Of a DNA stretch of 36,008 bases, positions 1 through 36,008 are shown piece by piece. How positions within the stretch are numbered: the stretch's first letter is position 1; the number at the start of each line of letters is the position of its first letter. Origin of the DNA: a virus; IMG/VR virus record IMGVR_UViG_3300030107_003528, positions 1-36,008 of that record. The stretch is one strand, 5' to 3'. Made by a program: the position numbers and the translations under genes. The notes beneath the pieces were generated by a model. That model was not told the DNA's origin and ran no database searches. It was given only the letters and a program-made list of their open reading frames with translations.

Positions 1-1
1 A

Positions 2-3000
2 AATAACACTGCTAACGAGACAGTATACCCTGTTTTTGTTGATGGTGCTACAGGGACACAGGGGGCCGAAACAGACACTGGCCTTACCTACAATCCTTCT
101 ACTGGTATACTCACGTCTACAGGCTACACAGGCACTCTACAGACAGCATCACAGACTAATATTACGGCAGTTGGAACTATTTCAACAGGTGTCTGGCAAG
201 GTACTGCTATAGCCTCTGGCTATATAGCGGCTGACGCTATTACTGGTGCGAAGATTGCAGACGATGCGATTGACTCTGAACACTATACTGATGGTTCTAT
301 CGACACCGCACACATTGCGGATAATCAGGTAACCTTGGCTAAAATGGCTGGACTTGCCAGAGGTAAGATTATCTATGGTGATGCCAGCGGTGACCCAGCG
401 GCCCTAGCTGTAGGCAGTAGTGGAACATATCTTACTACAGACGGTACGGATATATCATGGGGCTCTATTTCATCAGCCGCCGTTACAGCATTAAATAATG
501 CTACAGAAAATGAACTTGTAACAGTAGGGGCTACAACAACTCAACTTGATGCAGAAGCCAATCTGACCTATGCAAGTGACGTATTAACAACAGCTTCCTC
601 ATCAGCCAGCTTACCCAGAATAGATATTACAAATACACATGCTGGGGCAACTGCTGGTGAAATAAGATTTAATAAAGATAGTGCGTCTGGTGATGATAGT
701 GACGTTATGGGTACTATATCATGGTATGGTACTGATGCAGGTGAGAATACTCACCAACAATTATCATACATGGATGCGATTATTACAGATTCTGCCCACG
801 GTTCTGAAGCGGCGTCTTTAAGATTCTATGTGGCAGAGAATGATGGTACAAATACTCTGGGCTTACAGCTTGCTGGACAGGCTGATGCTGATGGTGAGAT
901 TGATGTAACCATTGGTGCAGGAGCCGCATCTACTACAACCATAGCTGGTACGCTGACTATGGGAAGTACAGCGGCAATGACTAATGCAGGATTAGTTGCT
1001 GTTGCAAACCAGTCTAACATTACTGGTGTAGGTACTATATCGTCAGGTACATGGCAGGGAACTGCAATAGCATCTTCTTACATTGCGGCGGACGCCATCA
1101 CTGGCGCTAAAATAGCTGATGACGCTATTGATAGCGAACACTATACAGACGGCTCAATAGATACTGCACACCTAGCGGCAGATGCTGTTACCGGGGCTAA
1201 GATTGCGGATGATGCTATCGACTCGGAGCATTACACAGATGGCTCCATTGATACAGCACATATTGCTGATAACCAAGTTACTCTTGCGAAGATGGCAGGG
1301 CTTGCTAGAGGCAAGATTATATACGGTAACGCTAGTGGTGACCCTACTGCACTGACCGTAGGTAGTGCAGACCAAGTATTAACTTCTGATGGTACAGATG
1401 TCTCGTGGGAAGATGCAGGTGGTGGTGGAACAATCCAGCTTACCAACCAAGGAGCAATCCCTGCTGGAGCCCCAGTTTCTGTAGATAGTAACGGAAGGGC
1501 TACAGTAATTAGTGGTTTGGGGAATGACCTATTTAATCTAGGTGCAAAACATGATGATTCAGCAGGGACTACCGATAACCCTTCGGCGAATAATGAGGGG
1601 GGTACAGTGTACACAGGCTATAGCTTTAGCGTAGTCGATATGGGGTCTACAGGTATTGCACACCTTGTAACTGATAACGGAACCAACAGGCTTAGAGTAC
1701 ATATTGGCACATACTCCCAGACAGCAGGAACAACTGCTGGGACAAGGGAAATTCAGTGGGGGGTTCAAACAACCTTGGGAGTAACCAACTCTAATAGAAT
1801 CGCTGGCTGTTGGAATCCTGACGACTCACTACTATGTCTCATGTATAAAGATACTGGTAATAGCAAACTTTACCTAATACAATATCCTATTAGTAACAAT
1901 ACACTAGGTACAGCAAGTACAGCATTAGAAATCTATAGTGGAAATGTACAGGATGGTGTTTTTGAAATAGAGTACGATAAAAATGATAATAGATATATAG
2001 TATTGTTCGCACATTCTGGTGGAGGCACTGCTGATGACTTGATGTGTGGTGTCTACTATAATAACAGTGGTACTCCAGCACAGACTATTGCCCCATCACA
2101 GGTTTCGGGAGATGTGCATAGTCGGTACGCACAATTAAAATGGGCTAATGGGGCGTCAGGTAAAGATGATGTCGGGCTTATCGTATACCAAGACAATGAC
2201 GATAGCCAGTATATCAAAGCTGTTGGAGTAACACATAACAACTCAGATACTATTACCTATACAGGTACGCCAGTAGAAATATTTGGTGCAGATAAAGCAT
2301 ATAAATTGGGTGATATCCCACGAGGAACACCGGGTAATATATCATTTGACACTACTGCACCTCCAGCGGCTGGAGGTTTTGCAACAACTGATGATGTGTT
2401 CGTTGTAGGTGTCCCCGGAGCAGATGGGGATGGTGACATTTACCCATTTGTTGTGCCTGTAGCTGTTGACTCAAGTGATTGTTCAATAGTAGCTGGTACG
2501 GTAGAAACTCCATACACAGTGTTTCCTGACTATATGAAAATGTATCCGGGGTCTGCTGTTGAAGCAGACCAATCTCCAATGTCTGATGCAGAGGGAAATC
2601 ATATGGCTATATGCTATGACCCTGACCGAGATGTCCATGTAATAGTATGGCGTATCTTTCATTACTATGAGCAAGCAGACTGGGATGGGGGTATATTCCA
2701 GAATGGTTCGGCACTTGTATCTCAAACATTAACACTAAACGCATCCAACAACGCAACTATCGACAATACCTATAACACATCATTTCACCCCATACTGGGA
2801 GATAGGCAAAGCTCACATAATCAAGGTGTTAACAGAAGTGCCTCTATGGGAGTAGGTCTTTTGGTCTACTATGGGTTAGGGCTAAGTTACAGTACACACT
2901 ACGATACTATGTTTATGCTTGGGCATAGAAGAATTGCTACAGATGTAGATACAGAATATGAATACGATAGGCACTTCCTGTTTGCTTTTAATGGGCAGAC

Positions 3001-3304
3001 TACTGCCCAAGGTGGTAGTGCGGCACTAACATATGCTCCTAGCAGTGTAGATAGAATCATAGGATTTAATACGACTGCTATATCAGATACTGGTACTGGG
3101 GCTACTGCTACAATATCACTTCCCGGTTCTGAGAATACTAACCAGTCAGGGTTGACTACAGGTAAAAAATACTTCATACAGGATAGTGGAACACTGACTG
3201 CATATAGGGCATTATTTAGTAGAAACTTCTTAATTGGTGGAGTTGCAACAAGTGCCTCAACTAAAATAATGCCAAAACTAGCGGCAAATGGGATGCAATT
3301 TTAA
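2..3304 (+). CDS. Tail fibre / receptor-binding protein, 5' end missing
   Basis: The reading frame is open from base 2, so the true start lies before the window; the ATG at 335 is only an internal Met. About 1100 residues are visible. The N-terminal half has repeated modules (TGLTYNPSTGIL, VGTIS-G-WQGTAIA-YIAADAITGAKIADDA, LAKMAGLARGKIIYG-ASGDP) of a kind common in marine phage fibres. These are low-complexity, Ala/Thr/Gly-rich and beta-prone. The C-terminal ~600 residues are non-repetitive and resemble a beta-propeller or trimeric fibre head that would carry receptor binding. The stop TAA shares one base with the next ATG (TAATG), so the downstream gene is probably translationally coupled. 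Function rests on repeat style, length and position in a tail block, not on a recognised catalytic domain. Confidence 0.8.
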   Translation, partial: NNTANETVYPVFVDGATGTQGAETDTGLTYNPSTGILTSTGYTGTLQTASQTNITAVGTISTGVWQGTAIASGYIAADAITGAKIADDAIDSEHYTDGSIDTAHIADNQVTLAKMAGLARGKIIYGDASGDPAALAVGSSGTYLTTDGTDISWGSISSAAVTALNNATENELVTVGATTTQLDAEANLTYASDVLTTASSSASLPRIDITNTHAGATAGEIRFNKDSASGDDSDVMGTISWYGTDAGENTHQQLSYMDAIITDSAHGSEAASLRFYVAENDGTNTLGLQLAGQADADGEIDVTIGAGAASTTTIAGTLTMGSTAAMTNAGLVAVANQSNITGVGTISSGTWQGTAIASSYIAADAITGAKIADDAIDSEHYTDGSIDTAHLAADAVTGAKIADDAIDSEHYTDGSIDTAHIADNQVTLAKMAGLARGKIIYGNASGDPTALTVGSADQVLTSDGTDVSWEDAGGGGTIQLTNQGAIPAGAPVSVDSNGRATVISGLGNDLFNLGAKHDDSAGTTDNPSANNEGGTVYTGYSFSVVDMGSTGIAHLVTDNGTNRLRVHIGTYSQTAGTTAGTREIQWGVQTTLGVTNSNRIAGCWNPDDSLLCLMYKDTGNSKLYLIQYPISNNTLGTASTALEIYSGNVQDGVFEIEYDKNDNRYIVLFAHSGGGTADDLMCGVYYNNSGTPAQTIAPSQVSGDVHSRYAQLKWANGASGKDDVGLIVYQDNDDSQYIKAVGVTHNNSDTITYTGTPVEIFGADKAYKLGDIPRGTPGNISFDTTAPPAAGGFATTDDVFVVGVPGADGDGDIYPFVVPVAVDSSDCSIVAGTVETPYTVFPDYMKMYPGSAVEADQSPMSDAEGNHMAICYDPDRDVHVIVWRIFHYYEQADWDGGIFQNGSALVSQTLTLNASNNATIDNTYNTSFHPILGDRQSSHNQGVNRSASMGVGLLVYYGLGLSYSTHYDTMFMLGHRRIATDVDTEYEYDRHFLFAFNGQTTAQGGSAALTYAPSSVDRIIGFNTTAISDTGTGATATISLPGSENTNQSGLTTGKKYFIQDSGTLTAYRALFSRNFLIGGVATSASTKIMPKLAANGMQF
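248..1261 (+). repeat. Three copies of a 22-residue coding repeat with divergent codons
   Basis: The peptide beginning AKIADDAIDSEH and ending GSIDTAH occurs at 248-313, 1106-1171 and 1196-1261. The three peptides are identical over 22 residues, but 15-16 of the 22 codons differ synonymously in each pairwise comparison. A longer block (IADNQVTLAKMAGLARGKIIYG) follows copies 1 and 3 only. The repeats lie inside the tail-fibre frame. Confidence 0.9.
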
Positions 3305-3669
3305 TGAAAGCTATATGTATAAAAGAAAATAATTGGTGTATAGACATAATCCATGATAGGGCTAGGCTGGACTTAACCTCTACACCAGTACAGATTGGTG
3401 CTCATAATATAGTAGGTGTAAGCGGTTCAGATTTCATAGTCTACGATAATGTGACCGAGACTAGTGGTGGGGTAGAGGTACTTAAAGGCACTAGCTGGAA
3501 ATTATCATTGTGGAAAGGTGATAAGTTTACCTATGATGGTTCTACTTGGGCACTCAACCCTGATATAGCAGAGTACGAATGTGGGACAGCTAACAAACGA
3601 GGGTATTGCAGAACAGTAAATGCTTACAATGCGGCAACCTGTAGTGAATGTGGTGGGGCATTACTCTAA
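3304..3669 (+). CDS. Small tail-region protein with C-terminal zinc-ribbon-like Cys pairs
   Basis: This 121-residue protein starts at the ATG overlapping the stop of the tail fibre by one base. The first ~90 residues are beta-rich and contain repeated Ser/Thr/Gly-Trp segments. The last 30 residues hold four cysteines: single Cys in YECGTANKRGYC, then a CSECG pair, a pattern like a zinc ribbon. I do not recognise the family. Its coupling to the fibre suggests a fibre-associated or chaperone-like role, but this is inference only. Confidence 0.7.
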   Translation: MKAICIKENNWCIDIIHDRARLDLTSTPVQIGAHNIVGVSGSDFIVYDNVTETSGGVEVLKGTSWKLSLWKGDKFTYDGSTWALNPDIAEYECGTANKRGYCRTVNAYNAATCSECGGALL

Positions 3670-3764
3670 TATATCTTATGTATATATTAGTGAAAATGAA
3701 AATAATTAATGAGATTTAGGAACAAAGTGGCAGTCATTTTTAACATTGTTTTAGGGGGCTAGGC

Positions 3765-4754
3765 ATGTTTAGTTTTATAAAAAAAGTATTTACGATTAAA
3801 GGGTTGACACTGCCGACGGCAGGGCTGAAGATGCCTAATCTTAATGTCAGCATGCAAACACCAACCATCATGGGCTGGTCTACAACGCTTAGACTTTTCT
3901 GGCCTAAGATAGAGATTAATGGTAGTGCTGTAAAGATAGGTATGGTGGCGTCATTTATCGGACTGGCTATTGCGACAGGCGCATACTTCCTCGCAGTCGA
4001 GGGTATTGAACAATCTCCTACATATCCACAGGCGGCAGTCTATGATGTAGGGCAAGACTATAGATTGCAACAGAAGTCAGTACATGTAGGTACTAAGAAT
4101 ACTTTCCCTGATGATATGCCAGAAGTTAACCGTGCCGTACAAACGCTTAACCTCGTGGTGAACGGCGCAAGGATAGACCAGCTAAACTTTGACACAATAT
4201 CAATTGGTAAAGCTACTGGTCTAGAAAACGCTATCAAGGTACATGGGGCCGCTAATGGTAACAACGGTACATTTGATGTAGCGTGTGACACTATTACGAT
4301 TGATGGGTTAGAGGCTCCGACATTCAAGCTGGACAACTCAGAAATCCATGAACTAATAATACAGGATAATGTGGCTGACGGATTGTCAGTGGGTTCTACA
4401 TTAGCCAGCGTATCAGACATTGAAGTGGGCAGTACTCGTGGGGCGATAAACGTACCGTCTGCTAAAGACTCAACGTATGACCGAATAATTATCAACTCAT
4501 CTACGGCGAGTAGTATATGTAAAGATATGACGTTTAAAGATATTAAGGTGTTTGGTACGTATGCTGATGGTAACAATGCCGCAACACCAGCCGTGTATTT
4601 ATCATATGTTAAAGCAGGTAAGTTAATAATTAAGAATAGTATTGTAGGTAATGGTACTGGGATTGATAGTCCAAGTTTCATCATAGACCCGACAACTAAG
4701 GTAACTTCACTAACGGCTACGAATAACATTGAGCGACCAACCACCATCAAATAA
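3765..4754 (+). CDS. Membrane-anchored beta-rich tail-region protein, unknown function
   Basis: 329 residues. An AGGGGG Shine-Dalgarno at 3752-3757 lies 7 bases before the ATG. The N-terminus is amphipathic and basic (MFSFIKKVFTIKG). A single hydrophobic segment, roughly residues 54-78 (ending AIATGAYFLAV), looks like a transmembrane helix. The remaining ~240 residues have short alternating hydrophobic strands (FDTISIG, FDVACDTITIDG, LIIKNSIVG) like a right-handed beta-helix. A signal-anchor plus beta-helix in a tail block could be a membrane-interacting tail or lysis-accessory protein. I do not recognise a family. A long antisense frame lies opposite but looks like a shadow of this gene. Confidence 0.7.
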   Translation: MFSFIKKVFTIKGLTLPTAGLKMPNLNVSMQTPTIMGWSTTLRLFWPKIEINGSAVKIGMVASFIGLAIATGAYFLAVEGIEQSPTYPQAAVYDVGQDYRLQQKSVHVGTKNTFPDDMPEVNRAVQTLNLVVNGARIDQLNFDTISIGKATGLENAIKVHGAANGNNGTFDVACDTITIDGLEAPTFKLDNSEIHELIIQDNVADGLSVGSTLASVSDIEVGSTRGAINVPSAKDSTYDRIIINSSTASSICKDMTFKDIKVFGTYADGNNAATPAVYLSYVKAGKLIIKNSIVGNGTGIDSPSFIIDPTTKVTSLTATNNIERPTTIK

Positions 4755-4968
4755 GACAGAGATTACCGGTGGGCAGTTACTTATTGCTGTCATCTTTATG
4801 CCGGTGGTCGTGGTATGGTTAGTACTGGCGGCACGTATTATATGGAGTGCCAGTTCAAACCCGGAAACTCTAGACAATATTGAAGGATTGTTGACAGCAC
4901 TAGCAGTACTAACAATCCCTGTCAGCGGAGGGCTGGCTAAAGTATTTGAGTCATTTGGTAAAGACTAG
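4729..4968 (+). CDS. Small two-helix membrane protein, holin candidate
   Basis: 79 residues from a TTG start that overlaps the previous gene by 26 bases; the first ATG (4798) would fall inside the first membrane helix, so TTG is preferred although no clear SD is seen. Residues 1-15 are polar. A strongly hydrophobic helix at about 16-39 (LLIAVIFMPVVVVWLVLAA) is followed by a short acidic turn and a second hydrophobic stretch at about 52-70, then a short tail ending FGKD. Size, two helices and position between tail genes fit a holin, but many phage membrane proteins look like this. No endolysin is visible in the window to support it. Confidence 0.6.
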   Translation: MSDQPPSNKTEITGGQLLIAVIFMPVVVVWLVLAARIIWSASSNPETLDNIEGLLTALAVLTIPVSGGLAKVFESFGKD

Positions 4969-4994
4969 ACAGAGTATTAAGGATATGGTATAAT
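4966..4994 (+). promoter_or_regulatory. Consensus promoter, probably giving a leaderless mRNA
   Basis: TAGACA at 4966-4971 (5 of 6 to the -35 consensus), a 17-base spacer, and TATAAT at 4989-4994 with an extended -10 TGG just before it. The next ATG is at 5000, only five bases after the -10 box, so transcription would begin at or just inside the start codon. No SD of the usual strength precedes that ATG. Confidence 0.55.
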
Positions 4995-4999
4995 AAGGT

Positions 5000-5269
5000 A
5001 TGCCTAGTATAAGTGGACTTAACGATAAGATAGAAGCGGTATTAGCATGCTCCCAAGTAACTCTTGATGCTAGTCTTAGTGATAGAGCAAGGGCTGATGA
5101 ATTACTTGTAGCTAGAGCGTTGCTAGGTAATCTGCGTGGTAATATGGTTAGGTTTGAGAACGATATAGAAACAAGAGAACAAGCGGAGCGTAGAGTTATT
5201 GACTACAGTATTGGGAATATTAATCATAGTAATTGTAGTAGCTGTATGGCTCTCACTGCCGCCTTGTGA
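5000..5269 (+). CDS. Small helical protein of unknown function
   Basis: 89 residues. The middle (about 25-70) is charged and helical (SDRARADELLVARALLGN then ENDIETREQAERRVIDY), compatible with a short coiled coil. Near the C-terminus are two cysteines spaced CSSC. The ATG is five bases after a consensus -10 element, so it may be read from a leaderless transcript; only a weak AAGG lies directly before it. It ends in TGA and is followed by a 27-base gap. I do not recognise it. Confidence 0.55.
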   Translation: MPSISGLNDKIEAVLACSQVTLDASLSDRARADELLVARALLGNLRGNMVRFENDIETREQAERRVIDYSIGNINHSNCSSCMALTAAL

Positions 5270-5296
5270 AATAGATAGAGAAAGATGGAGGAGACC

Positions 5297-5668
5297 ATGA
5301 AAATACGAAACGGAAGTTTAACAGGACGAGGAAGTGTACCTCTTACAATAAGTACAGAAGATGGTGACAGTCAGAGTATGACTGTGGCAGGTATATTAGA
5401 AGTAGCCTGCTATTACAAGTCTAATCTAGACGCTCAAGCGGACGTCGCAGATTTGGCAACGATGAGGAAACTAAATAAAATTTTAGATGCCGTAGAGAAG
5501 CCAGAATGCTGTATTGAAATAGACGAAGATAACTTTGAGTTCATCAAAGAGTCTATAGAGAACATCGTTGTCCGTAGCTGGCCTATCCACGCACCACAGG
5601 TGGTAGACCAACTTGACGAATACAAGTGTGACCCCGATAGTTGCGATAATTGCGATTGCAACGATTGA
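5297..5668 (+). CDS. Small acidic protein with Cys-rich tail, unknown function
   Basis: 123 residues from the ATG at 5297. An earlier in-frame ATG at 5285 sits within the SD itself, and GGAGG (5287-5291) is five bases before 5297, so the later start is preferred. The N-terminal part is beta-prone, the middle helical (ATMRKLNKILDAVEKPE). The end is very acidic and Cys-rich (CDPDSCDNCDCND; four Cys in 12 residues), which could bind a metal. Its 3' end overlaps the start of a small membrane-protein gene. Family not recognised. Confidence 0.65.
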   Translation: MKIRNGSLTGRGSVPLTISTEDGDSQSMTVAGILEVACYYKSNLDAQADVADLATMRKLNKILDAVEKPECCIEIDEDNFEFIKESIENIVVRSWPIHAPQVVDQLDEYKCDPDSCDNCDCND

Positions 5669-5780
5669 GATATATGCCCTTTCGCAAGGTATTAATGGGC
5701 ATTTAATGATGATGACTATGGGGCTGATAGCACTCATAGCAGGCGTAAAACTAAAGGACTGGTGGGATAGCCGTGGCTAG
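5628..5780 (+). CDS. Tiny two-helix membrane protein
   Basis: 50 residues from a GTG start, out of frame with both neighbours: it overlaps the upstream gene by 41 bases and the downstream tail gene by 8. Two hydrophobic segments (about 3-19, PIVAIIAIATIEIYAL, and 26-40, LMMMTMGLIALIAGV) flank a short SQGINGH turn, and the tail is charged (KLKDWWDSRG). This layout is typical of small phage membrane proteins and holin-like or accessory proteins. No SD is evident, and a TTG at 5613 or the ATGs at 5706-5714 are alternative starts. The hydrophobic pattern in exactly this frame is the main evidence. Confidence 0.55.
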   Translation: MTPIVAIIAIATIEIYALSQGINGHLMMMTMGLIALIAGVKLKDWWDSRG

Positions 5781-7080
5781 AACTCGTACACAACTAAGGC
5801 AGATGGTCGTTGACCAACTTGAAGTACCTAAGATAACTGGTACTGCCGAGAGTAGCGGTAGTGGTGCGAGTACGTTAATGGATAAAGACCTTGGAAGGTT
5901 TGGCGATAATGACCTTATCGGCGCATGGCTATATATCTCAAGCGGCTCCCCAACATACAAGGACGTGCGCATAACTGATAATGTACAAAGTACTGGGGTG
6001 GTGACGTTTCGCCCTACTCAAATATCTGGCGCACCCGACAGCCTAACATACGAAATACTACCATACGAATCAGAAGCAATCCATACTGCCATCAATGAGG
6101 CAATGGACGAACTATACGATGGCGGTACACTGGTAAGGAATATCTGGCTCAATCATTGGCTAACCGACAGCCCCATATATAACTCTACTTTTGAGTACTG
6201 GACGAGTACCAGTGCTGTAGATGGATGGACTGTTGGAAGTACTTCAGTGAGCCGTAGAAGTTATTCCAGTGACCATATAATACCCGGACAGAATGCGGCT
6301 CGCTTAGCGGCGGCAGGGACGCTTACTTTGGACGATAAGTATGCACAGTTCCTCCAAGACCTGAGTGGTGATTCCGTAACACTGCGAGCATGGGTGAGGA
6401 GCAGTACTAGCAGTAACAGCAGAGCAAATCTATTGGTTGACGGCAGTGTCGTCGCAAGTACTGACCAACACTCAGGTGATGGGCAGTGGGAACTGGTGAG
6501 CGCTGATGGATATAATGTGGCAAATACGGCAACGAAAATTACAATACAGTTACAAAACTCGTCAGCGGCGTCGGGCGATTTTGGGGCGGTCTGGGTGGAG
6601 GGCGGCACTAGGATACGTGAGTACCCTTTTCCCATTGGGCTGGCTCCTAATGGGCCTGATTCCGTGTTTAGCTATCACGTTGATGTTGATGAAGGTAATA
6701 AAGTAAGTACTGTTAATGCTAGACGGATGAATAGTGTAAGGTATAATTTTAATAAGTATAAATATAGTACTGATGAACTTGGTGTTCTAGAGTTGCAAAG
6801 TACCCCAACAGGTCAGCAAGTTTTAAGAATGCCAACATCAGTGCCTTTGACATTACCGAGTGCAGACTCTGATAATGTTGAAGTTAATAGGGTAGATAGT
6901 TTGCTGATTGCTAAGATGGCGGCGGCTAAACTACTGGTTAAAGATATGATGCACGGCCCATCTACATTTAGGCAACGAGCATCTGAGAGAGCAAACATAC
7001 TATTACAAGAGGTCAGGCAACTTGCCGAGGGTCGAGGGGCCACAGCAAGCAATGCAGTACCTCTATCCCCTACGTGGTAA
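5773..7080 (+). CDS. Tail tubular/adaptor-like protein with CBM-like insert
   Basis: 435 residues from GTG. Residues 1-125 and 290-435 are mainly helical with a conserved-looking core (ESEAIHTAINEAMDEL; DSLLIAKMAAAKLLVKDM), reminiscent of head-tail adaptor/tail tubular A proteins. Between them, about residues 135-278, is a beta-sandwich-like segment (NSTFEYW...GWTVGSTS...LRAWVRSS...GAVWVEGG), the typical look of a carbohydrate-binding (CBM/galactose-binding-like) jelly roll. It is followed without a gap by a large tail protein, as tubular A is by tubular B in T7-like phages. Adaptor identity is inferred from order and composition. Confidence 0.6.
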   Translation: MARTRTQLRQMVVDQLEVPKITGTAESSGSGASTLMDKDLGRFGDNDLIGAWLYISSGSPTYKDVRITDNVQSTGVVTFRPTQISGAPDSLTYEILPYESEAIHTAINEAMDELYDGGTLVRNIWLNHWLTDSPIYNSTFEYWTSTSAVDGWTVGSTSVSRRSYSSDHIIPGQNAARLAAAGTLTLDDKYAQFLQDLSGDSVTLRAWVRSSTSSNSRANLLVDGSVVASTDQHSGDGQWELVSADGYNVANTATKITIQLQNSSAASGDFGAVWVEGGTRIREYPFPIGLAPNGPDSVFSYHVDVDEGNKVSTVNARRMNSVRYNFNKYKYSTDELGVLELQSTPTGQQVLRMPTSVPLTLPSADSDNVEVNRVDSLLIAKMAAAKLLVKDMMHGPSTFRQRASERANILLQEVRQLAEGRGATASNAVPLSPTW

Positions 7081-9585
7081 ATGAGAACTATAACAATACA
7101 GGACAAGGCTTCATCTCCTAGTACTGAGTTACGGCTTGTAGTTGACGAGGAAGAGGGTGGTGTTGAACGGTGGCGAGAGTATCGTGCGCCGAAACTACCT
7201 CCTCGCCGAACGCAAGGCGCACTCACAGTATCAGAACAAGACCCACTTGTAGACTTTACATGGGCTCAGGATGATTGGTCGGGCGGTGGATTGCGCCCAT
7301 ACTATCGAGAGGGTGATGCAAGGTATGCGCTTGCCAAGGGCATTGATGCCCGGTGGGAAGGCGTATTATCGTTGGGTATGGAGCAGAGTGCCCCACAGGA
7401 TTACTTAATACAGGGCATGGGCGCTGAGCAGAGTGGTGATTTAACTAAGTGGACTAGCGTAGGCTCGGCAGTTACACTCACCCAAGAGAGTAGTATAGTT
7501 AATGATGATGATGGTACGTATTCTTATAAGTTTGTGGCAACAACTGGTAGTGGTAGTGCAAGCTATGTAAAGCAGAGTCTGGCAAATCCTACGCTCTACC
7601 GAGGTAGGACAATAGTTGTTGGTATATGGATGTATGTCACTACTATAGGTAGTGACCACAATCCTACTGTATCCATCTACGATGGGCAAGGTACTACACA
7701 TGCCACGGCTATAAACTCAGTATCTGGCTATGGTACTGGAGGTTGGCACTTTACTTCAGTTGAGCGTGAGATACATGGTAGCGCCAGTGAGGTAACAATA
7801 TATATTGGTGACTCTACAAACGCTAACGGCACTACTAACCTAGTATATTACTTTGATAGTATTACTATAGAAGTAGATGGTTCTGGCGATGAGATTTGTG
7901 TAGGTATGGCAACGCACAATAACATTACATACCATGCACAGGGGCAGGTAGTAAGTAAGTGGGACGAGAACAGGGACTGTTGGGATGCCGTATATATACA
8001 TGCAAGTGCTGATGCCACAGACATAGTACATTTTGATAATAATATATATGTGGCGTTTGGATATAGTGCGGCATATATTTTTGGCTCTACAACATCATGG
8101 ACTGTAAGTACATTGTCGAGCGCCATTAAGTATGCTAAGTATTTTGCTGTGGCTAGGAACAGCGCAGGCAACCTAGCACTATGGAAGAGTGAGACAGTAA
8201 ATACAGTTAAGTCCTCTACAGACCCCGGCAACAGTGGTAGCTGGACATCTGCCTACACTATAGGCTCACAGGATAGAGCCATCACCGGGTTATTCCCGGC
8301 ATTTGATACCATAATGATTGGTAAGACTGATGGACTGTGGCAGTATAATAGACATTATGCTGGTACGTCTACGTCTGAGAATGCGTTTGCCCCAGTATCT
8401 ACTGAGTGGGATAAGGGTGTACACTCAGGGAACTTTAGTATTGGTGCAGAGTGGCATGGTTTCCTATACGCTACAGCATCTACCCAGTCCATTATACGAT
8501 GGGCTCCGGGCCAGATACAGGACATTACCAGCCTATTCGTAGCCCCCAGAATACCGGGCTATGGTGGTGAGGTTAGGGCAATGGTGGCTAGTCCGCACGA
8601 GATGTGGATTGCGGCTGACATACCTGAGACTGCTGAGGCTGGTGTATTTGGCGACTTCCCAGTTAATATTGGTGGGGCGTCAAGTAAAAATATTAAACTT
8701 ATATCTTTGAGGCAGAGTTCTGATGGGTCATTTAATGTACATACTATTGATGAGGCTAAGTTCGGCGAGATAGATGCTTTAAATGTATATTATGATTCTG
8801 CATCTGATACTAGGTATCTTGTTGCGGCTGGTAGAATGACTGGCGGTGGTACTGAGAGAGACCACGCACGAGTATATAGGTGGACACTACCTACTAGGTC
8901 TGCCGCTCCATATATTGATGCCGGTACTAGTGTGGGGAAGACTGGTACGTTTGATACTTCTATCTGGCACGGTGGTGTGCCGGGTACTAGTAAGGCGTTT
9001 TTGAAGGCGGTGTTCTGGGTGGAAAACATAGGCGGTGCAGGCAGTGAAACTTTAAAAGTACAGTATGGTTTAGATGGCGCAGATAGTGAGACCTACACGT
9101 TAGGTACACTGTCTAGTACTGATAGGATACAAACATTATACTTTAATGATGCCACAGTTACCAGTGGTGGGGCAGATATTAATCCACTTACGCAGGCAAC
9201 AGGGCGCTCAATACAGTTGAGACTCACTCTCACAACTACAGCACCTGAGAATAAAGACCGCCCAAAGGTATTCGCCTTTGAAGTACACAGTACGTTAAGA
9301 CCACCTAAGCTAAAGACATGGGAAGTACATGTTAGGATAGGTGAAGATATGATACAGGAGACAGGGTATTATGACCCGGTATCGAAGACCAAGCAACTCA
9401 CAGACCTCGACACGCTTGAAGACCAAGTGTATCCGGTATACTTCAAGCATACCTATGACGGACACGCCGGGTTTGATGAAGAGAGCAGTACCTCAGTACA
9501 GATTGTTGACAGGGAGAGAGTGTCTATTGGGGACGAGTTTGAGATACACAGATTAGTATTACAGGAGACAGATACAAGTGCCTAA
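7081..9585 (+). CDS. Large tail protein (tubular B / beta-propeller-like) with CBM-like insert
   Basis: 834 residues starting directly after the previous stop. Residues 1-110 form a virion-assembly-like N-terminus. About 112-267 is a CBM-like beta-sandwich (LTKWTSVGSAVTLT...YVKQSLANPTLYRGRTIVVG...YYFDSITIEVDG). From about 270 to 600 there are repeated WD/propeller-like blades (ITYHAQGQVVSKWDEN, NIYVAFGYSAAYIFG, DTIMIGKTDGLWQYNR, ATASTQSIIRWAPG). The C-terminal ~230 residues are beta-rich. Length and order behind an adaptor-like gene match T7 gp12-type tail nozzle proteins, but sequence identity to a named family cannot be shown here. Confidence 0.6.
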   Translation: MRTITIQDKASSPSTELRLVVDEEEGGVERWREYRAPKLPPRRTQGALTVSEQDPLVDFTWAQDDWSGGGLRPYYREGDARYALAKGIDARWEGVLSLGMEQSAPQDYLIQGMGAEQSGDLTKWTSVGSAVTLTQESSIVNDDDGTYSYKFVATTGSGSASYVKQSLANPTLYRGRTIVVGIWMYVTTIGSDHNPTVSIYDGQGTTHATAINSVSGYGTGGWHFTSVEREIHGSASEVTIYIGDSTNANGTTNLVYYFDSITIEVDGSGDEICVGMATHNNITYHAQGQVVSKWDENRDCWDAVYIHASADATDIVHFDNNIYVAFGYSAAYIFGSTTSWTVSTLSSAIKYAKYFAVARNSAGNLALWKSETVNTVKSSTDPGNSGSWTSAYTIGSQDRAITGLFPAFDTIMIGKTDGLWQYNRHYAGTSTSENAFAPVSTEWDKGVHSGNFSIGAEWHGFLYATASTQSIIRWAPGQIQDITSLFVAPRIPGYGGEVRAMVASPHEMWIAADIPETAEAGVFGDFPVNIGGASSKNIKLISLRQSSDGSFNVHTIDEAKFGEIDALNVYYDSASDTRYLVAAGRMTGGGTERDHARVYRWTLPTRSAAPYIDAGTSVGKTGTFDTSIWHGGVPGTSKAFLKAVFWVENIGGAGSETLKVQYGLDGADSETYTLGTLSSTDRIQTLYFNDATVTSGGADINPLTQATGRSIQLRLTLTTTAPENKDRPKVFAFEVHSTLRPPKLKTWEVHVRIGEDMIQETGYYDPVSKTKQLTDLDTLEDQVYPVYFKHTYDGHAGFDEESSTSVQIVDRERVSIGDEFEIHRLVLQETDTSA

Positions 9586-9667
9586 AGTTGGAAAGAAACA
9601 TTACCCATATACCAAGAAGGGGAAGGCGGCGGCTAAGAAAGCCGCCAAGAAAATGAAAAGGAGATAG
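9578..9667 (+). CDS. 29-residue Lys-rich basic protein
   Basis: A GTG start overlaps the preceding stop region by 8 bases. The peptide begins MPKVGKKHYPYTKKGK and continues with AAAKKAAKKMKRR; nearly half the residues are Lys or Arg. Similar very short 'KVGKKHxPYTKKG' peptides are, from memory, recurrent in phage structural regions, but their function is unknown; DNA binding is a reasonable guess from charge. An AGGAG lies 11 bases upstream, a long spacing. Confidence 0.6.
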   Translation: MPKVGKKHYPYTKKGKAAAKKAAKKMKRR

Positions 9668-9668
9668 C

Positions 9669-9830
9669 ATGGCAGAATACGATAGGTCACCACGAGGGGC
9701 CGCAAAAAAGGGGGCGGCATCCCGGCAAAGAAAGTATAAGGTTAGGAAAACCTTAAAGGCACGAACTCGGAAAGGGTCGAGGACACAGGCGTACCTAGAG
9801 AGGCTAGCAGGTATACACCTTAAAAAATAG
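9669..9830 (+). CDS. 53-residue basic protein of unknown function
   Basis: An AGGAG SD six bases before the ATG supports the start. The protein (MAEYDRSPRGAAKKGAASRQ...YLERLAGIHLKK) is Arg/Lys-rich with a helical C-terminal half, again compatible with nucleic-acid binding. It is the last gene of the rightward tail block. Its end overlaps the convergent redoxin gene by 11 bases, so there is no room for a terminator between them. Confidence 0.65.
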   Translation: MAEYDRSPRGAAKKGAASRQRKYKVRKTLKARTRKGSRTQAYLERLAGIHLKK

Positions 9831-10041
9831 CTTCTTCTAACTTCGCAGGGTTATATCCTACAACAGTAATATTATCAAAGAATGTTACTGGCGTACTTCT
9901 ATATCCCATGCTGGTGAGCGCCTCAAGACGCTCCATATCCGTGGACACATTATACTCCTCATAATCTAGCCCTTCATTTGAAAGCCACGCCTTCACCATG
10001 TGGCATGGCCCTCAACCATTAGATGTATATACTTCTATCAT
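9820..10041 (-). CDS. Glutaredoxin/NrdH-like redoxin with in-frame UGA at the active-site Cys (candidate selenoprotein)
   Basis: Read with the UGA at 10012-10014 translated, this gives 73 residues. MIEVYTSNG (beta strand 1) is followed by U10-G-P-C13, then H14-MVKAWLSNEGLDYEEYNV, GYRSTPVTFFD (cis-Pro TPV at 50-52) and VVGYNPAKLEEAIF. Length, the CGPC position, the TPV motif and the GY-P-KL end match the glutaredoxin/NrdH thioredoxin fold, which reduces disulfides, often for ribonucleotide reductase. UGA falls exactly on the nucleophilic Cys, where known selenoredoxins carry Sec. The ATG overlaps the upstream stop by one base (TAATG), so the gene is translationally coupled, and it ends at TAA. 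Genes elsewhere in the window end at TGA, so a global code change is unlikely. Alternatives are a Cys-to-stop pseudogene mutation or a sequencing error. Redoxin identity is strong; Sec decoding is inference. Confidence 0.75.
9984..10009 (-). promoter_or_regulatory. SECIS-like hairpin immediately after the in-frame UGA
   Basis: In the mRNA, bases 3-10 after UGA (GCCAUGCC) can pair with bases 21-28 (GGCGUGGC), giving 8 pairs with one U-G wobble. The 10-base loop (ACAUGGUGAA) contains GGU. Bacterial SECIS elements are hairpins just downstream of UGA with G/GU in the apical loop. The E. coli fdhF GGU lies about 19-21 bases after UGA; here it is at 15-17, a little closer. A competing smaller hairpin (CCAUG with CAUGG) is possible. 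Confidence 0.4.
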
Positions 10042-10325
10042 TATTCCTCGCTTGGGAATTGTACGTCGTGCATTGTGTCTAGCAGGGCTACCACAGCATC
10101 GGCTACATCCTCATACATTTCATCGCCTTCTGTTTCAGTAATGACTTGACCCTCGGCGAGAGTCGTCTTAAAATTATCGTTCTCCCCATTCACCACGGAT
10201 ATAACTAGTTGGGCAACACCGGGATGCTGGTGGAACATTCCACACGGCGTCCCGGCTATACCTCCTCGTACCTTTCCTAGATATACACCGCAGTTAGGGC
10301 AGTGGTTATCCTTCAGAATTTTCAT
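10041..10325 (-). CDS. Small zinc-finger-like protein
   Basis: 94 residues if started at the ATG at 10325 (MKILKDNHCPNCG), which overlaps the preceding gene by 20 bases; a longer frame from 10391 would overlap it by 86 bases and is less likely. CPNCG near residues 9-12 plus a later Cys and His (TPCGMFHQHPG) look like a zinc-binding site. The C-terminal half is acidic and helical. It is coupled to the redoxin gene by a TAATG overlap. Function not recognised. Confidence 0.65.
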   Translation of the reverse strand: MKILKDNHCPNCGVYLGKVRGGIAGTPCGMFHQHPGVAQLVISVVNGENDNFKTTLAEGQVITETEGDEMYEDVADAVVALLDTMHDVQFPSEE

Positions 10326-10638
10326 ATGCAGTCTTAGTAAAATACTTCCTTGGAATAAAGTACTGTACTCCGTAGCCCCAGTCGGCTTCAAAGTCAGCCC
10401 AAGTATCTATCTCTTCTAAGTCTATAGTATACAGTATATTCTCCTGTTTGTCCAGTACCTCTAGGTTACGTACACCTCGTACTGCTAAACTATCCCATAC
10501 ACTGGCATCCATTCCCCAAGCATCCCACTTCCTAAACAAGTGTCTGCTCTTCTTAACATACTTTCGTAGGGTGTCACCATTAACTGTGCCCCATGTCTGT
10601 CCGTCAACTGTTATTTTTTCTTCCTGTGATTCTATCAT
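10306..10638 (-). CDS. Hypothetical protein, aromatic-rich
   Basis: 110 residues from the ATG at 10638, five bases after an AGGAG; an upstream in-frame GTG (10644) overlaps that SD and is less likely. Rich in Trp/Tyr and acidic residues (WDAWGMDASVWDS, IDTWADFEADWGYGVQYF). No motif recognised. It sits between a tiny helical gene and a zinc-finger-like gene at the 3' end of the leftward operon. Confidence 0.65.
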   Translation of the reverse strand: MIESQEEKITVDGQTWGTVNGDTLRKYVKKSRHLFRKWDAWGMDASVWDSLAVRGVRNLEVLDKQENILYTIDLEEIDTWADFEADWGYGVQYFIPRKYFTKTAYENSEG

Positions 10639-10777
10639 CTTCACTCCTCAGTACTAATAAATGTTTCCAATGTTCTTCTGCTTCTGACCACTGATTATCA
10701 TGCCACGCCTGCCTAAATAGCTGACTGTGTCTAGCAATGGCCTTTCTTAGTTCTTGTAAGGCTTCATTCGTGCCCAT
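10604..10777 (-). CDS. 57-residue helical protein, overlapping the polymerase gene end
   Basis: Begins MGTNEALQELRKAIARHSQL and continues with an amphipathic, Trp/Glu-rich helix (WSEAEEHWKHLLVLRSEDDR). The ATG lies inside the last codons of the polymerase gene (31-base overlap) and the stop lies 35 bases inside the next gene. GGAGGT about ten bases upstream is a plausible SD. The coherent helical pattern and snug placement in an otherwise uncovered gap support a real gene. Function unknown. Confidence 0.6.
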   Translation of the reverse strand: MGTNEALQELRKAIARHSQLFRQAWHDNQWSEAEEHWKHLLVLRSEDDRITGRKNNS

Positions 10778-13095
10778 GTCTTTCCGACCTCCGGTTCAAT
10801 AGGGAATGAGATTGGCATAACATCGTCTAACATTGTCTGTGTCAATTGTATTACGGTGTCTAGCTGGTCTTCCCTAACTTCTAATATAACTTCATCATGC
10901 ACTTGTAGTAGTAGGTGTGCGTCTAAACCTAACTCGTGTATGTCATCCCAGAGCTTGCGCATGCCAATCTTTATACAGCTTGCGGCTGGCCCTTGGATGT
11001 GGAAGTTGATGGCCTCACGTACTGCGGCCTCTCGCTGGTGTTGAGCGGCTGAGTAAATGCCGGGGAACCATCGTATCCTACCAAAGTAATCACGAGCAAA
11101 ACCCTTCTCTCTTATCTCAAAGTACACGTTATTCTTAAAGTGTGTGAGACCTTCGTAGCGAGTGGATATTTTCTCATATCCACTCAGGCTCTGCTCCATT
11201 GACAGGCGAGGGTCAATCTCTTTTAGCTTGCCTGCCCCTGCACCATACACTAAGGCGAGGAAGAATGTCTTGGCGGTGTGCCACTCCTGTTCGTCTACTC
11301 CCTTGACAATTTCTCTGCCGTATATGTCTTCGCCTATTAGTGCATAGGGTGTTAAACCTTTATCAAAGTCAGCCATCAGCGTGGGCTCAGGCGCTACAAG
11401 ACTTGCAATCCGTGGCTCCTGTTGCCCTACGTCAGCGGCTACCAGTACATATCCCGGTCTAGCCACCAAACACTGCCGTACCATCCTACCATACTCTTCG
11501 TATTCTGCACCTTTTCCTCGTCCGTGATGAGGGATTTGTTGCAGATTTGGTGTGGAACAGGATAAGCGCCCTGTGGCTGGAGCAGACCCAGACGTATCAG
11601 AAGACTCTTCATAGTAACCCCCTTGGTTAAAATTAGGGTGTAGCGCACCGTCCCACCCACTTAGTTCTTTAAATTTCTTAGGAAACGCACCCAGTTTTCG
11701 GAACATCTTGAAGTCCAGTATGGCGTCGATTGTATCTTTGTGCCAGTCTCCTACACTCCTTAGTGTGTTCTCGTCAGTGCATAGCAACCCTTTACCATCA
11801 GTGCGTTTAGTAATGGGTGCATCATTCTCCTCAAGCCAGCGAGCAAGCTGGTCACCGCTACCAATATTTACCTCGATAGGTATCTCGTAGTGTGCCCTAC
11901 ACTCAGCGTCGTCTTGCTTTTCTTTAAAATATCTTATGGCCTCATCCACTGCCTCCGGGCTGACTTGTACTCCCCTTCTCTCCATGTCCGACAACACAGG
12001 TACGAGCGGCATCTCTATATTATTATACACGTCTTCCAGTACGTACTCTCTTAACCTCGTGATTAACGCATCCCACAACTGTAACGTGTTATCTGCATCT
12101 GCCGCCGCATACGGTAGTATCTCTTCCGCAGTCAACTCACTCATATCCTTACCGCCAGTCACCTCGGAGTAGGTGATAGGCTTAATGCCTAGTTCTTGTA
12201 CGGCAAGGTCTTTAAGATGTGTTGACGGCAGTCCGAGAAGGTATGCCGCAATCTTTGTGTCTTGGAAATTGGTGAGAGTGATGTCATTATTCTTCAGATG
12301 AGTATACTCAAACTTAGAGTTGTGACATATCACTTCTTGGTTGGGGTCTTCCAGTATAGTTTTCATCTTGAATGGCTTCTCTGGTATGTACGAGCCACTA
12401 CCCGGTATGTCCGACCAACTATACCCCACGATTTCTGCCTCTTGTACAGCAAACCGCCCCCCTCTAGTGGGACTCGTAGTCTCTAGGTCGAAGCCTAAAG
12501 GCCCGACATGAGAGATGTTGCCGTATAGAGAATAATTAGTGCGTGGAGTAACTTGTTTATTGTGGAGTTTCGTCCTCAGTGCGGCCCAATCCTCCAGTTG
12601 TATAGGCCATAGGTTAGGGTTATGCAAGGCGGCGGCTGGATGGTACATCGGAACCAGTAGAAACCCCTCATGCTCAAACGGCACACCATGCTCACGAGTG
12701 AGGGACAGGTCTGATTTGAAATATTTTCCAGCTACCGAGCCAAGCGTCACCACAATCATTGGCCTTACTTGATTCAATTCGTCCTCCAACCAATGCGCAC
12801 AAGCGTTTATCTCACGCTTATACGGATTACGGTTGCGAGGGGGACGGTGTTTTATTAAATTAGTTATGTAGATATCTTCCCGGCATAGCTGTGCTTGTTC
12901 TAGTAGTATCTCTAACTTAGCACCACTTGCCCCTACAAAGGGCTCGCCGAGTTCATCCTCTAGAGCGCCGGGAGCCTCACCTACCAGCATTATATGCGCA
13001 GGTTTTGGCCCGACACCCTCCACTAAATTAGCACCCTCGTATAGTGGGCATTCTTTACAGTTGCTTAAACCAACGAGGGGTGTCAGTGTGTTCAA
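10747..13095 (-). CDS. Family-4 uracil-DNA glycosylase fused to family-A DNA polymerase with 3'-5' exonuclease
   Basis: 782 residues from the TTG at 13095, six bases after AAGGAG; a TTG at 13110 is closer to no SD. Domain 1 (about 1-175) is a family-4 UDG/SPO1-polymerase-related domain: CKEC near residues 13-16, GEAPGALEDELGEPFVG, Cys 99 and HPAAAL near 152. The third Fe-S Cys of this family (KCRPP) is His here (KHRPP, about residue 83). Domain 2 (about 195-375) is a DnaQ-like exonuclease with FDLET, HNSKFEY and YAAADAD. Domain 3 is a Pol I palm: motif A VAADVGQQEPRIAS, O-helix WHTAKTFFLALVYGAG, motif C VHDEV. The residue matching E. coli Phe762 is Leu. This is the replicative polymerase of the phage; the fused UDG resembles the phage SPO1 arrangement. 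Confidence 0.93.
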   Translation of the reverse strand: MNTLTPLVGLSNCKECPLYEGANLVEGVGPKPAHIMLVGEAPGALEDELGEPFVGASGAKLEILLEQAQLCREDIYITNLIKHRPPRNRNPYKREINACAHWLEDELNQVRPMIVVTLGSVAGKYFKSDLSLTREHGVPFEHEGFLLVPMYHPAAALHNPNLWPIQLEDWAALRTKLHNKQVTPRTNYSLYGNISHVGPLGFDLETTSPTRGGRFAVQEAEIVGYSWSDIPGSGSYIPEKPFKMKTILEDPNQEVICHNSKFEYTHLKNNDITLTNFQDTKIAAYLLGLPSTHLKDLAVQELGIKPITYSEVTGGKDMSELTAEEILPYAAADADNTLQLWDALITRLREYVLEDVYNNIEMPLVPVLSDMERRGVQVSPEAVDEAIRYFKEKQDDAECRAHYEIPIEVNIGSGDQLARWLEENDAPITKRTDGKGLLCTDENTLRSVGDWHKDTIDAILDFKMFRKLGAFPKKFKELSGWDGALHPNFNQGGYYEESSDTSGSAPATGRLSCSTPNLQQIPHHGRGKGAEYEEYGRMVRQCLVARPGYVLVAADVGQQEPRIASLVAPEPTLMADFDKGLTPYALIGEDIYGREIVKGVDEQEWHTAKTFFLALVYGAGAGKLKEIDPRLSMEQSLSGYEKISTRYEGLTHFKNNVYFEIREKGFARDYFGRIRWFPGIYSAAQHQREAAVREAINFHIQGPAASCIKIGMRKLWDDIHELGLDAHLLLQVHDEVILEVREDQLDTVIQLTQTMLDDVMPISFPIEPEVGKTWARMKPYKN

Positions 13096-13294
13096 ATTTT
13101 TCTCCTTCAACAGTTTCTATTATCATGTTGTCAATGGACGCAGAGGGCCAAACAAAACTGGTGTGCCTGTCGGCATCCTCTGGGTTGTGCTGTACTATGC
13201 TGAGAAATCCGGGGAGACCTATCGGGTCTAGGAGTTCAACATCCTCCAGCTTGATAAGTTCCCCATCTCCCTTCAGCTTTAAGACGACAATCAA
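13055..13294 (-). CDS. Hypothetical 79-residue protein
   Basis: The start is a TTG inside the TGA stop of the SSB-like gene (TTGA overlap), suggesting re-initiation. Its 3' end overlaps the polymerase start by about 40 bases. The sequence (MIVVLKLKGDGELIKLEDVELLD...) is beta-rich and resembles a small phage replication accessory protein, but I do not recognise a family. No strong SD is seen. Confidence 0.55.
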   Translation of the reverse strand: MIVVLKLKGDGELIKLEDVELLDPIGLPGFLSIVQHNPEDADRHTSFVWPSASIDNMIIETVEGEKFEHTDTPRWFKQL

Positions 13295-13845
13295 ACAGCG
13301 ACGGCGTCAGCCGCACCGATGGCATCGTCATAAGCACCTGCATACAGGTTAACAAAGTCTCCAGTCTTAGAATACTTTATTGTCCCTGTGATTAGTTGAC
13401 CGACCAGCATTGCGCCAACGGCCTCCATAATCTCGCTAACCTCATTAGGGTCGTCAGTACTTTCTAAGGCACTGATTGCCTCATTAAGACTTTCGCCTAC
13501 TTCTTGGTCACTGGTTGGGCTCTCCTCTAGAGACTTGAGGTAGCCATGGAGCCTGCTCTTAGTCATGTTTCGGATAGTCCTTGTGCGCTCCTCGACAGGC
13601 TTAGGAGACTCTGATGTCTCACTAGCAAACCAACCTAAGAACTCTGTGTGGAACCGTCCAACCGAGCCGTTTCTTTTAGCGGCTATTGTTTTGTGCCCAA
13701 GCCTAAGCCTTGGCAATCCATTACTATCGAATACTTCTCCGTCAGTAATCTCCAGTATGTATGTGTCTTCTGGTATCCGTGTGGCCTTTTGAGCCTCTTC
13801 CTCTCTTGCCTGATATTCTACCATATTCTCAGAATTAAACGGCAT
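13291..13845 (-). CDS. SSB-like / DUF669-type protein next to the RecA-fold ATPase
   Basis: 184 residues. AGGAG lies six bases before the ATG, which directly follows the stop of the ATPase gene. The N-terminal pattern (IPEDTYILEITDGEVFDSNGLPRLRLGHKTI...GRFHTEFLGWF) looks like the OB-fold-like beginning of DUF669 proteins, which are often found beside Sak4-like ATPases and thought to bind single-stranded DNA. The C-terminal half is acidic and helical, as in SSB tails. The identification is from pattern and neighbourhood, so only moderate. Confidence 0.55.
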   Translation of the reverse strand: MPFNSENMVEYQAREEEAQKATRIPEDTYILEITDGEVFDSNGLPRLRLGHKTIAAKRNGSVGRFHTEFLGWFASETSESPKPVEERTRTIRNMTKSRLHGYLKSLEESPTSDQEVGESLNEAISALESTDDPNEVSEIMEAVGAMLVGQLITGTIKYSKTGDFVNLYAGAYDDAIGAADAVAV

Positions 13846-14664
13846 TTACTTCTCCTCTTTTACTTGTTGCCCGACTATATTATTAATAACCTCCTCAACA
13901 TCTGTCCACATGGCGTTCTCCATAGTCGGTGGCTGGTCTAGCCATAAGTGGGCAAATATATTTTTAGTCCAATAGTCTCCTCCGCCAAGCCAGTGGGACA
14001 CGTGAGTGGGGGTTTTAATTGCCTTACCACCTACCATTCTCGTCTTCACGTCTTGGTCAAGGTACACCACCATGTTAAAGTAATGCCCCATATTGTGACG
14101 AGCCCATCCTTCCATTGACGGATAGTATTTAAACTCATCCATCCAGTCGGGGTCGCCCTTAACGGTGCTACCTCTCGCAGTAGTATTACCTCTCCTAAGT
14201 TCCGCTACTCGTGCCGTACCAATCACGTTGGCGTTGAGAGACTTGGGGTGAAGCAGTTGCATAAAGTTTATGAACGCTCTCTGCCATTCCCTGTATACCT
14301 CAAACTGGTCACGAGGGTCATTGGACTCTCGATAAGCATAGGTAAAGTCGTAGCATAGTTCGGTAAAGCCGTCTATTACTATGTCAGTTACCCCTGCCTC
14401 TTGTCCCTTTGGGCTGTTCAGAGCCTTGAGGTATGCCTCAAAGTCTTTCGCAAACTTAATCGGGTCATTCTGTGGCAGTGGGAAGCGTACAATATTCTCT
14501 TCGGGTATACCGAGAGCATCGTTCTCCTCTCTGCCTATCAACAGTAGCCTGCCATTCTTACCGGGCACAGGCTCTCTTTTCATGTAGTCCCAGAATGCAG
14601 ACACCCCTAAAGATGTCTTACCTACTCCGGGCCCACCATATAACAAGGTACTAATGTGCAACAT
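13846..14664 (-). CDS. Sak4-like RecA-fold ATPase (AAA_24), recombination/replication
   Basis: 272 residues from the ATG at 14664, with AGGAGG three to four bases upstream; an in-frame ATG at 14676 is possible. Walker A is GGPGVGKTS near residues 10-18. Walker B is probably VTDIVIDGFTEL around 91-102. A Thr/Arg stretch follows (NVIGTARVAELRRGNTT). This is the phage AAA_24/Sak4 family of RecA-like single-strand annealing proteins. It sits directly between an Fe-S nuclease and an SSB-like gene, a standard phage recombination module. The gene overlaps its upstream neighbour by 14 bases. Confidence 0.8.
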   Translation of the reverse strand: MLHISTLLYGGPGVGKTSLGVSAFWDYMKREPVPGKNGRLLLIGREENDALGIPEENIVRFPLPQNDPIKFAKDFEAYLKALNSPKGQEAGVTDIVIDGFTELCYDFTYAYRESNDPRDQFEVYREWQRAFINFMQLLHPKSLNANVIGTARVAELRRGNTTARGSTVKGDPDWMDEFKYYPSMEGWARHNMGHYFNMVVYLDQDVKTRMVGGKAIKTPTHVSHWLGGGDYWTKNIFAHLWLDQPPTMENAMWTDVEEVINNIVGQQVKEEK

Positions 14665-15427
14665 ATTCCTCCTCATAGTACTTCTCTTCTATAATTCCAT
14701 CAACGTCAGCACCAGTCAGCCACCCACGACAGAGTTGCTGGTAGTCACACCAGTTACATAGCGGTGTGAAGTGGTGAGTTGGCGCTTCAGTCTCACGGAC
14801 ACTGTTCGCTAATCTTACCATATCTCGCCCGGCGTTGTCAATAGCATTTTGTGAAATTAAAATTTCATTTCCTTCCATCGGGTCATCCTGTGTACTCCAC
14901 AGTATATGCTGACGGTAGAATGGTTGCCCTTCCAGCCAGTCATATGACTGCTGAAGGAGCCACGCATATCTAACAGGCTGAATGCCCCACTCCTCGTAGT
15001 TGAGCAGTTTCTTTTTAACACCTGTACCTTTCTCGCTACAGGTCTTGAACTCATATATCACAACACCGTAATCGGTCACTGTCCATAGGTCTGGCTTGCC
15101 CACGTATGTGATGCCATCAATGTCAAGTTCTAATTTATCTTCAGCGACAGGTATCTTAACGTCGAGCAACCACTTAGGCACTCTGTCAATCATCCTCATC
15201 ACTCCGGGTTTAAACCTATTGCCATCTTCAAGCAATCCATCTGCATAATCATAGGCATCTTTTAATTTGCCTGTCATTACAGCACGTTCCATTGCGTCGT
15301 GGAATGTAGTACCGGAGGTCAGTGGCCCACTCGGAGTATAGCCATACTCCTTGAGTCTCCTACCCCTGTATGTGTATTTCATTTGACACTCTTGCCAGTT
15401 GTCGAGTGCCGTTACGCTAGTCCGCAT
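14651..15427 (-). CDS. Cas4/RecB-like PD-(D/E)XK nuclease with Fe-S cluster motif
   Basis: 258 residues. N-terminal SVTALDNWQECQMKY carries the first cluster Cys (Cys14). The nuclease core follows: GTTFHDAMERA (helix with His43), GKPDLW (Asp), VIYEFKT (E-x-K) and a QPVRYAWLL motif IV. The C-terminal CNWCDYQQLC supplies the other three Cys. This is the order found in Cas4 and AddB-type exonucleases. No cas1/cas2 genes or repeats are near, so it is a phage recombination/replication exonuclease rather than CRISPR adaptation. GGAG lies eight bases before the ATG; overlap with the ERCC4 gene is 11 bases. Confidence 0.88.
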   Translation of the reverse strand: MRTSVTALDNWQECQMKYTYRGRRLKEYGYTPSGPLTSGTTFHDAMERAVMTGKLKDAYDYADGLLEDGNRFKPGVMRMIDRVPKWLLDVKIPVAEDKLELDIDGITYVGKPDLWTVTDYGVVIYEFKTCSEKGTGVKKKLLNYEEWGIQPVRYAWLLQQSYDWLEGQPFYRQHILWSTQDDPMEGNEILISQNAIDNAGRDMVRLANSVRETEAPTHHFTPLCNWCDYQQLCRGWLTGADVDGIIEEKYYEEEYVAH

Positions 15428-16136
15428 TTAATAATTCTCCCAGTGTTTTCCGCTGTCCTACGTGTAGTCCAGCCTCTTTCCATCCATCCTCGTTGTCCTC
15501 AAGTAACGCTCTCACGTCACCCTCATAATATTCCTCTAACTTTACTGAGGCAGTTGGCCCAACTCCGTCTATAAGTCTACGGACTAATTTGCGGAACGGA
15601 CTACTGTCCTGTATTCTTTTATAGTCATCACCTGCAATTATACTTAGCAGATGGTGACCGGGTTGCATGACATTCTTAATCCTCTTCAGCGTTGACAGCA
15701 CTTGCTGGTCAGCCGCAGGAATTAATATAGTATTACCACGCAAGTCCCATTTCAATAACTCTACGATTAAGTTTAGGTTGTTAAGTTGCCACCAATCAGG
15801 CGAGAACTGTGCTTTAGAGCGTCCCTTATCAGTGAATCTAAGTCCAAGAATGGGGATACTAACAGCACCTTCAAGCCTTCTGAGTTGTCTCTGCAGTCGC
15901 CTGCTTCGTAAACTATTACAGAGGTCATGAGCCTTTTTCTCCTCAATTCCGACAGTGTGTCCGCCATTGGTGACGAATACATAGTCTCCTTCTTTAAGTT
16001 TTGCGACGGTGAAACCTTTCTTACTGGATTTTCTGATATACCCAGCAACGTCCTGACGCCCATCCACGTAAATATCATCTTTGCTCCCTAAACTCTTGCC
16101 GTCGTACAGTAACTCCTCCTTCTCTACTGTGTACAA
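15417..16136 (-). CDS. ERCC4-domain nuclease with C-terminal helix-hairpin-helix
   Basis: 239 residues from TTG, five bases after AGAGGAG. The N-terminal half contains GDYVFVTNGGHTVGIEEKK then DLCNSLRSRRLQRQLRRL, the XPF/ERCC4 nuclease layout (GD...V...ERKxxxD, here EEKKAHD; the usual ERK Arg is Lys). Near residues 190-215, LIDGVGPTASVKLEEYY is a helix-hairpin-helix DNA-binding element. Such proteins cut branched DNA, for example at replication or recombination intermediates. It is followed by the Cas4-like exonuclease in the same operon. Confidence 0.85.
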   Translation of the reverse strand: MYTVEKEELLYDGKSLGSKDDIYVDGRQDVAGYIRKSSKKGFTVAKLKEGDYVFVTNGGHTVGIEEKKAHDLCNSLRSRRLQRQLRRLEGAVSIPILGLRFTDKGRSKAQFSPDWWQLNNLNLIVELLKWDLRGNTILIPAADQQVLSTLKRIKNVMQPGHHLLSIIAGDDYKRIQDSSPFRKLVRRLIDGVGPTASVKLEEYYEGDVRALLEDNEDGWKEAGLHVGQRKTLGELLNAD

Positions 16137-16165
16137 TATTGCTCCTCTTTATTTTGCGCCGTTTC

Positions 16166-16360
16166 TCAATCTTCATATCTCGGCGCTCCCATTTCTTCAT
16201 ATCTATGCTCCATGAATCTATCGTAACATCCCAAGCATATGGTCTGCCATCCATCCTCTAGCATATGCACCTGTGTGCGCTCGTCAAGTGCCATGCCGTT
16301 CTTACAGGCAAAGCACTTATTCCCATTTATCTGCCACTCCAAATCCTCTTGAAACTGCAT
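16166..16360 (-). CDS. Small zinc-finger protein (two CxxC pairs)
   Basis: 64 residues from the ATG at 16360; an in-frame GTG at 16369 is the alternative. CFAC near residue 16-19 and CLGC near 43-46 are separated by 23 residues, a treble-clef/zinc-ribbon-like spacing, with a His-rich acidic C-terminus. It could bind nucleic acid or a host protein. It overlaps neither the next gene (29-base gap) nor the replication ATPase. Confidence 0.65.
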   Translation of the reverse strand: MQFQEDLEWQINGNKCFACKNGMALDERTQVHMLEDGWQTICLGCYDRFMEHRYEEMGAPRYED

Positions 16361-16361
16361 T

Positions 16362-16526
16362 CTACTCACCCTCTAGGAGTTTCATTCCGAGGGCAATTAC
16401 GCCACCAGTACAACCAGTGACGATAGCGATGAATTCCGGGTTGTTTGCTTGAATAGCAAGCACACTCACTACCCCCAGCACACCCAGTGCAACTATTATC
16501 TGCGGTCTTATCTTTCCTAATCCCAT
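16362..16526 (-). CDS. 54-residue two-helix membrane protein
   Basis: Begins MGLGKIRPQIIVALGVLGVV with one hydrophobic helix (about 9-25), a polar turn (QANNPEF) and a second helix (about 32-49, IAIVTGCTGGVIALGMKLL), ending LEGE. Its ATG overlaps the stop of the helicase gene by one base (TAATG). It lies in a replication operon rather than a lysis cassette. It may tether replication proteins or act late as a holin; neither is shown. Confidence 0.65.
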   Translation of the reverse strand: MGLGKIRPQIIVALGVLGVVSVLAIQANNPEFIAIVTGCTGGVIALGMKLLEGE

Positions 16527-17473
16527 TATTCTACCAGCCTATACATTCTAGTTTTATTATCCTCCATCAACTCGTAGGTAATTTCCCCCTTAGCCACTAA
16601 GGTTTTACGGAGGTCATTAGCCTTATTATATTTCATACCTGCCTCCTCTAGCAGTGCTTTGTCTATGTCTCCTAATGTCCTCGGCCCAATCGACAGTAGT
16701 CGTCGGACAATCGTCGCCGGGTCTTCATCAGACACTTGGAGTATACCATTTTTTTGACTGAAGTGCAACCATCGGTCTTCGGGCTTTTCGTTGTGCCTGA
16801 CCTTTTGCCACTGTAGCTGTGCTTGAGCCCTCTTAGGAGAGTGCAAGTGTATTATACTGTCAGCCCAGCCTTCCAGTCCTGACCATCCACGTAGGTTCTG
16901 CGCTCCTGAGTATGACGTACCGTCACCTCGCCACGTAGTCTTCCTACCGTGATGTACCATCACCACACCAGAGTTAGTATCGGTAGAGAGTACGTCCATT
17001 CTATCGAGCCACGCTCTCACGTGGGCATCATCAACCTCACTGCCACCAAGCAATTGGGATAGTGGGTCTAGGAATATAAACTCTATCTTGTTCTCTAGTA
17101 TTGCCTCGGTGAGTTCTTCCCATTGTGTTTCAGACTTGAGTGTGAGGTCTCGTGCATAGTAATAGAACGTATTGTCTGCATGTCCATACTCAGCCCTCGT
17201 ACTTAATCCTCTTGACTGCATCATCTTGGGCACAATCTCACCCTGTAGGTATAGTGTACGTGCCTTGGCTTTCATCTCGTAGCCTAGCCAGTCTATACCA
17301 TTCGCCATAGCACGACACAACTGCATCGTGGCAAATGACTTGTAAGAGCCCGGCTGTCCATAGATTATCACTCTGCCTTGAGGAACAATCAGGTTCTCAC
17401 CTAGTATTGACGGCACTTCTGGTATGTCAGAGTCCAGAAAGTCGTCAAATTTTATTATTTTTATTGGATTCAT
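16526..17473 (-). CDS. RepA/AAA_25-like hexameric helicase ATPase with C-terminal winged helix
   Basis: 315 residues; AAGGAGG is three to four bases before the ATG. Walker A is GQPGSYKSF (about 39-47) after a VIIYG strand. Walker B is EFIFLDPLSQL (about 131-141), followed by VVMVHHGRK (about 170-178, the RepA/DnaB-like H motif). The last ~65 residues (TIVRRLLSIGPRTLGDIDKALLEE...) look like a winged helix-turn-helix. This RecA-fold family includes RSF1010 RepA helicase and phage replicative helicases. No separate primase is seen in the window. Confidence 0.8.
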   Translation of the reverse strand: MNPIKIIKFDDFLDSDIPEVPSILGENLIVPQGRVIIYGQPGSYKSFATMQLCRAMANGIDWLGYEMKAKARTLYLQGEIVPKMMQSRGLSTRAEYGHADNTFYYYARDLTLKSETQWEELTEAILENKIEFIFLDPLSQLLGGSEVDDAHVRAWLDRMDVLSTDTNSGVVMVHHGRKTTWRGDGTSYSGAQNLRGWSGLEGWADSIIHLHSPKRAQAQLQWQKVRHNEKPEDRWLHFSQKNGILQVSDEDPATIVRRLLSIGPRTLGDIDKALLEEAGMKYNKANDLRKTLVAKGEITYELMEDNKTRMYRLVE

Positions 17474-17570
17474 AATCCTCCTTGTATTCGTGGTATCCGC
17501 AAATAGGACAGACTAATTCGCCGTACCAATCTTCGTATAATTTTCCGCAACCGTTTTTACAGACATTCAC
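17445..17570 (-). CDS. 41-residue zinc-ribbon protein
   Basis: Taken from the GTG at 17570 (MNVCKNGCGKLYEDWYGEL...). A longer frame exists to 17639, but that part overlaps the Cys-rich gene in another frame and looks non-coding. CKNGC and CPICG give a C-x3-C / C-x2-C zinc ribbon with a Lys/Asn-rich tail (ESNKNNKI). It overlaps the helicase start by 29 bases. No clear SD precedes the GTG. Confidence 0.55.
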   Translation of the reverse strand: MNVCKNGCGKLYEDWYGELVCPICGYHEYKEDYESNKNNKI

Positions 17571-17706
17571 AATTGCAATTCTCGTTACAGTTGTCACATT
17601 CACACCAGCTTGTTCGTATGCAATTCTCCATGCAGTCACAACCTACGCTACTACAAAAGCACGGCTCTTCAGTCCAACCATGCGTGTCACAGTAGTAGTC
17701 AGTCAC
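17557..17706 (-). CDS. 49-residue Cys-rich, metallothionein-like peptide
   Basis: GTG start four bases after GGAGGGG. The peptide begins MTDYYCDTHGWTEEPCFC and ends CNENCNCECL. It has 12 cysteines in 49 residues (about 24%), in CxC and CxxC clusters, with acidic and Asn residues and few hydrophobics. This composition is like a metallothionein or other metal-cluster peptide, but I do not recognise a family. It overlaps the membrane peptide upstream (8 bases) and the zinc ribbon downstream (14 bases), typical of this operon. The many in-frame Cys codons are unlikely in a chance frame. Confidence 0.6.
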   Translation of the reverse strand: MTDYYCDTHGWTEEPCFCSSVGCDCMENCIRTSWCECDNCNENCNCECL

Positions 17707-17800
17707 GACCCCTCCACACTCTACAGCCAACCACACCTACCGCTAGTAGTATGCAAATATTTATTATTAATTGTAAATCAAATTCTATAGGTTCTAGCAT
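17699..17800 (-). CDS. 33-residue single-helix membrane peptide
   Basis: Begins MLEPIEFDLQLIINICILLA and continues VGVVGCRVWRGRD: a short acidic head, one transmembrane helix (about 10-26) and a basic tail. The ATG is directly downstream of the TAG of the preceding gene with GGAGA about five bases upstream. The stop overlaps the Cys-rich peptide gene. Function unknown; possibly a membrane-acting early effector. Confidence 0.5.
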   Translation of the reverse strand: MLEPIEFDLQLIINICILLAVGVVGCRVWRGRD

Positions 17801-18178
17801 CTATTCTCCATTTAGGTAGTTGTTCTTAGCCCACGTGTCAAGCTCAGTATACTCATTGCGTTGGGCACTCTCATTAAATAGGTATCTGCTCAGGCCATAC
17901 ATTTCCTTAGCACACTTAGCACAGATATTCACATTCTTGTGGTGTCCAAAGTCATGGTATTGTGGCACTCTCATCACTACTCTGCGTTTGCTACACGCAA
18001 CGCACTCATCTTTGTCACGCCAGTGATACTCAGTATCGCCTATAACAATACCTGCATCCTTGGCATCTTCTATCATGGCAGTATGCTCAGCCCTCTGCTC
18101 AGGGCTGAAGACAGCCACCTTGCCGTCATTATATTTTGCCCTGCCGAACACGGCTGATAACATGTCAATTAAACTCAT
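17801..18178 (-). CDS. Hypothetical protein with two CxxC pairs
   Basis: 125 residues from the ATG at 18178, which has AGGAG about seven bases upstream and overlaps the previous stop (ATGA). A longer frame to 18226 would invade that gene. CVACSKRR (about 59-62) and CAKCAKEMYG (about 85-88), with His residues between (QYHDFGHHKN), form a likely zinc site. The N-terminal part is helical (MSLIDMLSAVFGRAKY). Function not recognised. Confidence 0.65.
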   Translation of the reverse strand: MSLIDMLSAVFGRAKYNDGKVAVFSPEQRAEHTAMIEDAKDAGIVIGDTEYHWRDKDECVACSKRRVVMRVPQYHDFGHHKNVNICAKCAKEMYGLSRYLFNESAQRNEYTELDTWAKNNYLNGE

Positions 18179-18444
18179 TCTGTCTCCTCTTCGCTCTTTA
18201 CGGTATCCCAATACTCTTGCTCGCACTCTTCGTAGAACCTTTTTACATTACCACGCATATTAGCGTAGGTCTCCATAACCGTTCTTGTACCACTCATCCA
18301 CCTCAAAGGGTCTTGCTTATCGAACCACGCCTCAAGTCTGATGATATTACTTACATCAAGTGCGGTTCGTATTTCATAGAGTAGCTGACGTGTGCTAGCT
18401 AGCCCATCTTCAATATCAATACTTATGTCAAATTTTTCACCCAT
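18175..18444 (-). CDS. Small acidic helical protein, unknown function
   Basis: 89 residues; AGGAG six bases before the ATG. The sequence (FDISIDIEDGLASTRQLLYEIRTALDVSN...) is largely helical with an acidic end (KSEEETE). No domain recognised. It is one of a run of short genes joined by 4- to 10-base overlaps at the front of the leftward operon. Confidence 0.6.
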   Translation of the reverse strand: MGEKFDISIDIEDGLASTRQLLYEIRTALDVSNIIRLEAWFDKQDPLRWMSGTRTVMETYANMRGNVKRFYEECEQEYWDTVKSEEETE

Positions 18445-18454
18445 ACTCTCTCCT

Positions 18455-18649
18455 CTAAATCATTCCTAGTATATATGCGTCTATTGTTTTTGGCTTCTCA
18501 TCAAGTTCTAGGTCATATGGTTCTCCTCCCTCCGAGAATCGTTGTTTAGCTTCTTCTATGGCTGACTCCTCGTCATCAGCCTCCACAGTATAACTCAAGT
18601 ATGCTGGTGTTGTCAAGGTCACGTGCCAGTCTCTAGTATTTTCACTCAT
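18455..18649 (-). CDS. Small acidic protein, paralogue-like to its neighbour
   Basis: 64 residues with GAGGT six bases upstream; the ATG overlaps the previous stop. The pattern (WHVTLTTPAYLSYTVEADDEESAIEEAKQRF) is a beta-beta-alpha unit with a 'V-A-D-EE-A' helix start. This is common in tiny phage proteins and recalls the next gene upstream (TIKGTFVERVYDSTCPAEAVIMAMDRL). Function unknown. Confidence 0.6.
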   Translation of the reverse strand: MSENTRDWHVTLTTPAYLSYTVEADDEESAIEEAKQRFSEGGEPYDLELDEKPKTIDAYILGMI

Positions 18650-18833
18650 CGTCTACCTCTCTAGCACACACTATTTCTACTTCTCTTGCTTCAGTAATCC
18701 TTATAGGATTATACTCCAACCTATCCATAGCCATAATTACAGCCTCAGCCGGACATGTTGAGTCATATACTCTTTCTACAAATGTCCCTTTGATAGTGTA
18801 TGCTACATCAAAAGTTTTTAATTTTCTACTCAT
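18642..18833 (-). CDS. Small beta-beta-alpha protein, unknown function
   Basis: 63 residues (MSRKLKTFDVAYTIKGTFVE...). AAAGGAC lies about ten bases before the ATG, somewhat far. The fold pattern resembles the following gene, suggesting an old duplication. Overlaps both neighbours by 8 bases. Confidence 0.6.
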   Translation of the reverse strand: MSRKLKTFDVAYTIKGTFVERVYDSTCPAEAVIMAMDRLEYNPIRITEAREVEIVCAREVDDE

Positions 18834-19005
18834 AGTCTATGTCCTTTGATTTTTCAACATCTTCAGTGTATTCTCCTATGTCTAATCGCAGACTGTCTAG
18901 TGTGTACGTATTGTTAATCAAGGCTCTTAGTAGGTCGAGCAAGTCACCATATGTGTCTTGGTCAAAATACTCTTCTACTTCCTCGTATGTATATACTCTA
19001 ATCAT
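18826..19005 (-). CDS. 59-residue acidic helical protein
   Basis: Begins MIRVYTYEEVEEYFDQDTYG and ends EKSKDIDYE. GGAGGG about six bases before the ATG supports the start, and both ends overlap neighbours by 8 bases. Highly acidic; a small host-interacting protein is possible, but no motif is recognised. Confidence 0.65.
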   Translation of the reverse strand: MIRVYTYEEVEEYFDQDTYGDLLDLLRALINNTYTLDSLRLDIGEYTEDVEKSKDIDYE

Positions 19006-19159
19006 CTATGCCCTCCTCATGTGTCCATATTGCGATAACCTCTGCTAAGTCTCTGTACGACCAACTACCATTAAGTACTCTAATAAGAATACTAGGTGCA
19101 TCGTCTACCCCATCCCACCACTTCTCTACATCTACTTCTTGTATCTCACTTATCAACAT
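18998..19159 (-). CDS. 53-residue hypothetical protein
   Basis: Begins MLISEIQEVDVEKWWDGVDD, then APSILIRVLNGSWSYRDLAE and a short helix. GGGAG lies six bases before the ATG, which directly follows the previous stop. Acidic and Trp-rich. Not recognised. Confidence 0.65.
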   Translation of the reverse strand: MLISEIQEVDVEKWWDGVDDAPSILIRVLNGSWSYRDLAEVIAIWTHEEGIDD

Positions 19160-19390
19160 TTATTTCTCCCTATCTGTACCTATCCAATCTATTGTGCCCC
19201 CATCCTCGTTCAGCTTATTAACAGACCATACTCTATACTCCTTAAACTCTACTTCATCAATCAAATCATGCGGTATCTGCTCTAACTCACCCAGCTTGGT
19301 AACCCTCTCATATACTTCTACCATACTGTCACCCTCAATATACTCAATGCAATCCATCACAATCTGGAAGTGTACAGCAAACCTAGTCAA
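19160..19390 (-). CDS. 76-residue hypothetical protein
   Basis: The TTG at 19390, seven bases after AAGGAG, is preferred to an in-frame TTG at 19396 that nearly touches the SD. Sequence MTRFAVHFQIVMDCIEYIEG then a helical acidic stretch and an EFKEYRVWSVNKL strand. Overlaps the upstream gene by 8 bases. Not recognised. Confidence 0.6.
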   Translation of the reverse strand: MTRFAVHFQIVMDCIEYIEGDSMVEVYERVTKLGELEQIPHDLIDEVEFKEYRVWSVNKLNEDGGTIDWIGTDREK

Positions 19391-19838
19391 TCTCAAACTC
19401 CTTTAAGAACATATCAACATGTACCCACGCATCATCATAGTCACCGGCATCATTGGCATTAATCATGGCGTTGGCGTAGTAGCGCAGGGCATGCCCCAGT
19501 TCACTATCTCTATCCTCCACATCACCTACATCGAACAAGGACACATCTTCAATCCACGAGTCACCAAAGTAATACTCTTGTATTCTTTCAGAGCCAAAGT
19601 CTCTAACTACCCAGTCTAAATCATATGCAAGTGAGTCTGGGAAAGGAAATGATTCTCTTCTCATACCCTTCCACTCATTATCATAGCGTAGGAAGTAGTG
19701 GCATAATGCGCCACCTACACAGAAGTCAGAAGTCTTTTGGTTTCTGCCTACCCTACCCTTATACAATTCTCTAATAACCAACGCCAAGTCACTATCCTCG
19801 GTAACAGCAGGTGCTTCTCCACGCATATCACTACTCAT
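19383..19838 (-). CDS. Hypothetical acidic protein, 151 residues
   Basis: The ATG at 19838 (MSSDMRGEAPAVTEDSDL) follows GGAGG by seven bases and overlaps the previous stop; a longer frame to 19916 runs through the neighbouring gene and is rejected. Rich in aromatic and acidic residues (DFCVGGALCHYFLRYDNEW, DSWIEDVSLFD, HALRYYANAMINANDAGDYD). No motif recognised. Confidence 0.6.
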   Translation of the reverse strand: MSSDMRGEAPAVTEDSDLALVIRELYKGRVGRNQKTSDFCVGGALCHYFLRYDNEWKGMRRESFPFPDSLAYDLDWVVRDFGSERIQEYYFGDSWIEDVSLFDVGDVEDRDSELGHALRYYANAMINANDAGDYDDAWVHVDMFLKEFEID

Positions 19839-20199
19839 TGTCTTGCCTCCAACTAAACTTGATATTCTTGTTTGCTTCCTCGGGCTCGGCGGTGACGAGC
19901 AGAGCATCACCGGCAATCTCTAGCAAGACTGCCTCCTGACCCTGCTCTAGAAGCATGTAGGCGAGGCTCATCATACCCTCGTCTAGATTGTGACCAACCC
20001 ACGTGAGTATGTGAACCTCCTCCTCCACAACCTCATGGCTACTGTTTAACCAAACACCTGTACCAATAACAGCAGTCACACCACCTGCCTCTGCAATAAT
20101 ACTATTCACTGCCTCATTCACCTCATCAGTCATGGCATCGCAGGGAACCCATGCCTTATACTCAACTCCTATCATCTCAACATTATACTTGACTGACAT
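19831..20199 (-). CDS. Hypothetical acidic protein, 122 residues
   Basis: Begins MSVKYNVEMIGVEYKAWVPCDAMTDEVNEAVNS. GGAGGG lies about eight bases upstream. The first half alternates strands and helices, and a Met/Leu helix (EGMMSLAYMLLEQG) follows. Overlaps its upstream neighbour by 17 bases. Not recognised. Confidence 0.6.
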   Translation of the reverse strand: MSVKYNVEMIGVEYKAWVPCDAMTDEVNEAVNSIIAEAGGVTAVIGTGVWLNSSHEVVEEEVHILTWVGHNLDEGMMSLAYMLLEQGQEAVLLEIAGDALLVTAEPEEANKNIKFSWRQDNE

Positions 20200-20371
20200 G
20201 TATTATACCCTCCTCGTCTGCATGCTCCTCTAAGAACCGGAGCAATGGTTGTATTTCCTCTAGGATGGTGACAGCAGGCGTCACGTTAGGATACATGCTG
20301 TTCAACTCATCAATGGCTAGGTTAATAAATGGTATCCAGCTAGGGAATATCTTGTTGTTGTTTATTGCCAC
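20183..20371 (-). CDS. 62-residue hypothetical protein (GTG start)
   Basis: GTG at 20371 is five bases after a perfect AGGAGGT and overlaps the stop of the first operon gene by 10 bases. The sequence (MAINNNKIFPSWIPFINLAIDELN...EEIQPLLRFLEEHADEEG) is helical with acidic ends. Function unknown. Confidence 0.65.
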   Translation of the reverse strand: MAINNNKIFPSWIPFINLAIDELNSMYPNVTPAVTILEEIQPLLRFLEEHADEEGIIHVSQV

Positions 20372-20541
20372 ACTGCACCTCCTGACACCAATACCTCACT
20401 AACAGTTATTATATCCTGCTCCTCCACAAACCCTTTTGATGCTTGCTCCCTCAAGAACTCCTCTACTGCCTGTAAGTCATACAGGTCACTGTCATACTGC
20501 CCCTCTAGGTATACGTCTGCTGTGTAGTCTCTCCAAGTCAT
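20362..20541 (-). CDS. 59-residue acidic protein, first gene of the leftward operon
   Basis: Begins MTWRDYTADVYLEGQYDSDL and continues YDLQAVEEFLREQASKGF, ending GGAVWQ. AAAGGAGG lies about five bases before the ATG at 20541, the best SD in the operon. It is first after the candidate promoter at 20575-20604. Acidic and helical; no family recognised. Confidence 0.65.
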   Translation of the reverse strand: MTWRDYTADVYLEGQYDSDLYDLQAVEEFLREQASKGFVEEQDIITVSEVLVSGGAVWQ

Positions 20542-20574
20542 GCTTGCCTCCTTTCGGCGTTTGATTAGGTGTCC

Positions 20575-20604
20575 ATCTTACTACCGAACCGCCAACGCCG
20601 TCAA
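20575..20604 (-). promoter_or_regulatory. Candidate promoter for the leftward replication operon
   Basis: On the minus strand, TTGACG (20604-20599; 5 of 6 to -35) is followed after 18 bases by TAAGAT (20580-20575; 4 of 6 to -10). A transcript would start near 20568 and leave a leader of about 27 bases carrying the strong SD of the first gene. The ATTCATGAAT palindrome lies just upstream. Confidence 0.4.
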
Positions 20605-20615
20605 CCCCCCATTCG

Positions 20616-20625
20616 ATTCATGAAT
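20616..20625. repeat. Palindromic site ATTCATGAAT, left copy
   Basis: A perfect 10-base palindrome that recurs as the core of the longer palindrome at 20875-20896. It lies about 11 bases upstream of the leftward -35 box, a position suited to an operator. Confidence 0.5.
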
Positions 20626-20765
20626 TTTAGTTCAGTATTGTGTTCTGCTCGCCGATATGGTATCTTGTACAGGCATTGAAACTATTTAGTCGTGGAGGCG
20701 TAAAAGTATTATGAAAGTGACTACCCATACAGGCACGAAACCATATAAACTATTTCCATTTCCAG

Positions 20766-20790
20766 CTATATATACACTAAGTATATATAG
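20766..20790. repeat. Perfect 10-bp inverted repeat with 5-base loop
   Basis: CTATATATAC (20766-20775) and GTATATATAG (20781-20790) are exact reverse complements around ACTAA. It could be a protein-binding dyad or an easily melted AT-rich element of an origin. Confidence 0.6.
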
Positions 20791-20794
20791 AGAG

Positions 20795-20844
20795 GCTACG
20801 CTACTGTCACACTGGCACACGCTACGCTATAATCTCACTGGCAC
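20795..20844 (+). repeat. Tandem 24-bp direct repeat with 26-bp period
   Basis: Two copies (20795-20818, 20821-20844) share GCTACGCTA on the left and CACTGGCAC on the right; only the central six bases differ (CTGTCA versus TAATCT). The two centres coincide with the -35 and -10 boxes of a candidate rightward promoter. This suggests paired operator sites or iterons. Confidence 0.65.
20804..20833 (+). promoter_or_regulatory. Candidate rightward early promoter within the tandem repeat
   Basis: CTGTCA (20804-20809), an 18-base spacer, and a perfect TATAAT (20828-20833). The transcript would start near 20840, about 210 bases before the first small rightward gene, and would carry the 22-bp palindrome at 20875-20896 in its leader. 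Confidence 0.4.
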
Positions 20845-20874
20845 TGAGACCCCCTCGGCGGAAAAAATATTTCC

Positions 20875-20896
20875 ATTGGAATTCATGAATTCCAAT
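20875..20896. repeat. Perfect 22-bp palindrome
   Basis: ATTGGAATTCA is followed directly by its exact reverse complement, centred between 20885 and 20886; a partial third copy (AATTCATG) follows at 20894-20901. The core ATTCATGAAT is shared with 20616-20625. As DNA it is a likely repressor-binding site; as RNA it would make a loopless hairpin. Confidence 0.65.
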
Positions 20897-21048
20897 TCAT
20901 GCTTTCGCAACCAAAACTAAACGCAAAAAATAGCTCCTGGACTTTTGGACATTTTTTTATACTTTTTTAAAACATATGTGTTACAATCACGAGGTCAAAT
21001 CTACGCCATGGAGTAAAACCGGCAATGACAAAATTACAGGAGAAAACA

Positions 21049-21327
21049 ATGGACGATAAATTATTTTGTAATTTGTGCGGAAGTAAAATTGAGGCGGAAC
21101 ACGGCGGAGCGTGGACACTAGGGCACAACCCCGAACCACTAATCAGCCATCCCGATGACCGGTGCTGTAGGGCATGCAATGACACGTATGTTTTCCAAGC
21201 TAGGTTGTATGATTCAACGTCACATTTAAACAAGGCACAGATAGCAATAGCAATAGATTTTATAAGGAGTACGAATGGCGTCAAAAGCATTTACAGCAAA
21301 AGTAATCATAAACAAATTTTCGGCTAA
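21049..21327 (+). CDS. Small zinc-finger protein, first rightward early gene
   Basis: 92 residues from the ATG at 21049, five bases after AGGAGA; an in-frame ATG at 21025 has no SD. It begins MDDKLFCNLCGSKIEAEHGG; a CNLC pair and a CCRAC cluster about 34 residues later, with His residues between, form a probable zinc site. The C-terminal part is basic. First gene after the control region, so perhaps an early host-interaction or regulatory protein. Overlaps the next gene by 53 bases. Confidence 0.65.
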   Translation: MDDKLFCNLCGSKIEAEHGGAWTLGHNPEPLISHPDDRCCRACNDTYVFQARLYDSTSHLNKAQIAIAIDFIRSTNGVKSIYSKSNHKQIFG

Positions 21328-21469
21328 AGGAGACTTAGTACAAATTGAAGCCGACAATCCCAGAACAGACGGCATTAAGCCAACATGGTTTGAGCTGGAG
21401 AAAGTAGAGCAGAAGTGTGGCAAATTGTCTGAAGGGCAAAAGCTAACATTGTCACTTAGTGCGGATTGA
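21275..21469 (+). CDS. 64-residue basic beta-rich protein
   Basis: AAGGAG lies about six bases before the ATG. The sequence (MASKAFTAKVIINKFSAKGD...) contains a strand-rich N-terminus and a helical ELEKVEQKCG segment. It overlaps the previous gene in another frame. It might be a small OB-like or RNA-binding protein, but no family is recognised. Confidence 0.55.
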   Translation: MASKAFTAKVIINKFSAKGDLVQIEADNPRTDGIKPTWFELEKVEQKCGKLSEGQKLTLSLSAD

Positions 21470-21539
21470 TGACTTTGTGGCTTACCTGTGTGCTATTGCT
21501 ATGTCGATTGCTGTATGGTTAGCCAACAAAAGAAAATAA
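21459..21539 (+). CDS. 26-residue membrane peptide (tentative)
   Basis: A GTG-started frame overlapping the previous stop gives MRIDDFVAYLCAIAMSIAVW then LANKRK: a short acidic head, one hydrophobic helix and a basic tail, as in small phage membrane peptides. No SD is seen and the start codon is uncertain, so this is only a candidate. Confidence 0.3.
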   Translation: MRIDDFVAYLCAIAMSIAVWLANKRK

Positions 21540-21604
21540 CCTGTGGGCGTTTTGGTTGCTGTTGAGTATGCGACCGATTGTAAGTCCCACTAAAGGATTT
21601 TAAA

Positions 21605-21844
21605 ATGTCAACGTGGTTCGTTAAAACTGGCGGGGTGATAACCGGAAAAGCTATTCCATTATATAGACTGCATGTTCTGAGGAAAGGAATCTATTTGGAA
21701 GGTAAGGGTCTCAAACTCAGTAGAGGAAGAAGTTGTTTAGCGATAGTTAAAAAAGAATTTGGTTGGAAAGGTAATAGAGAAAAAATCTTAGGGATGCTCA
21801 ATGCGGAAATTGACAGGAGAGAAGAAGACAATGCACAAGCATAA
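21605..21844 (+). CDS. 79-residue basic protein, unknown function
   Basis: AAAGGA about seven bases before the ATG supports the start. MSTWFVKTGGVITGKAIPLY is followed by a Lys/Arg-rich middle and an acidic helical end (MLNAEIDRREEDNAQA). The basic core (KLSRGRSCLAIVKKEFGWKG) could contact nucleic acid. Its end overlaps a tiny zinc-finger gene by 14 bases. Confidence 0.6.
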   Translation: MSTWFVKTGGVITGKAIPLYRLHVLRKGIYLEGKGLKLSRGRSCLAIVKKEFGWKGNREKILGMLNAEIDRREEDNAQA

Positions 21845-21965
21845 ATTTATTGAATGTATTATCCCGAATTGTAACGTCAGGAAATCAGCTAATTATAGAC
21901 ACCAACATTGTAGTCAAAATTGCATAGCTATTCGCCGAATAGTCATGCCATATAAGGAGAGCTAA
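21831..21965 (+). CDS. 44-residue zinc-finger peptide
   Basis: Begins MHKHKFIECIIPNCNVRKSA and continues NYRHQHCSQNCIAIRR. Cys9, Cys14 (C-x4-C), His/Cys (HQHC) and Cys-x3-Cys spacing resemble a compact zinc finger such as an FCS/MYM type. An AGGAGA lies about 12 bases upstream, closer AGAAGA purines nearer. Its TAA directly precedes the next ATG. Confidence 0.55.
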   Translation: MHKHKFIECIIPNCNVRKSANYRHQHCSQNCIAIRRIVMPYKES

Positions 21966-22229
21966 ATGGATTTATACTGTCAGATTTGCGGAGAACCAAT
22001 GGAACATTATCATGTTGTTCATGATATGGAATCCAGCGAACGTGCTATATTCCTTGCCGGTTTGGGATGCTTTCATTGTCACGGTGAAATTCCAGCCGGT
22101 GGTAAACCTGAGATAGCAGAGATAATGACAATGGCAATGGACACTATCGGACTCCACGATTTGGACGGCGTGGCATCCATGATGGAAGATTATAGTTATG
22201 TAGATAATTATGATGGTGGACAATGGTAA
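21966..22229 (+). CDS. 87-residue zinc-ribbon-like protein
   Basis: AAGGAG lies seven bases before the ATG. CQICGEPM (residues 5-8) and CFHCHGE (about 36-39) form two CxxC pairs. The C-terminal half is acidic and Met-rich (IAEIMTMAMDTIGLHDLDGVASMMED). A small early effector or regulator is likely, target unknown. It overlaps the next gene by 7 bases. Confidence 0.65.
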   Translation: MDLYCQICGEPMEHYHVVHDMESSERAIFLAGLGCFHCHGEIPAGGKPEIAEIMTMAMDTIGLHDLDGVASMMEDYSYVDNYDGGQW

Positions 22230-22492
22230 GACAACGTGACCAGTACAAACCAACTACGGCAATATCAAATAACGTCAAACTAGATAAAAAGGTATGGGAT
22301 AGAATCATGGAAGAATCAAGGTTCGGCAAATGGTCAATTCAAAATAGAAAGAAGACTACATTTAAACCTGATAAATCTACCTGTAAACATATGATGGTAA
22401 TTTCGGATGAAACTGGACTAAATACCCATTGCGTTTACTGTGGATATGCACGATACTCCTACAAATCAAAACCACTCAGGAGTAGCCAATGA
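22223..22492 (+). CDS. 89-residue basic protein with C-terminal zinc site
   Basis: MVRQRDQYKPTTAISNNVKL begins a basic N-terminus; near residues 54-78, CKH...HCVYCGY gives a C-x-H / H-C-x2-C zinc site; the tail is basic. The TGA stop overlaps the ATG of the following micro-gene, which also shows that TGA is used as a stop in this genome. Confidence 0.6.
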   Translation: MVRQRDQYKPTTAISNNVKLDKKVWDRIMEESRFGKWSIQNRKKTTFKPDKSTCKHMMVISDETGLNTHCVYCGYARYSYKSKPLRSSQ

Positions 22493-22554
22493 AGATTAAG
22501 AGTTTGAGGTTTAAAGTTTGGATGGGCACAATCAAAGTATATTACAGGAGTTAA
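22489..22554 (+). CDS. 21-residue basic micro-peptide (tentative)
   Basis: AGGAG is six bases before an ATG that overlaps the previous TGA; the peptide MKIKSLRFKVWMGTIKVYYR ends with one further residue. It is basic and amphipathic. The exact SD and stop/start overlap argue for translation; the small size keeps it tentative. Confidence 0.4.
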   Translation: MKIKSLRFKVWMGTIKVYYRS

Positions 22555-22555
22555 T

Positions 22556-22822
22556 ATGATAGCTAAAAAAGAATTTGAAGCCATTGCCGAATTACTCAAT
22601 GAACATGCGTTCGATAGGTATGAGCAGAGATTAAATGACGGCGTATTCTATATATGTTTGGATTTCTCGCATTTATTCGCTTCAATGAATCCCAACTTTG
22701 ACCATAATAAGTTTATGAATGCTTGCGGATTTACTGACGATAGAATCGAGGAATGGATGCAGGAGCGAAGGTCGGAAAGATACCCAACAGCAGAATCATT
22801 CGATAGGAGTGTAAGACGATGA
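22556..22822 (+). CDS. 88-residue hypothetical protein
   Basis: AGGAG is five bases before the ATG. The protein (MIAKKEFEAIAELLNEHAFD...FMNACGFTDDRIEEWMQERR) is helical and charged and resembles short phage regulators of unknown role. Its stop overlaps the next ATG (ATGA). Confidence 0.65.
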   Translation: MIAKKEFEAIAELLNEHAFDRYEQRLNDGVFYICLDFSHLFASMNPNFDHNKFMNACGFTDDRIEEWMQERRSERYPTAESFDRSVRR

Positions 22823-23280
22823 TAGTTAATAACCAAAATCAGAAGTGGGAAACCCACGAAGTGGCACTATGTCACGTATGGAATTGCGACCGGCTATTAA
22901 GGCTTGACCAATGCCACACTTACGTAAAACCTGAATGGTTCGGTAGTCCTTGGGCCCATGGTCTGGACGTTGTTGCCATATGCGCTCATCACATAATCGG
23001 CAAGGATGAAAGGATTGAAGTATTGAATGATAAACCTCTGTCGTCCGCAGTGTTGGAAGTAGTGCAACAAATATTCCCCGAATACCCATTACCTGAGCCG
23101 GTGCAACACTTCAATGATAAAGAGTTAGAGAAGTTAGAGCCACGAGTACAGGACAAAGGGGAACTAAAAGATTTCGTGTTCAAGCATGAAGTAATTGATG
23201 CTAATGATTTCTTATATCAGGAGTGGCTAATGGATATTAATGAAGGCTCACCACATAGGCACATAGGGGGGGCAACTTAG
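22819..23280 (+). CDS. Hypothetical 153-residue protein with N-terminal Cys/His site
   Basis: The N-terminal third has CHVWNC, CHTY and CAHH, a likely zinc-binding site. The rest is acidic and helical (LSSAVLEVVQQIFPEYPLP; NDKELEKLEPRVQDKG). The Cys/His pattern recalls a zinc finger more than an HNH nuclease; no H-N-H core is evident. It is the last gene before the strong terminator at 23334, so the last of the rightward early unit. Confidence 0.65.
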   Translation: MIVNNQNQKWETHEVALCHVWNCDRLLRLDQCHTYVKPEWFGSPWAHGLDVVAICAHHIIGKDERIEVLNDKPLSSAVLEVVQQIFPEYPLPEPVQHFNDKELEKLEPRVQDKGELKDFVFKHEVIDANDFLYQEWLMDINEGSPHRHIGGAT

Positions 23281-23333
23281 ATACAAATAAAATAATACTG
23301 TGTAATAGAGTGCTTTGGCTATTGCACTTCCTA

Positions 23334-23373
23334 GCCTCTACAGGTTCGATGATTGCCTGTAGGGGCTTTTTTT
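23334..23373 (+). terminator. Strong rho-independent terminator of the early unit
   Basis: GCCTCTACAGG (23334-23344) pairs with CCTGTAGGGGC (23356-23366): 11 pairs with one T-G wobble and an 11-base loop, followed by seven T residues (23367-23373). Confidence 0.9.
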
Positions 23374-23435
23374 GTGCCCTACTAAAAAGAGGGCTAAACA
23401 TGCACCCCAGTTGAAACCCTATAGTCCTATCGTAT

Positions 23436-23501
23436 GGAAAGGAGCATTTCGGGTATAGAGGGGCTTCGTGATTAGCCCTACACAATCACTGGAGCCTTTC
23501 C
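23436..23501 (+). ncRNA. Pseudoknot-forming segment, candidate structured RNA
   Basis: GGGCT (23461-23465) pairs with AGCCC (23474-23478). The loop sequence GTGATT (23468-23473) can also pair with AATCAC (23484-23489), giving an H-type pseudoknot. An outer stem GGAAAGG (23436-23442) with CCTTTCC (23495-23501) closes it. Whether it is transcribed is unknown, since it lies after a terminator and before the next promoter. Confidence 0.35.
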
Positions 23502-23512
23502 TCACACAAATT

Positions 23513-23556
23513 CTTGAATATTGAGGCTTTTCCCCTAAATTTTATTAATATTCAAG
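23513..23556. repeat. 10-bp inverted repeat around a C/T-rich loop
   Basis: CTTGAATATT (23513-23522) and AATATTCAAG (23547-23556) are perfect reverse complements separated by 24 bases. Related TTGAAAT and TTGAATAT words follow to about 23590. Confidence 0.5.
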
Positions 23557-23722
23557 CATAAAAGGGGCTCTTGAAATTTTGAATATAATCAAGTTCGGAC
23601 ATACCCTTATATATAAGAAACGTGAGGCCAGTTACCTGACCCCACGCCGAGGAGGAGTGGTGCTTATGCACCGGGAGGGTGTCAATTAAGACACACTTAA
23701 TTATAGCACGGCTGGGCAGGGG

Positions 23723-23751
23723 TTGTCAAGAAGTAATAAATATGGTATAAT
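23723..23751 (+). promoter_or_regulatory. Consensus promoter for the packaging/structural genes, leaderless start
   Basis: TTGTCA (23723-23728), a 17-base spacer, and TATAAT (23746-23751) with an extended -10 TGG. The small-terminase ATG at 23758 lies six bases after the -10 box, just where transcription should begin, and no SD precedes it. Confidence 0.7.
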
Positions 23752-23757
23752 TGTTGT

Positions 23758-24126
23758 ATGGGAAAACATGGTGGGGCTCGGCAAGGCGCTGGGCGTCCTA
23801 AAAAAGCAGACATCGCTAAGGGAGAAGTGGTTGCACAAAAGTTGCAGACCGCATTCCAAGTTGGCCTTGAAGAGATAGGTACTAGTTTACCTGAGCTTAT
23901 TCGGGCCAGCGTAGATAGTGCCTTGAGTGACGCCAAGGATGCCGGGGCAGACCGCCGCTTTCTCATTAAGCTATTTTCTGAAATGGTTAAGATTACTGAA
24001 GACGATAAGACCCCTTATGCGCAATTGATGCAACAGTGGGTACAGCAGGTGAATGTTAATGTGGACAGAGAAGGCGACAGACGTACTGAAGTTATTGAAT
24101 CTGGAGTTGTCTCCAGAGCAAACTGA
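23758..24126 (+). CDS. terS: Terminase small subunit
   Basis: 122 residues. The N-terminus KHGGARQGAGRPKKADIAKG is the basic 'GGARxGAGRPKK' AT-hook-like motif common at the start of phage small terminases. The rest is helical (LPELIRASVDSALSDAKDAGADRRFLIKLF) and suits an oligomerising DNA-recognition subunit. It directly precedes, and overlaps by 68 bases, the large terminase. The ATG has no SD but sits at the expected transcription start, suggesting leaderless translation. The pac/cos site it recognises may lie in the structured region upstream. Confidence 0.8.
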   Translation: MGKHGGARQGAGRPKKADIAKGEVVAQKLQTAFQVGLEEIGTSLPELIRASVDSALSDAKDAGADRRFLIKLFSEMVKITEDDKTPYAQLMQQWVQQVNVNVDREGDRRTEVIESGVVSRAN

Positions 24127-25495
24127 TGTACTATATCATCCTAGCCGACTTAAAGTAATTGGTGGTGGTGAGGGTGCAGGCAAGTCTTTCCTCGGTGCGC
24201 TGACCGGCGTAATACGAGGTATTGTTGATGCCCACGAAAATGGCTATGATGAAGACCTACTATACTGGGTGGTTGGCGCAGACTTTGAAGATGCCCGAAA
24301 AGAGTTAGAATATATCCATGAGTGGTTAGATGAGTTGGGGTTGGTAGATAACTCTAAGACATCTATCTCGACGCACAAAGACCAGAAGTGTATTTTGACA
24401 ACAACGATAGGAGCAGTCTTTGAAACAGTATCTGGATATGACCCTAAGAAGATTGGGCGAGAACAGCCACAAGGTATTATCGGGTGTGAAATCAGTCGTT
24501 GGCCCAAGGAAGTTTGGGATAGGTGTTACGGACGTCTTGCAAGACGCTATCACCGAGGCTCTTGGGGGTTTTTCTCCGGGTCGTTTGAGACTTCGGAAGG
24601 GTGGTTCCCAGAAGTGTGGGAGATGGGACAATCTGGTAATGAGTTGGATGTTACCAGCTACTCACTCCCGGCATGGGCGAATCTCGCAATATATCCACTT
24701 GGTGAGAACGACCCAGCTATCGACCAGCTTCGGGCACAAACAACTGAGCCAAGGTTTATGGCAAGGTATGGCGGTAAACCCCACCCACCTATAGATAGCG
24801 TATTTCCAGAATTTAAACACGTAATACACGTTGACCCGAAAGTGGAGTTTGACCCATCGGAGTCAACATACATATTCATAGACCCCGGAGACCTAGTGTA
24901 TGCCTGTGAGTTTATACAGTTCAAGGATGATGAGGTTTGGGTGGTAGATGAATTATATGTGTCTCATTGGACACACGAGCAGGTAATGCAGGGCGTACAG
25001 TTAAAGCCTGCATGGAATAACATTAAAGACGGAGTGATGGACATTGCAGGAACGCAACACCATATGGGACTTGGTAGCGCCTTTGAAGCGTGGAATAGAG
25101 ACACTGGTCTCCAGATGCACGTCAACAAATGGCCCATCGACGCCGAGCTTGAGCGATTGCGCTCGGTACTCTCTATTAACCCTAACACTGGTCGGCCTCG
25201 CTTGCGTATTAGCCCCAAGTGTCAAGGGCTCATTGCGGAAATGGGCGGAGGTACAGCACCAGTCGCAAACATTGGACGATGGAAGATAAGGAATGGAAAA
25301 CCGGAAACTCGCAATGACCATGCGTGTAAAGCGTTGTCTTATGGCTTACTTGAGAAATTTGGGACAACGAGAATTGATGATAGAACCACTGTAACTGCAA
25401 ATAGCTACTTGCGGCCCGGCGGCGGCAATGATAGTATTTATGACAGTGTGCTATGGCATAACCGTGAAGGAGTGAATCCGTGGCAAATAACCTAG
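24059..25495 (+). CDS. terL: Terminase large subunit (ATPase and nuclease)
   Basis: 478 residues from the ATG at 24059, seven bases after AGGTG (an ATG at 24053 almost touches that SD). Walker A is GGEGAGKS (residues 36-43). Walker B is likely QGIIGCEISRW (IIGCE with catalytic Glu). The C-terminal RNase-H-like nuclease shows acidic residues in YIFIDPGD, VMDIAGTQHH and RNDHACKALSYGLLE. It pumps DNA into the prohead and cuts concatemers with TerS. Followed by the portal gene with a 16-base overlap. Confidence 0.93.
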   Translation: MWTEKATDVLKLLNLELSPEQTDVLYHPSRLKVIGGGEGAGKSFLGALTGVIRGIVDAHENGYDEDLLYWVVGADFEDARKELEYIHEWLDELGLVDNSKTSISTHKDQKCILTTTIGAVFETVSGYDPKKIGREQPQGIIGCEISRWPKEVWDRCYGRLARRYHRGSWGFFSGSFETSEGWFPEVWEMGQSGNELDVTSYSLPAWANLAIYPLGENDPAIDQLRAQTTEPRFMARYGGKPHPPIDSVFPEFKHVIHVDPKVEFDPSESTYIFIDPGDLVYACEFIQFKDDEVWVVDELYVSHWTHEQVMQGVQLKPAWNNIKDGVMDIAGTQHHMGLGSAFEAWNRDTGLQMHVNKWPIDAELERLRSVLSINPNTGRPRLRISPKCQGLIAEMGGGTAPVANIGRWKIRNGKPETRNDHACKALSYGLLEKFGTTRIDDRTTVTANSYLRPGGGNDSIYDSVLWHNREGVNPWQIT

Positions 25496-27201
25496 ACGAT
25501 TTAATATCGGCAAACGAACATTACTATAGCGAAGCCCATCAGCAAATGGCTGATTCGGATAATCTGTATAACCAAGACTTTAGCTTGAGTATAGATTTAC
25601 CTGAGAACATTACCGTACACAAGTCATCTAAGGCAACACAAATTGTTGACAACCTTAGAGACCAGATACGTGTCGATGAGCCGGTAGTAATATATCGGGA
25701 GCGTGGGCCAAAGCAGAAAGACCAAGAGCATAAAGCCTTGATGGAGATGTGGGGGCAGAATATACTGTCGCAGATATCTCAGAACGGCATGATTGACCCA
25801 CTAGGCCAAGCGCCACACGACCTAATACTTCGTGGGGCGGCCTGCGTAAAGTTGATGGTTAGAGAAGATAGTTTAGAAGATAAGCCAGCTAAGGTTAGCA
25901 AGAAGGCGTGGGAGGCAGAGATGTCGCACAAGCCCCACTTCATTGTTAAACCAGTTGACCCTCTAAACTGCTACCCCTCACCATCTAATGAACTTACATA
26001 TATGATAGAACGCCAGACCCGGCGAGTACTAGACATCCGAGAATCATACCCTCACTGGACTGACCCGAAGGCTAAGAAGCTAAGCAGAAGCCTAGCCGAC
26101 AATCCTTTGCGAGAAGTTAGCTGGGTAGAGTATTGGACTAGAGATGAATACGTTGTCGAGGTTGATGGCGAAAGAATTATTGACAAACCTAACCCATACG
26201 GAATTATTCCGTATATCTATCGCTACAGCGGCTTGGGCCGGTACAACGCTGACGGTAACCCTAAACATCTAGCGGTGGGGATACTTCACAGCATACAAGG
26301 CGAGTTAGAAGCCGAAATTGAGATAAAGACGGCTATGCGAGCGGCGTGGCAGTACCATGTATTTCCTAGACTGCTGACTACCGATGACCCAGCACAAGTA
26401 GCGCAACAGTTCCAGAAGGGGCCCGGTGCTGTCATCAAGCACTCCCCCGAAAGGCGACCAGAATGGTTAGAGTCCCCACCGCCCAACCAGCACATGATGG
26501 AGTTCTTAGGCTCTATTGATGAAAGTATTCGGCGTACTATACCTGCGGCTCTCATGGAGAGGCAGGCAGATGCCGGTATACATCAGGCAATGCTTATAGG
26601 GCAGGCGCTCAAGATTATTAGCCCTGTTAAGAAGGCATTGAACTCGATGGGTACTGAGGTTGTTAATAAATTAAGTCACTTGATGGCTTGGTTTGAACTA
26701 TCTATGTCAGTACAAGGCCCAAGGCAAGGCACAACTGAGAGAATGATTAGAGCCAAAGACTTTACTCATCATCAGTTTGAAGTAACCTTTGAGGCTACAG
26801 ACCCAAGTGAAGACGATAGAAGGATGTTGAGTGCGCTGGCTGTCAAGCGAGAGCCGGGCTTAATATCACGAGCCACATACCGAGAAAGGTTCCTCAAGGG
26901 CGTCATACCGAATGGCGAAGAAGAGGAAGAGAAGATTATGGCTGAGCAAGTCATTGACCAATTGGTAGGAAGTGGTATGATGGTACAGGAAGTTATGGCG
27001 CAGATGCAAGCACAGCAACAGCAAGAAGCCCAGCAACAATCAGTTGATGGTATGGCAGGGCAGTTAATGGAGAGGGCTCGTGGAGCCGCTGATACTGTTG
27101 GTGGCAGAGAGCAGGGCTTAGAAGCCATGATGGGTGGCGGCGAGGGCGGCAGAGTACCAGTCGCATTAGAAAACGAAGGCATGGCTAACGCAGGGGTATA
27201 A
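25480..27201 (+). CDS. Portal protein
   Basis: 573 residues from GTG, eight bases after AAGGAG. Position directly after TerL, length, and the portal pattern support this: N-terminal helical arm, RGAACVKLMVRED strand, KPVDPLNCYPSPSNELTYMIERQTR, then EYWTRDEYVVEVDGERIID, a long GELEAEIEIKTAMRAAWQYHVFPRLL stem helix region and a Gln-rich C-terminal helix (VMAQMQAQQQQEAQQQS). It forms the dodecameric DNA channel at the capsid vertex. The Gly/Arg C-terminal tail is disordered. No major capsid gene follows within the window. Confidence 0.85.
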   Translation: MANNLDDLISANEHYYSEAHQQMADSDNLYNQDFSLSIDLPENITVHKSSKATQIVDNLRDQIRVDEPVVIYRERGPKQKDQEHKALMEMWGQNILSQISQNGMIDPLGQAPHDLILRGAACVKLMVREDSLEDKPAKVSKKAWEAEMSHKPHFIVKPVDPLNCYPSPSNELTYMIERQTRRVLDIRESYPHWTDPKAKKLSRSLADNPLREVSWVEYWTRDEYVVEVDGERIIDKPNPYGIIPYIYRYSGLGRYNADGNPKHLAVGILHSIQGELEAEIEIKTAMRAAWQYHVFPRLLTTDDPAQVAQQFQKGPGAVIKHSPERRPEWLESPPPNQHMMEFLGSIDESIRRTIPAALMERQADAGIHQAMLIGQALKIISPVKKALNSMGTEVVNKLSHLMAWFELSMSVQGPRQGTTERMIRAKDFTHHQFEVTFEATDPSEDDRRMLSALAVKREPGLISRATYRERFLKGVIPNGEEEEEKIMAEQVIDQLVGSGMMVQEVMAQMQAQQQQEAQQQSVDGMAGQLMERARGAADTVGGREQGLEAMMGGGEGGRVPVALENEGMANAGV

Positions 27202-27202
27202 T

Positions 27203-27424
27203 ATGGAAAGAGATATTACAGGACGAGCCGTACAGCAAAGTGCTAGAATAGTACAGCGTGTAATGAATAGAGTACAGCAGAAAGTACCTTTGGGGCCGAG
27301 CCAAGTAAGGATGAGTAGAGAGGAATTAAAGACAGAGATGTCACGTATGCGAGGGGAGCCCATGTTGAGGCTTGCCGAGATACTTGGTGACGACGAAGTA
27401 ATGAATATACTGCGAGGTAGATAA
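27203..27424 (+). CDS. 73-residue basic helical protein
   Basis: AGGGG about six bases before the ATG. Arg/Met-rich helices (QQSARIVQRVMNRVQQKV; MSREELKTEMSRMRGE). It lies between the portal and the first large virion protein and ends sharing a base with the next ATG (TAATG). It may be a scaffold- or head-assembly factor, from position only. Confidence 0.6.
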   Translation: MERDITGRAVQQSARIVQRVMNRVQQKVPLGPSQVRMSREELKTEMSRMRGEPMLRLAEILGDDEVMNILRGR

Positions 27425-30400
27425 TGTATAATAACCCTTTAATAACCATACCTCGCCTACAGTATAGTTGGGAAGAGGAAGAAGCGTACCATATGGAGTT
27501 AGGTGCGGAGCAAGACCGAAAGCGTAGACAGGCAAAGGCGAGAAGAAGTCATTTCCGAAGTCCGGCGGCAGGCGACCAGTCAATTGGTGGTCTTGGTGAG
27601 ACTGGCTATAGGGGCGCTCCCCCATCTATCTTCGCTAACCCTTATAGCGACGAAGAAGCATATCAGGCGCAGGCAGGTAAAGAAGCCAGTATGCTACAGC
27701 AATCTGATAGGCCCGGTGTGGAAGGTATATCGGCGAGTAAAGCCGCACCGCACCTAAACCGTACATATGAGAGTCGAATGCGAGGAGGACATGTAGGCGG
27801 AGCGATGGGCGGAACGATGGACAGAACCTCACGAGACCCTAGATACACGTCAAGTGGTGAATACTACCGTCCTCCAGCACCAGCCGCAGAAAAACAAATA
27901 GAACAGCTTGGTTCTGGTTCAGAAGCTAATTCAAGTCAAGCCGCAGTTAATAACGGTAGTTCTACGGTTGCACCAGCACCTGACTATTCTAAGAAGATGT
28001 TTACTGGATATAATGAAGAAGAAGAATATCAAGCTACACTAGGGGCGCAAGAAGACAGAGCAGGTAAAGATATATCATTTGGGCAAGTAGAGGGTGTCAG
28101 CGCTAAAACTGCCGCACCTTGGCTTGACACAGCCGCTACAGCCGATGTAGTTGAAGCTGGCCCTTGGTGGCAACAGTCTGGTGCTTTCGCTGAAGGGCCA
28201 AAGGGCGGTGGTGCATGGAACGAGGAACAGTATGAACAAGCACATTTTGAGTTTACTCAGGGACTTGCTAATGTATCTCGCTTTGGGACGCCGTTTAGAT
28301 GGAATGATATGGTAGAAGATGGTCAGATAGCAAGCGCCATAGAGTCTTACTCTAGGACTAAGAATTTTAGTTCTAGTACTAAAGGAGACTTGGCTAGTTT
28401 GTTAAAAGACTTTTATGAACGTCCTTCTAATACCTTTAATACCGAAGGGCAGAAAAGAGAAATGGTTTATAGAGAACTAAAAGGTATGGTAGATGAGGAT
28501 TTTGACCTTGCAGGTTTTATGAAAGAAATTGACCCTGCCTTTACTGACGAAGCAATTAAAGAGTTTGAGGAGACAACTTCAAGGTTAGAGGCAGAAACAG
28601 TAGGTCAGAAGAAAGTAGAGAGAGCAGAACTATCTTTTGGAACAGCCGACTTTACAAATAAAGTTGCTCATCAAGTAAATGAACTTGCTCAAGGTAGAGG
28701 TTCAGTAAGTAGCTTAGTATCTACGCTACAAAAAGATATTGACCTACCCGATTCTTACCAAATTGTACGAGACAGTACAAATATGCCTATAGTACAGTTT
28801 AGGGGTACGCCTACAGGTAAGATGGAGAAGTTAGAGGATGGTACGGAAAGAGAAGCATTTGATATGGCAAAGGGCCGTCTATCAGCAGACGAAGAAATGG
28901 CGCTAAACAATGCGTTACAGTCTCGTGAGCAAGGGCAAGCCGCCATACAGCAACATATCTCCGACCAGCTTGGGCTAGAGATTGAAAGAGGTCGAGCAAA
29001 TATTGTTAGCGCTGAATTTACACAAAAATTAGAGGCGCAAGAAGACCAATTTGGTCAGCGTATGGAGTTTGACAAACAACAGTTTCAGAGTAATAATGCA
29101 CTAGCCGAAGCTAATGTAACTGGTATATTTAATGACCAACCAACTCTGTCGGCCCAAGATTTGATAGGCAGGTTGACTGGTAAAGTGCAGACTGGTACTC
29201 AGAATGTGTGGGATGAATATGGTCAATTCACACAAACTCCTATAATGGCTGATACTGTAGAGATGCGAAGGATGAGGGCCGAGTTAATAGGTAGATTTGA
29301 AGGCCAGCCTACTATTAATAGAGAACAGTTTGAGGCGGCAGTTAGTGGGTACATGGCTAATAAGGGGCCAACATTTGCTAGAGAGCAATGGGAAGCTCAA
29401 CAAGCTGATGCAAGAGATGCCAAATTATTGGCGGCAGGGCAGGTAGTAACTGGTAGGCATAAGACTACAGAATATGACCCAGCTACTGGCGAAACTTTTG
29501 AGCATGAGACTGTGACCCACCTCAAAAGTCTAGAAGCACGAAGAGTTGAGATAGACGAGAAACTTAAAGAAGCACAGCTTAATGGACTTCGTACTATAGC
29601 TGTACGAGTACTTGATGACGAAGGTAAGCCGACTGGTAGGTGGGATGACGTGGAAGTAGGCTATCTAGAGCAAATGCGTACAGACCTAGACCAGCAACGT
29701 CTAGACCATATGATGCGTATGGAAGAGGCGGCACAGCTTGGCACAATGGATGTTGATGGTACTGACACAAAGACATTAGCTGGGCAGGCGCAGGCTGTTC
29801 AAGAAAGGGGAATGTCCTTACAGGAGCGTCAGTTTGCCGCAGAGCAAGCCGCACGTGCAGGGCAAGCATTACAAGTAGACCCAGAAACTGGGGAGTTTAC
29901 TGGTGAGCAGGTAGACGCAATGTCGTCTGAGAATGTACAGAACAGGATGCGAGCGCAGGCTTTAGAAGACCAACGTGGTGGGCTAGAGCAACGTGGTATG
30001 GCTACGGATACGCCAGAAGGTGTACAGTATGCTAGACAGAATGAAGAGATGAGAAGAGACTATGTATCTACGCTAAATGGTGCGTTAGGCACTGCTTCGG
30101 TAGAAGATACTTCCGGGCTTGAAGCGGCTTTAGCTTCAACCTTACCCCCAGCCCCGGCTGGGATGGTCTGGGATGGGCAAGGCGGTGTATTTAAACTTAG
30201 GGCTGGTTATGAGGGGCGTGATATTGACCCCATGACACAGCGAGAGATAGAAAAGGCTGGCCCAATATATAGGGCTAGGGATAGGGCCGAAAGAGTATTG
30301 CGTAATTTGCAAGACCATAAATTTAATATTGAAGCTACTGAGAGGGCACGAGATAGCGCCCAGAGAAATTTGAGGGAAGCCTTAGCTGACGGCAACATAA

Positions 30401-30774
30401 ATACAGCCGAAGAAGAGGCATACAATAAACAGGTGGCTGATAGAAAACTTGTCGAGGCGCAAACTAAGAACGAAAAATATACTATGCTTTTCCAACTGTT
30501 ACAAAACCCAACAGCGCTTGGGATGGCAAGACGATATGGCGTATTACAGCAAATTGAGCAAGATATAGGGATGCAAATTCCTAACGTACCAGAATCTGGG
30601 CCTGCTGACACAATACCAAATATTAATGAATGGCAAACAATGAACCAAGAAGAGAGGGCATTCAGAGCATCATTATATGCCTCTGAGACAGGTGGCTCTC
30701 CAGAGCAATTCTTTGAGATGATAGGCAGAACTGCCCCGGCAGATATACAGCAACTTCAATATGGAGTATTATAA
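27424..30774 (+). CDS. Large Gln/Glu-rich virion protein with internal repeats (internal/ejection-protein candidate)
   Basis: 1116 residues; GAGGT five bases before the ATG. Residues 14-212 contain three degenerate copies of a 'Y-x-EEE-AY-x-LGA-x-DR' unit (about 14-32, 74-90, 195-212) and two copies of VEG[IV]SA-K-AAP-L (about 99-112, 222-235), joined by Gly/Ser/Pro-rich linkers. From about 400 on it is long helical coiled-coil-like sequence (Glu/Gln/Ala-rich, for example TQKLEAQEDQFGQRMEFDKQQF). Such giant helical proteins after the portal are often internal virion/DNA-ejection proteins in podoviruses. No enzymatic domain is recognised. Confidence 0.65.
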   Translation: MYNNPLITIPRLQYSWEEEEAYHMELGAEQDRKRRQAKARRSHFRSPAAGDQSIGGLGETGYRGAPPSIFANPYSDEEAYQAQAGKEASMLQQSDRPGVEGISASKAAPHLNRTYESRMRGGHVGGAMGGTMDRTSRDPRYTSSGEYYRPPAPAAEKQIEQLGSGSEANSSQAAVNNGSSTVAPAPDYSKKMFTGYNEEEEYQATLGAQEDRAGKDISFGQVEGVSAKTAAPWLDTAATADVVEAGPWWQQSGAFAEGPKGGGAWNEEQYEQAHFEFTQGLANVSRFGTPFRWNDMVEDGQIASAIESYSRTKNFSSSTKGDLASLLKDFYERPSNTFNTEGQKREMVYRELKGMVDEDFDLAGFMKEIDPAFTDEAIKEFEETTSRLEAETVGQKKVERAELSFGTADFTNKVAHQVNELAQGRGSVSSLVSTLQKDIDLPDSYQIVRDSTNMPIVQFRGTPTGKMEKLEDGTEREAFDMAKGRLSADEEMALNNALQSREQGQAAIQQHISDQLGLEIERGRANIVSAEFTQKLEAQEDQFGQRMEFDKQQFQSNNALAEANVTGIFNDQPTLSAQDLIGRLTGKVQTGTQNVWDEYGQFTQTPIMADTVEMRRMRAELIGRFEGQPTINREQFEAAVSGYMANKGPTFAREQWEAQQADARDAKLLAAGQVVTGRHKTTEYDPATGETFEHETVTHLKSLEARRVEIDEKLKEAQLNGLRTIAVRVLDDEGKPTGRWDDVEVGYLEQMRTDLDQQRLDHMMRMEEAAQLGTMDVDGTDTKTLAGQAQAVQERGMSLQERQFAAEQAARAGQALQVDPETGEFTGEQVDAMSSENVQNRMRAQALEDQRGGLEQRGMATDTPEGVQYARQNEEMRRDYVSTLNGALGTASVEDTSGLEAALASTLPPAPAGMVWDGQGGVFKLRAGYEGRDIDPMTQREIEKAGPIYRARDRAERVLRNLQDHKFNIEATERARDSAQRNLREALADGNINTAEEEAYNKQVADRKLVEAQTKNEKYTMLFQLLQNPTALGMARRYGVLQQIEQDIGMQIPNVPESGPADTIPNINEWQTMNQEERAFRASLYASETGGSPEQFFEMIGRTAPADIQQLQYGVL

Positions 30775-33700
30775 ATGGTACTACCCTTACCAAAAATTCC
30801 TACACCTAAACCGTTTACACCTTCAATACCTACGAACTTACTTCGTGCAGGGAGAAGCGAATATCTAACAGGTAAAGCCGCTAATCTTGCTCAGATGAGT
30901 GCTAATGCTACTGCTGAGGGGTATTTCGCAGAAGAATTAGAAGGTTATACTGAGCAAGAACAATGGGAAAATATGGCTAAAGGGATGCGCCAACCCCAGC
31001 AAGAACAGCAAGAGCCCGGTAAATTTATGTCGATGCTCGGCAAAGTATTAAAGCCGTTAGAGCCTCTCAAATATTTAGATATACCTATCGAGTTGGCGGC
31101 AGAAGCAGTAATAGACCCTCTTGAGATGGCATTGCCCGGTAACCAGTTTAACTGGCTAAGAGGTAGTGCTAAGCGTGAACATTTTGAGGGTTGGAAGTCT
31201 GTATTTGAAGGTATAAAGGGCGAGAAGAGTCTCATTGATGTAATGGATGATGTTGCAGATGCCTTTGAGAAGCGCCCATTCTTGGCGCAGGTAGGGTTAG
31301 GATTTGCCTATGGAATACCTGTATCTAGAGTAGGTAATATACGACGCCTTGGGAAATTCGCTAAGCCTTTAATGTATAGCTTAGACCCGGCACAGGTAGC
31401 ATGGGACTATGGTGTATCCCCACTAGCTAAGAAAGCGTGGAGGGCGGCAGGTAGAGGCGCTAAGCCAGTATTGATGGCTGTACCTACTGACCCGGCGCAG
31501 ATTAAAACTATATATGATGATATAAATGCTGAGTATACAATTGATGAGCATAAGTATGCAAGGAATGCGGATGGTGAGTATGTTGACCCTAAAAGAGCCA
31601 GTGACCCCTATACAGTAAGTAAACCTTCTAAATTTTTAAGTTCATTAAACTCTCTTTCACGTCTTAGGAAAGGGTTATCTGGTGGTACTATAAGAGGGGA
31701 TGCTGATATTATAGTATCAGAAGGGCTCCAGCAAGGTTCTGAAGGTGTCTCTGATTTAGCTAAACATAGAGACCTAGCACTGCTGGATTTGGAACAAGCG
31801 CTATTTGGTCGTGAAGGGCAGATAGAACATTTCACACTAGCTGAAATGGAATCATTCCTTATAGATGGTACTGTACCCTTAAAAGAAGCGTCTAAGAAAA
31901 CTGGTGTTAACCCTAAACGTGCTGGGCTGGAATGGGTTGAGGATGAAGGGTCTAGTCTGCAAGCAATGCTTTCTGGACAAAGATACATAAATACACTTAA
32001 AGATACACTCGATGATAAGTCTGGTAAAACTCTTTATGAGTTATTAAAGGATAATCCTGACGAATCAATCTGGCATGTTGTCTACAAGAATGTTGAAATG
32101 GATGGTACTCAAGTTGGCGCAGAAGAAATTGGAATAGGCAAATACAAAAGTGGACGTAATATATTAACTGATAGATTGCGTTTCTATAACAAAGAATATG
32201 GTGCAATACTTGGTGACTTTAGAGAAGGTATTGAGGGCGGTATAGAACATAACTTTGACCAGCCATTACCAATGAACTCTCAAAGTTTAAGGCATATTGC
32301 CGCTACTAGATTAATGTCTCAGGATGGTATTCGCCCAATAGATATTCAACATGCTCTTCGTCATAGTGTTAGTGGCTCCCCCACTGAGTGGAGAAACTAT
32401 GTAATAGACCCAGATGTATTTGATGTCAGAGAAGATGCGGCAATGTATTATGGGTTGATGGGTAATAATAATGAATTATCTGGAGGCTATGCACAGACAC
32501 ATCTTGGGGTAAAACTTATAGGCGCTAAGGTTAGTAAGGAGGCTAAAGAATTAGGTACTATAGCTAAAGATGTTATAGATATTACTGACCCTGCTACTAA
32601 AGATATGCTGAAAAATCTCGATATAGTTATAAACGGTAAGGCAATAACAGAAGCTGATGCTGTAGAAATAATCGAAAAGTTTATGATTCAGAGAAGTAGT
32701 ATGGAAGGTTTAGGCCCAAAGAAGGGTCTTTACGAATCTGCTTCTTTTGAAACTCCTATATACAGAGACTATGTACAGTTAATGGGCGAAATCAGAATTC
32801 AGAAAATACTCAAAGATGATATGATTCACCATGAAATAAAAACAGATATTGATAATCTTAAACGTAGTGATATGCTAACTCAAGAGCAAGAGGATATATT
32901 AAGATTAGTCGGTGCAAATAGGCAAATGCGTCAAGAAGGTGTTGACCTGTATCATGGTCACCAGCGAATGAGAGGGCGCATGCAGGTGATAGAGCGGCAA
33001 TTAGAGCGTCAGGGGTGGCTGGAGAAGAAAGGTAAGAAGTGGCGTCTTAGGTCTAAAGAAGAGGGGCCAATAAAAGCAAAGCGAGATGCTTCTGTTAAAG
33101 CTCTTGGGCAGGGCAATATAATACAATGGGAAGAAGCCTATAGAATGTGGGGGCCAACAAATAAGGGCGACGAGTTTATTCCCTATGAAAAACTTGGTTG
33201 GACAGACGAAGGTACACACCTTACTACAGGTGAACGCCTTACTCCATCAGACTACCAGCAAAGCTATGGTGCTTTGGAAAGACAGACAAAGAAGGTAAGT
33301 AATCAACTGCATATGCACGAGATTATGATTGCCGCTACTAGGAATCATCAACGTAAAGTATTGTCGCTAATGAGGCAGAATAAAATCTCTGCTGGCGATA
33401 TTCCTGATACTAGCCCACTACACAATCCTAAATATAGTTGGATGATGCAAGATGGGTTACATGACGCAGACTATGCTGGGTTGCCTAATGGTGGGGATAG
33501 AAACTATCTAGGTGACCCCTTCTGGCACGAGGCAATAGCCGGGCTATCTGGTAGTGCTACTAAGGCCCAGAAAAGTTATGGACAAATTAGAAATGAAGTT
33601 AGGGCTCCACTAGTAAAGATTATTGTAGCTAGAAATGATTTGAATGGGATTGAAGGTCTCAATTTAGATGACGTAGATAGCTTAAAGGTAGCTGAAGATA

Positions 33701-36008
33701 AAATTAGGGCGTGGCTTGGTGGCGAACATGGCCCTCAAGTAATTAACGCTTTAGAAGGTAAAGGACTTAGGGCAGGTGATAGCCAGTCAGAAATAGCAAA
33801 GGCTTTGTGGAAAGCCTATAATGACCTCCCACAAATATTTGGTACAGATGTACAGGCTAAAACTATATTTGATAAGGAAACAGGAAAATATGTATCTAAA
33901 GCTAGTAAGGAAGAAGTTGATAAGAGAATTAAAGTATTATCTAGAATACTAAGTTCTCAGTCTACTGATGGCGGTAGTGCTATATTAATGCAGGCCAATG
34001 TTAAAGGTGCTACATCAAAACTTATACCTTTAAATTTTGAAGAGTTAAGTGACGAGTGGGGACAGCATGTACTAAAACGTAGAAAGTTTAGGGCAGACAC
34101 AGGAGTAGATATACACGATAGGATGGGTGTTACAGCCGCTGATGTTACAGGGTGGATGCCAGACTTAAATACACTTACTGCTCAGATATCAGACTTAGTT
34201 CCCGGCAATATTAGAAGAGGTATGCTTGGTCTAAACGAAGATGGAACCCAAAAAGCAGGGCGTAACTGGTATCAGAGACATCTTGGCGGTAATCTTAACT
34301 CTTTTGTTAGTGGGGGCGCTCGTACTGGGGGTATAAGAAAAGCCACTAAACTATTTGTAGGTAGAAGAAAGGGGTTTGCACTATCTGAAAGAATTGCTAA
34401 AGAACTCGTCAGAGATTTAAATATTAAGTTGCACTCGCAAGATAGTACACTAGGCTTTATGACTGACTCAGCCACAAAAGGACAACGAGCCTCCCAAGAA
34501 ACAAGAATGCTTGAGAAAAGATTTGAGTCAGTGAGTGGGGCTAAAGGGCATCAATTCTTTGGTAAGTTAGAAGATAAGATTAGAGGGATAGAATGGAATG
34601 ACGCTGGTACTGATATAACTGGTAAGTTTGAGGATGGTACTAGAATGTCCCCTAAAACCGAGCGTATTATTAGGGATGCTTTATCTACTGCAAAAGATAA
34701 TAGGAATTTAAAAGCTACTGGTAAGGACTTCTTTAATGATACAGGTACTTATAATGGTGACGTTAGAAAACTACTAACACAGGTAGACGCTGTGTTAGAA
34801 GAAGGTGGCCCAGAACTATGGGACGAACTATATAGGTTAGACGAAGCTGGCGCAGAATGGGCTGAACTACAATTCTTGCGTAATATTACGGCGGAGATGG
34901 ATGTTAAGGCCGCCGCTCGTGGATTTAATATACCTGATATGCTGAAGGCAAAAGGTGTTACATATCTAGAGGGTGGGTATGTTCCAAGATTAAGCAGGCA
35001 AGGCTCCCGACGTATTGCTGAGAGCAAAGATAATGTAGACGCTATTTCTAATAATACTATGGAATGGTTTTTAGAAGAAAGGAAAGACCAGAGTATTTTT
35101 CACAGCATGAAACGTGATGCTAATACTATGGAAGATTTAACCCAGAGACTTGGGCAGTATGTAGAGACTGTAAATAAGTCTATGTTAGATGTCCAGCTTA
35201 ATACAGAGTTGAAGAGGCTTTATGATGAAAACTATATAACACCCCACCAAACAGCTACATATGATGTAGAAATGCTGGATTCCTTCAGAATTATGATGGA
35301 GGATTTACAAGCTGGTATTTCAGTACCTACAGAAGCCTCAGATAAACACTGGCGTAGAGTACTTAATGGTGAGTGGGGGCATATGGAAGACTTGCAAACG
35401 CATGTAAAAAATATGCTGGATAGTGACCATCGTGGGTTACTTGACTATGTCGCAGAACATGCTGATGATATCGAGATGGCTAGAGAAACATATAGGCTAT
35501 CGCAAGAAGAGATACTTGGAGAGTATTCAGATGTAAATAAGTGGTTTAAGAATCAAGGCTTTGATGCTAATGAGCGATGGATGGAAGGCTTAGTTCTTAC
35601 TGAGGAAGATTTATTTAGTATAAGGCAACAATATGCTGTCTCTAATGAAGGTATTACAGGCTTCCTTGCTTGGGGGGCTAAGAAAGCTAGAGGCCCAGCT
35701 AGGTTTATGCGAACCTTCAAAGCTGGATTTGATGCTGGTGTACTATTAATACACGGCTATAACTCTTTGGTAGCTAACCCTATAGACATTAGAGATGGTA
35801 AAATAACCCTTGACTGGACTCGGCAGAAGTCATGGTTCAAAGCCGCTAACCAAATGGGCAGATTCTTAGTAAGTCCAGAAGGTTATGATACCTATATGGC
35901 TACAGATAAGGCTGTACGGTTGCGACAAGAGATGATGCCATTTGTAACATTAGGACACTCAGAGCCTCTTGCGGCGGCGCAGAATAGCAATACCTTTCTT
36001 AGATGGCG
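30775..36008 (+). CDS. Giant virion protein, 3' end beyond the window
   Basis: GGAG about eight bases before the ATG that directly follows the preceding stop. The frame stays open to the last base, giving at least 1744 residues. The N-terminus is Pro-rich (MVLPLPKIPTPKPFTPSIPT), then mostly helical and charged with no clear catalytic motif. A hydrophobic patch lies near the visible end (AGFDAGVLLIHGYNSLVANP). Next to the 1116-residue protein, it is probably an internal or ejection protein, like T7 gp15/gp16 by place and size, or a polyvalent phage protein with enzymatic domains further on. Confidence 0.7.
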   Translation, partial: MVLPLPKIPTPKPFTPSIPTNLLRAGRSEYLTGKAANLAQMSANATAEGYFAEELEGYTEQEQWENMAKGMRQPQQEQQEPGKFMSMLGKVLKPLEPLKYLDIPIELAAEAVIDPLEMALPGNQFNWLRGSAKREHFEGWKSVFEGIKGEKSLIDVMDDVADAFEKRPFLAQVGLGFAYGIPVSRVGNIRRLGKFAKPLMYSLDPAQVAWDYGVSPLAKKAWRAAGRGAKPVLMAVPTDPAQIKTIYDDINAEYTIDEHKYARNADGEYVDPKRASDPYTVSKPSKFLSSLNSLSRLRKGLSGGTIRGDADIIVSEGLQQGSEGVSDLAKHRDLALLDLEQALFGREGQIEHFTLAEMESFLIDGTVPLKEASKKTGVNPKRAGLEWVEDEGSSLQAMLSGQRYINTLKDTLDDKSGKTLYELLKDNPDESIWHVVYKNVEMDGTQVGAEEIGIGKYKSGRNILTDRLRFYNKEYGAILGDFREGIEGGIEHNFDQPLPMNSQSLRHIAATRLMSQDGIRPIDIQHALRHSVSGSPTEWRNYVIDPDVFDVREDAAMYYGLMGNNNELSGGYAQTHLGVKLIGAKVSKEAKELGTIAKDVIDITDPATKDMLKNLDIVINGKAITEADAVEIIEKFMIQRSSMEGLGPKKGLYESASFETPIYRDYVQLMGEIRIQKILKDDMIHHEIKTDIDNLKRSDMLTQEQEDILRLVGANRQMRQEGVDLYHGHQRMRGRMQVIERQLERQGWLEKKGKKWRLRSKEEGPIKAKRDASVKALGQGNIIQWEEAYRMWGPTNKGDEFIPYEKLGWTDEGTHLTTGERLTPSDYQQSYGALERQTKKVSNQLHMHEIMIAATRNHQRKVLSLMRQNKISAGDIPDTSPLHNPKYSWMMQDGLHDADYAGLPNGGDRNYLGDPFWHEAIAGLSGSATKAQKSYGQIRNEVRAPLVKIIVARNDLNGIEGLNLDDVDSLKVAEDKIRAWLGGEHGPQVINALEGKGLRAGDSQSEIAKALWKAYNDLPQIFGTDVQAKTIFDKETGKYVSKASKEEVDKRIKVLSRILSSQSTDGGSAILMQANVKGATSKLIPLNFEELSDEWGQHVLKRRKFRADTGVDIHDRMGVTAADVTGWMPDLNTLTAQISDLVPGNIRRGMLGLNEDGTQKAGRNWYQRHLGGNLNSFVSGGARTGGIRKATKLFVGRRKGFALSERIAKELVRDLNIKLHSQDSTLGFMTDSATKGQRASQETRMLEKRFESVSGAKGHQFFGKLEDKIRGIEWNDAGTDITGKFEDGTRMSPKTERIIRDALSTAKDNRNLKATGKDFFNDTGTYNGDVRKLLTQVDAVLEEGGPELWDELYRLDEAGAEWAELQFLRNITAEMDVKAAARGFNIPDMLKAKGVTYLEGGYVPRLSRQGSRRIAESKDNVDAISNNTMEWFLEERKDQSIFHSMKRDANTMEDLTQRLGQYVETVNKSMLDVQLNTELKRLYDENYITPHQTATYDVEMLDSFRIMMEDLQAGISVPTEASDKHWRRVLNGEWGHMEDLQTHVKNMLDSDHRGLLDYVAEHADDIEMARETYRLSQEEILGEYSDVNKWFKNQGFDANERWMEGLVLTEEDLFSIRQQYAVSNEGITGFLAWGAKKARGPARFMRTFKAGFDAGVLLIHGYNSLVANPIDIRDGKITLDWTRQKSWFKAANQMGRFLVSPEGYDTYMATDKAVRLRQEMMPFVTLGHSEPLAAAQNSNTFLRW

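Follow-up and report, generated by a model that had tools for sequence, protein, structure and literature searches.

A marine phage glutaredoxin-like gene with UGA at its catalytic cysteine codon very probably encodes a viral selenoprotein

Glutaredoxins that contain selenocysteine (Sec) are known in a few bacteria, for example Geobacter and Clostridium oremlandii (PMC13188914, PMC1794560). These bacterial selenoproteins (PF00462, UxxC) carry Sec at the first position of UxxC and have a bacterial SECIS element directly downstream. The redoxin gene described here shares their small fold, the proposed Sec position and the downstream element, and the initial annotation was right that known Sec redoxins have Sec at this site. 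The known members are cellular, whereas genes of the present type lie on phage genomes, specify UGPC and are linked in most phages to a class II ribonucleotide reductase (RNR). NrdH-like glutaredoxins of Enterococcus, Mycobacterium and Arthrobacter phages have the same fold and size and 40–47% identity; by their annotation as NrdH-like or glutaredoxin, these cultured-phage proteins pass as ordinary redoxins, and no UGA form was noted among the best matches. Members of the glutaredoxin-like Uxx-star family (NF041212) likewise have either Sec or Cys at this position, but our redoxin has UGPC rather than the UXX-star motif and scores 40.2 bits against this family, under the curated cut-off of 66. 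Another phage-borne element of the Sec pathway is the tRNA-Sec gene reported in Basilisk-like Bacillus phages (PMC6145125), which have no reported selenoprotein, whereas the phage studied here has a candidate selenoprotein gene and no tRNA-Sec. We found no report of a phage-encoded selenoprotein in the openly licensed literature, a scope that leaves out most subscription papers and preprints, and priority is unproven. A 2026 review on the selenoproteome of prokaryotes contains no mention of phages or viruses (PMC13188914).

The window, by which we mean the whole stretch of 36,008 nucleotides that was analysed, is an IMG/VR virus record with terminase and tail-fibre matches. Megablast of its first 25 kb against cultured phages gave no match. 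At 10747–13110 (minus strand) it also encodes a fusion protein that joins a uracil-DNA glycosylase domain to a family A DNA polymerase with 3'–5' exonuclease. The features of the redoxin locus are as follows.

9820–10041, minus strand: redoxin gene, glutaredoxin/NrdH-like, 73 residues (translation through one UGA; PF00462 and phrog_22 matches; homologues in phages and SAR202)
10012–10014, minus strand: in-frame UGA at codon 10, CxxC residue 1, proposed to specify selenocysteine (TGA in all close relatives; TGA, TGC or TGT only across the family)
9978–9996, minus strand: SECIS-like hairpin, nt 19–37 from the U of UGA (fold, bSECIS geometry, covariation; not formed in this register by any of the 15 Cys forms)
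10046–10049, minus strand: GAGG, located 4 nt ahead of the redoxin ATG as its ribosome-binding site (from sequence)
10041–10391, minus strand: upstream gene, 116 aa, unknown function, 1-base overlap with the redoxin start (from sequence; present also in redoxin-less sister phages)

The redoxin reading frame runs from an ATG at 10041–10039, whose first base is shared with the TAA that ends the upstream gene, to a TAA at 9822–9820, and contains exactly one in-frame TGA. Translated through this codon, it gives the 73-residue protein MIEVYTSNGUGPCHMVKAWLSNEGLDYEEYNVSTDMERLEALTSMGYRSTPVTFFDNITVVGYNPAKLEEAIF, in which codon 10 is the first Cys of CGPC and the active site becomes U-G-P-C. Standard ORF calling at this locus yields merely a 59-residue piece from the ATG at 9999. 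The full protein matches Pfam Glutaredoxin (PF00462) with E=3.4e-14 and 53.2 bits, above the gathering cut-off of 22.9, and phrog_22 with E=7.5e-18; translation and these two matches confirm the initial description of a complete glutaredoxin/NrdH-like protein with UGA at the first Cys of CxxC. The nearest NCBIfam families are YruB (TIGR02196, 67.3 bits, cut-off 88.55) and NrdH (TIGR02194, 62.7 bits, curated cut-off 85.75), both below their cut-offs, and among solved structures a glutaredoxin (7c10) and NrdH proteins come closest. On the strength of the family match, we have no doubt that the predicted fold is that of a glutaredoxin.

Close relatives of the redoxin occur on five other IMG/VR contigs (83–94% amino-acid identity). 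The check for TGT or TGC at 10012–10014 in such relatives, suggested at the outset, returned TGA in five out of five. A DNA pattern scan identified two further records (L010 and L011) that are 54–58% identical to the window redoxin and keep the TGA, and a scan with looser settings turned up roughly a dozen phage redoxins of greater divergence that also have TGA. Both pattern scans required TGA and thus show spread rather than an unbiased ratio of TGA to Cys, whereas the protein searches carried no such requirement. Retention of the TGA in the five contigs and in L010 and L011 is far beyond chance. Besides the close relatives, three further groups of divergent phage redoxins have the TGA. Omega values of 0.17–0.20 inside the window clade and 0.05 for L010/L011 indicate purifying selection, and the TGA is unchanged between the window and L011 at a dS of about 3.3, near saturation. 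Together with the alignment of the relatives, this bears out the claim that the protein is conserved on either side of the UGA, including the N-terminal part before it. In the alignment of all forms together, the only codons at position 10 are TGA, TGC and TGT, as the proposed look at the homologue column had anticipated; distinct downstream sequences comprise 74 UGA forms and 15 Cys forms (TGC/TGT). By the test applied to bacterial selenoproteins, the in-frame UGA thus shows conservation and stands opposite Cys in homologous sequences, and such Cys/Sec pairing at one column is a standard criterion in selenoprotein finding (PMC13188914).

Scanning cellular genomes (one per species, 84,980 species), with two exact peptide patterns as seeds that may miss relatives elsewhere, identified eight relatives that are 57–62% identical and have the same TGA. 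All are SAR202/Dehalococcoidia records, and the gene neighbourhood of one of these homologues (L049) is bacterial. The 197 genomes of the SAR202 order contain dozens of short redoxins with one TGA and others without. More distant redoxin domains with an in-frame TGA (L144, L145, L147–L149 and L152), most of them in frames of 250–350 aa, were also seen in this order and look like further selenoproteins.

About 19–23 nt after the UGA, the UGA forms have a hairpin, whose conserved stem pairs nt 19–25 with nt 31–37, counted from the U of UGA. Most SAR202 forms read GUGAAAG-NGUNN-CUUUCAC and the window clade UGAARGC-GUG-GCUUUCA (nt 20–36); the window itself has UGAAGGC-GUG-GCUUUCA at 9995–9979. With 7 bp, the loop GUG and a spacing of 23 nt (22–23 nt across forms), this hairpin falls within the published geometry of bSECIS elements, which have a stem of 4–16 bp and a loop of 3–9 nt whose first two positions include a G, and which lie 16–37 nt from the UGA (PMC13188914). 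The published energy limit is at most −7.5 kcal/mol (PMC13188914); the window hairpin alone reaches −6.4 kcal/mol, short of this value, and the SAR202 forms about −8, and the published figure may cover a longer stretch. Among 51 distinct sequences, 96.9% of cells are paired, with both-side changes at three pairs. This covariation exceeds that of all 500 shuffles, which leave sequence kinship in place, and slid versions of the hairpin pair in 29–58%. One change from U-A to C-G is found both in phages L028 and L039 and in a distant bacterial group (L147–L149). With a second viral group (described below) set aside, 58 of 63 UGA forms have all six core pairs, against none of the 15 Cys forms; these counts are not independent, as the sequences are related and the Cys forms on average more divergent. 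Some Cys forms have other hairpins, not in the SECIS register. Of 20,000 synonymous recodings, 0.6% produced a model hairpin that matched the window's in strength. Rfam gave no relevant match around the gene. The second viral group (L025, L026, L029, L032–L034, L036, L037, L042, L044 and L045) has a different hairpin (AUGACCA / UGGUUAW) approximately 3 nt nearer the UGA, and its host may differ from that of the window clade. The window RNA favours an alternative 13-bp stem that pairs the UGA; we rejected this stem as the element because, although more stable in the window, it is unconserved.

The proposed link to ribonucleotide reduction holds in other redoxin-bearing phages: an RNR large subunit is encoded in 18 of 19 redoxin-bearing viral records outside the window clade, mostly one to three genes upstream, and the three RNRs tested were all class II (TIGR02504, over cut-off). 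In the 36-kb window and in the sister records (the longest 43.7 kb), which may be fragments, we found no RNR. Because of the RNR neighbourhood in the relatives, electron supply to RNR is our best guess for the function, supported for the relatives and extrapolated to the window. The more reactive Sec would probably speed electron delivery to RNR, and its partner would, in most relatives, be the class II enzyme that the phage itself encodes; for the window phage, judging from the neighbourhoods in these relatives, it would presumably be the host enzyme. A selenoprotein with another main partner, such as a peroxiredoxin, a methionine sulfoxide reductase or some other disulfide target, is a minority possibility that deserves weight. 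The window clade records are without RNR, and a Sec-glutaredoxin study, as cited in PMC13188914, concerns a methionine sulfoxide reductase, whereas nearly all other phage records have a class II RNR gene near the redoxin and NrdH is among the nearest families. In L011, the UGA redoxin is followed directly, on its downstream side, by tandem genes for two similar membrane-anchored proteins (483–986 and 1003–1869, minus strand).

The eight SAR202 genomes with the closest redoxins, all of which encode an RNR large subunit, were searched for Sec machinery. Both selB and selA score over the curated cut-off in seven of the eight, tRNA-Sec over cut-off in six and selD is present in all eight. The remaining genome, with neither selA nor selB above this threshold, is the smallest at 1.4 Mb and, by its title, apparently a single-cell genome. 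The selD gene of all eight (L091, L092 and others) itself carries an in-frame TGA. Across the SAR202 order, selB is over cut-off in 176 of 197 genomes; since nearly all genomes of the order have it, co-occurrence of selB with UGA redoxins was dropped as evidence. None of the phage records tested has a tRNA-Sec over cut-off. Of the initial expectation of a host with selA, selB, selC and selD, the genes are thus borne out in the candidate group (selA, selB, selD and tRNA-Sec), and the assignment of the host itself is indirect.

The window terminase has its best identity, 36–37%, in SAR202-order genomes, versus 24% in cultured phages. No other window gene matched the terminase-bearing SAR202-order contigs, and a polymerase search in the order returned ordinary cellular polymerases only and was uninformative on the host. 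Based on the nearest cellular redoxins, the shared hairpin and the likeness of the terminase, SAR202 is the likely host of the window phage. That the protein is a selenoprotein but the host a different Sec-decoding bacterium is rather unlikely: the closest cellular redoxins are all SAR202/Dehalococcoidia, SAR202 redoxins and the window share the same hairpin, and the terminase is nearer to the SAR202 order than to any cultured phage, although the genome scan reached only relatives sharing one of its two peptide patterns and, apart from the redoxin, the terminase is the sole link of the window to this order. Two contigs of the SAR202 order (L163, G166 contig 34; L164, G180 contig 362) carry a Cys-type (TGC) redoxin with a phage-like terminase no more than about 7 kb away and are possible prophages with a Cys-form redoxin.

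The conserved UGA, the Sec/Cys exchange, the covarying hairpin, purifying selection on both sides of the codon and the Sec genes of the candidate host group together support the viral selenoprotein proposed in the initial annotation. The SECIS-like hairpin, SAR202 as candidate host and the spread through unrelated phages go beyond that annotation. We conclude that the redoxin is very probably a phage-borne selenoprotein whose UGA is decoded as selenocysteine, with Sec insertion and the host both inferred. During infection, the host SelB–tRNA-Sec complex would bind the hairpin just downstream of the UGA, and host machinery would decode the codon as selenocysteine to yield an NrdH/glutaredoxin-like protein with a U-G-P-C site. 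That a suppressor tRNA or leaky read-through inserts Cys or Trp at the UGA, with no selenium involved, is highly improbable. Cys can chemically replace the residue, as in the 15 Cys forms, but TGG never occurs at codon 10, a search of the window and close relatives found no tRNA genes, the hairpin goes with UGA rather than with Cys codons, and the candidate host group has the full Sec machinery. Moreover, TGA ends seven of the 30 window genes that have a stop. Because TGA is an ordinary stop in these genes, we rejected general reassignment of UGA in the window, in agreement with the earlier reading of TGA as a true stop elsewhere. A scan of the window for further in-frame TGAs was uninterpretable, as near-identical relatives make antisense frames align too. 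The idea that the UGA is a true stop, that the gene is dead or that the TGA is a sequencing error, the last two of which had been raised initially and are rejected here, has next to no probability: a start codon does follow the UGA, and annotation tools would call the 59-residue ORF, yet that piece is without the first strand and the catalytic site while the part before the UGA is conserved, the gene is under purifying selection (omega 0.05–0.20), and TGA is found in contigs from many separate assemblies and in bacterial genomes.

In the colinear sister phages L016, L017 and L024 the alignment jumps from window position ~9650 to ~10045, with 20–33 nt between, and L018 has about 330 nt of other sequence in this place; we found no redoxin in L016–L024. 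The redoxin is an accessory insert in the phage lineage of the window clade, missing from its colinear sisters. A small ORF beside it (9669–9830, plus strand) is missing jointly with the redoxin from L016, L017 and L024 and is absent from L003–L006, in which the redoxin is present, indicating a variable spot. In a redoxin tree of 83 sequences and 71 columns, with many forks unresolved, the window clade forms its own well-supported group, and viral Sec forms require three label changes, at least two of them forced by well-supported branches. More than one transfer of the Sec redoxin between cells and phages is therefore likely, with the direction inferred. The gene was probably acquired from Sec-decoding SAR202/Dehalococcoidia bacteria, and, going by the tree, one or more additional transfers probably brought it to other phages.

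On balance we lean towards a widespread family of phage selenoproteins, in which several unrelated marine phage groups repeatedly acquired a Sec redoxin, SECIS element included, from Sec-decoding hosts and linked it to the class II RNR that they themselves encode. If this is true, phage DNA synthesis depends on the selenium supply of the host. Such genes escape standard annotation, which ends the ORF at the UGA. Should decoding be confirmed, phages whose hosts are probably SAR202 ocean bacteria make use of the selenocysteine machinery of these hosts, the effect of Sec on the speed of phage nucleotide reduction becomes testable, and selenium joins the nutrients able to limit infection.

Follow-up and report, generated by a model that had tools for sequence, protein, structure and literature searches.

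The interval upstream of the terminase genes in an uncultured marine phage very probably encodes a functional RNA of about 79 nt on the minus strand (23694-23616), and this small RNA (sRNA) probably, though with considerable doubt, acts in trans as an anti-Shine-Dalgarno (anti-SD) RNA that masks ribosome-binding sites (RBSs), a role suggested by analogy with bacterial sRNAs. The DNA analyzed, hereafter the window, is an IMG/VR virus record of 36,008 bases, and positions are given in whole-window numbering. A preliminary description of 23374-23722 had presented this interval as a structured, untranslated stretch lying between an intrinsic terminator and the promoter of the small terminase gene (terS), and had suggested that it holds either a pac or cos packaging site or an independent small RNA. 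Our analysis confirmed that the interval is non-coding and that it lies where described, and places within it the following features.

about 23334-23373, plus strand: intrinsic terminator (hairpin and T-run, read by eye) for the plus-strand genes upstream
23503-23593, no strand assigned: AT-rich DNA element with TTGAAT-type repeats, alignable in 13/13 sequences
23694-23616, minus strand: small RNA of about 79 nt, supported by its fold, a covariance model and covariation, with the fold present in 13/13 homologues
23694-23690/23683-23679, minus strand: P1 hairpin of the small RNA (from the fold)
23678-23673, minus strand: linker CCUCCC (from the fold)
23672-23668/23663-23659, minus strand: P2 hairpin (from the fold)
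23658-23649, minus strand: seed ACUCCUCCUC, single-stranded, between P2 and P3 (from the fold)
23648-23636/23631-23619, minus strand: P3 terminator-like hairpin, followed by UCUU (from the fold)
23646-23663, minus strand: 18-nt block GCACCACUCCUCCUCGGC, identical in 13/13 sequences and including the anti-SD stretch, which is single-stranded
23729-23700, minus strand: small-RNA promoter, TTGACA-18-TATAAT with TGn before the -10 box (extended -10), 12/12 consensus
23723-23751, plus strand: terS promoter, TTGTCA-17-TATAAT with TGn, kept in 13/13 sequences
23758-24126, plus strand: terS (small terminase), an open reading frame (ORF) with aligned homologues
24053-25495, plus strand: terL, large terminase subunit (PHROG 2, E 2.4e-18)

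Genomic Context and Distribution

The product of 23758-24126 has no significant PHROGs or Pfam family, and was named terS from its position and from a GGARxGAGRPK N-terminal motif. The terminator at 23334-23373 is missing from the output of the terminator scan because its loop exceeds the length limit of that scan. Known phages contain terL and polymerase relatives that, among the matches listed, are only about 23-27% identical. The polymerase (10747-13110, minus strand) is a family A DNA polymerase with an N-terminal uracil-DNA glycosylase-like domain. Elsewhere in the window, residues 219-358 of a tail-fibre-like protein (335-3304) are repeated at 64% identity just upstream (131-460), a repeat also present in the long record G001.

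A scan with terL recovered 14 contigs at 87-95% identity, 12 of which reach upstream of terS, while L013 and L014 begin inside terL. The DNA pattern for the small-RNA core found the same 12 contigs. Contigs were partly recruited via the GCACCACUCCUCCUCGGC block, and the terL scan, which is independent of the block, returns the same 12. A looser pattern yielded one extra contig (L032), which scored 21 bits with the small-RNA model and was taken as coding sequence, and a terL profile search, built from nine terL proteins with L007 left out (stop), added no new contigs. The intergenic match to the window is confined to 23492-23757, and to mainly 23626-23755 in more distant relatives; a blastn search with 23281-23491 against 14 relatives gave no match, and a blastn search of 50,697 phage records with the intergenic region was also negative. 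Rfam gave no matches in the window at gathering score, ar14 (RF02344) included, and a permissive search of 23200-23900 (E up to 5) again lacked ar14 and returned only a spurious human lncRNA model. Three exact-pattern matches in a collection of cellular genomes scored 17-18 bits, versus 88-101 bits for true members, and were taken as chance, as was a 27.9-bit match in one of the three genomes that overlaps long ORFs in sequence of 76% GC.

Fold, Strand, and Invariant Seed of the Small RNA

The architecture is common to all 13 sequences, namely the window and the 12 contigs, and comprises P1, a C-rich linker, P2, ACUCCUCCUC, a long P3 (up to 13 pairs across the set), and a U-rich tail, with P1 beginning within a few bases of the -10 box in every case. 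For the window RNA the folding energy is -36.6 kcal/mol (z -5.4), and none of 200 shuffles folds as well. Structure is present, as had been described, but the strong signal is confined to 23694-23616 on the minus strand; on the plus strand the whole interval folds moderately better than shuffles (z -2.4), and 23374-23603 alone gives z -2.0. The interval has inverted repeats of 19 nt (79% complementarity) and 13 nt (92%). The long inverted repeat noted in the preliminary description does exist, in the AT-rich element, but more distant relatives do not keep its arms.

Comparison of pairing across relatives favors a minus-strand RNA. Among the 11 distinct sequences of the 13, pairing is standard in 257 of 257 pair cells, and both sides have changed at 8 pairs (20 cells); the resulting covariation values were reached by none of 500 shuffles and by no register slide. 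P1 position 4 illustrates the pattern, occurring as UA, CG, AU, and GC among homologues, while P2 is invariant and so receives no covariation support. The covariance model scores 88-101 bits in every family member. G-U pairs occupy 47 of the 257 cells, and their plus-strand equivalents are C-A mismatches that would leave 210 of 257 cells paired; because of these 47 cells, the constraint appears to act on a minus-strand RNA, not on DNA or a plus-strand RNA. A plus-strand RNA was rejected on this asymmetry together with the fold z-scores of the small-RNA stretch (-5.4 for the minus versus -1.5 for the plus strand). A reading frame through the small RNA was likewise rejected: indels fall in loops and linker and not in threes, and since those in the linker and P3 loop are of single bases and break the frames, no reading frame is conserved.

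In the window RNA, the ten seed bases have an unpaired probability of at least 0.98. All 18 columns of GCACCACUCCUCCUCGGC are invariant, versus 1 of 16 fourfold sites in terS. Fourfold sites of terS show a mean pairwise difference of 0.53, its third codon positions are close to saturation, and its longest run of invariant bases is 6 nt. The unpaired, conserved CUCCUCC-type stretch expected of an anti-SD sRNA is present in 13 of 13 sequences. By sequence alone, the locus also has what is expected of a short independent RNA, namely its own promoter (13/13) and a P3/U-run terminator. The earlier suggestion of an independent small RNA is thus well supported, with the revision that the RNA lies on the minus strand, has a promoter of its own, and is confined to the final third of the interval.

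Divergent Promoters and a Predicted Leaderless terS mRNA

The small-RNA promoter, which runs in the opposite direction from the terS promoter and was overlooked in the preliminary description, is the sole 12/12 consensus match within 9500-24200. Upstream of the small RNA, TTGACA-17/18-TATAAT with TGn occurs in 13 of 13 sequences. The -35 box of the terS promoter reads TTGTCA in 9 of 13 sequences and a shifted TTGACC in the other 4. In the window the -35 boxes of the two promoters overlap, and both promoters are kept in all 13 sequences.

The -10 box of the terS promoter is separated from the ATG by 6 nt in 13 of 13 sequences, so that, by usual spacing, transcription would start at the A of the AUG and give a leaderless mRNA. 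Leaderless mRNAs, which start with a 5'-terminal AUG, are common in some bacteria according to a review (PMC9031893). We predict that the terS mRNA is of this kind and thus should escape anti-SD action. A search for leaderless terminase small subunits in the open-licence literature, mostly titles and the beginnings of abstracts, found no description of the small RNA. At the level of sequence comparison, we regard the promoter, fold, invariance, and strand of the small RNA and the promoter-to-AUG spacing as established.

Proposed Mechanism and Candidate Targets

We hypothesize that a strong promoter of its own, divergent from that of terS, drives leftward transcription of the small RNA, and that P3 ends the transcript. 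P1 and P2 would keep the fixed ACUCCUCCUC stretch open, and this stretch could then pair in trans with GAGGAG(G/U)-type Shine-Dalgarno (SD) sequences and block ribosome binding. The targets would probably be early (replication) genes of the phage, host mRNAs, or both, with the leaderless terS mRNA spared from silencing. Anti-SD action is suggested because an unpaired CUCCUCC-type stretch is the working part of LhrC and of the alpha-r14 sRNAs, and we also infer the expression of the RNA, its pairing in trans, its targets, and its timing. A wider proposal, tentative and in our estimate rather unlikely, is a two-part switch in which one side of the divergent promoter supplies an anti-SD RNA to silence SD-led mRNAs of early genes or of the host, and the other side supplies a leaderless terS mRNA that, needing no SD, would continue to be translated as packaging begins.

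The search for candidate targets covered five long records, on which genes were called only roughly, and was restricted to genes that have an SD-like stretch. The RBS matches the seed at 8 bases or more in 7 of 63 early-strand versus 1 of 95 late-strand genes (Fisher 0.007, with orthologues counted repeatedly), a modest bias, and a similar early/late difference is seen with the 16S anti-SD. Such matches are not clearly unusual, as mock seeds reach this number in 121 of 1000 cases; the six 9-base matches are equalled by mock seeds in 8 of 1000. The matches belong to a small number of gene families that recur among the relatives. The 9-nt matches CGAGGAGGA occur in relatives, in the RBSs of two replication genes, AAA_24 and AAA_25, and the AAA_24 match falls in the coding end of the preceding gene.

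Alternative Explanations

The pac or cos site that had been suggested for the position next to terS found no support. Of the 14 terL contigs, twelve extend across the conserved part with no shared end here, long contigs are cut at differing, distant places, and the G-U pairs indicate an RNA and not a DNA site; nothing appears to support a genome end in the interval. That the hairpins matter as DNA, in a pac, cos, or origin signal, is very unlikely, even though the interval adjoins terS and its AT-rich repeat element is kept in 13 of 13 sequences: the 47 G-U cells favor RNA, the contig ends lie elsewhere, and the minimum of the cumulative GC skew is near 21 kb and not 23.5 kb, which leaves an origin here unsupported by GC skew. 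The AT-rich element itself (23503-23593) may be a pac site, for instance one of the headful type, or else an origin or a regulator site. Of the 5 long records, 4 (all but G012) show its TTGAAT-type repeat pattern at this position, and two isolated short matches lie elsewhere, in G001 and G009. Conservation and structure, together with a place beside terS-terL in 13 of 13 sequences, might also fit a packaging RNA akin to phi29 pRNA that works with the neighboring terminase. We find this most improbable, as the most conserved unpaired part is the anti-SD stretch, phi29 pRNA belongs to a different motor type, and terminase contact is without any indication here.

A cis-acting leader, with P3 serving as an attenuator and the seed masking the SD of a small minus-strand gene downstream, would account for the zinc-ribbon-like short ORF (roughly 34-42 aa, minus strand) found downstream of the small RNA in 7 of 13 contigs (L007-L012 and L015) and for the 59-aa membrane-like peptide ORF that replaces it in L002, several of these having an SD. 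Against this, 5 of the 13 contigs, the window included, have no such ORF and yet keep the RNA and its promoter, and the downstream genes are unrelated to one another; three of the peptides gave no Pfam match above cut-off. Because the downstream ORFs are variable or absent, a trans-acting RNA is likelier than a leader, which we consider unlikely. It is also conceivable, if somewhat less probable again, that the minus-strand promoter chiefly interferes with the terS promoter, whose -35 box it overlaps in the window, and that the RNA is a by-product, or that the RNA sponges a G-rich host sRNA or protein, as the known phage sponges AsxR and AgvB might suggest. For a by-product, however, 18 invariant nucleotides and covarying stems are not expected. 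We retain trans-acting masking of RBSs as the preferred reading.

Similar Arrangements in Other Phages

A search of other phages for a promoter followed by CTCCTCCTC gave 33 matches, 12 of them the family itself and 21 others. Eleven of the 21 look like one coding family (MTIYTPPPP...) and were set aside, as were six contigs (L055, L058, L059, L060, L063, and L070) that share one identical leader, in which GGAGGAGA pairs with UCUCCUCC right after a consensus promoter to form an SD/anti-SD hairpin within the leader; this hairpin possibly masks the RBS. In L067 and L074 the motif pairs with a downstream SD-like stretch, and L071 has no terminated hairpin, so these too were rejected. A promising separate case is L056. 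In this contig, from an unrelated phage, a candidate sRNA (5838-5914, minus strand) lies between terL and portal and has a consensus promoter and a terminator hairpin with the loop CCCUCUCCUCCUCCCUC. The hairpin is retained in a relative, L076, where the stem differs but still pairs and the loop is CU-rich. Of 80 terL relatives of L056 kept, 79 have enough flank, and because CTCCTCC follows terL in only 2 of these 79, one being L056 itself (L075), no conserved family is shown for this candidate.

Significance and Comparison With Known RNAs

The small RNA would represent a new structured RNA family, one with no Rfam match, from an uncultured marine phage lineage and with a clear testable seed; its sequence can be tested without the natural host. 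If the proposed action is true, a phage RNA would reshape which mRNAs ribosomes start on, in partnership with a leaderless late gene, and would offer a simple, protein-free account of an early-to-late or host-to-phage shift in translation. The RNA appears to be of a known functional kind, but in a new family and setting. Among phage RNAs encoded beside packaging genes, phi29 pRNA resembles it in this adjacency, while the motor type and structure differ. Searches of the open-licence literature, mostly titles and abstract beginnings, on phage anti-SD sRNAs, terminase-linked sRNAs or structured RNAs, lytic-phage small RNAs, and CCUCCUCCC found no description of the window RNA.

Three bacterial or phage systems offer comparisons. 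LhrC of Listeria monocytogenes has a single-stranded CU-rich stretch predicted to cover the lapB SD, and its CU-rich sites were shown to bind lapB (PMC4132741). It shares with the phage RNA a stem-loop, a single-stranded CU-rich stretch, and a terminator, but LhrC is encoded on the chromosome in several copies and has three CUCCC-type sites, whereas the phage RNA has one copy per phage and one invariant ACUCCUCCUC, and no sequence kinship between the two is shown. The rhizobial alpha-r14 sRNAs, such as NfeR1 and SmelA075, silence mRNAs at the RBS and carry an ultraconserved, unpaired CCUCCUCCC anti-SD motif while their stems drift (PMC10746234, PMC3927594), and the conserved unpaired anti-SD motif is the likeness to the phage RNA. 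Alpha-r14 sRNAs have the motif in each of three hairpins, whereas the phage RNA has it between hairpins P2 and P3; none of the small-RNA loops holds CCUCCUCCC, so the three-hairpin arrangement is absent, and the Rfam ar14 covariance model (RF02344) does not match the small RNA. AsxR and AgvB are phage-encoded sRNA sponges that antagonize the host sRNAs FnrS and GcvB, and the passage that names them (PMC12559287) mentions no anti-SD role. They are nonetheless phage-made small RNAs that act by base pairing, as the window RNA would.
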